From contig OX393565.1 in NCBI GenBank assembly GCA_947652115.1, positions 13,154,299-13,218,298 on the forward strand: a DNA stretch of 64,000 bases. The letters are read 5' to 3'. Source of the DNA: Blastomussa wellsi (lineage: Eukaryota; Cnidaria; Anthozoa; Scleractinia; Plerogyridae). Shown here piece after piece: positions 1 to 64,000 of the stretch (position 1 is the first letter of the stretch; the number at the start of each line of letters is the position of its first letter). A program made the position numbers and the translations under genes. The notes under the pieces were generated by a model. It ran no database searches and had not been told where the DNA came from. It was given only the letters and a program-made list of their open reading frames with translations.

Positions 1-1
1 A

Positions 2-2955
2 AGACCGGACACAAAGTGGGCGTTCAGGGGCTATTCTGATGTCTATGTGAAGGTTGTGCTTGACCGCCAGCCATTGTTGGGCACATGCCCCTTGCCTGAC
101 TGGCTACGCAACCTTGCACATAGCAGGTCAATGGCGGCACTGGACACCTACCGCGATAATTTGTGTCTCTGGCGCTGCATTGCTGTGCACCAAGGCTCGC
201 TACCACATCGAAGTACAGCAGCAGCTCGTGAGCTTGTCAAGAGTTTCTTCAAACTCAAAACTGTTCCAATCGACTGTCCAAAAACATCACTTGATGAATT
301 AGATAAGATTGAAAAGCATCTCAACAAGGGGGTCAGTTTTTCAGATTGGCTCGGCATCAAGGTTTATCAGCCTGAGCGGGGAGAAGACGGCGAAGTGGTT
401 TGGCATCTTAGAAGAAACTCGCCGGCCAAGCTGACAAACATTCTGACCATCGGCATTTACGAGGGGCATGCCTTTGTCAAAAAAGACATAGAAAAGCTTG
501 CGAAAACGTATGCATGTGTGGATTGCCGCGCGAGATTCACATGAGTTGACAATCTACAACGGCATGTCCAAACGTGTGCCCAAGGGAAGACGATAATCGA
601 TTGCCCGGGCGAAAAAGTCGAAGCCCCGCAGACAGCATTCGAGAAGGCTTTCTATCCAAAACATAGAGCTTCCCCAGAATCGCTATGGTGGCTAGACCAA
701 GAAGCCAAGCGGCGGAAAATTCACATCCACCACGCAATGTGTGGCCACGTAGGTGAGAGGTGGGTTAAGCGGGCACCAGTCGACGGTTACAACCATGAAA
801 CAAAGACCGTATCTCAATACCACGGCTGTCACTGGCACGGGTGCCGAAAATGTCACCCGCACGATCGCGACAAAATCATAACCCACGGTCAAACGCGCGA
901 AGACGGGTGGAAGGCCACGCAGAGGCGCACAAGAACGCTCCGGGAGGCCGGCTACCGCGTAATCGAGGCTTGGGCGTGTGAAGTTGGGGAAATCGAAGCC
1001 GAACCCCCGCAGACCGAAACAAAAAACTACCCGCACGCGATCCTGTACGATTTCGAGGCGTACGGCGACAACAATCATCGGAAGGAGCCCACGTCCATGC
1101 TCACGATCGAGAACGCGCACGTACCAATCTCGGTGAGCATCGGCGACACACTCGAGAGAGAGCCTACCCACATCTGCGAAAGAGACCCCGCAGAGCTGGT
1201 ACGAAAGTTTATGGAAGAGCGGAAGAGGCGCAGAGAAAACATCCGGGCGAAGTTTGTGCCAGAAGACGTGACCCTGCTGATGAATGGTTTAACCAGGTGC
1301 CAGTCGTCGGGTTCAACTCGGGCAGCTACGATCTAAACCTGATAAAAAACCACTTCGTTGACCGCCTTGCTGACACAACCCGCAAAGTCAGAGTGGTCAA
1401 AAAAGGAAAAAAAATAATGTTCTTGTTGACCTGGGGCTTCCGTTTCCTGGACATAATAAACCACCTTGGCCCGGGGACAAGCTACGAAAAGTGGGTTCGA
1501 GCCTACGGATGCACACTGCAGAAATCGTGGTTTCCGTACGGGTGGTTCGACTCGCCCCAAAAGCTCGACTATCCAGGTCTCCCAGACTACCCAGAGCAGT
1601 ACTCACGTCTGAAGGGCGAGCATGTGCTCTCAAGAGAAGAATGGGAGGGGTGCAAGCGCCACTTCGAAGAGGCATGCGCTCCTTCGCGGACTGGCTGCGC
1701 TACTACAACAATCTCGACGTGGCACCTGGCCTCGAGGCTTTGGAAAAGATGCGGGCCTTCTACACTGAAAAAGGAATCGACATCTTGAAAGACGCGGTGA
1801 GTGTCCCGGGGGTGAGTTTGCACTACTTACTCCGGGGATCCGTCGAGAAATGCGCGGAGCTATACAGTCCAGGCAAAGAAGCGTACGAGATGTTGAAAGG
1901 AGCTGTGGTCGGAGGCCCGAGCCTCGTGTTCACGCGCTACCACGAAGTCGGGGTGGCAAAGATAAGATCGCGCCAATACGAAGACGCCCGTCTTTTCAAA
2001 AAGATCTTGGGTTACGACGCCAACGCCCTCTATCTTTCACCCATGTTGAGAGAAATGCTATGCGGGAAGGAGAGGGTCACCCACTACGCCGAAGACGACT
2101 ACTCCCAAAAGGAGGTGGTAGTGCCAGAGCTAACAGGCAGGCTCAAAGAAGGAAAAAGGTTCGGATTTGCCGAAGTCGATATAGAGATTCCGGAGCCCTT
2201 GCACCCAAAGTTTGAGGAAATGTGCCCGTTCTTCTACAACAAAAAGGTGCCGAACGACGTCGTCTCGAATACTTGCGCCAAACAGGCAGAAATCGCGGAG
2301 ACGGGAAAAACTCGTGGGCGCCCTGTCCGCAGAGAGACTGTTGCTGCACGCCCCTCTGCTGCGTTGGTATGTTGACCACGGGGCGGTTATCACACGTGTC
2401 CATCGGTCAATCAACTACCAACCGGGCAAGATCTTTCCCTGGTTCGTGGAGGAGGTCACCGAGGCGCGGCGGACAGGAGACGTGGAATAAAGCAAGGCGC
2501 TGCTGGCGGAGGTGTTCAAGCTGCTAGGGAACAGCGGGTACGGAAAGCTCATCTAAGCCTTGGAGCGGCAGACAAGCGTAATTTACACCAAAGATGAGAA
2601 GGTGGTCGACAGAGCCATGCGAAGCGCGTATTTCTCCGACCTTGATGAGATCGGACAGGCCTATGAGCTGGAAAGCCGCAAGCCAAGGATCACAATCAGG
2701 TGGCCGTTTCAGGTAGGAATCGCTGTCTATCAGCTGGCCAAGCTGCGGATGCTGGAATTCTACTACGACTCCCTCGACAGGTATTTTGACAGAAGAGATT
2801 TTGAGCTCATCCAGATGGACACAGACAGCAACTACATGGCCATCTCCGGGAGCGTCTCGAGGACCTTGTCAGGCCGGAGCTGCAAGCGGAATTCGAGACG
2901 CAGAAGAAGCAGTGGATGGCTTGGGACAAATGGAGCGGCGGTTGATTTGGTTTGA
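2..2955 (+). pseudogene. Type B DNA polymerase of Polinton A, broken
   Basis: The reading frame is open from base 2, so the start lies upstream. The N-terminal part carries a C2H2-like finger (about 505-575) interrupted by a stop at 542. After it comes a Cys/His-rich segment with YHGCHWHGC near 820-850. Next are the exonuclease motifs DFEAYG (about 1050) and GFNSGSYDLNL (about 1303-1335), then polymerase motifs YDANALYL (about 2015-2040), GNSGYGK (about 2530-2550) and DTDS (about 2820). A deletion and frame change near 1280-1300 removes a stretch kept in copy B. More shifts follow near 1690 and 2260-2280, and there are stops near 2488 and 2554. A deletion at about 2940 removes the C-terminal quarter. 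The role was replication of the element. Copy A keeps the N-terminal region that copy B has lost. Confidence 0.88.
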
Positions 2956-2956
2956 T

Positions 2957-4160
2957 CCAAACTCTTTCAATGTTGTAAACTTTCAACGACCAGATCGGAA
3001 CTGTGGCCCTTCTTGCGCCTCCTTCAAGCTCACCGGGTTGGTAGAGATAGCGAACTTGGACAAAAGAGGGGAGCATTTTTTCCGCCTTTCCAACAGACCA
3101 AAAATAAGGAGTTGAGGGCTGTGCAGAAACAGTGTTTTCTTTGATTGCTTCCGCAGGTATTTTCCCCGTCAGCCGGGTGACTTCGTTGTTCAAAGCGACA
3201 ACAACTGCAGGAAGTCTTTTCACCCACGAGGTGGACCGTTGGCCAGGAGGGAGACGCACTTCCACGGCGTATTGGTGCCCGAACAAGCGCTCGGCAAGGG
3301 TGCGGTTGAAACGTTCAACAATGGCCTGGTCGCGGTGAATGTCAACGCGTCCGCGTCGGATATTGGTTTTGTGCTTTTCCATGTCTTTTGAGACGGCGCC
3401 CATGAATTCGCGCCAGGGATCAACCTGCAGCAGTTGAGGCCATTTCAAAGGACCGCGCTTGTAAATCTTCTGAAAGGCCTGGGCGACCTCATCAGAATAT
3501 TTCGAAGTCAAGGGTTCGGCCTCTTTGTAGCGGCTGGCCACGTCGACAACAGCCAGCGCGTATTTGAAAACTTTGCGTCCGCCTGGCAGTTTGTCGTGTG
3601 GCAGAAAAAGAAGGTCCGCCTGGTGGGCCGCGTTTGGTGTGGGCACGTCGAATTTTGGCCGAGGAATGTGCCTCGGAGCGGGCAGGTAAATCTTGCAGAG
3701 GGCTTGGCTTACTAGCAAATGTATCTAAACGTAATTGTGTCATGTCATGCCTTATGTGTTGATTTTCTACTTTTTTGTACTTAGTTTATAATATGAACTT
3801 AGTTTAGTGTTATAGTTGAATATTTGTAATTAATAATATACTTAGTTTGTAATATATACTTAGTTTATAGTAGTTGAATTTTTATGATCTACGATATTAT
3901 TAATCTTATATTATTAGTTTTAGTCTCTTTTTATGTCTGTACAAACACGCCCTCCATGGAAACCAGCTGAGTGTTGTTGGGGCTAGCGTGTTTCTTTTAA
4001 TTAAATAAAGTATACCTACCTACCTACCTACCTACCTACCTAGCCACTTTTTTGCGGCGTCTTCTGGCACCTTGGCGGCCTCGGATAATTTTTTGATAGC
4101 GGCAAGGCCTTTCCAATATCCCCTCGGGCCGTAGTATATCTTTGCGAGTTTGGCATCCAT
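2957..4160 (-). pseudogene. Retroviral-type (RVE) integrase of Polinton A, interrupted
   Basis: The integrase inserts element DNA into the host genome. The catalytic core reads on the minus strand from about 3716 to 2960. Acidic residues lie in HQADLLFLP, LQVDPWREF and RDQAIVERFN, matching the D, D and E of retroviral-like integrases. A basic SH3-like or chromo-like C-terminal region follows. The N-terminal part (start ATG at 4160) is separated from the core by a LINE insertion at 3717-4044. The extreme C-terminus was lost together with the polymerase end, so the open frame now runs on into antisense polymerase sequence down to 2807. In copy B the same gene converges on the polymerase with a 4-base overlap. 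Identification is firm; the gene is not functional as it stands. Confidence 0.88.
3717..4044 (+). mobile_element. 5'-truncated LINE 3' end inserted in integrase A
   Basis: This block is absent from copy B, where the integrase reads straight through. It has no coding frame and repeats TACTTAGTTTATAATATG-type phrases. It ends in a run of TACC units (about 4013-4040). The flanks share CTAGC (3712-3716 and 4040-4044), a plausible target-site duplication. The sequence resembles 17589-17760, downstream of a LINE reverse-transcriptase C-terminus, so it is read as a 5'-truncated copy of the same LINE family. Confidence 0.75.
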
Positions 4161-4234
4161 CGCTATATATAAATAAAAGTTTAAAGGGATCTTTGCCCGC
4201 GATAAAAAAAGGATCTTTGCGCGCGCTAATAAGT

Positions 4235-4660
4235 TTAAAGGAACCGGAAGGCTGCGTAGCCCAGAGCGAGCGCCCCGGCGCCGACGAACGCGAGTTCACC
4301 CCTTTTCTGCTGCTCGCTTGGCTGATAGAAATTAGAGAACTTGGGCTCTTTGGGAGGTGCCATCCGTTCTTCAGGGTGCACCCTGTTGTAGAGTTTGAAG
4401 GCGTAGTCAGTGTTGGTGAAGTTCTGCTTGGCCTCCTCCTTGATTTGCGCGTTTTTCGCAATCCAGTCGAGAAGTTTGGTGCGGTCACGTGCGTATTTTG
4501 CGTACGCAGCTTGGTACGCCTCGAGAGCTTAATCATGCCGCACTTTTTCTTCTAGCGCTGCTTTGTCACCGCCCCCGAAAGCCCTCGCGAGATAATTACC
4601 GCCGATGAAAGCCGCTGCGTTCAACACAGCCCCGCCAACCATAATCGCGACACTTGCCAT
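4235..4660 (-). pseudogene. Small membrane-anchored Polinton protein, copy A
   Basis: About 141 codons from ATG at 4660. The N-terminal 30 residues are glycine- and alanine-rich and hydrophobic (MASVAIMVGGAVLNAAAF), like a membrane anchor. A charged helical middle follows, then a short hydrophobic C-terminus ending in FRFL. An in-frame stop interrupts the helical part near 4530; copy B (34240-34665) has an intact frame at this point. It lies between the integrase and another small membrane protein, among the short genes that precede the ATPase and capsid genes. I infer a minor virion or membrane component; there is no recognised enzymatic domain. Confidence 0.65.
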
Positions 4661-4704
4661 TTTTTTCTTGTATATATTTTTTCAAATGTTGGTTGGAAGG
4701 ATTT

Positions 4705-4885
4705 TCAGGCGTTGGTGGGAAGGATTTTCTGGTCCTTCAGGTACTTTTTGAGCGCAACGCTCCCCGTCATGACAGCTGTGAACAATGCGTAGTTTTCGAT
4801 AGAATTAGAAGGGTCACCTGCCAGCAGCGAGGCCGGTAAGGGTGGCGGCATCCATGACGGTTTTGGCGAGCTTGTTGTCTGGCAT
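4705..4885 (-). pseudogene. Short single-span membrane protein, copy A (internal deletion)
   Basis: The start is at 4885. The N-terminus (MPDNKLAKTVMDAATLTG) and C-terminus (about 4710-4800) match the 73-residue protein of copy B at 34687-34908. About 45 bases in the middle, covering the segment after the glycine-rich helix, are missing, which shifts the frame. The family member in copy B has one likely membrane span. Function unknown; probably a small virion or membrane protein. Confidence 0.6.
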
Positions 4886-4911
4886 GTTGGTTATAGATAA
4901 GAGAAAAAGTA

Positions 4912-4932
4912 TTTAATTGAAAATTATTTCTC
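4912..4932 (-). promoter_or_regulatory. AT-rich upstream motif (TTTAATTGAAAATTATTTC)
   Basis: The motif lies 27 bases upstream of the minus-strand start at 4885. The same motif occurs at 34934-34953, 26 bases upstream of the copy B orthologue. Related TTTAATTGA or TTCAATTGAAAA sequences precede other genes in both copies (5682, 36289, 40969). I read it as a core promoter element of this Polinton family; the evidence is position and recurrence only. Confidence 0.45.
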
Positions 4933-5046
4933 GCCTTCCACTGTTAATATTATTTTTTTGGTCTTGGTCTTGATATTTTTGATCACTTAGCCTATTTAAA
5001 AGCTCTTGCACACCTTCCCCTTCCTCATCTTCCTCCTTTTTTTCTT

Positions 5047-5205
5047 TCACACGAACATATCAGGATTTTTGTATAACCAAAAGATAGTTCTAACGCAACT
5101 GTTCGTGAATGTCACCCAAAATAAGCCAATACCTGCAACTGCTGCGCCGTTTATTATTAACTGGTTGAAGCTTGGTACATTCCACATTTTGTTATACAGC
5201 AACAT
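5047..5205 (-). pseudogene. Small hydrophobic protein with lost acidic tail, copy A
   Basis: A 52-codon frame starting at 5205. It has one hydrophobic stretch (GAAVAGIGLFWVTF) and ends with KNPDMFV. In copy B (34931-35144) the matching frame continues into a strongly acidic tail rich in Glu and Asp. In copy A the acidic coding bases are still present downstream (about 4985-5040), but an indel puts them out of frame. Size, membrane span and position among the virion-type genes suggest a small structural or membrane protein. No known domain. Confidence 0.5.
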
Positions 5206-5221
5206 CAAAATATTCAAAACT

Positions 5222-5641
5222 CTAGTCCATCGGGCGAATGCCTTTTTGGGGTTGCGTTGCAGATGCAGGTGCAGATACCGGTGCCAGTGCCTTTCTTAAA
5301 AAGGCTCGGACGTCTTCACGCTTGACATAGGTTGTAACAAGTGTAGCCCCGATTCCAATACTAGAGATCCATTGGTTTGTGCTGAGAACATTTTGAAAAC
5401 TTTTGGAATCGGGCGGTGGTGCGGTCTCTGGAACCATCGGAGCAGGTGCAGATTGTTTTTCTTTTGCAATTATGACAGAAGCCTCGGCTACGGCTTTTTT
5501 CTGCGCTTCGCGGGCCAACCGTGTTCTTTCAGCAACCATTTTGCCAGCAGCTACCCGCTTGGGATTTTTGGCAGGCCTTGTTGCCGGAGTTTGTGAAGTT
5601 GCCTGTGAGACTGGAGCGGTCAGTTGCTGTTCTTCGGACAT
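5222..5641 (-). CDS. 139-residue basic protein with C-terminal membrane segment
   Basis: An intact frame from ATG at 5641. The N-terminal third is Gln/Thr/Pro-rich. A basic conserved block follows (NPKRVAAGKMVAERTRLAR) and then an Ala/Lys-rich helix. A hydrophobic segment (ISSIGIGATLVTTYV) and a Pro/Ala-rich tail ending in IRPMD complete it. Copy B (35188-35654) has the same layout but is frameshifted in an A run. The TTTAATTGA motif lies about 41 bases upstream. I recognise the block as typical of this cnidarian element family but know no function; a minor virion protein is likely. Confidence 0.65.
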   Translation of the reverse strand: MSEEQQLTAPVSQATSQTPATRPAKNPKRVAAGKMVAERTRLAREAQKKAVAEASVIIAKEKQSAPAPMVPETAPPPDSKSFQNVLSTNQWISSIGIGATLVTTYVKREDVRAFLRKALAPVSAPASATQPQKGIRPMD

Positions 5642-5733
5642 AGTTTATTTTACGAGGGATGCCGATGATTATTTCTGTGTATTTAATTGAGAAAAATAAT
5701 TTTTGTGAGGAATTGCCGACTATTTCTGTGTAA

Positions 5734-6309
5734 TTATTCAATAGTTGATGAGTTTTGCTCATTAAGTTCTTCCGATTTTGCTTCGCGCTTGCTTTTCAAA
5801 AGCTCATTTAAAACAAGGTGTTTTGCGGTGATCAGCCCCGCGTTGGCCACAGCAAGAAAACGGCCGCACTTTAAAGCCATGTTGCCGGCCAGGTTGGAGA
5901 GCTCTTTGTTGATGATGTAGTCGTTTCTGAGTTCTTTTTGATAAGCATCGATATCATCTATGTCAACGACCATTCCGACGCCTTTGGTCACAACAAAAAT
6001 GAAGCTGTCGATCAAGCTGTAAGTTGTCTTTGAGCCCACGTATGCCTCGTACCGTTTGGTGTATTTCTCAACATCTTTGTCGCAGAGGCGCTTGACCTGC
6101 TCGTGTGTTAACTGCACCCCGATGACCTCTTTGGCTTTTCCTGTCGACACCAACACGGCCAGCTACTCACGAAGAGCAGGAAAATCGGGCCCGGAGTCTG
6201 CCACAACAACAGTTGGACCGCTCGACGGCTCGGCTTCCAACAGGTTCATAACCTCTGCCATAGCAAGCTCTTCTCCCGCAATTGTGTATAATAATCTTAC
6301 AAATTCCAT
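5734..6309 (-). pseudogene. Conserved Polinton protein of unknown function, copy A
   Basis: The frame starts at ATG 6309, just before the ATPase stop at 6314, and runs to 5734. One in-frame stop lies near 6163. The conserved part includes QLTHEQVKRL, RYEAYVGSKTT, RNDYIINKELSNLAG and ALKCGRFLAVANA, and is mostly helical. Copy B (35726-36271) has the same protein with a different stop, so the full-length form was about 190 residues. It is always next to the packaging ATPase. Function unknown. Confidence 0.65.
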
Positions 6310-6313
6310 TTTT

Positions 6314-6910
6314 TCAATTCAAAATAACTCCGTAGGGGTGCCGAAGCGAGAACACGAGATTCGCAAACTTTCGAGCTTTAAGCTTTGAAATAAGACCTTT
6401 GTACTCATCCTGGGAGAGTTCCCCGGCGTAATCTTCAAAGATGGCTTTCAAAGTCTTGGCCGCGGGGGTGTAAAAGAGAACGACGGCCGCAACGTTCTCC
6501 CGGAAGGAGGCTGTTATGCTGGTCATCTTCTGCGTCAGCACCCAAACGCTGATTCCAATATGTCGGGCAGAAAAGGCAAGATTTACCAGCGGGCCTGTGC
6601 GCCCTTTCACATCTTTCGAGGCTGCACAGTCATCGAGAATTATGAGCGCGTTGGTGTCCTCGAAAAGCCAGGAGACGAGCTTCAACCAAATTTCCACCCC
6701 GTGGTGCGCGCATATTATCACAAACATTCGCGGATCATCTTCACCAATTCGGTGGTAGGTTTTGTTGTGCGCGAACGTCGGGCAGAGGAGCACGATGTTG
6801 TCGAACTTGCCACGAAAAGGGCCATAGATCTGGTCGACCACAAACTGCGATTTGCCTGAATTCGTAGGACCCACAATCAACGCGTTGAACGGGATGTTGC
6901 TTCCATTCAT
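6314..6910 (-). CDS. A32/FtsK-HerA-like packaging ATPase, copy A
   Basis: An intact 198-codon frame from ATG at 6910. Walker A is GPTNSGKS (residues 14-21) and Walker B is ALIILDDC, with Asp93 and Asp94. A glutamine-containing strand (VWVLTQKM) follows, as in packaging ATPases of the FtsK-HerA superfamily. In Polintons and related viruses this enzyme is expected to drive DNA into the capsid. It lies directly downstream of the putative capsid gene on the same strand, with only 7 bases between them. It is the best preserved enzyme gene in copy A. Copy B's version (36292-36884) has a damaged Walker B and several breaks. Confidence 0.88.
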   Translation of the reverse strand: MNGSNIPFNALIVGPTNSGKSQFVVDQIYGPFRGKFDNIVLLCPTFAHNKTYHRIGEDDPRMFVIICAHHGVEIWLKLVSWLFEDTNALIILDDCAASKDVKGRTGPLVNLAFSARHIGISVWVLTQKMTSITASFRENVAAVVLFYTPAAKTLKAIFEDYAGELSQDEYKGLISKLKARKFANLVFSLRHPYGVILN

Positions 6911-6917
6911 TTCTATA

Positions 6918-8102
6918 TCAGTATTGCACAGATTCCAATTGCTGCTCCAATATGTTCATCTGCGAGTCTGATATAACAAAGACGTAGCAGTTCATATTGC
7001 CTCCACCGCTTGCCGGAATCTCGAGCTCAAGCGGTACCCCGTCTTGTGTGTTTACGAGGCGCACGCCGTTGCCGTGCAGCGACTGATCTGCCATGGAGCG
7101 CAGATCGATTAAAAGCCCGAACTTGTCATCGCTGTTGAACTTTGTCATATTCATGTGGGGCGTTTTTTTTCTGTGAAAAGAAGCGACGGACCGTCTCCCA
7201 CATGTCCCTGTATAAGATGCCGTTGTTGTACAGCATGTTAGGCGAGCCGTTCACCGTGACGCTGACTTTCGAGAGGCCGGGGTTGAAGTACTTTTCTGTA
7301 TCTCTGGCCCCCGGAGCGTAAGGCTCGATGAACAGGAGAAGGATTCCTTTCATGGACCTTCTCTGGGGGTTGACTCTGAGGTTAATCCTTTCCTTGGCTT
7401 TTGTGAGGTGTGCATCTGATAAAGCTGGACGTGATCGTACATGTATTCATTGCCAGAGAAATAAACACTGAGCGCTTCTTCCGCCAGAGTCTTGCTTCTG
7501 ATCATTTCGTACTCGAGCTGGATGTCTGTCAGCTTGTATTTCAGTTTTGTTGGGTCAGAGCCTTTGACAACCTGTAAGGCCGGCGCAAGGGTCCGTGGTC
7601 GGTCAGGATCTGGTTGTCCAGTCTGATTCCGAAAACTGCGGAGAGCGCGTTTTCCGCGTCGACGCCCGAGGTTTTCTTATCCTCAGCGTTTGAGCGGATC
7701 TTGCAGAGGTCGGCGCTTTGAATTCCATCGAGCAGCCTGTTGTCCCGCTCCTCCTGCGAGAGGAAAAGGTCCTCCCAGATCTTGAAGATGTCATATCCCA
7801 CCGTGTCCTGCAGTACTTCGCCCCCGTACTTCACAACAAGCTTGTCGACCAGAGCGCGCCCGACATTTTGAACGAGGAAGTTGTTGGGTTCCCCTCCAGT
7901 CAAGTCGATATTGAAAAGCAGTGTGAGCGAGCCGGGCACGAGGACCTCTTCCTCATTCAGCTTGGGCACGGAAACATTCAGGATCTCGCTGGGGTTGGCG
8001 TCGCTACGATCAAAGGTGATGCGCTTTACTGCGCGCTCGGCTTTCATCGCGCCGAGATTTTGTTCTTTGTGCGTTGGCCGAAGATTTGCTTGCACCGCCA
8101 TT
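6918..8102 (-). pseudogene. Putative double jelly-roll major capsid protein, copy A
   Basis: ATG at 8102 (MAVQANLRPTHKEQNLGAMK). The N-terminal half is open to about 7570. A deletion relative to copy B and a frame change follow, and the C-terminal half is split into pieces at about 7360-7500, 7126-7353 and 6918-7154. Conserved phrases such as FLVQNVGRALVDKLVVKYGG, VTVNGSPNMLYNNG and DDKFGLLIDLRSM are beta-strand-like, and the reconstructed span of about 400 residues fits a double jelly-roll capsid protein. Its position beside the packaging ATPase is the usual place for the capsid gene in Polintons. The fold is inferred, not demonstrated. Structural prediction would settle it. Confidence 0.55.
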
Positions 8103-8155
8103 TTGTCTATATTAAACAGAAAAATATTTTTGTTTAAATATACAACAATGGCGGA
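8094..8155. promoter_or_regulatory. Divergent palindromic promoter between capsid and coiled-coil genes, copy A
   Basis: Two genes start back to back with ATGGCGG (8102 on minus, 8148 on plus) and share a 45-base gap. The gap is a near-palindrome centred on AAAAATATTTTT, with TTTAAAC/GTTTAAA arms. Copy B has the same arrangement (38694-38745) in a shorter gap. It probably drives both genes. Confidence 0.55.
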
Positions 8156-9504
8156 AGGTGGAGAGTTTGGACACGACAACCCTGCACTTGACCATGCACT
8201 TGACCACGATGACGGTGGCGATGCCGATGAACAAGAGATAAACCGTCAAAACACAACCGTTTCTTTTGTGCCGGGCACCGCATCGACACCCTACCATGGT
8301 GGCGAACAACATGAACTGGTAACAATGCAGCACGAACAGAGCGGGCTGCCTGAGAAATCCTATGTTGAAGCGCCTTTGTTGGACGATATTGTGGATCCAG
8401 GTGACAAACCACCAATTCTTGAAAGAGCTAGAGACTTTATCAAAAAGAGTTTCCCAACGGTGGACTTTGGAAAATTAGGTCCAATAGGTTTTAGCAAAAA
8501 GGGTGGCAATGAGACAACAGTTGTATCATTTGGTCCACAAGGTGGTGAGACTGAAATTTTCAGAAAAGATGGTGGTCTTCTCAAAAAATTCACAGACAAG
8601 TTCAAAAAAGCCCTTGGGCCAGAAGCTGAATCTCTGATTGCTCAAGATAATGAGAGCATAAGAGAACAACGCCAGATATTGAGAGAGACCGAACAACAAC
8701 AACAAAGAAAGACTGGAAAAATTGCTGCAGAAAAGCAAAAAGCTACCCAAGAGCTTCAAAATCTGAGAAACAGAATTGATCGAACTCAAGCAAAGGTTGA
8801 TGCAACGGATGAAGCAACAGCTAAAAAAATCTTAAAACAGATTTTGAAAATGCAAAAAAAAAAAAGCGAAAAAAGAGGTGGCAGCTCTTGAAAAACGAAC
8901 AAAAGAACAAACAAAAGAACAAAAAAAGGAGGTTGATAAAATCAGAGCAGGCATTCTTGAGACAGAAAAAGCAAGAAACGCTCTTCAACAAAATCTTAAC
9001 AACACGAGAGCGCTTTTACAACTGCGTGAGCAAAAAACCGACCTTCAACGACAAAATGATAAAGATCAGAAAATCAACAACGATGAGAACGTCTCACCCT
9101 CTGCCAAAGAAGCCGCGGAAGAAAGAGTTGCGGAAAGAACCGAGGAGCTTGCGCGTCTGCAAACGCAGATTGAGGAAAGAGAAAGTGCGCTTCCACTTCG
9201 TGAGAGGGTCAAAGAGATCTTCAAAAAATACGGCGTGACGGTTACAGCAGTCCTTCTTGCCGCTGGTGCCACGATTAGTGCTGTCATTGGTGCCATTAAC
9301 AACTCGCTGAAAGCCACCGGCAAAGGGTTGGGAAATGGCTTGAAAGAGATTGGCAAAAAACACTCTTCAATCCTTCCTGGGTTAATTGGCTCGATTGTTT
9401 CTTTCCTATTCAAAGCAGCTGGTCAGGTCATCTCTTTTCTGGCAGAGCACACCTGCCTTTTGATTTTGGCTGTTGTGGCCTTTCTGGTCGAGACCTATAA
9501 GTAG
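8148..9504 (+). pseudogene. Coiled-coil and membrane virion-type protein, copy A (frameshifted)
   Basis: ATG at 8148. The first part (8148-8891, 247 codons) has an acidic N-terminus, a conserved globular section (about residues 100-160, with DFGKLGPIGFSKK) and a long Gln/Glu/Lys coiled coil. The frame breaks at a run of 12 A near 8857. The rest continues in the next frame to 9504, with more coiled coil, then PLRERVKEIFKKYGVTV and three hydrophobic stretches. Copy B has the same protein with other breaks. It is transcribed divergently from the capsid gene. I recognise it as a recurrent protein of this element family in cnidarians; its function is unknown. A virion spike or membrane-acting role is a guess. 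Confidence 0.65.
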
Positions 9505-10808
9505 TTAACGAAATGACAAGAATGCCAAACCCGCAACTGCAACCGCGCCAACAGCGACAGCTATTTTGTTCACGTCATGTCTCTGGCTTTCGGAGCCAGC
9601 CGTTGGCGTTGGTTCAGATTCCGTTTGCTCCTCTGCAGCTGTTTGGGAGACAGGCGCTGGCTCTTTTTTTGCCATTGCTGCTTTGTGTATCGGATTCGAA
9701 GGGTGACTGTTTGGCGGGTTTATTTTCGATTTCCCGCCATCCATCAGCCGAAGCGCTGCTTTTTTTGTGCTTTTGTTTGCCCCGTTGTTGACCCCCAGCT
9801 TCATGCCCGGTATCGCTTGTTTCAACCGGTTGTTGTAGCCAACCGTGCTTTCTGTGTTTAAAATCATCCGCGCGGGCATCAGCCAGGCCCCCGGGCAAAC
9901 AGCAAGGTTCAACCATACCTTTGCCTCATCCACCGCCAGTTGGTACCGCTTCACGCTTATTGCCAGGTCAGGCTGCCTTATAGTGTCTTCCACCAAGACG
10001 AGGAACTCACTTTGCGCCTTCTTTGCGCACCCCCCATCGCCCAGGATGCTGCTCCGGACATTGACTTGCGCGCCCAAGACACAGTAAACGAACGCCTCTA
10101 TCGACTGGTTTATTTGCGACAAACCCGCCTTGGTCAAACCTGCCGAGGTTTTGGGCGCGAACCAATTGAATTGCTCTTCAGCGGCGTCGTTTCTTATAAA
10201 ACATACTGAAATTCCCTTTTCTGACGCCTTTGGGTCCTCGTCGTCGAATTTTGCTTTTGCCGATGGATAGGGCACGTCCAGTATGAAAAGGTCGCGGCAA
10301 TAAATGTAAACGCTCCCCAGCCCGTGTTTTGCCCCCCTCGTGAAGGGGAAATCGGTTGACGGGGGAACGCCGAACTCTGCGCATGATCTTTTGTAAGACG
10401 CCACGTCATGGTTGTTGGTCTGACTGAATGTTGGATGCCTCCGAGCTGATACAGGATGCGCCGAACCGTGAAGTACACGTGGAAGATGTAGAAAGCCCGC
10501 ACCTGCGGCGGCAGATTCAGCGTTGTGTGCTCTTTGTCAAATACTTCTCGAGATATTCCGCAACCTGTCGTCGCACACCACACTGCAAAGTTCAGCTGCT
10601 GTTCCCAGAAAGATAGATTTGGCCCCGCTTGCCATTTTTTTGCGGGCATTGACGTTTCGAACTTCGGTTGTTCCTGTTGGAATACCTCTCTGAACTTTGT
10701 TGTAAAATACTGGTCAGGGGCGACATAAATGTTGATTGCTTTGTTGAATATTTCTTCAAACTTGGCGCCGCGTCTTCCAGTGGAACTGCTGGAACCGGCA
10801 GCGAACAT
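9505..10808 (-). pseudogene. Large virion-type protein with C-terminal anchor, copy A (5' truncated)
   Basis: Two overlapping frames make one gene: 10808 to about 10400, then 10404 to 9505. Conserved phrases include YVAPDQYFTTKFREVF, GPNLSFWEQQLNFAVW and AGLTKAGLSQINQSIEAF. The C-terminal 30 residues form a hydrophobic helix (IAVAVGAVAVAGLAFL). The N-terminal region present in copy B (to 40947) was removed by a deletion, which joins this gene directly to the next plus-strand gene at about 10808-10831. The stop at 9505 abuts the convergent gene ending at 9504. Length, anchor and neighbours suggest a structural protein; no known domain. Confidence 0.6.
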
Positions 10809-10830
10809 GTTTCTGTGCTGGGCGATAACA

Positions 10831-11292
10831 GCTCGAAAAGTGATTCACTATTCCGTGGTCTCTCTTGGCGTTGCAAGTGCCGCCCTGCCTTCCGGGGCCG
10901 TTGCATCTTCACTCACTGGTGTCGGAATTGTGGTCGGAGCGCCTGTTGCTGGAATAGCCGCCCTTTCAGGGTTTGCTTCCACAGGCCTGTCTGTTGTTAA
11001 CAAGAAGCTGGAAAGGAAAGTTAAAAAGCACACGAAAATTCAAGCTCTGGCCCTTGCAAAGTATGACTCAATAAAAAGCTCCGTTTCTCAAGCTCTTGAC
11101 GATAACAATGTTTCCGACACAGAATTCAAACAAATAACTCGTGAAACGCAGAAATATCGTGAACTCAAAGAGAGACTGCGGGAAAACTTCACGGAAAAAC
11201 AGACTGATTTACGCCAGCCGGATCTTGAAAAGATAAAAAAACAGGTTCGGCAAGAGTTTGGAAAAAACTGGCGGCGTCCAGCACAAATTTGA
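10831..11292 (+). pseudogene. Membrane/coiled-coil protein, copy A (5' truncated)
   Basis: The open frame carries a hydrophobic Ala/Gly/Val-rich region (about 10845-10995, VVSLGVASAALPSG) and then a basic helical region ending in EFGKNWRRPAQI. Copy B (41688-42301) shows the missing N-terminus, with the phrase PSAPPIYPELPLE. The 5' end was deleted together with the minor-capsid gene, so the first codons of the present frame (from 10729) are antisense remains of the neighbouring gene. Function unknown; probably a membrane-associated virion protein. Confidence 0.6.
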
Positions 11293-11418
11293 ACTAAACT
11301 TTGAGACAAAAAACACAAAATTCTCTCTGAGTGTTATAAAAAATTGATAACGCGTTGTCACGCGTGACCGGCGTAAAGTGAAAAATATTGCAAGATTTGT
11401 CTTCGAAGGATGATAGTC

Positions 11419-11568
11419 TTAGTCTTTTGGGTTAATCGAAGCTCGTTTCTGTGCCTCTTCAATAGCCTGAACACACTCGTATGTTATTCTTCTAACATCA
11501 TTCAGCAGGGGCGACGAAGAAAGTTCATCTATTGCGTATGCGATGATATGAATTAACAACAAAAACAT
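11419..11568 (-). CDS. Possible 49-residue hydrophobic-leader ORF
   Basis: A short frame from ATG 11568 to the stop at 11419. It has a hydrophobic N-terminus (MFLLLIHIIAYAID) like a signal or anchor, followed by a charged helix (TYECVQAIEEAQKR). It lies in an otherwise gene-free part of copy A, between two convergent or outward-facing gene groups. No homologue is recognised and copy B lacks the region, so there is no comparative support. Confidence 0.25.
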   Translation of the reverse strand: MFLLLIHIIAYAIDELSSSPLLNDVRRITYECVQAIEEAQKRASINPKD

Positions 11569-12030
11569 GACGCTCTCTCTTATACTCTATAACTTTCGAC
11601 CTTTAAAATATTGCATAATCATATCTTTCCTTGGCAACCATAATCACCCTGAGGTCATAACAATATTTTAATAAACCCTTGGCAACCATTATCACGTTGT
11701 TTTACATTTCTGCGTGCTGAAATTTTGTCTTTTCAGCACTCTGAAATGTGAAACTATTGTTTTACACGTGGAAAACAATTGTTCTTCAGAGTTGGGCGCG
11801 TGATATTAATCAATCATGCGTGCTGGGCAATAAACAATTCAGTGTTGTCATGTCTTTCTGTCAAAATAAACCCACGCTTTGATTTCGTCACAAAGTCTAA
11901 TAACCCCTGCTGCTATTCATCCGTGACCTTTGGTCGAATAACAGAATAATTATAAAAGCTTCCCTCGCCATTTTATAAAGTTGCTTTAAAACACCGCTCT
12001 TCAAAGAATTCAAAAGAAAATGTTCTCCTG
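11569..12030. other. Gene-free AT-rich stretch in Polinton A
   Basis: No supported gene. AT-rich, with two near copies of the phrase CCTTGGCAACCAT (about 11630 and 11680) and scattered short inverted repeats. It may hold promoter or termination signals for the flanking genes; nothing specific is visible. Confidence 0.4.
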
Positions 12031-12662
12031 TCACACGTATTTTATAAAGATTTCGCAGTCTTCGTCTTGAGGCCAGTGAAATGATTCAAGGTAGTGTTTT
12101 TCTCCATTTTCAAAACATGCGGCACATAAACCAGTTTTTCCGCAAACATTACATTTGCTGCAAGAGATTATTTTTGTAACTCGCCCAAGTTTTTCGCAAA
12201 ACGGTGCCTCATCCCACTTTTTTCCCGGCGCGCAAGTTCTTTTATTTCCTGTTCAGACATTTCGTCTACAACATACTCCTTGCATAATATTTCAATTTCC
12301 GCCGCTAGTTCTTGTTCAGACATTTCGTCTACAACATACTTCTTGCATAATATTTCAATTTCCGCCGCTAGTTCTTGTTCAGGCATTTCGTCTACAACAT
12401 ACTCCTTGCATAATATTTCAATTTCCGCCGCTAGTTCCTGTTCAGACATTTCGTCTACAACATACTACTTGCATAATATTTCAATTTCCGCCGCTAGTTC
12501 TTGTTCAGGCATTTCGTCTACAACATACTTCTTGCATAATATTTCAATTTCCGCCGCTAGTTCTTGTTCTAATTCTGCATCGTTGCTGGTCATGCTGATC
12601 ATAATGTTTGTGTCTCTTTTATAACAAGTATGCAAATCTCTAACTGCTTGCTCTTTTGTCAA
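12031..12662 (-). pseudogene. Tandem-repeat protein with C-terminal zinc cluster, copy A
   Basis: The minus-strand frame starts at 12662 (MTKEQAVRDLHTCYKR). It enters a block of 21-residue repeats with the core EQELAAEIEILCKKYVVDEM, helical and acidic. One repeat carries a stop at about 12467. After the repeats a frame change near 12230 leads to a second open segment ending at 12031. That segment contains CSKCNVCGKTGLCAACFENG, a clear Cys-rich zinc-binding pattern, and an acidic aromatic tail. The two segments together read as one gene with a helical repeat stalk and a zinc cluster. Copy B has lost it. Function unknown. Confidence 0.5.
12254..12568 (-). repeat. 63-bp tandem repeat array (5 units) inside a coding region
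   Basis: Units start near 12254, 12317, 12380, 12443 and 12506, exactly 63 bases apart and almost identical. The period is a multiple of three, so copy-number changes keep the reading frame. Each unit encodes 21 residues with a Cys-Lys pair and alternating Ser/Pro at one position. Confidence 0.9.
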
Positions 12663-12674
12663 GTATGCAAAGCT

Positions 12675-12988
12675 CTAACTGGTTGACATCAGCTCATGCA
12701 AAACACGTTCAAAATTTTTCTTTACTTGTTGACACAGCTCGTGCAAAACACGTTCAAAATTTTTCTTCGCCTTTTCTTGTTTGCGAAGAAGCCGCCGTTT
12801 AAGGTTGTTCCCGCCGCAAGCATAACATAATCGGTAATCGCTCAAAACTCCAGCGCCGTAGCTGCGGCATGGTGCCGGCTTTTGCATTCCCTTTTTTATT
12901 TGGAAGTTATGCTGCGAGCAATATTCTCCGACACACCGTTTGCCGCAGTTCGTACCAACCACACGCAGTTGTTTTCTCCGTGTACCAT
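12675..12988 (-). pseudogene. TIR-embedded zinc-cluster gene, copy A right end
   Basis: Orthologue of the genes in both TIRs of copy B. The likely start is ATG 12988 (MVHGENNC). Cys/His positions are visible in CGKRCVGEYCSQHN and LCYACGGN, separated by a basic stretch, suggesting a small zinc-binding protein. Relative to copy B the frame is shifted near 12930 and one Cys of the middle cluster is changed to Tyr (PCRSYG). The C-terminal KKNFERVLHEL segment is tandemly duplicated (about 12690-12765). Function unknown; its place in the TIR means an intact element would carry two copies. Confidence 0.55.
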
Positions 12989-13055
12989 TGTATAACAAGG
13001 CGCCGCCACTTCTGTCTAATTGTGCGAACCTGCCAGGGGTTGTCCTTCTTCGACA

Positions 13056-13229
13056 AGTAGTATATCCTGAGGAAAACAAATACACACCTGATCATCACCG
13101 TTTTATTTTCCTGTTTTAACCCCCCCCCCCCTTTGCTCACTTCGTACACCAGGGGGGGGGGGGGGTTTAAAACAGGAAAATAAAACAGTGGTGATCAGGT
13201 GTTATTTGTTTTCCTCTGGATATACTACT
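13056..13229. repeat. Terminal palindrome at right end of Polinton A
   Basis: A 174-bp imperfect palindrome. It begins AGTAGTATATCC and ends GGATATACTACT. The arms contain GAGGAAAACAAAT and its complement, then a 12-C run opposite a 14-G run around a loop of about 20 bases (CTTTGCTCACTTCGTACACC). It could fold into one long hairpin. The outermost base is taken as 13229. Copy B ends in palindromes of similar length but different arm sequence. Confidence 0.85.
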
Positions 13230-13938
13230 ATCCCGGTTGCCCTTTCATATGGAAATAAAGAACGTGCATTCAAACACATGTTCATATGAGTGGTTTCGGT
13301 TTGACAGAGATTCAAATGCAACTCGGCAGTGGTCTAGTTGGTGCATCAAATAACTGGATAAAATTAATACTAATAGACATTATATAAGAGGATTGTATAG
13401 GAGAGAGTGATTTCATTAATAATTATATAGCTACATCAAAACCATTATTGTCAACAGATGCATTTTTTATTAATTTTTGCCGACAGTTTTTGCTCAAACT
13501 GTCCAATTTAAGAACAATCTGGATACCTTCCATTAACCAAGCAATTGTCAAGAAAAACTAGTTTGGAGGGCGAAACATTTGCCATGTTCATATATTTTTG
13601 GATGCTATATAATTAATAGGTAACAGGACTACATGCTTGTCCCATTTGGAAATAATTGGATTCAAAAAAATTCCGAGGACTGCAAAATTGGATGAGGCCG
13701 TACAGAATGTAGTCCTATTACATATACAAATCTTAATGTTTCTCGGTTAACTATTTGAACGTTTGGAGGTCGATATTACGTGTTTTGTAAATAATAACCC
13801 TTAGTTACGCGTGATGAAAATAACTATCCCAAACGTAAATAAATGAACAAACAAGTAAAATAAAACCTTCGATCAGCTAAGCATCCAAGGAAGTTATGAA
13901 AATGGTTGTAATGTCATTTTTTGCAGGTTCCACAAGCC
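13230..13938. other. Flanking AT-rich DNA, no gene seen
   Basis: Unique-looking AT-rich sequence right of Polinton A. No open frame of interest. The bases immediately after the element end (ATCCC) would be the target duplication, but the left end is outside the window. Confidence 0.4.
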
Positions 13939-15108
13939 ATGTCGGGAAACAAAGAGTACGTTTTCAATCCTACTGGCTGGGTTCTGGATGAGGCTGGAGC
14001 TGAATAGAACGCCATTAAGATCATATTTGGAGAAGCAGCGGTCTCACGAGTTGTCTCGTGTGAATTCCACTTCAAGCAGTCGGTGAATCGTAAAATTGAA
14101 CGGAGCCAGCAGGACCCACTTCGAGCAGTTGGCCGCCGCGCTTCTGGAAGCCAACACGGTTTCAGTTTTTGAAAAAAAGAGGGCTGATTTGAATAGATTT
14201 ATCACGGAAAAACCAGGGGACAGAAAATTTCTCTCTTCTTGGGTGCAGTGGTGGGAGAATAGGAAAACGCACGTCTTCCGAAAAAAAAAAAGCGCCAATG
14301 CCCCACTCATGAACATGGCTGAAACTGGTCATTCTAAGTGGGTTAAGTCAGGCGCTATACAACTGACCCTGGTGGATGCAGCTCGTCATGATGTTGGAGA
14401 AAACGCGCGCCTGGAAAAGACCGTAAAACGCATCCTACGGTGAAAGGTCCAAGCACCAAAGAGATCCATAAACGGCTCCGAGAAGGTCAATTACAAAGAG
14501 TACGAGCCTACGGTAGAGAAATATTGACAGAAGATTCGGAAGGAGACCCTTACTCTCCAGCCGATCCCGAATCGTCTCACGCCCCACGAAACGAGGGAAG
14601 AAAAGGAAAAATGCGAAGTCATCCAAGGAGCAATTTAGCAAGCAGCTTACAAAATTTCTGGAAGGTACTAAAAGGGAGGCAAGTGAAATGCATCTTGATG
14701 GTATGGTTGAGATCGCAACGGAGCATAGAAAGTTCATTGTTAAGCACGGAAAAAAAGCGGTACGATGTTGACATTTGCCACACCCCTTCCTTTTCCTGCC
14801 CTGACCTGCGGTCTTGCTACTGTAAACACGTGCTCTGGGTGCTTTTATACGTATTGAATGTTAACGACGATGCTCCGCTTCTACAAGAGAAAAGGCTAAC
14901 AAAGGACACTTTACAAACACTCCTTTCAGGAAATTCAAATGCAACTGCTCCTTCTCGAAAATCTTCACCATCGTCTACCCATCTATCGTATCAAGCGCAA
15001 ATGTCGGCCCCGATCGTACCGCGCTCTTCTGTAGAACTGTCAATACCCATGCCATCCCAGACATTTCCATCCTCGTCAGCACAGCTCTCATCTCAGAAGC
15101 CACTTTGA
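13939..15108 (+). pseudogene. MULE-type transposase C-terminus with SWIM-like zinc finger
   Basis: Several frames on the plus strand join into one decayed gene. From about 13939 one reads MSGNKEYVFNPTGWVLDEAG, then CEFHFKQSVN. Next is the 115-residue open frame 14096-14443 (QWWENRK, AETGHSKWVK). The frame 14440-15108 follows, containing a SWIM-like pattern: FSCPD, a short gap, then CYCKHVLWVLLYVL (about 14790-14860). The order of a DDE-adjacent CEFHFK segment and a SWIM finger is typical of MULE transposases and domesticated relatives. Stops occur at about 14008 and 14442. No exon structure is evident. It is probably a dead MULE or a broken host gene derived from one. Confidence 0.5.
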
Positions 15109-15324
15109 TACAATCAGGGAACACTTCGCCTCTCTGTTCCTTGCAGTTGTCTGTACAGTCCTTGCCTTCGATCTCGCAGCCTTCAACCACAACCTCTTTC
15201 CAGCTGTTAGTGAACACATCTTCTCAGCTGTTACTACTCACGTCTTCCCAGTCGATACTGACTACGTCTTCCCAGTCAATAGCAGCCACGTGTTCTCAGT
15301 CGTGGCCGCAAACGAGGATTCCTG

Positions 15325-15400
15325 TTTTATGAGTCAATGAGTCATGCGTCATAAGTCAATGAGCCATGAGTCAATTTATGAGTCAGGTCAGCGGTTTTGT
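15325..15400. repeat. Cluster of TGAGTCA-like motifs
   Basis: Within about 70 bases there are several TGAGTCA or close variants (ATGAGTCA, AAGTCAATGAG, ATGAGTCAG). Two more lie nearby (about 15461, GACTCATG). TGAGTCA is the consensus AP-1 (bZIP) site, but a simple degenerate repeat explains the cluster equally well. Confidence 0.6.
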
Positions 15401-15694
15401 TTGAATTTACTCATGTTTACCGGGTTTTGCGATGTCTGCCATTTTGAAAACCGCTTATTGACTCATGTTTACCGAAAACACGCCGCAAACAGTATCTCAG
15501 TCGTCACCGATCACATAGTTTTCGCCTGTCTTGCACACGCCGCCGCAGTCCTTGATGTCCATGAAGCCGTCGTCGTTTATGCAACAGCCACCACTGCCTC
15601 AAACAGTGCCCGACCCTATAAGTCTTCAACGTCCATGTACGAATCCAGGGTCTTAGATAACTAACACTGCTGATGCTGCCATGCTAGTGTATCA

Positions 15695-15982
15695 GTGTGT
15701 TATGGCTGTCAACAACCTCTTAAAGTTTATGGCCAAACTCCCCCTCCGCCGTTCGACCTTCGTGCTGCTAGGGTTCTTACTGGTGCCAATTATGATATTC
15801 GTTCCGCTGACATAATCCAGACCCTCTCTTGGAAGACACTTCATGCGAGGCGGCTTCGTGCCAAATCAACGTTGATGTATAAAATACTAAATGACGACAC
15901 GGCGCCCAACCTTAGGAACTCCTTTGTTAGAAAGAATGTTGATCAGACTGATTACCATCTCAGGAATAGTGCTACAGATCTG
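15695..15982 (+). pseudogene. LINE reverse-transcriptase C-terminal fragment, part 1
   Basis: The translated frame (CYGCQQPLKVYGQ, KTLHARRLRAKSTLMYKIL, HLRNSATDL) matches the end of LINE ORF2 proteins in which short basic motifs follow the reverse transcriptase. The frame is cut at 15982 by a MULE-like insertion and resumes at 17465 with SKPKREFLK and ARLWNQLPNEAK. The bases ACAGATCTG occur on both sides of the insertion. A dead element fragment. Confidence 0.55.
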
Positions 15983-17464
15983 GAATTTCCCTAACGGTCG
16001 CGGGTCACAGGTTTCAAGTCGCGTGTTGCGGGCTTTGAAAAAAGTCGCGAGTTTTCAAAAGAATGCATTTATTTCTCAGTAAAATTCATTAAAAAAATTA
16101 AATATATTAAAATCCAGATTTTTAGGATTCTTCAACGTACAAGGAAAAAAAAATACTTTCATTGTGAAATGTCATGTTCTTTAGCTGAATACCTTGAAGA
16201 CTAAAATGGTCACGAGCGAGTTAAATTTGCATCAATGATTTTTTCTGGGACAATTTCTCACTTTAGATTAGTTCGAGTTATCGAGGGTAAAACTATATAG
16301 AAAATGGCCTGAAGGGAAATTAAAATTACTTCGACTTAGCGAGGAATCCAGTTATCGGGAGTCAACTGTACTCCTGAAAGAAGCATTTGCATGTTTAACC
16401 TTTTTAGCTGGGATACTCTCTACCCAAGGTCTAAGTTGCAATTGCTGTTTCGAAAAGTGTTCTGAACTCTAACTTGCTGATACAGCTTAGAGCATCGAGA
16501 AAAATGAGTTTGCGTACATTTACTGGCATTTCGGATGAATTTGATCTAACTTAAATGGTAAAGGTAAGGTAAGTCTGCAGTCGGGCCTAGTGAACCATCA
16601 GGCCGGAGCTTATCCCGGTTTCTGTAGCATGAAGCGACAGAGAGTATTTCTACTCCCCCCTGGATGGGATGCTAGTCCATCGCAGGGTTACCCCCCAGCA
16701 GTAAATTCGCCGGTACCCATTTATACACCTGGGTGAAGAGAGGCACTGTGAGAGTAAAGTGTCTTGCCCAAGAACACAACGCAGTGGCCCGGCCAGGACT
16801 CGAACCCGGACCGTCCGATCCAGAGTCCACTAACCATTAGGCCACTGCGCCTCCCACTATGAGTCCTGTGAAAATAGTCCTGATGTGTTTGCAATCGTCG
16901 TAATCACGAACTAACACGATACGTGATTTAAGAGGAGTGCAGACAGACGGTCAATAACTTTGAAGACAGTTCGAGAAAAACCCTCTGAAGTTATAATTAT
17001 ACAGTTTTCAAATTGCTATTCGTTCAGGTTTAGTAATCTGAATAGTGGTACAGCAATTTCTTATTCCTTCCTTTTTTTCAGTATCCAAAATATTATGTAA
17101 TGCATTATGTGATTCTAGTGATCACTGATGATCTCATTCAGACTGAACTACAAGGGCTCTCTGACATTCTACGCGAATGACTTCTTCATTTCCGCGCTGC
17201 ATTCACAAAAATGTCACGCAGTTTTATGTATCGCATTTAGGAACTACAGTAAATACCCGCATATAGATTTAATTTTATTTGAATGAATTTCATTTGGAAA
17301 TACCTTTATAATTATAGGAAATTAACGATGCTTAACTTTGCGAAAATTCACATTAATTTCATAACGCTAGTGCAACCTTTTGAAAACTCGCGACTTTTTT
17401 CAAAACCCGCGACTTTTTTCAAAACCCACGACACGCGACTTGAAACCCGCGACCATTAGAAATC
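15983..17464. mobile_element. MULE-like non-autonomous element with 9-bp target duplication
   Basis: TIRs rich in GTCGCGGGT and GTCGCGAGTTTT: the left starts GAATTTCCCTAACGGTCGCG and the right end is the inverse of GATTTCTAATGGTCGCGGGT. It is flanked by ACAGATCTG (15974-15982 and 17465-17473), a 9-bp duplication as made by MULE/Mutator transposases. The interior has no transposase. A tRNA-derived SINE is inserted at about 16555-16857. A second copy lies inverted at 19912-21117. Confidence 0.75.
16555..16857 (-). mobile_element. tRNA-derived SINE inside the MULE-like element
   Basis: Absent from the inverted sister copy, where the flanks join directly (about 20505-20515). On the minus strand it begins with a tRNA-like head with an A-box-like GGCGCAGTGGCCTAATGG and a B-box GGTTCGAGTCC. 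A conserved body follows (about 16590-16790) containing GATGGGATGCTAGTCCATCG when read on the plus strand. A tRNA-headed SINE with a long central domain is the natural reading. Confidence 0.75.
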
Positions 17465-17760
17465 ACAGATCTGACACTTTCTAAACCGAAGAGAGAGTTT
17501 CTAAAATAAAGTTTTATATATAGCAGCGCAAGGCTTTGGAACCAACTCCCAAATGAAGCAAAACTAACGGAATCTATATATTCATTTAATAAATGTATCA
17601 AAACGTAATTGGGTCATGTCATGCCACATGTGTTGCTCTTGTACTTAGTTTACAATATGTACTTAGTTTGTTAGAGTTGAATTTTTGTAGTTTTAGACTC
17701 ACCATATCATTAATCATGTACTTAGTTTATAATATGAACTTAGTCGGTTGAAAGCCTGAA
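17465..17760 (+). pseudogene. LINE C-terminal fragment, part 2, with 3' UTR
   Basis: Continues the coding frame interrupted at 15982 (SKPKREFLK, then one stop, then ARLWNQLPNEAKLTES). A non-coding tail from about 17589 follows, rich in TACTTAGTTTA-type phrases. The tail matches the LINE insertion in integrase A (3717-4044), so both belong to one family. Confidence 0.6.
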
Positions 17761-17847
17761 ATTTTCTTTTCAGGTCTTTGCTCCAGTAGTGTTATGGCTG
17801 CATTCGCATATCAACCGTATCTGCTTAATTGCCACTGTTGGAAGTAG

Positions 17848-17892
<45 letters not shown>

Positions 17893-17960
17893 GTATAACA
17901 ATATAATTTGGTTTTATCAACTGGGTTGATAATGTCAATTGGCCACCGTAAAGAGATTCA

Positions 17961-17996
17961 AGTGCTGACGTTTCGAGCGTTAGCCCTTCGTCGGTG
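17961..17996 (-). ncRNA. Hammerhead-ribozyme-like core of a Penelope-like element, decayed
   Basis: Read on the minus strand, this is a CCGACGA segment, a GGGC-TAAC-GCTC hairpin, then GAAACGTC. Penelope-like elements are known to carry hammerhead motifs with a CUGANGA...GAAA core in their terminal repeats. Here the conserved U of CUGA is replaced by C, so catalysis is unlikely. It lies just downstream of the Penelope reading frame on the same strand. Confidence 0.45.
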
Positions 17997-18091
17997 CGAA
18001 TCAAGGAATTGTGCGTCGTGTGTTTTTATATACAGAAAGATGGAGCTTCGCTATTGGCTGGTGCCTGGTAACGTGAAAACTTCGGAATAAA

Positions 18092-19466
18092 TTAGTTGAA
18101 TGAAAAGCGTTCGTTGATACCGTGAGGATTAAGAGTGCCGATTTGAAAAATAAATTTTTGTTCTAGAGTTTTACGGCTTTCCGTGTTTCCTTGGTGAAGG
18201 GAAAGGCCGCAGACTGCCATATGTTGCTTAGAATGATTTGGGAGATTGAAGGGTCTCGCGACCGGTTTCGATGCATTTTTGTCGTCTTTCTCTACGTCAC
18301 GAAGGTGTTCTCGGAATCGGTCGCCAAGTCGTCTCCCTGTTTCGCCGATGTATAACTTTTTGCAAAGAGTGCAAGTTATACAGTAGATGGCATTGGCTGA
18401 GGTACAGGTGAAATGATCAGTGATTTTGATAGATCGCTTGGGTCCCGATATTTTGTCAACGTTGTGAATGAAAGGGCATGTTTTGCATCGTGCGCGAGTG
18501 CATTTAAAAGTTCCGGGTTGATCACTAGTTTGGAATGCACTTCTGACTAAAAAGTTACCTATGTTTTTGTCGCGTTTAAATGAAATTAATGGAGGTTGCG
18601 AAAAGATTCTACCAGTGTCGGGATCATTTTGAAGTAATTTAAAGTTTTTGAGAATGATGGATTTAACTGCGTGGTTGTGAGGGTGAAATGTGAGGGTGAA
18701 TGGAATTCTATCGTTGTTTTCTCTCTGTGACGTTTGTAGTGCTGACTGTCGATCAATTTGCTGGGTGCGATGATGGCCCGCTTTAACAACAGAAGCAGGA
18801 TAGCCGCGTTTGTCGAAGAAATTGCACATTTCCTCTGATTTTTAAGGAAAAATCAGAGTCGTCACTACAAAGACGGCGAAGTCTAAGAAACTGAGAATAA
18901 GGAATGGAATTCTTGACATGTGATGGATGTGAAGATGAATACAACAAATAGCTATGAGAATCTGTGGGTTTGTAGTGCACACTGGTGCATAAACTGTTGC
19001 CTTCGATAGAAACTTTGATATCCAGGAATGCTAAGGAAGTATCGGAAATTTCCCAGGTATATTTAAGGGCAGGATGAAACAAATTAACAGCGGTTATAAA
19101 TTGATTAAGAACCTCTCTGGTAGAAGAGGTAGCGCCGATACAGTCGTCAATGTAGCGACGATAAAGTTCAGGTTTTGGGCCGTTGTATTGATTGAAAAAT
19201 TGGTGTTCAATGTAGCCTACGAAAAGATTGGCGTAGCTGGGTCCCATTTTGGTACCCATGGCCACGCCATTGATTTGTTTGTAATAATTGTTCGCGAATG
19301 AAAAACAGTTGAGTGTTAACACTAACTCAGCCAGGCGGAGTAGTGTTTCCGAGCTTGGTTCCTTAACAGTGCGTAAATCAAAAAAATGTTTGAGGGCTAG
19401 AAGACCTTCGCCATTGGGGATGACGGATATGGATATTACATCTCTTTACACCGTCATCCCCAATAA
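18092..19466 (-). pseudogene. Penelope-like retroelement: reverse transcriptase end plus GIY-YIG endonuclease
   Basis: Minus strand. The RT part (about 19416-18783) shows GVAMGTKMGPSYANLF and YRRYIDDC, carrying the catalytic DD. A change of frame near 18800 leads to the C-terminal part (18829-18092) with paired Cys motifs (CKTCPF, CITCTLCKK) and LYIGETGRRLGDRFREH, a GIY-YIG nuclease signature. This RT plus GIY-YIG order is diagnostic of Penelope-like elements. The 5' end is truncated at about 19417 and followed by an inverted piece (19417-19466) that repeats part of the RT in the opposite orientation. Dead fragment. Confidence 0.85.
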
Positions 19467-19911
19467 TTGACACAAATGAGACGGGAGTATTGTAACAACG
19501 GCCAAAAAATGTCAAGGATGGGCAATACATATTTCCATGCCAATATGCACTGCATCGTACAAAGGCTCCCTTTCTTTCATCCCTCGATGGTGCAGCTTCA
19601 ACCGGGCTTGTACCCACAACTACTACAGGTTTATAGGGAAGCTCCATCCCGCAACTTAGGGTTACAGCTGTTAGGGAAACTCTTATGCTTATGCTTATGT
19701 CGCGGGTGTTCTCACTTGCTTGTGCTTATGTTGTGCTTGTGCTTATGCGCTAGTGAGAACCGGCCTTTACCCCTCGACCCTCAATGTTCTTTCGACTCCG
19801 CCTCGGGGAATATTGAGGGTCTAGGGGAAACAAAACACACTGTTTCCACTGTTTCAGACGTTAAGTGCTTATTAATTAAATCGATTTGTCTGTCTAGACT
19901 GAAGATAAATC
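19467..19911. other. Repeat-derived spacer
   Basis: No gene. It contains a TGCTTATG/TGTGCTT low-complexity run (about 19684-19750) and an inverted pair CCCTCGACCCTCAATGTT / TATTGAGGGTCTAGGGG (about 19770-19830), which suggests a small TIR element. Confidence 0.4.
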
Positions 19912-21117
19912 AGATAAATTCCCTTTTTGAAAAAAGTCACGAGTTTTCAAAAGGTTGCATTAGCGTTATGAAATTAATGTGAATTTTTGCAAAGTTAAGC
20001 ATCGTTAATTTCCTATAATTATAAAGGTATTTCCAAATGAAATTCATTCAGATAAAATTAAATCTATATGCGGGTGTTTACTGTAGTTACTAAATGACGA
20101 TACATAAAACTGCGTGACATTTTTGTGAATGAAGCGCGGAAATGAAGAAGTCATTCGCGTAGAATGTCAGAGAGCCCTTGTTGATCAGTCTGAATGAAAT
20201 CATCAGTGATCACTAGAATCACATAATGCATTACATAATATTTTGGATACTGAAAAAAAAAGGAGGAATAAGAAATTGTTGTACCACTATTCAGATTACT
20301 AAACCTGAACGAATAGCAATTTGAAAACTGTATAATTATAACTTCAGAGGGTTTTCGTCTTCAGCCTTTTAAATGGCCTTCTCGAACTGTCTTCAAAGTT
20401 ATTGACCGTCTGTCTGCACTCCTCTTAAATCATCTATCGTGTTATTTCGTGATTACGACGATTGCAAACACATCAGGACTATTTTTACAGGACTGATTTA
20501 AGTTAGATCAAATTCATCCGAAATGCCAGTAAATGTACGCAAACTCATTTTTCTCGATGCTCTAAGCTGTATCAGCAAGTTAGAGTTCAGAACACTTTTC
20601 GAAACAGCAATTGCAACTTAGACCTTGGGTAGAGAGTATCCCAGCTAAAAAGGTTAAACATGCAAATGCTTCTTTCAGGAGTACAGTTGACTCCCGATAA
20701 CTGGATTCCTCGCTAAGTCGAAGTAATTTTAATTTCCCTCCAGGCCATTTTCTGTATAGTTTTACCCTCGATAACTCGAACTAATCTAATGTGAGAAATT
20801 GTCCCAGAAAAAATCATTTATGCAAATTTAACTCGCTCGTGACCATTTTAGTCTTCAAGGTATTCAGCTAGAGAACATGACATTTCACAATGAAACTATT
20901 TTTTTTCTTTGTACGTTTCTATTAAAAGAAGCAAAGCCATGAAGGATCCTAACAATCTGGATTTTAATAGATTTAATTTTTTTGGAATGAATTTTACTGA
21001 GAAATAAATGCATTCTTTTGAAAACTCGCGACTTTTTTCAAACCCGCGACTCTTTTCAAACCTGCGACTTTTTCAAAACCCGCGACCCGCGACCCGCGAC
21101 CAGCGACCATTAGGGAA
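19912..21117. mobile_element. Second copy of the MULE-like element, inverted
   Basis: The interior is the reverse complement of 16010-17390 without the SINE (for example, 20511-20700 mirrors 16361-16555). The right end carries stacked CCCGCGACCCGCGACC and CCATTAGGGAAA. The left TIR is shortened: AAATTCCCT joins directly to TTGAAAAAAGTCACGAG. No matching 9-bp flanks were found, perhaps because of that deletion. Confidence 0.7.
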
Positions 21118-21689
21118 ACTCGGTCAACGGCTTCAGGTCACCGGCTTCTCAGTTGTAGAAATCAGCTCACGATAATAACATTTACAGGTATTGTCTCAGC
21201 TGCCTACTCTTCCAGTTACTTACACCACTTCAAAACATTTTGAAGCCCCTGCAGTATGGCACTTGATAATCGCTGTGGCAGCACCCTTTGAATACCACTA
21301 AACAGATTTGGTCTAGTAGAAAAAGGCCCTATTGCTTTTCTCCTGGCTGAAGTGAAATTCTGTAGACTGTTACAATAGAATACATGTAGAACAGGGACTG
21401 TGGTATTGCTATAGTTGTACCCCAAAATCTCTCACATTTTCTTGGTTTTGATTCTTGGTGAGTTCCCCATTATTCTGAGTTTCCCTAGTGGTGAGGCATT
21501 TGAACCAATCAGAAATAATATTTTGCCTTTTGTAAATCATGATGAGAATAGTAATTTGAACATTGTTAAATATGAATTGTTTGTAAAAGGTCAATAAACC
21601 ATTTGTGGACAACTGCTGATGTTTTGTGCAAGTAATTATGTAAATGTTATAGTTTAGAGCATCTGGCAAGGTGTGTTTTGAGAACACAA
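21118..21689. other. Spacer without a supported gene
   Basis: A minus-strand frame of 69 codons at 21216-21425 has no recognisable motif. Otherwise AT-rich unique-looking DNA. Confidence 0.35.
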
Positions 21690-21935
21690 CTAAAGGTGTG
21701 CTTTGTTACACATCAAGAAGTGTGACAAAACACATCTTTTTGCAGAACACACCTGAAAGTGTGTCACATTTAGGACAAGCATGAAACACAACTTAAGGTG
21801 TGTTTTGCAAACACACCAAGGTGTGTATTGATAGCTCACCAAGGTGTGTTCGGGTAACACATGAAAAGGTGTGTACTTAAGGTGTGTTGTTTTGAGGACA
21901 AGAAAAGATGTGTTGCAGTAACACACCTTATTTAA
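21690..21935. repeat. Array of AAGGTGTGT / ACACACCTT motifs on both strands
   Basis: In about 245 bases the words GGTGTGTT, GTGTGTC, ACACACC and ACACATC recur every 15-30 bases in alternating orientation. The spacers differ, so this is not a simple tandem repeat. Confidence 0.65.
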
Positions 21936-23387
21936 GAGTGCTCCCCCTCATAAAATATTTCGCCCCTAACGAATAAAGACATAAATCGTTTATTGCATGT
22001 CACGAAAGGCCACTTCCATTGGATGAAAACATGGTAAGCGTTATTTTAATACTATAGCGCTAATATATAGTCTGAAAATGATCTAATGTTGACTGATGAC
22101 CGGCTAAATAAATATGATGAACATTTCTGATTTCGGATATGCTTAAAACTCGAAGAACGTCTTGAAGCCATACCCTGTCAACGCGTCCTTAATATCTATA
22201 CCCTGTTTAGGACAGACTCGCCTGAATTATATACCCTATTCAGGACTGAGGGGTCATCTACCATCTACACATACACATCCAGCAGCACGTCTCCCATATA
22301 AGGGAGTATCTTCCCGGGGGTTTGCACCCACAGTTCCTTTAGCTGTGTTGAAGGCGTCTTTATCACTGTTGGAGCAGGAAATCAACGAACGTCCTCACCA
22401 GGCAAGGAATAACCACTGATCAGGGATGGATCCAGGGTCTAGAATGCGCGTTGCATTTTGCTTCATTTTGCTTTTGCTTCGCCGTTTCGTCTTCTTTGCT
22501 CAGAACCAAACAGGAGCGGCACTTTCAGTTTCTGTGAGGACATCAAGCATGCAACCCGCAAAATTAAAGTCTAGCTAAAGAAAGAGCCAACTGAAAATAC
22601 TGAGAACAGAGAACAGGAGAACTTAAGCGCGATCATATCGCGTGAAAGAAGTTTTGTTGTGAAATGAGACGCTCACGTGAGGTTTGGCGGTGAATTGACA
22701 GTAAAAATAAGTGATCACAGGAACTTGTCGACGCTCAGCTGGCAGTAATTAGCAATTAAAAATTGTTTTTTTTTTATTGATATCTCGGGAACAAAAATAG
22801 CTTTTCTTTTCGAATATTTTGCACAAGAAAGACCGTAAAATTTCCCAACAAGGCATCTGAAAAAAAGAAATTTGCTTTTTTGAAAGAAATTGAGGTATAC
22901 TGATACCTTAATATGTCGTTTGGATTTTTGAAAACTTGATAAGAAGTTTTTGACAACGAAAACTGCCTTTGTCTTCGCAACGTGTGAAAATACTGCTAGT
23001 GAGGTCGCCACTAGGCCTGGAAAACGAATGAGTAATATTTCTCGCTTCTAAAATTAGCAGCGATTATCCGGTTCATTGCAGAAACTTAACAACAGAAGAT
23101 GTGCACCTGTAGAGAAAGCGGCAAACAGTTGTGCTACAAGCGGTAAATTTTACCGGTTACCGCTACAATTTTTTTTCGCATGGCTCGCTTTGCACGATAT
23201 TTTTTGGGCGCTTTCTCCTTTGCAGGATCTTTTTTTGGGTAATTGCCCAACCCCCAAACCTACCCTCATAAATAAATGACCCGTCCCTTAGAAAACCTGA
23301 AATATTGCGTGACTGGAACTTTTGCTGAGTTCAAGCATTTTGTATGTTTTTAGAAGGTAGACACATTCCGCGGATAATGCAATTCCT
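21936..23387. other. Spacer; no gene recognised
   Basis: It contains a TACCCTGTTTAGGACAG / TACCCTATTCAGGACTG direct pair (about 22200-22250). An 85-codon frame at 22162-22419 has no recognised domain. A minus-strand Lys/Phe-rich frame at 22715-23011 looks like chance in AT-rich DNA. Confidence 0.35.
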
Positions 23388-23790
23388 CGTTTTCACGTGA
23401 CGTCAGAAAAACTAAAATTAAAAATTCGGAGTTTCTAACTTCATCAGGTAAAAGTAGTTTTAAACATATATCTGCTGGCCTATTGTCACCTCGGTAGACG
23501 GCTTTGTTTTGAAAATAGAACAGTTTGAATTTCAGATTTTTCACAATGCGTGACATCGGCGTTGTTTCTGTGTAACATGTTACGTGCGCGAAAATATCGA
23601 TTCGCCTTATTTTCTCGAGTTCTGAGTAACCGATATGTTGAGGGAATTGTCTATGCGAATGTTTTCAAGTTTAACAAAGAAAAGAAACGTTTTGAGCGAG
23701 CCAAAGTAAACTCCAGATGTTTCCACTGGTTTCCGGCCGCCATGTTGGAGTCCCTCAGAGGGGCTCCATACTAAACACAAAGTGCAAAGT
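23388..23790. mobile_element. MITE fragment with GTTTTCACGTGACGTCA end
   Basis: The left end GTTTTCACGTGACGTCAG matches the ends of the ISL2EU-like element at 50632. The internal block CCGGCCGCCATGTTGGAGTCCC (about 23734-23755), split here by description only, matches the MITE in Polinton B (about 37251-37272). The right TIR is not evident. Confidence 0.45.
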
Positions 23791-24867
23791 GTATCACTGA
23801 AAATTATAGTGTTTAGTAATTTAGCTATCGATAAACAAAAGGTCACTGTAATCGAAATCTACTGATCCGACTGAATTTAAAGATCACACAAGATTACATT
23901 TTTCTAAGGCGACTAAAGATCTTGAAGCAGAAAACGAGCCAATAAACCTAAACAAATGCCACCGAGCTAGCAAACACGACGGCATTTAGAAAATATTCAG
24001 CGGCTCTTTAAAAAAAAACCTCCACCACACCCAGTGAAGGCCAAAATTCATTTTGCTATCAACGGAAGTCGTGCAGGCTTGTCAACACTTTAAAACTCTG
24101 GATTTACCACCGGGCCTCCGGGCCGCCGGGCCGTGGGCCCGATAATGATTCATCCAGTGGATAGTGTTATCCACCCTTTGATGACTGAGGCCAAATCTTT
24201 ACACTGATCTGAGCATGGAGAACGTCAAAAAACTATACCCTACCCTACCTGCCAACTCTCACACCTTAGGTGTGAGTGCATGCTGAAAGCATCAAACTCA
24301 TGCGTACGAACCAAATTCTTACGCCTGTATGGAAATTGTGAGCTGTGATATCTCTAAATTAATAACTTATTTTGAAAAATACCGGTATGTAAACTCCAAA
24401 CAATACGAGAAAACGAATCATTTATGTCAAATAAATAAAGGACAATTCTTTTCCTCACGATTTCTGACTTTTGTGTGAAAAGACATCGGGGACAGGCCAC
24501 TGGGACATTAATCTTGTTCTCAGAGGCCATAATCTTTTTGGTCTGCGGAATTTCATCAGAAAAAATTTGGAAACTTTTCATAAGACTTCGTCCATGTTCG
24601 GAAATGTTTGGAAATCATCATGATATCTTTGGAAATCCAGGCTCCACCGGGCTAAAAGATCTCACGCCTTTGGATAAGAAAATGTTGGCAGGTATACCTA
24701 TCCCGTAGCACATACTTTTGAAGCCTCACTCCAACCCCCCCCCCCCCCCCCCTCCGGATAAATTTTGTACGCTAATTTCAGAAATACTTTTATATCAAGA
24801 CGTTCGGAGTCAGCAGAATTAGAAAACTGCAAAGGTCAAGCTTTACAGTATATGCTTATGCACCTGT
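23791..24867. other. Spacer; no gene recognised
   Basis: It contains a GC-rich CCGGGCC run (about 24110-24140) and a 17-C homopolymer (about 24736). A 75-codon minus frame at 24354-24581 has one CPRC pair but no other support. Confidence 0.3.
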
Positions 24868-25071
24868 CAATGTAAATCCCGGGGGGGGATGCGGGCATAG
24901 GTGGGGGATTTGAACTAAGCTGAGATTTTCTGTTCAATTGCCCTGCCCCAAGGGCAATTGTAGATGGTCAAAAGAGTCACTTAAATTCAATCAAATGCTG
25001 CTTGAAACGAAACGGTCAAAAGAAAAATCCCTCACCTATGCCTGCACCCCGACTCCCCCGGATTTACATTG
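24868..25071. mobile_element. Short MITE, about 204 bp
   Basis: TIRs of about 42 bp: CAATGTAAATCCCGGGGG at the left and CCCCCGGATTTACATTG at the right, with GCATAGGTG/CACCTATGC further in. A small internal hairpin GCAATTG...CAATTG lies in the centre. Non-coding. Confidence 0.7.
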
Positions 25072-25211
25072 ATAAATGCATTAACTCAGCCCAGCAAGCT
25101 GCCTAAGTTCGGGGGTAGTCACTTGAGGGGATAGACGAGGAGGCCCTTCTTCCCTCTGAGACATTTCATGTACTCATACACTTAGTTTTTTTTTTTGAAA
25201 ATGTAATGCAC

Positions 25212-25737
25212 CAGTCATGTGAAACCACCGCAACCCCCCATTGGGGGATACCCGGGGCAAAACGGGGGTTTTCACCTCGTTTTCACTTGATTTAGGTTCC
25301 CCGGTAATCGGGGGATGCACCTTTTTTCACGGCTTCGTTATACAATGCGAGAGCTGGGGAGGAGGGGTTTTTTTGGTAGGGAATTCACCTCTTTTAAAAG
25401 ACTGGGTTCAGGTTGCATGTTCACACAAAACATGGAGACTAAACTGATGAAGAAGGAATGTTTGCCTAAAAAGTTGTCTGCTTCGGGTGCAGTATTGATA
25501 AAAGTGAGTTTATTCTATTTTTCAATGGACTGCAAAACAAAAAAGAAAGAAAACGAAGGGAAACAAATAAGTAACCTTTACTTCAGTGCTATGAAAAATC
25601 CTGAGAAAGCTCCAGAGGGCGGGGGAGTTCACTCTGAATTTTTCCCCGCAAGGCGGGGCTTTCACTGCATTTCACTGATAGTAAAAGTGAATGCCCCGGT
25701 ATCCCCCAATGGGGGGTGCGGGGGTTTCACATGACTG
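25212..25737. mobile_element. MITE of about 526 bp with G/C-run TIRs
   Basis: TIRs of about 45 bp: left CAGTCATGTGAAACCACCGC, right the inverse with GGTTTCACATGACTG. Each contains CCCCCATTGGGGG-type palindromes. No clear target duplication. No transposase frame inside. Confidence 0.7.
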
Positions 25738-25796
25738 GCGCTTAATAAAGAAGACACTTAGTTTTTTAAAATTCAAATAAAGAAGATATTCGCAAA

Positions 25797-26590
25797 TGAG
25801 GGTGATGGTAAATTTTCAGCTCGGTAAATTATACATGAAAGACGAGTTTATCAACATGACACGAGCGTGGGACAAAGAAAAATTCTGAGTCCCCGACAGG
25901 AATCGAACCCATGACCTCCCGAACACCGGGCGGGCGCTCCATCCACTGAGATACGAGAACTCCTGGAGAGCAAGGTCATTTTTACTGAGTTCTTATGTGA
26001 CATGCGTCCCGCATACTGCTAGGTCCAGCAATGTCGATTTCATCATGAGTTGTGGCAAATGAGGGTGATGGTAAATTTTCAGCTCGGTAAATTATGCANN
26101 NNNNNNNNNNNNNNNNNNNNNNNNNNNNNNNNNNNNNNNNNNNNNNNNNNNNNNNNNNNNNNNNNNNNNNNNNNNNNNNNNNNNNNNNNNNNNNNNNNNN
26201 NNNNNNNNNNNNNNNNNNNNNNNNNNNNNNNNNNNNNNNNNNNNNNNNNNNNNNNNNNNNNNNNNNNNNNNNNNNNNNNNNNNNNNNNNNNNNNNNNNCA
26301 GCTCGGTAAATTATGCATGAAAGACGAGTATAATTTACCGAGCTGAAAATTTACCATCACCCTCATTTGCCACAACTCATGATGAAATCAACATTGCTGG
26401 ACCTAGCAGTATGCGGGACGCATGTCACATAAGAACTCAGTAAAAATGACCTTGCTCTCCAGGAGTTCTCGTATCTCAGTGGATGGAGCGCCCGCCCGGT
26501 GTTCGGGAGGTCATGGGTTCGATTTCTGTCGGGGACTCAGAATTTTTCTTTGTCCCACGCTCGTGTCATGTTGATAAACTCGTCTTTCAA
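25797..26590. repeat. Large inverted repeat around an assembly gap
   Basis: The left arm (about 25797-26095) and right arm (about 26300-26590) are near-perfect reverse complements. Each carries a tRNA-derived segment (minus strand at 25890-25966, plus at 26455-26545, B-box GGTTCGATT) and the phrase ATTTTCAGCTCGGTAAATTA. Probably a SINE copied head to head, with the palindrome causing the gap. Confidence 0.75.
26099..26298. other. Assembly gap (200 N)
   Basis: A run of exactly 200 undetermined bases, a conventional placeholder length. It lies at the centre of the inverted repeat. Confidence 0.98.
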
Positions 26591-26599
26591 AGAAGATAT

Positions 26600-26695
26600 T
26601 TTAATATGGGGACACCGGGAGTCGAACCCGGGACACACGAGTCAAGAGGCATACACCTAACCACTACACTACGAAGTGCCAGCTGCAAGGACCCC
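26600..26695 (-). mobile_element. tRNA-derived SINE head
   Basis: Minus strand: an A-box-like TAGTGTAGTGGTTAGG and B-box GGGTTCGACTCCC. The would-be acceptor stem pairs poorly, so this is a SINE or tRNA relic rather than a functional tRNA gene. Confidence 0.55.
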
Positions 26696-26759
26696 AACTT
26701 TGCAACTTTAAATAATACAGGTCTGAGTTTATGCAATACTTATACAGTGTCAGCCAAAC

Positions 26760-27675
26760 GACAATAAGGGCGGTACGCAGCTCTTTGCAAGGTCCCACAG
26801 TATTGACCGAAAAAATGATAAACAACAGTAACAATGGACCCTAGCCCTAAAACAATAGAGCCACGTGTTATTAAGATCCAATGAAATTAGAGGTTCTAGA
26901 GAGCTGCGAACTATCCCCAAAAATTAAAGCTAGCCGCAAGCAAATCCAAGTGGAGGTAACTGCAAGCAGACACGAGTGGAACTAACCGCAAGCAAACCGG
27001 GAACGTTTTGTGTACCATATGTAGTGTATTGTGCTTATAGTTACGTGGTCTCATTCACTGTTACTTTATATAAGAGGTCACGAAATGTCAAGGTCCACCT
27101 CGGCTATCCTAAGTGTAAAAAACCTGTGACCTCTTTCTTTGTTCTTGAGCTATTGTTTTTTGTTCCATATTGCTTGGAGGTTCTTTGTTGTCTTGTTCGT
27201 TCTTTATTGTACGTCATTGTGAGTTTCACAGGTTTTTACACCGAGGATGAGCCCTAAGTTCCGTACAAGCCAAGTAATTATGAGTCCCTTTGCGCCTATG
27301 ATTTCTTAATCAGCTTTTCAGTTTGTTTAATGATTTTAAGGATTGGCCACACCGGTGTAAACTTACGTTTCCAAAATATTGTGTTTGATTGAACTGGTAG
27401 ATCTTCCATTTGTGGCATATTTTAAGGCACAACAAGCGGCACATGTTCCGCAATAAGAGTGATAAAATTCCAATGATTATTGTTGCGAGGATAACAGTCT
27501 AGTTGAGAGAAACGGTCTTTGATTCAGGACAAAACTTTAATAAAATCGAAGGAAAATTGTTTACGGAAATGCCACCATTTGTAACAGCTTAGCAGCCTAG
27601 CTTTCAGGGACATAGCCGCTGATTATAACTGCTTGAAGGCTCTTAAGCCAGGTTCATACACGGTTCAACAACCTC
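26760..27675. other. Spacer; no gene recognised
   Basis: It contains short imperfect tandem phrases (AACCGCAAGCAAACC-like, about 26930-27000). A hydrophobic frame at 26976-27257 shows no domain or coding support. Confidence 0.3.
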
Positions 27676-27804
27676 GTCCCCAGGGCCATCTGCGGTTTCA
27701 AAATGGCGTCCGCCATTCCTGCGAGTAGCGCCTAATTGCAGGAATGGCTCCGGGCTCGGACTGCACTGGTAACGAGTTTGGTCAGCTAAATTAGACTACA
27801 AAAT

Positions 27805-27955
27805 CACCCTGGTTAGCCTATTATAACACTGCGGTTAGCCTACTAAGCAATCCGGTTAGCCTACTGAGCACTGCGGTTAGCCTATTAAGCAATCCGGTTA
27901 GCCTACTTTTGCACTCCGGTTAGCCTACTAAGCACTGCGGTTATGCGGTTAGCTC
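27805..27955. repeat. Minisatellite, about 25-bp unit CGGTTAGCCTACTAAGCA
   Basis: Six to seven imperfect units, with ACTGCGG and AATCCGG variants alternating. Confidence 0.85.
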
Positions 27956-28019
27956 TCAAGAATGGTAAGGGTAACACGATAAAATCTTAAAATTTTCGGT
28001 GTTCGGCAGCCGGGCCTCG

Positions 28020-28080
28020 GTAGTGTAGTGGTTAGTAGGAATAGCTCGTGGTCTGGTTGACCCGGGATCGATTCCACCTC
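28020..28080 (+). mobile_element. tRNA-like SINE head inside a MITE
   Basis: Contains TAGTGTAGTGGTTAG (A-box-like) and GGGATCGATTCC (weak B-box). It lacks good tRNA pairing. Confidence 0.4.
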
Positions 28081-28226
28081 TGTGCTTTTATAATTGACTT
28101 TGTTTTTTCTCTTTATTAGACAAAAAAGTCAAAGTCTAAAAAAATCTAAGTGTCCCGGAGCCATTCCTGCATTTAACGCCATGTTTTTCTGCGGACACCA
28201 TTTTGAAACCGCAGATGGCCCTGGGG

Positions 28227-29079
28227 AATGTTGAAATATGCAATTCAACATGTTGGACTTTGTTGAACGAAAACAGAGCTCGGCTATATTTCGTTCAACA
28301 AGTTGCTGTTTGTTGAACGACTTGGGAAAACGCAAAAACATGTCAACATCGCAACGATGTTCACCATTCGTTGATCAACAAAAGTTGAAAGATGTTGAAC
28401 CCAGTATCATTGGCTTTACAGTAAATTGTTTCCTTCGACGTCGACGAGAGGTGCGTAACAAGACACTTTCGCATGTGCTTTGAAACCCCGGTTAACACAT
28501 AAAAAATATTCTCTGGCTTGTGAAATATTGCTCTTGTTCTTTCAAATTGCTATATAGTACACCAAAATAAGAAACTGAATCTGGACACCAGGCCATGTGT
28601 TATTTTGGGGGTGGGGTGGAGAGATCATTCATTTTATGCTGTTTTAATATTCGGTCTAACTTTGTGATATCGGGTAGACGTAGAGCATAGTAAAGGACAA
28701 AAAAAAAATAACTGGAAGCTCCGCTTTCAGGCTTGGCTAAATCTATATATTAAAAAAATTACGGCATAGAAAGTGTTTTGTACGGATTATTTTTCACTCG
28801 TCGCAAAACTTTGGAACTCGTGAATAAAAATCCTGACGTCGCACTGTGCTGCACTGTACTAGACTAGACTGTTATTCTGGACTCGCGCTTATCGCGCCTT
28901 GGTTCAGCCCTATACATTAGGCGCGCGGAACATAGAGCTCATCGGACCACTTTTGACGTTCTCTAGGGGCAAGAAATTTGGAACTTGACAAATCCTTTAC
29001 CATTTGACGCTAAAAGTTATTCATCCGCATTATCGGCTGTCCTCTAATAATAATAGTTAGTAATAATTACTTAATTGAA
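28227..29079. other. Spacer; no gene recognised
   Basis: Just right of the MITE, TTCAACATGTTGGA and TTGTTGAACGAAA-type phrases recur (about 28240-28330), a small TTGTTGAAC repeat cluster. No supported coding region. Confidence 0.35.
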
Positions 29080-29320
29080 CACTCACCATTAGGGCTTTTA
29101 AGGGGCAGTGTAAATAAACAAATATTGTAAATAAACACAGCAGTGTTAAGAATCGCAACTGGCAGGAGACAAACCAGTTGGCTATTTACAAGCGTAGCCG
29201 AGGAGTTGAACTCGGAGCTGCCGAGAACAACACCAGCTAGTGGTTAGAACGGGACTTGAACCCGCAGCTTACGGATTACAAGTCTAACGCTCTAACCACT
29301 CGGCCACTTCATGATAGAAT
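29080..29320 (-). mobile_element. tRNA-derived SINE
   Basis: On the minus strand, a tRNA-like head (about 29320-29240) with GTGGCCGAGTGGTTAGAGCG and GGGTTCAAGTCCC. A non-tRNA body follows (CTCGGCAGCTCCGAGTTC, then TTGTTTATTTACAC). Acceptor-stem pairing is poor, so it is not a tRNA gene. Confidence 0.6.
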
Positions 29321-29764
29321 CAAATGCCTGAAAAGTCTTAAGAATTGTGAGCCACCTTCATGAATACTTGAATTTTACTATTGTTAGGGAGCGGTCATTA
29401 ACTATTGGGGGGAGGGGCATATTATTTCAAAGGTGGGGGCCAAAAATTTTAGCTCCTCTCAGGTTAACAGCCCAAAAATCTTGGCCCCCTTTAACATGGG
29501 AGCCCAAAAAATTGTAACCCTCCCCTGTGATAAAATTTTGAGAATTCGAATGTCACGCCGCGAGAAACCATATGAGCGTTATTTTGAGACAATTATTTCA
29601 TTGGAATAAGAAAAAAATGTTACTATTTACAATATTTACAAAACCCAATGCTTCAACTAGTAAAGGGAACCCATATAATAAACAGCCCCGTTGTTACTTT
29701 GAATTCATGTCTTGTAGTCAACATGAACAAATTGTGCATATTAACTGATCAGTGAAAACTGCCT

Positions 29765-30016
29765 CTATTCAAGAGAAGTCCGCACAGCTCTTGCTCGACC
29801 CCTCCAGGTCCTGCAAGTTCGGCCATATCGTGTGGTCTGCAAAAGATTTTCAAAGTTATTTTCCTGCTGGACCGATATGTCTTCCTCTTGGTTCTCATCA
29901 GAATCCTCACTGATGTCATCATCGCCATCATCCTCTCCGATTTCGTCCAAGACACCATCTTCATTGCCATCATCAATGTCATCATCAACATCAATTATTT
30001 TCTTAGCAATGTCCAT
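29765..30016 (-). CDS. Acidic ORF of the host transposon (left part)
   Basis: An 83-codon frame from 30016. A long Asp/Glu stretch is followed by QTTRYGRTCRTWRGRARAV, a basic tail. An acidic N-terminus before a basic block is common in transposon proteins. It lies just outside Polinton B, inside the outer TIRs. No domain recognised; the protein may have continued across the Polinton insertion site. Confidence 0.3.
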   Translation of the reverse strand: MDIAKKIIDVDDDIDDGNEDGVLDEIGEDDGDDDISEDSDENQEEDISVQQENNFENLLQTTRYGRTCRTWRGRARAVRTSLE

Positions 30017-30071
30017 GGTTTATGAGATCTATTTGCTTCAGTGCTCCTTTTGAATGCTTTAGCTTACGCTC

Positions 30072-30237
30072 AGTAGTAGATCAGGAGGTTAACGAATACC
30101 ACCACGTCGAGCAACCGTTTAGATATTGATCCCAGGAGAAAGAAGCTCGCTTTTTGCTCGCTTCTTTCTCCTGGGAGCAGTAATATCTAAACGGTTGCTC
30201 GAGAGGTGTGTATTCGTTAACCTCCTGATCTACTACT
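30072..30237. repeat. Terminal palindrome, left end of Polinton B
   Basis: A 166-bp imperfect palindrome from AGTAGTAGATC to GATCTACTACT with a central loop of about 15 bases (CTCGCTTTTTGCTCG). The arms differ at one block (ACCACCACGTCG against ACACACCTCTCG), forming a bubble. It equals the reverse complement of the right end (42951-43119) apart from a small deletion near 30128. Confidence 0.9.
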
Positions 30238-30530
30238 TGAAGAACAACCCCTGTCAGGTTCGAACAATTAGACAGAAGCGGCGGAGCCCAATGGTACACG
30301 GAGCAAACAACTGCGAGTGGTTGCTGCGAAATCGGCAAAAGAACTGCGGCAAAAAGTGTGACGGAACATATTGCTCGCAGCATAACTGGCAAATAAAAAC
30401 CATGCAGCTGTGGCATCGGAATTTTGACCGACTATGCGCGCATTGCGGAGGGCACACGCTACAACAGCGGCTTACACGCATAGGGAAAAAAGCAAAGAAA
30501 AATTTTGAACTTGTTTTGCACGAGCTGATG
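30072..30530 (+). repeat. Left terminal inverted repeat of Polinton B
   Basis: Matches 42634-43119 in inverse. It includes the terminal palindrome and most of the zinc-cluster gene, and stops at GAGCTGATG. A deletion of about 25 bases near 30395 separates the arms. Confidence 0.88.
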
Positions 30531-30587
30531 CAAAAAGAGCAAGCATTTAGAGATTTGTATCCAATTAGAGATATGCACACTTATTAA
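30291..30587 (+). CDS. TIR-embedded zinc-cluster protein, left copy
   Basis: Likely start ATG 30291 (MVHGANNCEWLLRNRQ). The longer open frame from 30126 begins inside the terminal palindrome and is unlikely to be used. Cys/His pairs occur in CGKKCDGTYCSQHN and LCAHCGGH, the pattern of a small zinc-binding protein. A basic helical C-terminus follows. The small deletion near 30395 removes the central Cys pair region kept in copy A. The gene crosses the inner edge of the TIR, so its last residues are unique to the left end. Function unknown; being near the promoter-proximal end, it could be an early regulatory or end-binding protein (guess). Confidence 0.5.
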   Translation: MVHGANNCEWLLRNRQKNCGKKCDGTYCSQHNWQIKTMQLWHRNFDRLCAHCGGHTLQQRLTRIGKKAKKNFELVLHELMQKEQAFRDLYPIRDMHTY

Positions 30588-30627
30588 AACAACCAGTTAG
30601 AGATTTGCATCAAAAGCAAATTATACG

Positions 30628-30876
30628 ATGGCTGAGCAAGTAACGTGGCAGGATATAGAACAAGCACTCGCGGAAATTGATATTGAAAAACTGTTAGAAC
30701 AAATAAAACCCGAAACTCGGAATGTGTTAGATGAACGCATACCCCCGGAAGCCCAAGAGCGTCTGCCTGAACCTCTGTTTCCAAAACCCTTCAGACCCAG
30801 AGTACCCCCAAGGCAAAAAAGAACGACAAAAAGCAGCGTTCTAAAATGTTTCATCCAGTCCGTCCACAGAAAGTAA
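30628..30876 (+). CDS. 82-residue ORF between TIR and polymerase
   Basis: ATG 30628. An acidic helical N-terminus (TWQDIEQALAEIDIEKLLEQ) precedes a Pro/Arg-rich section (PFRPRVPPRQKR). It lies between the left TIR and the polymerase. Copy A offers no comparison because its left end is outside the window. The C-terminal codons may be distorted by the nearby deletion that removed the polymerase N-terminus. Function unknown. Confidence 0.45.
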   Translation: MAEQVTWQDIEQALAEIDIEKLLEQIKPETRNVLDERIPPEAQERLPEPLFPKPFRPRVPPRQKRTTKSSVLKCFIQSVHRK

Positions 30877-30895
30877 AATCGAAAGGGGGAGGGAG

Positions 30896-33277
30896 GTGAG
30901 ATGGACGGTCAGAGGGCATGAAGAAAACCTCACAGAGTTTTTCATGGAAAAGATTCGAGACGATGACGAACCGCCGCAAGCCAAAACAAAAAGCTACTCG
31001 CACGCGATCTTGTACGATTTCGAAGCATTTGACGACTCCAACCAGCGGAAGGAGCCCACGACCATGCTTTCGATCGAGAACGTACAAGTACCAATCTCGG
31101 TAAGCATCGGCGACACGCTCGAAAGAGAGCCCACCCACATCTGCGAAAGAGACCCCGCAGAGCTGGTCCGCAAGTTTATGGAAGAGCTGAAGAGGCGCGG
31201 AAAAAACATCAGGACCAAAGTCCGGGCGGAGTTTGTGCCAGAAGACGCGTGTCTGCTGCCGAAAAAGCAGTGGCTAAAACTTGATGAATGGTGCAACCAG
31301 GTGCCTGTCGTCGGGTTCAACTCGGGTATCTACGATCTGAACCTGATCAAAAACCACTTCGCTGGCCACCTTGCTGACACAACCAACAAAATCACAGTGG
31401 CAAAAAAAGGAAAAAAGATTATGTTCTTGCTGACCTGGGGCTTCCGTTTCCTCGACATAATAAATTATCTTGGACCGGGGACCAGCTACGAAAAGTGGGT
31501 CCGAGCCTACGGAAGCACAATGCAGAAATCGTGGCTTCCGTACGAGTGGTTCGATTCGCCCCAAAAGCTCGACTATCCAGGGCACCCAGACTACCCAGAG
31601 TGGTACTTACGTCTGAAGGGCGAGCATGTGCTCTCGAGAGAAGAATGGGAGGGGTGTGTGCGCCTGTTCGAAGAAAAAGGCATGCGCACATTCGCGGACT
31701 GGCTACGTTTTTACAACAATCTCGACGTGGCACCTGGCCTCGAGGCTTTGGAAAAGATGCGGGCCTTCTACACCGAAAAAGGAATCGACATCTTCAAAGA
31801 CGCGGTCAGCATTTCGGGAGTGAGTTTGCACAACTTACTCCGGGGAACGGTCGAGAAAGGCGCGGATCTCTGGAGTCCAGGGCAAGAAGCATATGAGATG
31901 TTGAAAGGCGCTGTAGTCGGAGGCCCGAGCATCGTTTTCACACGCTACCACGAAGCCGGTGTGACAAAGATAAGATCGTACCAACGAAAAGATGCCCGCC
32001 TGTGCGAAAAGATTTTGGGTTACGACGCCAACGCCGTCTATCTTTCAACCATGTTGAGAGAAATGCCTTGCGGGAAGGAAAGGGTCATCCACTACGCCGA
32101 AGACGACGACTCCCAAGCGGAGGTGGTGGTGCCAGAGCTAACACGCAGGCTCAAAGAAGGAAAATGGTTCGGATTTGCCGAAGTCGATATAGAGATTCCG
32201 GAGCACCTGCGCCCAAAGTTCGAGGAAATGTGCCCGTTCTTCTACAACAAAAAGGTGCCGGACGAAGTGTTCCCGGAACATATGTTCGAATACTTGCGCC
32301 AAACAGGCAGAAATCGCGGAGACGGGAAAAAACTCGTGGGTGCTTTGTCCGCAGGGAGACTTTTGCTCTTTGCTCCTCTGTTGCGTTGGTACTTGGACCA
32401 CGGGGCGGTAATCACACGTGTCCACAGGACAATCAACTACAAGCCAGGCAAGATATTTCCGTGGTTCGTCGACGAAGTCACCGAGGCGCGGCGGACAGGA
32501 GACGTGGAAAAAAGCAAGGCCCTGCTGGCAGACGTTTTCAAGCTGCTTGGGAATAGCGGGTACGGAAAGCTCATCGAAGCGTTGGAGCGGCAGACAAGCG
32601 TAATTTACACCAAAGATGAGAAGGTGGTCGACAGAGCCTTGCGAAGCGCGTATTTCTCCGACCTTGATGAGATCGAGCAGGCCTTTGAGCTGGAAAGCCG
32701 CAAGCCAAGGATAACAATCAGGCGGCCGTTTCAGGTAGGAATCGCCGTCTACCAACTGGCCAAGTTGCGGATGCTGGAATTCTACTACGATTTCCTCGAC
32801 AGGTATTTCGACAGAAAAGATTTTGAGCTGATGGACACAGACAGTAACTACATGGTCATCTCCGCGGAGCGGCTAGAGGATCTTGTCAGACCGGAGCTGC
32901 GAGCGGAATTCGAGACGCAGAAGCAGCAGTGGCTGGCTTGGGACAAATGGAGCGGCCGCACGCCCGGGCTCTTCAAACTCGAGTGCGAGGGGAGCCGGAT
33001 GATCGCGCTCTGCTCAAAGTGTTACTTCGTCGAGGAAGCGGGCGAAAAAAAGACGTTCAGCACGAAAGGGATGTCGAAGAGGCAAAACGAGATAACCTGG
33101 CAGCGTTTCAAGGCAGCTTTGGAAGGAAACAAGGTTATGGCAACCAACAGAGGTTTCACGATGAGTGACGGTCAGATGGTTACTTACGAGCAGCAGAAAC
33201 TGGGGCTGAGCTCTTACTACGACAAAAGGTGGGTGCTGCCCGACGGAATTCACACAGAACCAATAGAATTTCACTAG
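30896..33277 (+). CDS. Type B DNA polymerase, copy B (N-terminus deleted)
   Basis: A 793-codon open frame. Exonuclease motifs are DFEAF (Asp41), GFNSGIYDLNL (about residues 139-149) and YNNLDV (about 272). Polymerase motif A is GYDANAVYL (Asp377), motif B KLLGNSGYG (Asn553) and motif C DTDS (647-650). A late KCYF matches the KxY element. The insertions around EVDIEIPE suggest a protein-primed (viral/organellar) B-family enzyme that copies the element. Compared with copy A, about 900 bases encoding the finger and Cys/His region are missing, and two residues before DTDS differ. The start chosen is simply the first ATG after the deletion. Its stop overlaps the convergent integrase stop by 4 bases. 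Confidence 0.9.
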   Translation: MRWTVRGHEENLTEFFMEKIRDDDEPPQAKTKSYSHAILYDFEAFDDSNQRKEPTTMLSIENVQVPISVSIGDTLEREPTHICERDPAELVRKFMEELKRRGKNIRTKVRAEFVPEDACLLPKKQWLKLDEWCNQVPVVGFNSGIYDLNLIKNHFAGHLADTTNKITVAKKGKKIMFLLTWGFRFLDIINYLGPGTSYEKWVRAYGSTMQKSWLPYEWFDSPQKLDYPGHPDYPEWYLRLKGEHVLSREEWEGCVRLFEEKGMRTFADWLRFYNNLDVAPGLEALEKMRAFYTEKGIDIFKDAVSISGVSLHNLLRGTVEKGADLWSPGQEAYEMLKGAVVGGPSIVFTRYHEAGVTKIRSYQRKDARLCEKILGYDANAVYLSTMLREMPCGKERVIHYAEDDDSQAEVVVPELTRRLKEGKWFGFAEVDIEIPEHLRPKFEEMCPFFYNKKVPDEVFPEHMFEYLRQTGRNRGDGKKLVGALSAGRLLLFAPLLRWYLDHGAVITRVHRTINYKPGKIFPWFVDEVTEARRTGDVEKSKALLADVFKLLGNSGYGKLIEALERQTSVIYTKDEKVVDRALRSAYFSDLDEIEQAFELESRKPRITIRRPFQVGIAVYQLAKLRMLEFYYDFLDRYFDRKDFELMDTDSNYMVISAERLEDLVRPELRAEFETQKQQWLAWDKWSGRTPGLFKLECEGSRMIALCSKCYFVEEAGEKKTFSTKGMSKRQNEITWQRFKAALEGNKVMATNRGFTMSDGQMVTYEQQKLGLSSYYDKRWVLPDGIHTEPIEFH

Positions 33278-34218
33278 ATGTCAGACGGAGGAAGAGTGGT
33301 GTTTGGTGGGACAACCAGCAGCTCTTCACGCACAAAACCGCGCCCTGGTCCGTCGCGCAAATAGTAGAGAACAGTGTTGAAAACTTTCAACGACCAGATC
33401 GGATCTGTGGTCCTTCTTCCCCCACCTTCCAACTCTCCTGGTTGGAAGAGATAGCGAACTTGGAAAAGAGAGGGGAGGATTTTTTCGGCTTTCCCAACTG
33501 GCCGAAAATAAGGAGTTGAGGGCTGCGCAGAAACAGTGTTTACTTTGATTGCTTCCGCAGGTTTTTTCCCCGTCAGCCGGGTGACTTCGTTGTTCAAAGC
33601 CAAAACAACTTCAGGAAGTCTTTTCACCCACGTAGTGGACCGCTCGCCCTCAGGCAGACGCATTTCCACGGCGTACTGGTGCCCGAACAAGCGTTCGGCA
33701 AGGTTGCGGTTGAAACGTTCAACAATGGCCTGGTCGCGGTGAATGTCAACAAGTCCGCGCCGGATATTGGTTTTGTGCTTTTCCATTTCTTTTGAACGGC
33801 GCCCATGAATTCGTGCCCGGGGTCAACCTGCAGCATTTTTGGCCATTTCAAAGGCCCGCGCTTGAAAATCTTCTGAAAGGCCTGGGCGACCTCATCGGAA
33901 GTTTTCGAAGTCAAGGGCTCGGCCTCTTTGAAGCGGCTGGCCACGTCGACGACGGTCAGCGCGTATTTGCCCGTTGGGCAGCTTGTCGTGTGGCAGAAAA
34001 AGAAGGTCCGCCTGGTGGACTGCGTTGGGTGTGGACACGTCGAATTTTGGCCGAGGAATGCGCCTCGGAGCGAGCATCTGCCAGAGGGCTTGCTTCACCA
34101 GCCACTTTTTTGCGGTGTCTTCCGGTACCTTGGCGGCCTCAGATAATTTTTTAAAAGCGGCAAGGCCTTTCCAATAGCCCCCCGGGCCGTAGTATATCTT
34201 TGCGAGTTTGGCATCCAT
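33274..34218 (-). pseudogene. Retroviral-type integrase, copy B (two frameshifts)
   Basis: ATG at 34218. The N-terminal helical part (YYGPGGYWKGLAAFKKL) is followed by the catalytic core with HQADLLFLP, LQVDPGHEF and RDQAIVERFN carrying the D, D and E. The C-terminal part includes VRYLFQPGELEGG. Frames change near 33960 (after the first Asp) and near 33790 (before the Glu helix). Unlike copy A there is no LINE insertion and the true C-terminus is present. The 5-bp flank of this element is consistent with a retroviral-like integrase, which makes 4-6 bp duplications. Confidence 0.88.
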
Positions 34219-34239
34219 CACTAAAAGAGCAAAAAAAGT

Positions 34240-34665
34240 TTAAAGGAACCGGAAGGCTGCGCAGTCCAGAGCGAGAGCCCCGGCGCCAACGAAAACAAGT
34301 TCACCATTTTTTTGCTGCTCGCTTGGATGAAAGAAATCAGAGAACTTGGGCTCTTTGGGAGGTGCCATGCGCTTGTCAGGGTGCGCCTGATTGTAGAGTT
34401 TGAAAGTGTAGTCAGTGTTGGTGAAGTTCTGCTTGGCCTCTGCCTTTATCTGCGCGTTTGTTGCAATCCAGTCGAGAAGTTTGGTGCGGTCACGCATGTA
34501 TTTTGCGTACGCAGCTTGATACGCCTCGAGAGCTTTATCGTGGCGCACTTTTTCTTCAAGTGCAGCTTTATCACCGCCCCCAAAAGCCCTCGCGAGATAA
34601 TTGCCGCCGATGAAAGCCGCTGCGTTCAACACAGCCCCGCCAACCATAATCGCGACACTTGCCAT
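34240..34665 (-). CDS. Small membrane-anchored Polinton protein, copy B
   Basis: Intact 141 codons from 34665. It has a hydrophobic Gly/Ala-rich N-terminal anchor, a charged helix and a tail with PPKEPKFSDFFHPSEQQ and a short hydrophobic end. The copy A orthologue has a stop. It starts shortly after the small membrane gene 34687-34908 on the same strand. Function unknown; probably a virion membrane or minor structural protein. Confidence 0.65.
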   Translation of the reverse strand: MASVAIMVGGAVLNAAAFIGGNYLARAFGGGDKAALEEKVRHDKALEAYQAAYAKYMRDRTKLLDWIATNAQIKAEAKQNFTNTDYTFKLYNQAHPDKRMAPPKEPKFSDFFHPSEQQKNGELVFVGAGALALDCAAFRFL

Positions 34666-34686
34666 TTTTTTCTTATATTTATATTT

Positions 34687-34908
34687 TCAAATGTTGGTGG
34701 GAAGGATTTTCTGGTCCTCCAGGTACTTTTTGAGCGCAACGCTCCCCGCCATGACAGCTGTGAACATTGCGTAGTTTTCGATAGAATTAGAAGGGTCACC
34801 TGTAAAACTTTTCTTGAACGTTTTTTTGGCCACCCAGCCTATGCCAGCAGCGAGGCCGACGAGGGTGGCGGCATCCATGACGGTTCTGACGAGCTTGTTG
34901 TCTGACAT
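34687..34908 (-). CDS. 73-residue single-span membrane protein
   Basis: Intact frame. The N-terminal half has ATLVGLAAGIGWVAKK, and a second hydrophobic stretch is MFTAVMAGSVAL. The promoter-like motif TTTAATTGAAATTATTTC lies 26 bases upstream. The copy A version has an internal deletion. Function unknown. Confidence 0.6.
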   Translation of the reverse strand: MSDNKLVRTVMDAATLVGLAAGIGWVAKKTFKKSFTGDPSNSIENYAMFTAVMAGSVALKKYLEDQKILPTNI

Positions 34909-34930
34909 GTTGGTTATAGATAATAGAAAA

Positions 34931-35144
34931 TTATTTAATTGAAATTATTTCTCTCCTTCCACTTAGCTCTTGCACACCTTCCCCCTCTTCCTCATCTTCC
35001 TCCTCAGTCTCGAATAGATCAGGATTTTTGGAAATCCAATAGATAGTTTCAAGGCAATTCTGCGTAAATGTCGCCCAAATAAAGCCAATGCCTGAAACGG
35101 CTACGAGGCTTACGAGGCTGTTGGAAGTTTAGGCGTTGCCACAT
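34931..35144 (-). pseudogene. Small membrane protein with acidic tail, copy B (frameshift)
   Basis: From ATG 35144 a frame change near 35127 leads into a hydrophobic segment (AVSGIGFIWATFTQN) and an acidic tail (TEEEDEEEGEGVQ), ending at 34931 inside the next promoter motif. Too short and broken for automatic detection, but supported by the copy A match at 5047-5205. Confidence 0.5.
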
Positions 35145-35187
35145 TTTGATATACAACACCAAAAATATATTTAAATGAATTTCACCT

Positions 35188-35654
35188 CTAGTCCATCGGG
35201 CGAATGCCTTTTTTGGGTTGTGGTGATGGCTGCGGAGATGCTTGCATCACCTGTGGCGCAGGTGCCGACGCAGTTGCCCGTTCCTTTTTAAAAAAGGCTC
35301 GGATGTCTTCACGATTGACATAAGTTGTAACAAGCGTTGCGCCAATTCCAATGATAGAGATCCATTGGGTTGTGCTGAGACCATTTGAGACTTTGGAATC
35401 AGCTGCAACAGGCTCTGGTGCGGGCGCACGATCAGGCGCAGATTTTTTTTTTTATTCTCGTTTGCGATTTTCTCGAGATAAGCTTTTTTCTGTGATTCGC
35501 GGGCCAACCGAGTTCTTTCAGCAACCATTTTACCAGCAGCCACTCGCTTGGGATTTTTTGCGGGCTTTGTAGCCGGAATTTGTGAAGTTACTTGGCTTTC
35601 CAGTGGTTTAGGGCTTGCTTGGGCGGTCGGGTGCTGCTGCTGTTCTTCAACCAT
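35188..35654 (-). pseudogene. Basic protein with C-terminal membrane segment, copy B (A-run frameshift)
   Basis: The N-terminus and the block NPKRVAAGKMVAERTRLAR match copy A (5222-5641). The frame is lost at a run of 10 A near 35447-35457. The C-terminal part, with a membrane-like IISIIGIGATLV-type segment and IRPMD, continues in another frame to the stop at 35188. A virion-type protein is inferred from its neighbours. Confidence 0.6.
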
Positions 35655-35725
35655 TGTTACTTGGAAACAAATATATATTTAATTAAAAAATTTTTTGTGA
35701 GGAATTGCTGCCTATTTCTGAGGAA

Positions 35726-36271
35726 TTATTCAGCAGTTGGTGAGGAAAGCTCGGTAACCGTTTTTGCAAAGGGCTCTAAATCAATGTGTTTTGTTGTGAT
35801 CAGCGCCGCGTTGGCCACAGCGAGAAAACGTCCGCACTTTAAAGCAATGGTGCCGGCCAGGTTGGAGAGCTCTTTGTTGATGATGTAGTCGTTTCTGAGT
35901 TCTTTTTGATAAGCATCGATATCTTTGACGTCGACGGCCATTCCGACCGCTTTGGTCACAAGAAAAATGAAGCTGTCGATCAAACTGTCAGTTGTCTTTG
36001 AGCCCACGTATGCCTCTTACCGTTTGGTGAATTTCTCGACATCTTCGTCTGAGAGGCGCTTGACCTGCTCGTGTGTTAACTGCACACCGAGGGCTTCTTT
36101 GGATTTTCCTGTCGACACCAGCACGGCCAACTGCTCACGAAGGGCAGGAATATCAGGCTGCACTGAAGCAACTGAAGAGACATTGTCGGGCGCGCTCGTT
36201 GGCTCAGCTTCAAGCAAGCTCAAAACGTCGGTCATGCAGTCTTCGAATGCGCTCGTTGATTGTGTCTCCAT
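35726..36271 (-). pseudogene. Conserved unknown Polinton protein, copy B
   Basis: ATG 36271. It shares QLTHEQVKRL, EAYVGSKTT and RNDYIINKELSNLAG with copy A, but a stop at about 36017-36019 splits the frame, a different site from the stop in copy A. The N-terminal 30 residues differ between the copies. It lies next to the ATPase. Confidence 0.65.
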
Positions 36272-36291
36272 TTTGTATAGGCTGTAAATTT

Positions 36292-36884
36292 TTAATTGAG
36301 CTTTAATTTTATTCCGAAAGGGTGCCGAAGTGTGAACTCAAGGAAGGAAAATTTATTTTTTTTCAACGTCTAAATGTATTCTTTGTACTCATCTTGAGAA
36401 AGTTCGCCGGCGAAATCTTCAAAAACCGATTTCAAAGTCTTCCATGAGTGCGTATAGAAAAGCACAACCGCAGATACGTTTTCGCGGAAAGAAGCTGTGA
36501 TGCTGGTCATCTTTTGGGTGAGCACCCACACGCTGAGTCCTGTGTGGCGGGCGCTGAATGCGAGATTGACCAGCTGGCCTGTGCGCTTTTTCACATCTTT
36601 CGAGGCTGCGCAGTCAGCGTGGATTATGAGCGCGTTGGTGCCCTCCAAAAACCAGCAGACAAGCTTCAACCAGGGTTCAACGTCATTCTCATAACATAAA
36701 AACGCGGGTCAGCCTCAGCGAAGCCATGAAAAGTCTTGATATACGCGAATGTCGGGCAGATGAGCACGATGAAGTCAAACTTGCCGCGGAAAGGGCCGCA
36801 GAGCTGATCAACCACAAACCTTGATTTGCCTGAATTCGTCGGCCCAATAACGAGAGCGTTGAACGGTATGTTGTTTGGATCCAT
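36292..36884 (-). pseudogene. Packaging ATPase, copy B (Walker B altered, broken)
   Basis: ATG 36884. Walker A GPTNSGKS is intact. A frame change lies near 36690. The strand that should carry the Walker B acidic pair reads ALIIHADC, against ALIILDDC in copy A, so one acidic residue is lost. A stop near 36372 precedes the last 30 codons, which still read LRHPFG in frame to 36292. The enzyme is inactive by several criteria. Confidence 0.85.
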
Positions 36885-36890
36885 TTCTAT

Positions 36891-37485
36891 TCTAGGTTTT
36901 CAAGTGACGTCATAAAATTTTAAAAACAAAATTCGCTGGGCCAGCTTAACTTTTATTGTCATCACGTGAAAGATATCCTAAAAATATATTTATTCACAAG
37001 GTTCCAGCAAGATAGTGCCCTTTGTGTTTGAAATACAGCATGTTGAATTTTCGAGATTTCCACCGTACGTGACTTCACAATGGCGCCGTGACAAATCTCT
37101 CGTGCTCTAAGAAAAGGTATTTTCGCAAAATTTTAGCAGTTTAAACAGTTCAAGTATTAGGAAAGATGTGTATGTGAATATACACTAGATCGTGAGGAAA
37201 GAGCAGTCGCTTCCATAGCAAAACTCAGTGCCAGATGTTTTCTTTGATTTCCGGCCGCCATGTTGGTGCCCATCAAGCTGGGCACCAACATGGCGTTTCC
37301 ATACTGAGCTCTATCAATTTGCGAGAAATGCTTCGGCAAATAACTCACAAATGGTGTACCGCACAGACCTGAGACTTGGGAGCTGTTGTTTACCTATTAA
37401 TATTTTATAACATTTGAATTTATCAGATTTTTTCATTGCATGGTTTCGAGTTTATTTTTTGATGGCGTGACAGTGAAAACCACCT
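36891..37485. mobile_element. 595-bp MITE inserted after the capsid stop codon
   Basis: Absent at the corresponding place in copy A. It has ends with GGTTTTCA and its inverse, flanked by AT (36889-36890, 37486-37487). The left end continues AGTGACGTCA, like the ISL2EU-type element at 50632. A central near-palindrome lies around GCCATGTTGGTGCCC / GGGCACCAACATGGC (about 37257-37294). A 2-bp AT duplication is what ISL2EU elements make. Confidence 0.7.
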
Positions 37486-37488
37486 ATA

Positions 37489-38700
37489 TTAGTTTTGCAC
37501 AGATTCTAATTGCTGCCCCAATATAATCATTTGCGAGTCACTAATCACGAAAACGTGGCCGTTCACATTGCCTGAGCCACTGAGATTTCGCTCGAGCTCG
37601 AGCTGAAGCCCGTCTTGTGTGTTTACGAGGCGCGTGCCGCTGCCGTGCATTGCGTGATCCGCCATTGAGCGCAAATCGACCAGAAGCCCGAACTTGTCAT
37701 CGGTGTAGAACTTTTTCAGATTCACGTGCTGTGTTTTGTTTTTTGTCTTGCCAAAGAAGCGGTCAAGTTCGCCCCAAATATCTTTGCCTTCGATGCCGTT
37801 GTTGTAGAGCCAGTTGGGTGAGCCATTCACCGTAACAGCGACTTTCGTCAGGTCTGGGTTAATGTACTTTTCTGAATCCCTGGTGCCGGCTGTGTAGGGC
37901 TCAATGAAGAGAAGAAGAATGCCTTTCAGGGACCTTCTCTGGAGGTTTACTCTGAGGTTTATCCTTGAGTCAGTGGTTTTTGAGAAGGTGGCCACCTGAT
38001 CCCGCATCACATGGTCGTATAACAACTCCTTTCCCGCGGAGTAAACGCTGCGCGCGTCGTCCGCCAAGGTCTTGCTTCTCAGCATTTCGTACTCGAGCTG
38101 GATGTTTCTCAGCTTGTATTTCAGTTTATCCGGATCAGAACCTTTGACAACCTGCGAGGCCGGCGCAAGGGTCAGCTCAAACACGAGGTCGTGAAAGAGA
38201 GCTTGGGGATAAAAGACTCAGTGGTCTTTCAGGATCGACACGCGTCGACACCCGCGTCGACACCCGAGGTTTTTTTTAACTCCCGCTCTTGAGCGGATCT
38301 TGCAGAGGTCCTCAGTCTGGATGCCCTCGAGTAGTATGTTGTCCCACTCCTCTTGCGAGAGGAAAAGGTCCTCCCAGATCTTGTAGATGTCATAATTCAA
38401 CGTGAACTGAAGTGTGGTTCCAACGTACTTCACAACCAGCTTGTCGACCAGAGCACGTGTGACGTTTTGAACGAGGAAGTTGTCTGGGCGCCCTCCATCC
38501 AAGTCGATGTTGAAAAGCAGTGCGAGCGAGCCGGGCACGAGGACCTGGTGCTCATTAAGCTTGGGAACTGTTACATACAATGTCTCGCTGGGGCTGGCTT
38601 CGCTACGATCAAAGGTGATGCGCTTGACCGCGCGCTCGGCTTTCATCGCGCCTAAATTTTTGTCGTTGTGCGTTGGACGAAGGTTTGCTTGCACCGCCAT
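37489..38700 (-). pseudogene. Putative double jelly-roll major capsid protein, copy B
   Basis: ATG 38700. The N-terminal 160 codons are open. A small deletion and frame change near 38260-38290 and a stop near 38219 separate them from the C-terminal open frame (38184-37489), which is longer and better preserved than in copy A. Strand-like segments include RINLRVNLQRRSLKGILLLF and HVFVISDSQM. The fold is inferred from size, composition and the position between the ATPase and the divergent promoter. Confidence 0.55.
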
Positions 38701-38745
38701 TTTGTATTAAATAGAAAAATATTTTTGTTCAATACACAATGGCGG
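38694..38745. promoter_or_regulatory. Divergent palindromic promoter, copy B
   Basis: Same layout as 8094-8155: CCGCCAT on one side, ATGGCGG on the other, and AAAAATATTTTT in the middle. The gap is 38 bases here against 45 in copy A, but the symmetry is kept. Confidence 0.55.
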
Positions 38746-40040
38746 AAGGTAGAGAGTTTGGACACGACAACCCTGCACTTGACCATGAACTTCACAACGA
38801 TGGCGATGCCGGTGAACAAGACCGTCAAAACACAACCGGTCCTTTTGTGCCGGGCACCGCATCGACACCCTATCATGGTGGCGAAGAAATCGAACTGGTA
38901 AGAATTCTGCACGAACAGAGCGGGCTGCCTGACAAATCCTACGTTGAAGCGCCTTTGTTGGGTGATATTTTGAACAAACCAACAATTCTTGAAAGAGCTT
39001 TAGGCTTTATCAAAAAGAGATACCCAAATGTGGACTTTGGAAAATTTGGTCCAATTGGTTTTAGCAAAAAGAGTGGCAATGAGACAACAGTTGTATCATT
39101 TGGTCCACAAGGTGGTGAGACTGAAATTTTCAGAAACGATGGTCGTGGTCTTCTAAAAAGATTCACAGACAATTTCAAAAAAGCCCTTGGGCCAGAAGCT
39201 CAACCTCTGATTGTTGAAAAAGATGAGAGCCTAAGAGAACAACAGCAGGGATTGAGAGAGGCCGAACAACAATTAAGAGAGAGTGAAAAAATTGTTGCAG
39301 AAAAAGAAAAAACTACACAAGAGATTCAAAATCTAGAAACAGACTTGAGCGAACTCAAACAAGTATTGATGCAATTCAGAGTGAACATGGTTCAAATGTT
39401 GAAAATGAGGCAGAACTGCGCAGACTAAAGCTACTGAAAAAAATCTTCAAACTGATCTCGGAAACGAAAAGAAAGAGTTTGCTTCACTCGAAAAACTTGT
39501 AAAAAATAAAGCAAAAGCACAAGAAAAGGTTGATAAAATTAGAGCAGGCATTCTTAAGACAGAAAAAGCAAGAAACACTCTTCAACAAAATCTTAACGAC
39601 ACGAGAACGCTTGATGAACTGCGTGAGCAAGAAACCGACCTTCAACGACAAAATGCTGAAGATCAGAAAATTATCAACGATGAGAACGCCTCACCCTCTG
39701 ACAAAGAAGCCGCTGAAGAAAGAGTTGCGGAAAGAACCGAGGAGCTTGCGCAGATTGAGGAAAGAGAAAGTGCGCTTCCACTTCGTGAGAGGGTTAAAGA
39801 GATCTTCAAAAAATACGGCGTGACCGTCACGGCAGTCCTTCTTGCTGCTGGTGTCACGATTGGTGCTGTCGTAAACGCCATCAACTCGTCGCTGAAAGCC
39901 ACCGCCAAAGGGTTGGAAAATGGCTTGAAAGAGATTGGCAAAAACTTGCTGGAATCCTTCCCAGGTTAATTGGCTCGATTGCTTCTTTCCTATTCAAAGC
40001 TGCTGGCCAGGCAATCGGTTTTCTTGCTGAGCACAGCTGG
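38739..40040 (+). pseudogene. Coiled-coil and membrane protein, copy B
   Basis: ATG 38739. The N-terminal acidic and globular parts match copy A. The coiled coil is broken by frame changes near 39370-39430 and again near 39950. The conserved RVKEIFKKYGVTVTAVLL segment lies at about 39790-39850. The final membrane segment is cut at about 40040 by a deletion that fuses the gene to the convergent neighbour. The long A run of copy A is not the break point here, so the frame losses are independent. Confidence 0.62.
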
Positions 40041-40043
40041 CTA

Positions 40044-40947
40044 CTGCCAGGTCCGGCTGCCTAACTGCGTCTTCCACCAAGACGAGGAACTCGCTCTGTG
40101 CCTCCTTTGCGCGTCCCCCTTCGCCCAGGATGCTGCTCACAATCTTTTCCACGACGCCACGTCATGGTTGTTGTTGGTTTGACTGAATGTTGGGTCGCCC
40201 GGCAGCGCGCTCACGCTTTGGATGCCTCCTAGCTGGAAGAGGATGCGCCGAACCGTGAAGTACACGTGGAAGATGTAGAAAGCCCGCACCTGGGGCGGCA
40301 GATTCAGCGTTTTGTTGTCTTTGTCAAATACTTCTCGAGATATTCCGCAACCGGTCCTCGCATACCACACTGCAAAATTCAGCTGTTGTTCCCAGAAAGA
40401 TAGATTTGGCCCCGCCAGCCATTGTTTTGCCGGCTTTGGCGTTTCGAACTTCTGTTGTTCCTTTTGGAATACCTCTCTGAACTTTGTTGTAAAATACTGG
40501 TCAGGGGCGACATAAATGTTGATTGCTTTGTTGAATGTTTTCTTCAAACTTGGCGCCGCGTCTTCCAATGGAACTGCTGGAAAAGGCAGCGAACCTTTTT
40601 TTTGTGCTGGGCGATAACTGACTTGAGAAGCCGCCAACGTCATCCAAACCCAGCGCGCTTTTCATGCCTGCACTCCAATATTTGCGGTCTGAACCGAAGA
40701 CGCTTTGCAGACTGCTGGGACCAGCTTTGTAAAATATTTCAGTTGTTGCTGTGTGGTCCGGCGCGAAAAATGTTTGTGCTTCAAATTTGCTTTTGTCGGC
40801 CCTCGGAAATAGTGCAGAAAAAGCCGCCCATGCCTTGGCTTGTGCTAGCTTCGCATTCGCCGTGGAGATGCTGGCAGACTGCGCTATTTTTTCGAGAAAG
40901 TCAAACGCAAAAGAATCTTGCTTGCGTGCGGTTTTCGAGATGTTCAT
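40044..40947 (-). pseudogene. Large virion-type protein, copy B (C-terminal half deleted)
   Basis: ATG 40947 gives the true N-terminus missing in copy A (DFLEKIAQSASISTANAKL, GSDRKYWSAGMKSALGL). A frame change near 40545 leads to the shared part (YVAPDQYFTTKFREVF, GPNLSFWEQQLNFAVW). Two deletions then remove most of the C-terminal half and its anchor. Together the copies imply a protein of about 550-600 residues. Confidence 0.6.
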
Positions 40948-40997
40948 CTTTATTCCCCGTTATTTTTCAATTGAAAATTGTTGCGCAACAAAATAAA
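40948..40997. promoter_or_regulatory. Divergent AT-rich promoter region
   Basis: A 50-base gap between divergent starts at 40947 and 40998. It contains TTTTTCAATTGAAAATTG, itself nearly palindromic, and TTGCGCAA. It resembles the recurrent TTTAATTGA motif of the family. Confidence 0.45.
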
Positions 40998-41664
40998 ATG
41001 GTTGTGCTTACTATTTCTACGTCTTCTAATCCATGCACCGTCAATTTTGACAACCCGATTCCAGAGGCCTCTTTCGTAAGGCTTTTGTCTTGTTCGCTTT
41101 ACAATTCGTGGCATAATTTGAAAAACGATGGGGTAATTGCAATGTCTGATCCAGATGGTAAACGTGCTGTTCCCATTACATCCCCAGAGGACATTACACT
41201 CTTAAAAGTATGGCTCAAAATATAGAACATGCTTTCGCTAAATTTGGTGTAAAACTTCCCACTCAAATCAATACACCAGCTGGTGCAATGGTAATTGACA
41301 ACTTTGGGGATAAAAAAGAACTCTTGACGACGACTTAGCCCATTTTCTTGGCATATCCCGCGTTTTGTTTTTTAGAACTTTCGTCAAGCGGCTTCGTACA
41401 CCGAGTACTTACTTTGTCCATTGCGACTTGGTTGACCACAATCAAAATTTGGTCAATGGCAAAGCTTCAACCCTTCTTGCAAAGTTTGACATCCGAGGGG
41501 AAGCTTTCCAAAACGTCCACTATCAAACGGACGAACAGCCGCCCTTTCGTGACGCTTCGAGAGACAAATATGTCAAAAGCGTTACGCTTTCAGTCAAAGA
41601 TGAGGACGGAGAGCTTTTTGATTTTAACGATCAACCTCTTGAATTCGAATTGCAAATCATTTGA
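40998..41664 (+). pseudogene. Putative jelly-roll minor capsid (penton-like) protein, copy B only
   Basis: ATG 40998. Three frames make one gene: to about 41190 (EASFVRLLSCSLYNSWHNL), then about 41200-41337 (NIEHAFAKFGVKLP, AGAMVIDNF), then to 41664 (YFVHCDLVDHNQNLVNG, KYVKSVTLSVKDEDGELFDF). The last part has the alternating pattern and C-terminal strand (PLEFELQII) seen in single jelly-roll capsid proteins of Polinton-like viruses. Copy A lost the gene by deletion. The minor-capsid role is an inference. Confidence 0.4.
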
Positions 41665-41687
41665 AAAATAAAATCTGTTGATATACC

Positions 41688-42301
41688 ATGTCTTCAGCAA
41701 ATGTGTTGCAGCCAAGTGCTCCGCCTATTTATCCAGAGCTTCCCCTGGAAAGAACCCCAGATAATTTCCGGCTAACTGAGATCAGCAAAATTGAAAAAGA
41801 AATTGCCGATGAGGCTGAACATTATTTCCCAGGCTTGTATTGAAAAAATACAAGAAAGCTCGCAAAGTGATTCACTATTCCGTGGTGTCTCTTGGCGTTG
41901 CAAGTGCCTTCCTGTCTTCCGGGGCCGTTGCATCTTCAGTCACTGGTGTCGGAATTGTGGTCGGAGCGCATGTTGCTGGAATTGCTGCTCTCCTTGGGTT
42001 TGCTTCCACAGGCCTGTCTGTTGTTAACAAGAAGCTTGAAATGAAAGTTAAAAAGCACACGAAAATTCAAGCTCTGGCCCTTGCAAAGCATGACTCGATA
42101 AAAAGCTTCGTCTCTCAAGCTCTCAATGACGATAATGTTTCCGACGCTGAATTCAAACTTATCTCTTGTGAAATGCAGAAATATCGTGAACTCAAAGAGA
42201 GACTGCGGGAAAACTTTGCGAAGCCGTCCGATTCTCCAGATATTGAAATGATAAAAAACAGGTTCGGCAAGAGCTTCGGCAAGAGCTTCGAAAAAAACTG
42301 A
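41688..42301 (+). pseudogene. Membrane/coiled-coil protein, copy B (one frameshift)
   Basis: ATG 41688 (MSSANVLQPSAPPIYPEL), with a PSAPPIYP motif of the late-domain type (PSAP and PPxY-like). A frame change near 41825 is followed by a hydrophobic Ala/Gly/Val region (VVSLGVASAFLSSGAVASS) and a basic helical C-terminus. The copy A orthologue is 5' truncated. PSAP and PPxY motifs recruit ESCRT factors in budding viruses; whether they act so here is unknown. Confidence 0.6.
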
Positions 42302-42633
42302 CGGCGTCCAGTACAAATTTGAACTAAATTTTGAGACAAAAAAACAAAAATCTCTCTCTCTGTTTTAAAAAAATAGACCAGTCCTCTGGTTGCCCTGTGA
42401 AAAAAAAAGTTCCCCAACGTGTGGCACAAATTAAAGATTGGCAGAACTTTGTGAAATGCTTCTGCTTTTCTACACGATTTTCTGTATTTATAAGGAACTT
42501 TCAACGCCCGTTTGGCAAAGCGAGGTCAGACGGATAACACAGCAAGTTGTAGAGGCAATGACCGAGGTGGGCTCTGATCGACAGTTCGATCGTGCGCTTT
42601 AAACAAATCTTGTGTTCCACGTTGTTTGAGCGC
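42302..42633. other. Gene-free stretch before right TIR, copy B
   Basis: A-rich runs and a minus-strand frame (42115-42504) that is only the shadow of the preceding gene. The zinc/repeat gene found here in copy A is missing, presumably deleted. Confidence 0.45.
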
Positions 42634-42654
42634 CATCAGCTCGTGCAAAACAAG

Positions 42655-42897
42655 TTAAAAATTTTTCTTTGCTTTTTTCTCTATGCGTGTAAGCTGCTGT
42701 TGTAGCGTGTGCCCTCCGCAATGTGCGCATAGTCGGTCAAAACTCCGATACCACAGCTGCGGCATGGTGCGGGCTTTTGCATTCCTTTTTTTTATTTGCC
42801 AGTTATGCGGCGAGCAATATTTTCCGTCACACTTTTTGCCGCAGTTCTTTTGCCGATTTCGCAGCAACCACTCGCAGTTGTTTGCTCCGTGTACCAT
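42655..42897 (-). CDS. TIR-embedded zinc-cluster protein, right copy
   Basis: Likely start ATG 42897. CGKKCDGKYCSPHN and LCAHCGGH are visible. A stop at 42655, close to the inner TIR edge, makes it shorter than the left copy. The codons for the central Cys pair are changed (PQLWYRSF). Two copies per element, one in each TIR and pointing inward, is a property of the family. Confidence 0.45.
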   Translation of the reverse strand: MVHGANNCEWLLRNRQKNCGKKCDGKYCSPHNWQIKKRNAKARTMPQLWYRSFDRLCAHCGGHTLQQQLTRIEKKAKKNF

Positions 42898-42950
42898 TGG
42901 GCTCCGCCGCTTCTGTCTAATTGTTCGAACCTGACAGGGGTTGTTCTTCA

Positions 42951-43119
42951 AGTAGTAGATCAGGAGGTTAACGAATACACACCTCTCGAGCAACCGTTTA
43001 GATATTACTGCTCCCAGGAGAAAGAAGCGAGCAAAAAGCGAGCTTCTTTCTCCTGGGCGCAGTAATATCTAAACGGTTGCTCGACGTGGTGGTATTCGTT
43101 AACCTCCTGATCTACTACT
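42951..43119. repeat. Terminal palindrome, right end of Polinton B
   Basis: A 169-bp imperfect palindrome with the same sequence as the left end in inverse, with a central AGCGAGCAAAAAGCGAGC loop region. The arms are unpaired at the CACACCTCTCG / CGACGTGGTGG block. Confidence 0.9.
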
Positions 43120-43375
43120 CGCTCCATGACATACATGTCTAAGATCTTAACTTTCAGTTTATTTAGCGTTCCTTCTCGATAGAAGATGGTCCACATATTG
43201 CTTGACTAGCCTTTTCTGGACAACATATTCCTGCTAAAATTCTCTATGGCATCCTCGTCATTTCGGCCTTATGTGCTACCGAGCACGGAAAGGATTAAGT
43301 AAGTAAGTATTAAGTAATCCTCGTCATTCATTTTACCTGCATCAAAGGCCAAAAATGTAACAATGAATATGTTTA

Positions 43376-43420
43376 AGGTGAACTCATCAACATGACACGA
43401 GCGAGGGACAAAGAAAAACT
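43376..43420 (-). mobile_element. Fragment of the SINE seen at 25850-25880
   Basis: AACTCATCAACATGACACGAGCG with AGGGACAAAGAAAAA (read in two pieces here) matches the non-tRNA part of the SINE around the assembly gap. The tRNA head is missing. Confidence 0.5.
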
Positions 43421-44058
43421 GAATATCCGGTAGTATCACGATATTAAAGATTTTGCTTGTAGAAACAGACGTTAATTCCTATTCTTCTCACTTTGCAGCC
43501 ACCTACCCTAAGCAAACAACTTTCTGAGCACTACTCTTGGCTGATAATCATCCACCTCTCTACCTTCTCTAGAAGTTTCCTCTAGCGAACAATAGTGTAG
43601 TCCCTCACGGTTGTGATCGGGAAAGGGCCTCCGGAAACGAGCCACCTCTGATGCTACTGGCCTCGAGTCTTTACAGATCTCACACAACTGACCTACAAAT
43701 AACCGAGGAAATAATACAGCTAATCTTCTATGATGCATTGATAAATGTACTGTGTGATTTACTGTTCCGAGATATTATCTCTTAAAAGTGTAACTCTTAT
43801 GTTCAATCTAGGCTTTGCCAGTTACCTAGTGTTTTCTTGCAACTTCCTCTGGTGTATTCCATGTAGAGATCACCCACTTCATAGTGATGACTGATGAAGC
43901 GTTCCAGTTTTCTGAAGTAGGCACGGCCAGGAACGTCATCCTGAGGTCCTCAAGAAGATTGCGCCTGATTGGTCGGAGGGTAAGATTTGTGAGAAGGAGG
44001 ATTTGTGCGGAGACATCGTAAAGGAACTTGAAAAAGAGAACAGAAATGGGCGGTAGCT
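43421..44058. other. Right internal part of the host DNA transposon
   Basis: No recognised domain. A 76-codon minus frame (43508-43738) is of uncertain meaning. Confidence 0.3.
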
Positions 44059-44385
44059 TTGACGTCTGATCAGTGTGAACTTTTAAGTCACAGCGCGAAA
44101 TCAGAGCTTAGAACAATGTTGGGGTATTCTGAAAGTGAGAGTAGCTTTGATGCAAGTGACGACGATGAAAGTAGCGACCAAGACAACAATGACAATGACA
44201 GCGAAGACAGTGGAAGAAATTGCGATGACGGATCCGATGATAGTGATGTTACTGAGCAATGTCAGGAGGAGGAATCGGGAAGTGTCTTCACTGCAGTGGA
44301 AGCATACGACATCAGCAGTGCAGAAGACATTGGCCCATACTGGAACACATTCCAATGCGCTCCTTACTATGAGCCCATTGAGTAA
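44059..44385 (+). CDS. Acidic ORF of the host transposon (right part)
   Basis: 108 codons with a long Ser/Asp/Glu tract (SSDQDNNDNDSEDSG) and a C-terminus DIGPYWNTFQCAPYYEPIE. It lies within the outer TIRs. Composition resembles acidic N-terminal regions of transposon-encoded proteins. No domain recognised. Confidence 0.3.
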   Translation: MTSDQCELLSHSAKSELRTMLGYSESESSFDASDDDESSDQDNNDNDSEDSGRNCDDGSDDSDVTEQCQEEESGSVFTAVEAYDISSAEDIGPYWNTFQCAPYYEPIE

Positions 44386-44976
44386 TCGTTTATACATCTT
44401 CACTGGACATTGGCATACTGTTTCAAGACTTAACTATGTCGCATTTGTTGAAAAAGAAAAAACACAACAGTAAAAACAATGTTTGATACCGGTATTGTTT
44501 AAGACTGATTGAGTTTTGTAGCAAACCAGAATTTATTAATTTTTTAAAACAAAAATAAATCAAGTGATGTTCATAGAGTTGTTCTGGGTGTGAGCTTAAA
44601 GCTGCAATCAAACGATGTTAGCAATGAAAGGTAAAATTATATTTCTAAGTTTGAAAGCCAAACTAAAACCGTGCGCTGTTTTCAAAGCCGTTTTAAAGCC
44701 AAGTCACTCCTCATCTCCAGCCAACCAGAGTGTTTTTTTCACTGTGCAATTCAGATTTCAGTATACGATTCTAAGAAGATTATCTTGCAATGGTAAAGTG
44801 CACATCGCCCCAAAGTTTCAATGGAAGGCGCCCAGAAATTGTAACCCTCCCCAAAACGTGGGCCCATAAAATTGTGGCCCGCCCCAAATGGGCGCCCAAA
44901 AAATCACAGCCCTCCCCCAAAATTTACCGGCCCTCCCCCCCCCCCCCCCCCCCAATAGTTAATGACCGCTCCCTTA

Positions 44977-46212
44977 GCAGCTACCCATTCAAGACCATTG
45001 AAACCATTTTCAGCCGCGCGGCCGTAGGCCTGGGCGGCTCTAGCTCGGGCACGGTTTATTTTTTTTCGTCGGTAACCAGACACAAACCTCCACTCAGCCA
45101 AATCGTGATCTGGACTTTAAATCACGCAAACTGTGATGTTTATTCGCCAATAGTACGGAATAGTACGGAAAATGTTACGGATATTGTTTTCTTTGTTTTG
45201 TATAAACTACATTTTCTTTTGGTTTTATCGAAGCGTTGGATTCGAATGGAATATTAAAAAGGTATTACATCAGCGAGCCGTATAGCTAGGCTCGATTTCC
45301 GCCGCTCTCTCGAGTCGAGCCTGGCCGTGTAGCCGGCCAGGACGAAACGTGTTTGGACGTTGATAAATGAAAAGCACCACATCATCCACGGAATTTGTTT
45401 ACCTTGCAAAAAAATTTCCACACGTCTCCGTGTTAATTCCTTTCAATTTGGTGGATCAATCTAGCTGTTTCTCGTTAGCTGTTATTTATTTTGAATTTTA
45501 AGTTCTCGTTTAAGACTAGTTTGTTTTCTGTTTAGTGTGAAATATCCATTTTGTGTCAAGCGGTATGACGCAAAGACCAAAGAAACAAATTATATTTGAT
45601 GACTTCTTGTCTTAGAGGATTGCAATGTTTGACCTTATACACGGCCGAGTATCGTGTATCGCATATCTGAATATCAGGCTTCAACATAACGCAATTTTTG
45701 CTGAATCACAATACCATGAACGGGGAATAACGTTGAAAGGCCTGTTTGCTTTCCAGTTTCTTTTTCGAGTAAAATAGCAGTCAGTTATAAGATTTGCTTC
45801 TCATATTTGCCAGAATTTTTCCCTCTTCGGCTTTCGAGTGAACAGGCTTTCATTTTTGTGCTATTAAGCAAGAGCCTGTGTTTATTTATACAGTAAACTA
45901 GTAGTAATCAAAGATCAGTAGTGCGTTTGATGCCTTTCCCGAAATTCAAGCTTTCTTTAATGCTGAAATCAACATTTTAAATTATCAGTATGAAACTATT
46001 AACATAATTGATGAACATAATTTTACCAACTTATTCATGCAAATACAATGTTTGCAGTTTTTTTGCATAGCGTGACACCACTATTCACGAAACGCCATTC
46101 AGAAAGTGTATATAAAACCGCAGACTGTGGACTGCATTGATTAATTGTCAGCCAAAACATTATAAAATCGGCAAGTAGTCGCAGTAGCCAAATAATCACA
46201 AACATCACGACG
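44977..46212. other. Spacer; no gene recognised
   Basis: It contains an inverted cluster around GCCTGGCCGTGTAGCCGGCC (about 45320-45340). A minus hydrophobic frame (46035-46262) overlaps the following tandem duplication and is not convincing. Confidence 0.3.
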
Positions 46213-46364
46213 AAAATGACAAATATCATTTCTTTGTCACCCAACAAATGCAAACAACTCAACGCAGAAAACGGAACACATACAGGCTAAAATGACAAAT
46301 ATCATTTCTTTGTCACCCAACAAATGCAAACAACTCAACGCAGAAAACGGAACACATACAGGCT
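46213..46364. repeat. Perfect 76-bp tandem duplication
   Basis: Units 46213-46288 and 46289-46364 are identical, so the duplication is recent or an assembly artefact. Confidence 0.92.
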
Positions 46365-46724
46365 AAAATGAAAACATAAAATTCACGCTTACAAAGACTG
46401 TCACGGCACTGATCGGAATCTGCTGTTATATATTCGCACCAGGAGTTGTAAAATCTTCGCTACAACTGGCTCTTCTTGGATAACAATAAGGCTGATCTGA
46501 ACAGCAGAGCGTCACAACTGTCTGCAACTACGTACGCGGACAGAAGTTGAATCTCCAATGAAAAGCAGCTGAGTTTTATAACGCAATGCTTCGTTTGGGC
46601 GAATTGCAGCATCTATTTCCTAGAAAACACACCAGCAGTAGACAGGCTTCTGATGTTCTGATAAGTAGTTTCAATCATCTTTGCCAGTGATAGCCCAGAT
46701 AAAAAATCAATACAACTACGAAAA

Positions 46725-46870
46725 AGGACGGTCAGTATAAAACACGGACTGCGGACTACGGACTACGGACTGGGTATAAAACACGGTCGGAGGTATGAAA
46801 TATGGACTAGGATTGCGGACTGGGTATAAAACATGCGGAGTAGGGATTAAAACACGGTGAAGTACCGTAG
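46725..46870. repeat. GGGTATAAAACACGG / CGGACTACGGACT short repeats
   Basis: TATAAAACACGG-type and GCGGACT-type words alternate several times in about 140 bases. Low-complexity origin is likely. Confidence 0.65.
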
Positions 46871-47048
46871 TGGGTAAAATAAAACGTTTCCTCGTAGCAC
46901 GAGTCAAGTTCTAGCCTGCGACAGCAGACGAGTCACGAGTTAAGTTCAGGTTAATGTTATTTTTTTCTTTTTTTGTTGTCTTTTCTTCTTTTTTTAATAA
47001 AGTTTGTTTAATTTCACTATAATTGCTATTGTAAAACAAATTAAACAG

Positions 47049-47164
47049 AAGTATAACAACGGTGATTTACTTTCCGCCACCCATCCAAGTACTCACCGCG
47101 TTTGACTGGGCTGAACTTCGTCGATCGGAATAGAACTGGTGCTTCCTTGTGGTCAGTCAGTTCC
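47049..47164 (-). pseudogene. 5S rRNA-like sequence, minus strand
   Basis: Read on minus, it carries CCGATCGACGAAGTTCAGCC and AGTACTTGGATGGGTGGC, matching the 5S internal control region with changes. It shares ACCACAAGGAAGCAC with the plus copy at 47293, so both come from one variant. Confidence 0.6.
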
Positions 47165-47292
47165 AGACACGAGAAACAACTAAGAGTCAAGTAAATTAGG
47201 AAATAAAAGGTAGTCTAGAACAGATTAGAGCGAGTGCCAAATTAAACGAAAGATTTATTTAAACCGTGTTTCTCTATGTGTGAACTTGACCC

Positions 47293-47411
47293 TTTGTCAC
47301 TGATACCACAAGGAAGCACAAGTTTTCGTCCGATCACGGAAGTTAAGCCCTGTTGGGCAGGGTTAGTATTTGGATGGGTGGCAGCTTGGAATAACCCCGT
47401 TGTTGGCTTTT
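47293..47411 (+). rRNA. 5S rRNA-like sequence (variant, pseudogene or SINE3-like)
   Basis: 119 bases, the normal 5S length. TCGTCCGATCACGGAAGTTA and GTTAGTATTTGGATGGGTGG match the conserved 5S core (box A, IE and box C). It ends in GGCTTTT, a T-run terminator. The 5' third and helix I are diverged and pair poorly, so a functional 5S is doubtful. Confidence 0.5.
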
Positions 47412-47765
47412 CCAGTTTTGTCGTCGCAATTTTCAATGAATATATCAGAGAGATTGTTGTTCCTTCATTTTTCCTTCTAACGACTTCTTAATTTACACTT
47501 TTTTAGTGCAATTGATTGTCCTAAACTGAACCGCAATAAAAATCAACTAATGTCCGGTTTTGTTGCCGTTTCTTGTCATTTGTCCATTGAATAAATTTAA
47601 TTTCTTATTTGAATTACTTGTCTTATGTGTACCGCGTAGCCGGCTACCCTGAATTTCGAAGTTTGGACAATTGCGAAATTTACAATAAATTTTGTTTACA
47701 AAAATGAGACAAATTTAGCAGAAAAGCAGTTCTGTAAAAAAAAAACAAATTACAAAGAAAAAATC

Positions 47766-47934
47766 TAGCCATTAAGTCATGGCTAAACTTTTCCCTCACA
47801 TAAGGTAGACATTTAGCCATTAATTAACAGCTAAACTGATGACACAAATAATGAAAACATATTTAGCCATTAAGTAATGGCTAAACGTGTGCAATATAAA
47901 AGGAAAACATTTAGCCATTAATTAACAGCTAAAC
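47766..47934. repeat. Array of four short palindromes (TTTAGCCATTA...GCTAAA)
   Basis: Palindromic cores at 47766-47785, 47812-47835, 47862-47886 and 47910-47934, 46-50 bases apart. Two cores alternate (ATTAAGTAATGG-type and ATTAATTAACAG-type). Spacers differ. Confidence 0.85.
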
Positions 47935-48020
47935 AAATGAGACATATAATGAAAACAAAGCTTTCCTTGATGTTTCCTTGACAACCGAACCTTATCGTGA
48001 TTTTATGTTTCGTCACAAGT

Positions 48021-48650
48021 TCTTACAGACCAAGCCAATCAGGAAAAACGGTTTTCGTAGAACAGATTCTAACGAAGGATCGTATTCTCTACGAAACCAA
48101 GAAATCGAGGCGCATTTTATGGTCAGTGGTAAGATAGATACGAAGCAATGAAGACGGCGATAGGAAACGACATTAAATTGTCCCGTTGCTTTCCCAACTT
48201 TCAAGAAGATCTGCGCGAAAAATTGACCCCAAATACAACAACGTGATCATCTTTGATGATTTAATGGCAGACGAATTCGAAAGTCCCATCGTTTCCCGTC
48301 TGTTTACTCAAGGTCGTCATCGAAATGCCAGCATCATACTCCTACTTCAGAATATGTTTCCTGAAGGAAAATTTAACACTGATAATTATTTGTCGTAATG
48401 CGCAGTACATGGCCCTTTTCCGAAGTCCTAGCGATCGGAATTGGTATTGGTAATCGGTATTGTTGCCGAACGCATGTTTGACAAGAATCGCCAACGATTC
48501 ATTGCTGTTTATTATCAGGAAACGGAAATACCTTATGGATACATCTTGTCGATAATAAACCGGACACGGCGGGAAATAAGCAGGTGTTGCGCTACATCTC
48601 TGGGTCTTTGGGCCAAGGAAGTCACCTCTTATGAAGCCACAAAACGTCCA
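48021..48650 (+). pseudogene. Lone packaging ATPase of a different Polinton-like lineage
   Basis: In successive frames one reads PSQSGKTVFVEQIL (Walker A, about 48033-48075), NNVIIFDDLMADEF (Walker B with DD, about 48237-48280) and RLFTQGRHRNASIILLLQNM (about 48295-48357). A later segment follows (MFDKNRQRF, TEIPYGYIL). This order fits A32/FtsK-HerA packaging ATPases, but the sequence is clearly unlike the ATPases of copies A and B. Frameshifts lie near 48110-48200, 48380 and 48440-48550. No capsid or polymerase gene is visible next to it. An old endogenous viral fragment. Confidence 0.7.
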
Positions 48651-48737
48651 GTTCAACCTTCGAGACCGAAAACGTTTGATCTGGTTTGGTCTGAACACAC
48701 CCGGCCAGCAAAATTATTTACATGGAGTGCCCTACCT

Positions 48738-49053
48738 CAAAACGCTTCCAGAGGGGTTTGGCCTTTGCGAAATGTATACAAGTACGTGGATGGTTGGTTA
48801 CTCAGACATTTTTGTTTCTGTACTCCCTCTGTACTCTTCCTGTACCCCTTCTGTACCCTTCCTGTACCCTTCTGTACTCTTCCTGTACCCTCTCTGTACC
48901 CTTCCTTTACCCTTTCTGTACCCCCTCTGTACGACTCTATATCGGTCCCACATAGGCCCTGCATCGGCCTCACATCGAGCTGCAAAAATATTTACATTTA
49001 CTCGAGTATTCTCAAAACGCTTCCAGAGGAGGCCTTTGCGAAATGTATATACG
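48738..49053. repeat. Direct repeat flanking a CTGTACCCTTC minisatellite
   Basis: CAAAACGCTTCCAGAGG with CTTTGCGAAATGTATA occurs at 48738-48782 and again at 49012-49053. Between them, at about 48815-48945, lies a minisatellite of about 11-12 bp (CTGTACYCTTC units, 10 or more copies). Confidence 0.75.
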
Positions 49054-49304
49054 AGTACTCGAAATAAAATCGATCCTTATATTCCTACTGTCATGTTTGC
49101 ATTATTGGCCCGTTAAAATAAAACATTTTTTCTAATGGTCGAAGAAAGTGGGTTTATTTACATGAAGACGTACCAAGTCTTAGAGCATTTCTCGAGGAAA
49201 CAAGAGCCATCGAAAGAGATCGTACAGATGCGAACTGTTAACCTTTATTATTTTCTTTGCCTTGTAAAAACGTTGTGTAATTGAACGACTGAAATAAAAG
49301 CTTT

Positions 49305-49982
49305 CTAATAGCGTGTTTTGATTGAATAAATGTGTTGCTTGTGCGCTTTAAAGTTTAGGTAACAAGGTAAGCCGGACATTTCGCATTCCTGCCTGTAGGA
49401 AGTCTGTTTTCCGACCAAGAGAACACGAACTAGAGCGTATTCTCCGGTGATCCGACTTGCAAGTGTGCTTATTCTTCCAAGCCTGGTGGGACGGCTCATG
49501 CTCAATGTTGTTTCAAGAATGCTTTCAACCTCTTCCTCAGAGTCACTGTCACCAAGGATTCTGCTTTCACCATTTTCGTAAAAATATGGATGCTCTGTAA
49601 ACGTGGCTTTTCACACACACTTCACACACACATCACTGTATTCACTGAACACAAATATGATTCACCACAAGTCGAGGCCACTGATTTGGGAAAAATTAAA
49701 TGTGCTTGATAAATATGCTAAAAATTTGATTTTTCTGACGTTTCTCAATACAGGAAATAAGTGATGTCTCGCCTGGTCATGGGTAAAAGATATTTATCCA
49801 CTCGCATTGTCCAAATTTTTCCCCATTCCCAATGACCAAATCCTTGTCCCAGTCACCCGAATCTCATTCTCCCAGTGCAAAATCAGGCCAATCCCGTTCA
49901 GGACCCTCTTGGTACTATGGCACTGAACGAAATATTCTCCTCTCGAATAATTAAAAATTATCTTACCTGGAGGGAAAACCAT
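49305..49982 (-). CDS. Candidate two-exon host gene, 101 residues
   Basis: A 16-base first exon from ATG 49982 (MVFPP) ends at 49967, followed by a GTAAGA donor. An acceptor TTTACAG precedes 49594. Joining is in phase and opens a frame to the stop at 49305. Exon 2 contains an acidic stretch (LGDSDSEEEVESILETTLS), a likely CK2 target, and a basic part (SRPTRLGRISTLASR). The intron would be 372 bases. Upstream exons may exist. No family is recognised; the splice logic and codon quality are the only support. Transcript data would decide. Confidence 0.4.
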
Positions 49983-50631
49983 CTCTTATCCCGTCGCTTT
50001 CGGCCGTCTTTGGCCTGAGGATTCTTGTGACGTTGCGCTTGCGAAAGAAGGACTACCAGTTATCTACACAGAGTACCAACTGCAAAAAACAAAACTTGTC
50101 AGGCGTTGCTGTGATTTTTAATTAATTAAACCAATCATTACATTACAATACATCACATTATAGTATATCACATTGCAATACATCAGATTACAGGTTAGAA
50201 AAAAAACTGAGATACTACGCGAGCCCTCATTGGTTGATAGGTGTGTTTAGATGACAGTATGTAAACACGGTTTAATGTTTTAGTTTCGTCTAATTTTTGT
50301 GCGTAATTTATAAAAGCAATCGAGAACGTTTTCTGTGTACATAGCCTTACCTAAACACTCGGGGGGTTGGGACATTGTTTCAATCTGCAGGAAGTCGCTG
50401 GAATCAACGAACTAACAGATACTGAGTAGAACTTTTAAATTTTGACTGCAAAATATTCAACTCGCTCTTTTTCAAAAACGCTCTCATAGAATTTTTTCAA
50501 ACTTTGCAGTGTTGAAGACCTACATGTATACTGCAAGGGACGTTGATTCGTTTTAAAAGTTTAGATCTCGATATCGTGAAAAATGTCGATTTTCAGAAAG
50601 CATGAAGTCATCGTTTCGTTGCTATGGCAAT
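49983..50631. other. Spacer; no gene recognised
   Basis: It holds several ACATTACAATACATC repeats at about 50135-50195. Similar words recur at about 52300-52335, on the far side of the ISL2EU-like element. Confidence 0.35.
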
Positions 50632-51234
50632 AGATCGTTTTCACGTGACGTCACAGTTATTTCTGCCGCCATATTGGTGTACAGCTTTCAATTGCGTAAT
50701 TAATGCAAATACGACTCAGGTCTACAATTCCAGCCTTTTCTCTGATATGGATATCTCCAAATGTGAACAAAACTCAGACGAAAAGCCAGATTTTAGTCGT
50801 CTTCCGATTTCTAACTATGCCAAAAAGCTAGAACCTCTGTTAAGCAGCGTTATTTGGAGAAAATTTCTGCAATTGGAATCGATCCCGTGCTTATCGAGGG
50901 CAAGCATTTTGCTTGCCTCCTGTGGAATCTACAGATCTCTTATTCTACCTTGTTTTAGAGACAAGTTTTTACACACAACAGCAGTTTAAGGCTTTACGAA
51001 GCCTTGAAGCGTATAACTGGTGGTGTCAGGAGTCATTGGCATTGCTAGCGTTGTGTTAGCGAAGGTGCGACATTCACAGGGTATGAGTGACTCTTTGATC
51101 CCAATTTGGATTATCACGGAAAGACAAGGGACAATTTTGTCCGCTCATTGTTCTTGGTTGTAAGGCTGGGCTAGCACAATCGTGTTCTCACATAGCCAGT
51201 GTGCTTTCCTACTTAGAAGCGTGGACGAAAATAA

Positions 51235-51489
51235 ATGGAAAATTATCGCGCGTGTACACAAGTTAAATGCTCGCGGCTTCTCCCCGCGTATGCGGATCAC
51301 GTGGAGTACGCAAGGGTCCGAGATATAAACTTTATTTTGGCTAAGAAAATGAAAGCCGACTTGGATGAAAAGATATACAACCTTTCTGACATCCCGATTC
51401 ATAATTCCCCTCCACAACAAGCTGCGACAAAGAAAATTCCTGAACCCACGGAAGCGGAAATGGATGCATTTTATTCGGAACTAAACTAA
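51235..51489 (+). pseudogene. YqaJ-type exonuclease N-terminal fragment
   Basis: 84 codons with EYARVRDINFILAKKMKADL and EPTEAEMDAFYSELN, which resemble the region just before the YqaJ nuclease domain in ISL2EU ORF2. The nuclease domain itself is absent. Stop at 51489. Confidence 0.4.
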
Positions 51490-51627
51490 TGTGACATTAA
51501 ACCGATTGCACTCAGCCTAATTCCTGCATATGCCGACAGCTGTGTCCTTAAAAGTCGCACAATTCCTACCGTTTGATAATTTTAACCAAAAGTACCTTGA
51601 CCTATCTTTTCCTTATCCTGGGTTCAT

Positions 51628-52015
51628 TCAGCTCAATTTTTTTGGCGCGATTTTTTCAGCCAGTGCACGCTGTCGCTCCTGTTGTTTCTTGCGTTTTCTC
51701 TCTTTCTTGCTTGCCCTTTGCCCTCGCTGCGAAGCTTGTTCGAAATTTGTTTTGTCTTGCTTCTTCTCGTGTCCAAGGTTTAATGTAGGCACCCAATCAA
51801 CATTATATCTATCCCAGCCATTGGCCGGTTGTCCAGAAACGAAATGTCTACCACATACGTGATCGCTGTTCAAAATTTCATCCAGAAATCCAGCGCGATC
51901 GCCTCTCCTGTGACAGTTTCTCGGTTTCTTCTCCTTGATTAGTAACCACAGAAGGTACTCGAGCGAAATATGTACCTTTTTCGCGCCCGCTTCGGTTTCC
52001 ACATCCAATAATCAT
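51628..52015 (-). pseudogene. THAP-domain part of ISL2EU transposase
   Basis: ATG 52015 region: [20 protein letters not shown], then a frame change near 51890. After it come [19 protein letters not shown] and [11 protein letters not shown], giving the C2CH zinc and AVPTIF-like features of THAP DNA-binding domains. A Lys/Arg-rich coiled tail follows and the frame stops without a transposase core. Confidence 0.6.
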
Positions 52016-52479
52016 GCACAACACCACTGTTATTTGAGGACTCGACTTGGGTTTGCTTACATTTCTGTACACCAATATGGCGGCGTAGCAACGGTTGTCA
52101 AGATTTTTGTCACGTGAGTGAAAACGATCTATACCGATGCCAATGAAATCTACATTTTTGGAAACATTATTCAATCTCTAGTAAATGTGCCAAAAATCTT
52201 GCCCGACCGACACAAGACAGTGAAGTATTAGCTTTTTTAAGTTGGGTTGGTGTGGTTCTGAAAAACTGAGATGAGCCACCTTAAACATTTCATTAAATTA
52301 CAATACATTACAGTACATCGCATTACATTAAATTACTACTTTTTGCAGTGCATTTCAAATACAGTAAAAAGGAAAGATCGGCACCTAGTAACACTACAAT
52401 ATTTCAATTAAAGGGGTTAACAATATCGAATAGATTTGAACCTATGTTTTTTATTGTACATACCGCTCCTTAGCTTTTA

Positions 52480-52860
52480 CTAAGCTAATCGTTTGAATTG
52501 CAAGGTAATTAACTTAGTTATTTTAGTATAATCAAAAGGAGCTCGGTAAACTGTCTTCCAATCAAATTTTTCGTGGCTTCCAAGCTCACAGTCTTTGGAC
52601 CATTTTTCTTGACTTCGGTAAGGCGACAGCCATGACTGCTGCTTGAGGCGAACTAATAAACTTGTCTTATCCGTTTTAGTCATCGAAAATTTTTGAAAAA
52701 TTAATGTCCCTAATAAAAGAAATCTTTGTTGATTTCCTTTAGAGAAACGAGGCACTCCAAGAAATTTGTCCCGAGTAGTATATGGCCCGTAACCAATCAG
52801 AAGAGGATGCATAGCACACATGATCGCTCTAAACCAATCAGAGAGTACGGTTTGAACCAA
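52480..52860 (-). pseudogene. LINE (L1/Tx1-like) ORF2 C-terminal fragment
   Basis: 127 codons ending with DWKTVYRAPFDYTKITKLIT, a motif found downstream of the reverse transcriptase in L1-like elements and comparable to EIYSLPSAVALDTKTREFQY in the LINE at 61418. Truncated before the zinc-knuckle region. Confidence 0.4.
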
Positions 52861-54961
52861 GATGTCCGACTCTAAAAAACAATAGGCGAGAACAATGGGA
52901 ATGAAAATAACTGAGTACGCAAGAACTGGAAAGCAATGGGATTGAACAATTGAATCAAGCTACCGATAAGCCGTCATTTTGTTTTACGTCATCACGGTCG
53001 CTGAACAGGGTATTCGGCCCCAAGTAAAATGAATTGGCTTTGTATAATATATACACACAGTAATAGATGAGAAGGGGGTATCCCCCACACTGGCTTGTCC
53101 CAGGATGCATTTTTAGCACAGTCCTTGTGGTTGTAAGGGATGGGGTATACCCTCACCCTGGCTTGTCCCAGGGTGACCAGGGTGCACTTGTAGCACAGTC
53201 CTTGGCTCCTGGGAACAATTCTTCTAGTTCTTATAAATAGTTGATTCAAATGGATTAAAAATAAAGAAATGGAAAGGGCAAAAATGATATTTTGTTGAAC
53301 ACTTCTTAGTGATTGACATCTAATACTTTCGATCAAGTGCACAATTGTTCTATTGACTAATCAATCGTTTTCTTTTTAACGGGCTTATTCAAATCCGTTA
53401 CAGTAACATCTGGTATCACTTCTTAGTCCCGTGATCCTCTAGGACTCGTGTCAACCTGCATTTGGTCCTGCGCGAAAGTCTGTCCCAGTCTCCCACCGAA
53501 GACTTTGATTAATCCGTTCCTTGTTCTTCACATCATAGCGTCGCCAATATTCGTTGATCCGTTCCCTGTTGTTTTGACAGTATTTTCTTTGATAACACCT
53601 GATGCATTATCTGTTTGTTTGATAATATGCTCTCTTGGTCCTGTTGATTTGTTCATGCTTTGTTTCAAGACGGGCTTTGATCATCCCTGTGCTCCATCGT
53701 TTTTGTCGAGCCAGGATTCGCTCCTTGTTTTCTGCGTAATATATATCTTTTATGGTAGGCACTCTTAGGCCTAGTTTATACGTCGAATTTAATTCAGACG
53801 AATTCAATTCAAATTAAATTCGTCGATCAGGCGCCGTAAACTGATGCCGCGGCAGGCGAGAGAAAGGTATGTAACGTAGATGTCATTAAAGTAATTACTC
53901 TGAAACAATTTAATAACCAGACATCGTGAATCGTCGTGGAACGTCTTATTGAGCGCGAGGCAACGCGAGGCCATTCGAGACAACCATTTTGCCAATATTT
54001 TAGAGATTTAATGTAGTTAAGAATATACGATGTTTTAAAATGAATAAAATGCTGATTGCTACATCCTCACTAAATAATGCCAGATGTCTCATAGACTATA
54101 TTTTTATACACTCCGTTGTGCGGCTTTATGTCTCTTTATCTTGATAAAGTTATTTTTGCTGAACGTTGAACAAGCACGCCATACTTCAAAGAACCTTCGG
54201 CAGCACGTCATTTTATTAAAACAGTCATATTTTTGCCTGGATTTCTTTGCCTCCAAGCATGATAACCTGACAGTTGAAACAGTTGAAAAAGCCTGCCGTG
54301 CGCGTTCTATCTTCGCTCCCGCCGGGAGCTGTAAAAGGTCTCTGTTTTACTCTGAAATGCTTACATCGCACGCTGTATTTTCGTGTTCGTTGCCCGGGTT
54401 TTAGAGCAGAGGAGCAGAGACAGTCTCGTTTAGAGACGGTTGTATTGGCGGGCTTTTGCCGAGTGACGAACGAGCATGGGTAACGCAACTCATCAATTTG
54501 GTTCCAGTACCGCGCCAAGTTAACTATTGTTTAAGTCGTCGCTATTCGGCTATTGATGTACATTTTTTTTGTTCTTTTCGATTAATACGGATCTGCAGTG
54601 TTCGGATGAATACCCGAGTTAAATTCGTACTTATTAAGAAATATTTTACTGTGGACTTTCAAAGTTGAATAGCATCATGGTTTTCTAATTTTAAACTATT
54701 CGAAGTGAAGACATGGAGGCGGCCGACTCGACGAGAGCCTTGCCGTCAGATTTCAACATTTATAGTCTTTCGAGGGTTATAAGTCCATCACTTGACTCTC
54801 GAAAGCATTGGTATGACCTCAAGAAGTAAATTTGTGGTGTCTGACCGGCGGATTTTTTGAGAAACGAATTTTTTAGGAGATAACCCTACGAAATACGAAG
54901 TGTTGCAACCCGGGAACTTCAACCCGCCAAATCGGCGTTTGCTGTTGTTGAGTTCAACAGA
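52861..54961. other. Spacer with small repeats; no gene recognised
   Basis: It includes a duplicated block (53075-53120 and 53150-53215: GGCTTGTCCCAGG and GCACAGTCCTTG). A palindromic GAATTTAATTC / AATTAAATTCG cluster lies near 53785-53825. A minus frame of 97 codons (54225-54518) has no recognised domain. Confidence 0.35.
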
Positions 54962-55366
54962 ATGCCAAGTAACGCCATCGTCGCTTCCACGTTCGGCTTA
55001 ATTGCTGGCCTTATTAGTCAGAAAGGTATTCCACCGCACAGTCTCATCAATTCGCCACGTTTTCTGTCAATTGTTGGCCTGCTGAACTCCGTCGCTTTGG
55101 ATTTGGAAAATGATTTGGACCCCGATCGCGCGAAAGGCATTTCTTTTGGTGGGAAAATCCATCAAAGCTCAGAGGAGCTCAGTTCCTTGCTCACCGAAAA
55201 AACATCGAAGACAGACTTTCTTGAAATGCAGATGAAGGATCTTTCAAACTCGCATCGCAGATTTCGAGTCGTTCATGGAAACGAGTTTGAGCGTTTCATC
55301 CTTTTCCAATTTGTCTTCGCCGTGTTGCTCTTCGACGCCGTTAAAACCATGCAGTTCCTCGTGTAA
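54962..55366 (+). CDS. Unknown 134-residue ORF
   Basis: ATG 54962. It has a hydrophobic N-terminal region (FGLIAGLISQKG), a charged middle and a hydrophobic C-terminus (FILFQFVFAVLLFDAV). The codons look natural and the frame is the best in the neighbourhood. No family is recognised and no repeat boundaries were found. It could be a small intronless host or element gene, or chance. Confidence 0.35.
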   Translation: MPSNAIVASTFGLIAGLISQKGIPPHSLINSPRFLSIVGLLNSVALDLENDLDPDRAKGISFGGKIHQSSEELSSLLTEKTSKTDFLEMQMKDLSNSHRRFRVVHGNEFERFILFQFVFAVLLFDAVKTMQFLV

Positions 55367-55639
55367 TTCAAACCCAACAGTAACTGGTGTTGCGTTTTTT
55401 AATTGGTGTTGCATTTTGTAAAGGTAGAGGGCAGACTAAAATGGACTAGCTTTTGCCTTTGAATACCAGACCAGAAGTAAGTGCCTTTGTTTTTATTCAT
55501 ATATTTATATCATTCCTAACTAAACATCTGGACAATGTATTATGAATTTACTAGAAGTCACGTCATTATAATCAGTTATAATTACTTCTCAGTGCACAAC
55601 TTGAATCATTCTCATTTTGTTTCAACAGGTTCTAGCTCA

Positions 55640-55964
55640 GCATGGACTGTTGTTATCTGAAGGTTGAAACGTACTTTTTAATCATTTGTATTCTGTACTG
55701 ATTTCTTCTCTCTTTTGGGTAGTCAGTCGAAACTTGCTGGACTTTTGTTATCTGGAGGATTGAGACCCTAATAATTATTTTGCTTTCAAAAAAGTCCCTG
55801 TCTTGTACTAATTTCTTCCCTTTCCCTTAGGTTGGCATCTCAAGGCAGAAGCTAATTTCTCTTTTGAGGAAAAGATCCTTATTTAGCACACAGACTGACC
55901 CTAATTTTTTATCATTATTTTACACTAATTTGTTCCGTCTCACTTGGGTAGTGAGTCTACAATG
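55640..55964. repeat. Diverged satellite units left of the Gypsy element
   Basis: Three to four imperfect units with TGGACTGTTGTTATCTGAAGG, TTTTGGGTAGTCAGTC and similar phrases. They belong to the family at 60382-60945 but are less uniform. Confidence 0.65.
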
Positions 55965-56087
55965 TGTTGTGATTTAGAACTGACATTGTGACGTCACATT
56001 CCTTCCAAGTCACGTGTCATGTATTGCTTCTAAGTAGAATAAAAATCAGTGTGTGTTATGTGTGCATCTGGCTCAGTGGTTATTACA
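55965..56087 (+). repeat. 5' LTR (123 bp)
   Basis: TGTTGTGATTTAG to GGTTATTACA. It contains GTGACGTCAC and AATAAAAATC (possible polyadenylation signal). Confidence 0.93.
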
Positions 56088-56125
56088 TTTTTGGCGACGA
56101 GGATGGGATCTAGAGTCGAGCTGGA

Positions 56126-58585
56126 ATGGCAACCTACGGGAAAATAGGTGATTTCAAAGAATCGGAAGAGTCATGGCCCCAGTATGTAGAGCGAATTGAA
56201 CAGTATTTCCTTGCGAACGAAGTTGAGGATGCGGCGAAGAAACGAGCAATCTTACTCAGTGTTTGCGGGAGTAAAACGTACGCACTCGCGAGGGATTTAC
56301 TTCAACCAGCGAAGCCAGCGGAGGCAACTTTCACGAAGATTGTCGATACACTCGAGAGGCATTTTACACAGAAGCCTAGTGAGATAGTGGAGCGTTTTAA
56401 ATTTCACAGCCGAAATCGAAACGAAGGCGAAGGAGTCGCGGCATACATTGCAGAATTGCGTAAGCTCACCGAACATTGTAATTTTGGCGAAACGCTTCCA
56501 GAAATGCTCCGAGATCGGTTGGTCTGCGGGATAAATAATAAGAAGATACAGCGGAGATTGCTTGCAGAGAGGGAGTTGACCCTAAAGAAAGCCGAGGAAA
56601 TTGCCTTGGGGGAAGAGCTAGCAGCGAAGCACGTGGTTGATATTCAGCCTGAAACGGCGACCCCCAGCAGAGTAAATCGAGTCGACACCGAAGACAAGAA
56701 GAAGAAAGATAGTCAGCCCAATTCTGAGTGTTATCGCTGTGGAGAAAAACACGAAGTTGCAGCCTGTCGATTCAAAGGTGCTCAGTGTTTTAACTGCGGA
56801 CGGAAAGGACACTTAGCCAAAGTATGCCACTCCAGAAAGAATTCGAAGAAAAAGTCGGGCAAAGGAGCCGATTCCGGGAAACGTGAAAGTAAACAACCCA
56901 GTTCGCGCGTCAGGAAGCCCGCAAAAGGGAACAGAAATCAGTCTACGAATCTAGTGGATGAAGTTTCTGGGGAAGAAGATGTTTATGCAGCAACAATGTA
57001 CCACATTCGTGGAGAAAGCAAACCCAAAGCATATGAAGTAACCTTGGAACTTTGTGGTGAACCACACAAATTTGAGATTGACACTGGTGCAACCAGAACT
57101 GTGTTGAATCAAGAAACATACGATAAGTTACGTGACAAAGTGGAGTTGGAGAGTTCGAAGGTCACATTGAGCACATACACAGGAGAGGAAATACCAGTAT
57201 CAGGAGAGGTGCAGATTCCTGTTAAGTACCAAAATCAACAGCATATTTTGCCAGCCATGGTGGTGAAGAGTTCAGGTCCCAATCTACTTGGACGAGACTG
57301 GCTACTAGTGATTAAGCTTAACTGGAACAATATCTTTGCCATTCAAGAGGGCAACCCTCAGTTGCAGAAGATCCTAGATTCACACAAAGAGGTTTTTGGT
57401 GATGGACTTGGTACAATGAGGGGCACGACAGCCAAAATTTATGTTGACCCGGAGGCTACACACAAGTTTATGAAAGCTCGCCCAGTACCTTATGCTCTCA
57501 AAGGAAAAGTTGAAAAGGAACTGGACCGACTGCAAAGTGAAGGCATAATATCTCCAGTGGAGTTTACGGAGTGTGCGGCACCAATTGTTCCAGTGGTGAA
57601 ACAAGATGGATCGGTGCGTATCTGTGGTGACTACAAGTGTATCGTCAACCAGGTCTCCAAGTTGGATAATTACCCAATTCCCAAAACGGAGGACTTGCTT
57701 GCCACACTAGGTGGAGGAAACAAGTTCACCAAACTGGATATGCCACAGGCATACCAACAGCTACTATTGGACGAGGAGTCAAAGAAATTCACCACAATTA
57801 ACACCCACAAGGGACTCTATCAGTATAATAGACTGCCTTTTGGGGTTTCATCAGCGCCCGGAATTTTCCAGCGTACAATGGAGAACTTACTACAAGGAAT
57901 TCCTCATGTCGTAGTGAGAGTTGATGACATCTTAGTTAGTGGAAAGGATGACCCTGATCATCTAGCGAACTTAGGAACAGTGCTAAGTATACTCTCCAAT
58001 GCAGGACTGAAGTTACGTCTGCCAAAATGTCTGTTCATGCAACCTCAAGTCACATACTGTGAGTACGTAATCAATGGTGATGGCATTCAGCCTTTGGCGG
58101 CAAAGGTTGATGCAATCAAGAATGCACCAGAACCCAAGGATGTCAGTCAGCTACGAGCTTTTCTGGGCATGCTCAACTATTACCACAGATTCTTGCCTGA
58201 TGTAGCGACCATTCTCGAGCCTCTACACCACCTCCTCAGGAAAGGTTCAAAATGGCAGTGGCTGAAGGAGCAACAAGAAACATTCGAGAAAGCCAAGGAA
58301 CTGTTGCAGTCAGCCGAGTTGCTAGTCCATTTTGACCCAGCCAAGGAACTCATCCTTGCTGCAGATGCATCGGATTATGGCGTGGGAGAGGTCTTATCCC
58401 ACAAAATGGATGGAGGAGCTGAACGCCCAATAGGATACATGTCAAGGTCTCTAAATGAAGCTGAAAGGAATTACTCAACCTTGGAGAAGGAGGCTCTCGC
58501 AATCATTTTTGGAGTTAAAAAATTCCATCAGTTTCTCTATGGCCATCCGTTCACAATAAAGACAGACCACAAGAGGGATTGTTGA
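56126..58585 (+). CDS. Gag-Pol polyprotein (capsid, zinc knuckles, protease, RT, RNase H)
   Basis: 819 codons from ATG 56126. A Gag-like helical region comes first (about residues 1-190). Then CYRCGEKHEVAAC and CFNCGRKGHLAKVC zinc knuckles (about 200-235), protease IDTGAT (about 318), RT with KLDMPQAY (about 535) and RVDDILVSG (about 597; VDD instead of the usual YxDD), and RNase H ADASDYGVG (about 746). The frame ends at 58585, shortly after IKTDHK, where a small deletion shifts it; RNase H and integrase sequence continues downstream in other frames. Single-frame gag-pol is common in this group. Confidence 0.9.
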   Translation: MATYGKIGDFKESEESWPQYVERIEQYFLANEVEDAAKKRAILLSVCGSKTYALARDLLQPAKPAEATFTKIVDTLERHFTQKPSEIVERFKFHSRNRNEGEGVAAYIAELRKLTEHCNFGETLPEMLRDRLVCGINNKKIQRRLLAERELTLKKAEEIALGEELAAKHVVDIQPETATPSRVNRVDTEDKKKKDSQPNSECYRCGEKHEVAACRFKGAQCFNCGRKGHLAKVCHSRKNSKKKSGKGADSGKRESKQPSSRVRKPAKGNRNQSTNLVDEVSGEEDVYAATMYHIRGESKPKAYEVTLELCGEPHKFEIDTGATRTVLNQETYDKLRDKVELESSKVTLSTYTGEEIPVSGEVQIPVKYQNQQHILPAMVVKSSGPNLLGRDWLLVIKLNWNNIFAIQEGNPQLQKILDSHKEVFGDGLGTMRGTTAKIYVDPEATHKFMKARPVPYALKGKVEKELDRLQSEGIISPVEFTECAAPIVPVVKQDGSVRICGDYKCIVNQVSKLDNYPIPKTEDLLATLGGGNKFTKLDMPQAYQQLLLDEESKKFTTINTHKGLYQYNRLPFGVSSAPGIFQRTMENLLQGIPHVVVRVDDILVSGKDDPDHLANLGTVLSILSNAGLKLRLPKCLFMQPQVTYCEYVINGDGIQPLAAKVDAIKNAPEPKDVSQLRAFLGMLNYYHRFLPDVATILEPLHHLLRKGSKWQWLKEQQETFEKAKELLQSAELLVHFDPAKELILAADASDYGVGEVLSHKMDGGAERPIGYMSRSLNEAERNYSTLEKEALAIIFGVKKFHQFLYGHPFTIKTDHKRDC

Positions 58586-60138
58586 ATGAGAGGAAAGGGA
58601 TTCCTGCCCTTGCGGCACCTCGAATTCAACGATGGGCTCTCACTTTGTCTGCCTACGAGTATAAGATATCGTACAAGGCTGGCCAGACCAATGGAAATGC
58701 AGATGGCCTTAGTAGGCTACCATTACCTGGGATGCCTGATTCAGTTCCAGTGCCAGGCGAAACAATCTTGTTGATGGAACATTTGGAGGGCACTCCCGTG
58801 CACAGTGGTCACATCAAGAGTGGACCAAAAGAGACCCAGTCCTCTCACAAGTGCTTAACTCCATTTTGGAAGGATGGCCAACAAAGAACAGTTCAGAAGA
58901 GTTAAACCCTTATTTCACCAAGCGAACTGAATTAAGCGTGGAAGACGGCTGTGTTTTGTGGGGTGCTCGAGTCGTGGTACCCCCACAAGGAAGGTCTAAA
59001 GTGCTCACTGAACTGCACGAGGCCCACCCAGGTGAATCTCGCATGAAAGCCCTAGCACGAAGCTATGTCGGGTGGCCAGGCTTGGACCAGGATATTGTGA
59101 AGAAGGTGAAAAGTTGCGAGAAATGTCAGCCAGAGTGCACCATTGCACCCCTGGGAGTGGCCAGGTCTTCCGTGGTCACGAATTCACATTGACTTCGCGG
59201 CACCTTTTAAAGGGCAAATGTTCCTGGTAGTTGTCGACGCATACTCAAAGTAGTTGGAGGTGCGTCCCATGAAGTCCATCACGTCCGCTGCTACCATTGA
59301 GGAACTACGGGAGATGTTTCCTACACATGGCCTACCAGCAACAGTGGTGAGTGACAACGGCAGCAATTTCACTAGCTCTGAATTTCAGGAGTTCATGAAG
59401 AAGAATGGAATCAAAAACATCAAGGTGTCACCTTACCATCCGGCTTCAAATGGGTTGGCTGAGAGAGCTGTGCGAATCTTTAAGGAAGGTTACGAAAAGA
59501 TGGAGGAAGGGAGCGTTCAGACCAAGTTATCACGGTTTCTCCTGAGTTTCAGAACTACCCCCCATAGCACGACAGGAGTTCCACCAGCTGCGTTATTAAT
59601 GAAGCGCAAGTTGCACACTCAGTTGAATCGTCTAGTCCCAAGCGTAGCAAATCGTGTAAGGAACAAACAGTCTCAGCAGAAGGCTGCACATGACTACCAT
59701 GCTAAGGAACGGGAAATGGTGGAAGGCCAAGCTGTATACGCCAAAGACTTCAGGCACAAGAAGACCTGGATGCCTGGGACCATAGTGGGGAAAACTGGTC
59801 CAGTGTCTACTCGCGTCCAACTGGATGATGGAACAGTTGTTCGACGGCACCAAGACCACGTTCAACGCCGTTGGAACGAGGTGGGGCAAGAAGCCGTTGG
59901 AGCTGATGACCCCGATGTTACTGATGCACCCAGTGTGACACCAACAGCCTTGCCAGAAGCTGACGTCACACTGCCAACCCGTGGTGTAAGTGATCAGGCC
60001 AATGTTCCAGTCCAGTCCAGTGTTCCTAAGTTTCCACCTGCAACACCTACCCATGCACCTGTGGAGGCTAGTCCTACAGCAAAACGCCCTGTGCGGAAAA
60101 GGGTGAAACCGGGGTACCTGAAGGACTACCTGTGTTAA
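58586..60138 (+). pseudogene. Remainder of Gypsy pol: RNase H end and integrase, broken
   Basis: Three frames: 58579-58905 (PRIQRWALTLSAYEYKI), 58851-59192 with the HHCC zinc motif (HEAHPG, CEKCQ), and 59254-60138 with the integrase core (SDNGSNFTS and GLAERAVRIFKEG, the second D and the E). The first Asp lies in IDFAAPF (about 59190-59210), followed by a stop at about 59251. The C-terminal part has a chromo/GPY-like GPVSTRVQLDDG. The stops show that this copy cannot make a full polyprotein. Confidence 0.87.
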
Positions 60139-60258
60139 TTTTAATCTTAATACAGGGACTGTTTAATAAGTGGATGTAAAGTTTTTCCTGCTTATTGTTC
60201 AAGTTTCATTGTGAGTTTTGTTTTGATCGAAATAGTTCGTGATTCTAGAGGGGAGGAA

Positions 60259-60381
60259 TGTTGTGATTTAGAACTGACATTGTGACGTCACATTCCTTCC
60301 AAGTCACGTGTCATGTATTGCTTCTAAGTAGAATAAAAATCAGTGTGTGTTATGTGTGCATCTGACTCAGTGGTTATTACA
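60259..60381 (+). repeat. 3' LTR (123 bp)
   Basis: Identical to the 5' LTR except for one base. Followed by the CAATG duplication and satellite sequence. Confidence 0.93.
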
Positions 60382-60945
60382 CAATGGACTGTTGTGATCT
60401 GAAGGCAGAACCTAATTTTTACTATTATTATTATTATTTTGCACTTATTTGTTCTGTCTCACTTGGGTAGTCAGTCTATGATGGACTGTTGTTATCTGAA
60501 GGCAGAACCTAATTTTTTTTATCATTATTTTGCACTAATTTGTTCTGTCTCACCTGGGTAGTCAGTTCTTGATAGACTGTTGTTATCTGAAGGCAGAACC
60601 TAATTGTTTTATCATTATTTTGCACTAATTTGTACTGTCTCACCTGGGTAGTCAGTCTATGATGGACTGTTGTTATCTGAAGGCAGAACCTAATTTTTTT
60701 TATCATTATTTTGCACTAATTTGTTCTGTCTCACCTGGGTAGTCAGTTCTTGATAGACTGTTGTTATCTGAAGGCAGAACCTAATTGTTTTATCATTATT
60801 TTGCACTAATTTGTACTGTCTCACCTGGGTAGTCAGTCTATGATGGACTGTTGTTATCTGAAGGCAGAACCTAATTTTTTTATCATTATTTTGCACTAAT
60901 TTGTTCTGTCTCACCTGGGTAATCAGTCTATGATGGACTGTTGGC
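60382..60945. repeat. Satellite of about 91 bp with dimeric order
   Basis: About six units with GACTGTTGTTATCTGAAGGC, TTTTGCACTAATTTGT and CACCTGGGTAGTCAGT. Two types alternate, ending TTCTTGATAGA or CTATGATGGA, so the higher-order unit is about 181 bp and is repeated. Confidence 0.9.
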
Positions 60946-61417
60946 TGGTAGTGGTAGGCAAAGTTATGCATCAGACATTTACTCGTTGAGTAAAATCCCT
61001 AACCCTACAGCAACTTCAAGGTCACTATTGTAAAGGGTAGCACTGAAAAAGTGCACTTTGCGCAGAACCCAATGAACGCCCCTCTTTGAAGGATATGTTG
61101 GCCGCGCTCTGAATTACTGGACCGGCATTACCATCGTGAACATCCAGGGTGGCTTCGCAAATATATTTTTTTTGTATTTTATTATTTTTCTTGTAATGAA
61201 ATTACAAAGTATAGTATAAGATAGGATTTATGCTAACCCCCCCCCCCTCCCCCCTCATCACAAGCACACGCACACACACCGCGATACACACTCACACCAC
61301 GACACACACTCACACCACAACACACGCTCACACCGGTGACAAAAGCGCTCGGACAGAGATTAAAGATATGTGTTAATATATAAAAATAATAATAATAATT
61401 ATGCACGTTTCAGTAAA
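60946..61417. other. Spacer with microsatellites
   Basis: A C-rich run (about 61237-61252) and CACACAC/CACACTCACACCAC repeats (about 61262-61334), then the AT-rich 3' flank of the LINE. No gene. Confidence 0.5.
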
Positions 61418-62894
61418 TCATTCATCTTCAAAGCCCCACTTGCTCCATTTCAAAGAGTGAGCTTGCCACTTGTTTTTCCAATTAGCAATTCTGCATTCTA
61501 ATTGATAGACTTTAAAGAGTGGTTTGGAATTATTGGTCCGAAAATAATATATGTACTGCTTTGCGATACGAATAATGTTATTGAACAGCAGAAAGCAATG
61601 TTTTCTTTGCCAGTCACCAAATATGTGTGTCGCAGTTAAGGATTCGATGTTGATATCTCTATTATTGCACCAGACTGAAAGTTCTTTCCACGACGTTGCA
61701 GTGAAGTGACAAGTCACCAAAAGGTGTTCGAGGGATTCGTCCATCACACCACAGAAAGAGCAGGCTGAGGAGTCTGTTTTACCTATCTTTTTTAAAGACG
61801 TGATTGTCACTAGATACCTATTCAAAGTCTTATATTGAAATTCTCGTGTTTTTGTGTCCAGAGCGACTGCGGAAGGTAAGCTATAGATTTCCTCCCATTC
61901 TAGACAGACATCACGAAAGTTTTCATTGTATTTCAACTGAGCTGTAGGTTGAGTCAATTCCAGAAATTAATTCCCAATAGATACTTTTAGAACTCACCTC
62001 AGTTATCAAAACTTTCTGGTTATCTAAGACAAGTTGAATTTGGTCCTGAAGGACAAAAGGACTTTTTTTCCCGTACCCATTTATTTTCAGGGATTGACGC
62101 CACGGTGCAGGGATAGCGTCTATTAAAGATATTAAATCAAAGACGTCTTTTGGAGAAAATGTTTTGATAGCATCTATTATTTCCTTAAAGTTTAATCTGT
62201 TTCTCAGACGGCGGTTATAAGCAAAATACACCGAGCTTTGAGATAACATCTAAAAGGTGTTTGAGAGATCTATCGTTCCTCAGGAAGCAGTTAGATCATC
62301 CGCAAATATCTCGAGTTTAATTTCAATTCCATCAACAACAATTCCTTGAATATCATCATTTCCGCGCATACTAAAAGCTAATACTTCAAGGACAATAATA
62401 AACAAGTACAGAGAAAGTGGATCTCCTTGTCTCACACCTCTTTGTATTTCAAAAGGTCCAGTAGAGAAACATTATTCAGAACACTATTTGTGATATTTTG
62501 ATAAAAAGTACGTATCCACTGGATAAGCGAAGGACCAAAATTGAAAGCAGCCAGCGTGCTATACAAAAAATTCCTGTTTACTGAATCGAAGGCTTTCTGA
62601 AAGTCTACTGCTAGCATCTTACCGTTAATGCCATATCTTTCTGTATATTCGAGTATGTCATCAATCGTCCTTATTGCGTCGTTGATTGTTCTTCCTTTGA
62701 CGTACGCATGCTGATTGTGATGGATTATTTTAGGTAGGACAGTCTGTAGTCTCAAGGCAATAGCTTTAGATCCAATCTTGGCATCTACATTAATCAATGA
62801 AATCGGCCTCTAATTTGAAATTTTACGTTTATCTTTATCTTTCTGTTCTATCAAAGTTATTAATGCTTGTTTTTGTGAGCTTGATAATTCACCA
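61418..62894 (-). pseudogene. L1/Tx1-like LINE ORF2 (RT and zf-RVT), broken
   Basis: Reading from about 62890 leftward: QKQALITLIEQKDKDKRK, a stop, then NVDAKIGSKAIALRLQ, HAYVKGRTINDAIRTIDDIL, VDFQKAFDSVN, GVRQGDPLS and EIFADDLTA (catalytic DD, about 62290-62310, in another frame). At the C-terminal end CSFCGVMDESLEHLLVTCH forms the zf-RVT zinc motif (about 61700-61765). The N-terminal part is cut off at 62894 by the LTR element that follows. Confidence 0.85.
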
Positions 62895-64000
62895 TGTTAC
62901 GTAATGGCTTTGTTTTACCATATACGTATTCAGTGTAACGTACATGAAGTAGGAGTCATTAAAAGCGAGTTGAGTTGCATTGCAAATGGCGTCGGGTCGT
63001 GCCATCCGCATCATGGTGTCAGAAGTGCTTTGTTGATCTTACAGCGAGCTGCAGTGCTCAAGATTGCTTCTTGTTGATATTCAGTCCGCAGTTACTGAAG
63101 CAAGCCGAAGCGAAGCCACTATTCATCGATTACGGTGCGTACAGCGAATTTCGTCGTCGACCACGTGCGTGAAGCAAAACGATGCCAGACACAGAAGGAA
63201 ATCCAGCACCGCCGACACCGCAACAGCCGCCAGCTCCACAGCAAACGCCACCGCCTCAAATCCTCAGTTTTCCGTCGAATTTTCCGGTACCAAGCGCAAT
63301 GGTATGTCGTGGAGATCTTACGAGCAACTGGGAATTTTTCAAACAACAATGGCAAGATTATGAAGTGGCTACGGGTTTAGATCAGAAGAGTCAACCGATC
63401 CGACTGGCAACCTTCCGATCGGTTATGGGAAAGCAGTGCCTGCAAATTTTCCTAAATCTAAATTGTGGAACCGAGGAGCTGACGATCAATTCAGCACTTA
63501 AAGCGTTAGAAGATTATTTCTTACCAAAGAGAAATGTCGTCTGTGAGAGTTCTTGTTTCCAAGCGCCCGAAGAATCTGTTGATTGCTATGTTAATAGATT
63601 ACGCAAACTTGCCTCATCCTGTCAATTTGAAGCATTGACCGAAGAGATGATACGCGATCGACTAGTTATTGGTATACAAGATAAGAGCACAAAGGCTAGA
63701 TTGCTCAGAGAGAAGGATTTGTCCTTGGATAAGGCACTTGACATGTGTAAATCAAGCGAAATAACGAATAAGCAGCTCAAATCGATTCAAAAGGATGAGA
63801 AACAGAACAATGAGGAACTGAACTTAGTTCAGGATAAGCGAAGACAAACACAAGGCAAGAAGCCTCCAAATCAAAAGAAGTTACCAAATCAAAAGAAACC
63901 TCCAAACAAACCGGGTCAAGGTAAAACGTGGAAGTGCAAGTATTGTGGCCAGCAGAAAAAGCATGCAAAGCAGACAGATTGTCCAGCCTATGGTCATCAA
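62895..64000 (+). mobile_element. Second LTR retrotransposon, running off the window
   Basis: A candidate 5' LTR 62895-63013 (TGTTACGTAATGG to CATCCGCATCA) is followed immediately by TGGTGTCAGAAGTGC, a typical primer-binding-site sequence. A gag frame starts at 63182. It interrupts the LINE at 62894. The other LTR is outside the window, so LTR limits are inferred from TG/CA ends and the primer site. Confidence 0.7.
63182..64000 (+). CDS. Gag (start of gag-pol) of the second LTR element, incomplete
   Basis: The frame from ATG 63182 is open to the last base (273 codons, no stop in the window). The Pro/Gln-rich N-terminus (PPTPQQPPAPQQTPPPQ) is followed by a retrotransposon Gag domain with WEFFKQQWQDYEVATG and a region like RLRKLASSCQF. 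A basic Pro/Lys linker follows, then a zinc-knuckle-like CKYCGQQKKHAKQTDCPAYG. No breaks are visible, so this copy may be young. Confidence 0.8.
   Translation, partial: MPDTEGNPAPPTPQQPPAPQQTPPPQILSFPSNFPVPSAMVCRGDLTSNWEFFKQQWQDYEVATGLDQKSQPIRLATFRSVMGKQCLQIFLNLNCGTEELTINSALKALEDYFLPKRNVVCESSCFQAPEESVDCYVNRLRKLASSCQFEALTEEMIRDRLVIGIQDKSTKARLLREKDLSLDKALDMCKSSEITNKQLKSIQKDEKQNNEELNLVQDKRRQTQGKKPPNQKKLPNQKKPPNKPGQGKTWKCKYCGQQKKHAKQTDCPAYGHQ

What the first reader, a model, noticed from the sequence alone, without database searches (positions are those of the whole stretch)
13056..13229. Polinton ends are long hairpin-forming palindromes whose shape, not sequence, is conserved
All three visible ends (13056-13229, 30072-30237, 42951-43119) are imperfect palindromes of 166-174 bp running from AGTAGT to ACTACT. 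Copies A and B share recognisable sequence in the adjacent zinc gene, yet their palindrome arms are almost unrelated. Keeping the fold while the bases change suggests selection on a terminal hairpin, as in hairpin telomeres of some linear DNA viruses. Polintons are usually described with plain TIRs and protein-primed replication, so a foldback cap would be notable.
Basis: partly seen in the sequence, partly recalled or inferred. Interest (0 to 1): 0.88.

Follow-up and report, generated by a model that had tools for sequence, protein, structure and literature searches.

The report
Polinton transposons with hairpin-forming tips
The three visible ends of two virus-like Polinton transposons, in what is likely a coral genome, are long near-perfect palindromes whose two halves have changed together while the sequence drifted, so each end likely folds into a hairpin that would rebuild a double-stranded replication start on a single strand, a kind of end I did not find described for this group.

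Summary
The palindromes are real and at the stated coordinates (174, 166, 169 bp). They fold 18-24 standard deviations better than shuffles; equal-length neighbouring DNA does not. They belong to two related Polintons: B complete (30072-43119), A cut by the window edge (1-13229). In B both palindromes lie inside a 5-bp direct repeat, so they are element ends, not MITEs added outside. They start and end with (AGT)2/(ACT)2, the commonest vertebrate Maverick end motif, linked in print to jump-back protein priming (PMC8097293). A-B identity is 89/164 in the palindrome, 148/166 beside it. My reading: each tip likely folds into a hairpin that rebuilds the duplex origin on displaced strands. A covalently closed cap is not supported (no flip-flop, no Rep or resolvase domain). 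Main weakness: only two independent elements; the host-genome search did not complete (30 attempts) and other scans found no relatives.

The parts
13056..13229 (-). Element A, right end: 174-bp terminal palindrome; conserved edges 13203-13229 (outer) and 13056-13082 (inner); C-tract facing G-tract at the stem top
   Evidence: fold -75.9 kcal/mol, z -17.7, 0 of 200 shuffles; arms 74/79 aligned positions identical
30072..30237 (+). Element B, left end: 166-bp terminal palindrome; conserved edges 30072-30098 (outer) and 30211-30237 (inner)
   Evidence: fold -79.4 kcal/mol, z -23.7, 0 of 200 shuffles
42951..43119 (-). Element B, right end: 169-bp terminal palindrome; conserved edges 43093-43119 (outer) and 42951-42977 (inner)
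   Evidence: fold -86.7 kcal/mol, z -23.2, 0 of 200 shuffles; 164/166 identical to the left palindrome in the same orientation
30072..30530 (+). Element B left terminal inverted repeat (palindrome is its outer third)
   Evidence: self-BLAST with 42634-43119, 92.4% over 486 columns
42634..43119 (-). Element B right terminal inverted repeat
30067..30071 (+). 5-bp direct repeat CGCTC flanking the left tip of B (target-site duplication)
   Evidence: 5-mers equal, 6-mers not
43120..43124 (+). 5-bp direct repeat CGCTC flanking the right tip of B
30845..33277 (+). Element B DNA polymerase B frame (pPolB); lacks roughly residues 92-556 of a longer relative
   Evidence: Pfam DNA_pol_B_2 3.7e-09, above cut-off; 1230 relatives, 120 listed, the 2 that carry names being from the coral Oculina patagonica; tblastn coverage gap
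33624..34094 (-). Element B retroviral-type integrase core, one piece of a broken gene
   Evidence: Pfam rve 4e-06, below the curated cut-off
37489..38706 (-). Element B frames corresponding to the capsid-like region of A
   Evidence: the frame 38218-38706 resembles A's frame; the A-B match 6913-9458 / 37484-40042 is 80% identical
2807..3724 (-). Element A integrase core
   Evidence: Pfam rve 4.1e-04, below the curated cut-off
6314..6955 (-). Element A packaging ATPase of the Pox_A32 type
   Evidence: Pfam Pox_A32 4.7e-07, above cut-off; the same stretch also matches the Zot ATPase family, 1.4e-04; 1538 relatives
7541..8245 (-). Element A frame with a weak match to a major capsid N-terminus
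   Evidence: Pfam Capsid_N 0.039, below cut-off

Best explanation
The visible tips of these two Polintons are 166-174-bp palindromes that begin and end with the Polinton end motif AGTAGT/ACTACT, and each likely folds on a displaced single strand into a hairpin whose stem would rebuild the double-stranded start site for what is predicted to be protein-primed replication. Inferred steps: (1) pPolB with its terminal-protein region starts at the AGTAGT end by jumping back 3 nt and displaces one strand. (2) In adenovirus (recalled) and bidnavirus the two ends of a single strand pair with each other (panhandle); here the 3' tip would pair with the copy of itself 166-174 nt further in, so each end remakes the origin alone. 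(3) The base of the stem (27 nt) carries the recognised sequence. The rest of the stem only has to pair, so it drifts quickly as long as both arms agree. (4) Agreement is kept by selection on the stem and perhaps also by the outer arm being recopied from the inner arm. Shown directly: the palindromes, their place inside the TSD of B, the end motif, mirrored changes between A and B, and the polymerase, integrase and ATPase matches. Not shown: any single-stranded form, any terminal protein, any replication.
For: Strong fold at 3 of 3 visible ends and none in 3 of 3 flanking controls. Tips inside a TSD. (AGT)2//(ACT)2 is the commonest end motif of vertebrate Mavericks and is expected there to serve jump-back priming (PMC8097293, passages). 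Of the first 27 nt, 6 of 6 A-B differences fall at the same positions in both arms, 5 of them fully compensated. Over 61 columns, 20 changed alike against 8 in one arm only; coincidence of places has hypergeometric P 1.3e-9. If the arms had drifted independently at the A-B rate, 3 of 61 (A) and 7 of 62 (B-right) arm mismatches have P 2e-9 and 3e-6 (the null rate of 0.38 is my choice). Conservation is highest at the stem base and absent at the top. Polymerase, integrase and ATPase matches are present.
Against: Only two independent elements, lying 17 kb apart in one genome, and A shows one end only. Palindromes of other copies could not be examined. Six of B-right's seven arm mismatches (ungapped alignment) recur in B-left, so they predate insertion: perfect pairing is not required and was not restored in every cycle. 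Vertebrate Mavericks are described with TIRs of 46-1447 bp, and the words hairpin and palindrom do not occur in the text of PMC8097293, so the hairpin may not be needed for Polinton replication in general. B's polymerase frame lacks much of the N-terminal region and A's has frame breaks, so neither copy is shown to be active.
Confidence: 0.45

Rival explanations
1. End healing by copying: the 3' tip folds back and the outer arm is resynthesised on the inner arm after erosion, so the arms agree through copying and not through selection on an origin.
For: Explains 85-95% arm agreement within a palindrome with 52-63% agreement between A and B in one step per change; Streptomyces protein-capped telomeres also fold their palindromic 3' overhangs for end patching (PMC4513846, passages).
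Against: Six of B-right's seven arm mismatches are shared with B-left, so they passed through replication uncorrected. It also needs a reason why the palindrome is kept at all.
Confidence: 0.2
2. The palindrome serves integration, synapsis or packaging, for example by giving the integrase or packaging ATPase the same site in both orientations.
For: Integrase and ATPase matches are present. The conserved 27 nt are duplicated at both edges of each palindrome, which doubles any protein-binding site.
Against: A doubled binding site does not need about 75-80 nucleotides per arm with an unrelated but paired centre.
Confidence: 0.15
3. A palindromic foldback or MITE captured at the tip of an ancestor was then carried along without function.
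For: Sharp inner edge at ACTACT; stem-top sequences differ completely between A and B.
Against: The palindrome begins with the Polinton end motif itself and lies inside the TSD at both ends of B. No solo copy among self-matches above 60 bp in the window. Arms of a neutral passenger should drift apart; they did not.
Confidence: 0.12
4. Covalently closed hairpin telomeres, as in poxviruses, or rolling-hairpin ends, as in parvoviruses; the integrated palindrome is the extended form.
For: AAV ITRs are likewise 125 nt of palindromic sequence followed by a unique part (PMC11575299, passages). A one-base bulge sits at the same place in A and B in the gapped arm alignments.
Against: No flip-flop between the B ends; no Rep, HUH or resolvase match in the frames scanned; jump-back motif and pPolB point to protein-capped ends.
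Confidence: 0.08

Closest known systems
Vertebrate Mavericks/Polintons (PMC8097293)
   Same: (AGT)2//(ACT)2 end motif, TIRs, type B polymerase, retroviral-type integrase, packaging ATPase, capsid-like frame (weak match)
   Different: TSD here is 5 bp exact, not 6. The outer third of the TIR is a hairpin-forming palindrome; the words hairpin and palindrom do not occur in that paper.
Bidnaviruses (BmBDV; PMC4061559, PMC4938981)
   Same: Polymerase of polinton origin and ITRs
   Different: Both papers say their ITRs form no hairpins; PMC4938981 says the ITRs form a panhandle instead.
Streptomyces protein-capped telomeres (PMC4513846)
   Same: Protein-primed ends with palindromes that fold on the 3' overhang; minimum telomere 167 bp
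   Different: Several small palindromes instead of one long stem; internal origin; terminal protein and Tap unrelated to pPolB (recalled). An analogue, not a relative.
AAV/parvovirus hairpin ITRs (PMC11575299)
   Same: Terminal palindromic sequence followed by a unique repeat part
   Different: Double-hairpin shape, not a straight stem; Rep nicking and 3' self-priming instead of protein priming; no Rep found here.
Poxvirus hairpin telomeres (PMC8956199, title and abstract start in a search listing only)
   Same: Mismatched hairpin at linear DNA ends
   Different: Covalently closed (recalled) with flip-flop forms; closure not testable here, flip-flop not seen.

Membership tests
Polinton/Maverick | protein-primed type B polymerase | tested here: met
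   Pfam DNA_pol_B_2 3.7e-09 in B; A matches long relatives from residue 173-220 on, broken by frame changes. Protein priming itself was not tested.
Polinton/Maverick | retroviral-type integrase | tested here: met
   rve E 4.1e-04 in A and 4e-06 in B, both below the curated cut-off; B's gene is in pieces
Polinton/Maverick | packaging ATPase | tested here: met
   Pox_A32 4.7e-07, above cut-off, in A; B's frame 36373-36708 had no Pfam match at 0.01
Polinton/Maverick | double jelly-roll capsid protein | tested here: inconclusive
   Capsid_N E 0.039 in A, below cut-off
Polinton/Maverick | TIRs ending (AGT)2//(ACT)2 | tested here: met
   motif as in PMC8097293
Polinton/Maverick | 6-bp target-site duplication | tested here: not met
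   5-bp CGCTC exact, 6-mers unequal. A lost C on the left would make it CGCTCC. One insertion only; I call B Polinton-type on the other features and leave strict membership open on this one.
Covalently closed hairpin telomere | flip-flop forms of the end | tested here: not met
   B ends in the same orientation; two ends only
Covalently closed hairpin telomere | closed ends on free DNA | not testable with these tools
   no free DNA or reads available
Parvovirus-type rolling hairpin | Rep/HUH nicking enzyme | tested here: not met
   no such Pfam match in 51 of 51 B frames of at least 90 aa (list) and 34 of 34 A frames of at least 110 aa (list), scanned; A is cut at the window edge

The most novel reading that the evidence does not exclude
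A third kind of viral DNA end: protein-primed mobile viruses of animals whose tips are self-folding hairpin origins, so that each end can restart replication from a single strand alone. It would join the adenovirus-type and parvovirus-type end strategies in one element and give a route to single-stranded viruses with a Polinton polymerase.
Probability: 0.3. Interest if true: 0.85.

Novelty: new variant of a known kind. Interest (0 to 1): 0.68.

Why it matters
How Polintons replicate is inferred from adenovirus, and no free form has been studied at its ends (my knowledge). A conserved terminal stem predicts a single-stranded intermediate and an origin that works without the second end. Both predictions are directly testable, and they bear on how ssDNA bidnaviruses could have arisen from a polinton polymerase.

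Tried and rejected
The protein database has many relatives but gives no DNA, so their ends could not be read. The third protein search, with the frame that crosses the palindrome, found nothing.

Rejected: sequencing or assembly artefact (stems imperfect, shared mismatches at both B ends, inside a TSD); MITE added outside the tips (TSD outside the palindrome); 'zinc gene' (no support). In one search the figure 164/180 for the inner TIR of B-left against B-right is an artefact of a truncated, ungapped alignment across an indel. One search replaces it: no difference between the B ends in alignment columns 180-322.

The region 55642-60943, which might have been a third Polinton, is a retroelement.

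Full report
What is there. The window holds two related Polinton-type elements. Element B is complete, 30072-43119, with TIRs 30072-30530 and 42634-43119 (92.4% over 486 columns), a type B polymerase frame, integrase pieces and a frame resembling A's capsid-like frame. Element A runs from beyond the left edge to 13229, with polymerase pieces, an integrase core, a Pox_A32-type ATPase and a weak capsid match. A and B are 74-88% identical over their matching inner blocks and 68-75% over the TIR blocks. The host is likely a coral: of the 120 relatives listed (1230 found), two carry a name, both Oculina patagonica. Only the right end of A is in the window.

The palindromes. All three visible ends are palindromes of 174, 166 and 169 bp. 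They fold at -75.9, -79.4 and -86.7 kcal/mol with z of -17.7, -23.7 and -23.2; 0 of 200 shuffles match in each case. Equal stretches just inside give z of -0.26 (A), -0.58 (B-left) and +0.67 (B-right). In a scan of the whole window for ungapped palindromes, B-right and A score 40 and 39 and the next best is 17. B-left does not stand out in that scan because indels split its stem; it is seen with 56-nt arms at 89%.

They are the true ends. CGCTC flanks B directly on both sides (5-mers equal, 6-mers not). The palindromes lie inside this duplication, so they were part of the integrated DNA. Vertebrate Mavericks have 6-bp duplications and most often (AGT)2//(ACT)2 ends, which that paper expects to serve jump-back in protein-primed replication (PMC8097293, passages). 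Here the motif fits and the 6 bp do not, unless one C was lost. No further copy of the palindrome was seen among window self-matches above 60 bp.

How they evolve. They are not at the base of the stem: 21 of 27 outer and 21 of 27 inner positions are identical, and the six differences sit at the same six positions in both arms, five fully compensated. Over 61 ungapped arm columns, 31 are unchanged, 20 changed alike in both arms, 8 changed in one arm, and 2 changed in both but unpaired in one element; 2 further columns had gaps and were set aside (A against B-right). Towards the top the two sequences are unrelated (493 of 500 shuffles align at least as well) but each still pairs with itself. The whole palindrome is 89/164 identical between A and B-right (15 gap columns); the adjacent 180 nt are 148/166 (28 gap columns). 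So the stem has drifted further than its neighbourhood while its two arms stayed together: arm agreement within a palindrome is 58/61 (A), 55/62 (B-right) and 51/60 (B-left), while between A and B it is 52-63% (ungapped). With two elements this is one comparison. The P values given (1.3e-9 for coincidence of places; 2e-9 and 3e-6 for too few arm mismatches) assume independent positions and, for the last two, a null rate of 0.38 that I chose.

Results against a simple story. B's arms disagree at several places in the middle of the stem, and six of the seven mismatches of B-right recur in B-left. They were therefore present before insertion and tolerated. In the gapped arm alignments A and B both have a one-base bulge at about position 28, through absence of different bases from the outer arm; I do not know whether it matters. 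The B ends show no flip-flop (164/166 same orientation, 151/164 flipped). No Rep, HUH or resolvase match appeared in the 51 B frames and 34 A frames scanned. B's polymerase lacks roughly residues 92-556 of a long relative and A's is broken, so activity of either copy is not shown.

Mechanism (inferred). Protein-primed elements leave a displaced single strand that must regain a duplex start site. Bidnaviruses, whose polymerase comes from a polinton, have ends that form no hairpin (PMC4061559, PMC4938981, passages) and form a panhandle instead (PMC4938981). Here each tip could do it alone: the 3' ACTACT would pair with the AGTAGT 166-174 nt further in and offer the polymerase a blunt, correctly spelled end. 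That accounts for the motif at both edges of the palindrome, for conservation concentrated at the base, and for free but paired drift above. Streptomyces telomeres are a working analogue: protein-primed, palindromic, folded on the 3' overhang (PMC4513846, passages). AAV ITRs share the layout of terminal palindromic sequence followed by a unique part, but use Rep (PMC11575299, passages). Copying of one arm from the other can act together with this and cannot be separated here.

Literature. Ten searches of an open-licence library showed no paper on hairpin or palindromic Polinton tips among the titles and abstract starts listed; the lists were cut (15 of 34, 15 of 18 and 15 of 41 shown). I read passages of six papers (PMC4061559, PMC8097293, PMC8363768, PMC4513846, PMC4938981, PMC11575299) and none in full. 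Most subscription papers are not held, so novelty is provisional.

What is missing. The host genome search did not complete (30 attempts), and scans of viral contigs and genome contigs gave no relative. Whether these palindromes are general in the group is therefore open.

None of this called for new odds.

Noticed in passing
16003-21113: Element with long inverted repeats (411 nt at 99%, plus further blocks) around frames with GIY-YIG (E 3.7e-05, above cut-off) and reverse-transcriptase (7.2e-04, below cut-off) matches: looks like a Penelope-like retroelement (label recalled).
   Followed up: partly
25792-26589: Inverted repeat with 260-nt arms at 99% and a 234-nt spacer: a young foldback-like insertion with no match to the Polinton palindromes in the self-match table.
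   Followed up: no
12243-12569: Tandem array with 63-bp period (95-98% identical) inside element A, near its right TIR.
   Followed up: no
30604-30974: B's polymerase region lacks roughly residues 92-556 of a longer relative, so B was moved in trans or lost this part after insertion.
   Followed up: partly
13120-13165: Stem top of A is a run of 12 C facing a run of 14 G; a possible site of slippage or of G-rich structures.
   Followed up: no
55642-60943: Retroelement with protease, reverse transcriptase, RNase H and integrase matches, followed by tandem repeats with a period near 91 bp (60384-60943).
   Followed up: partly
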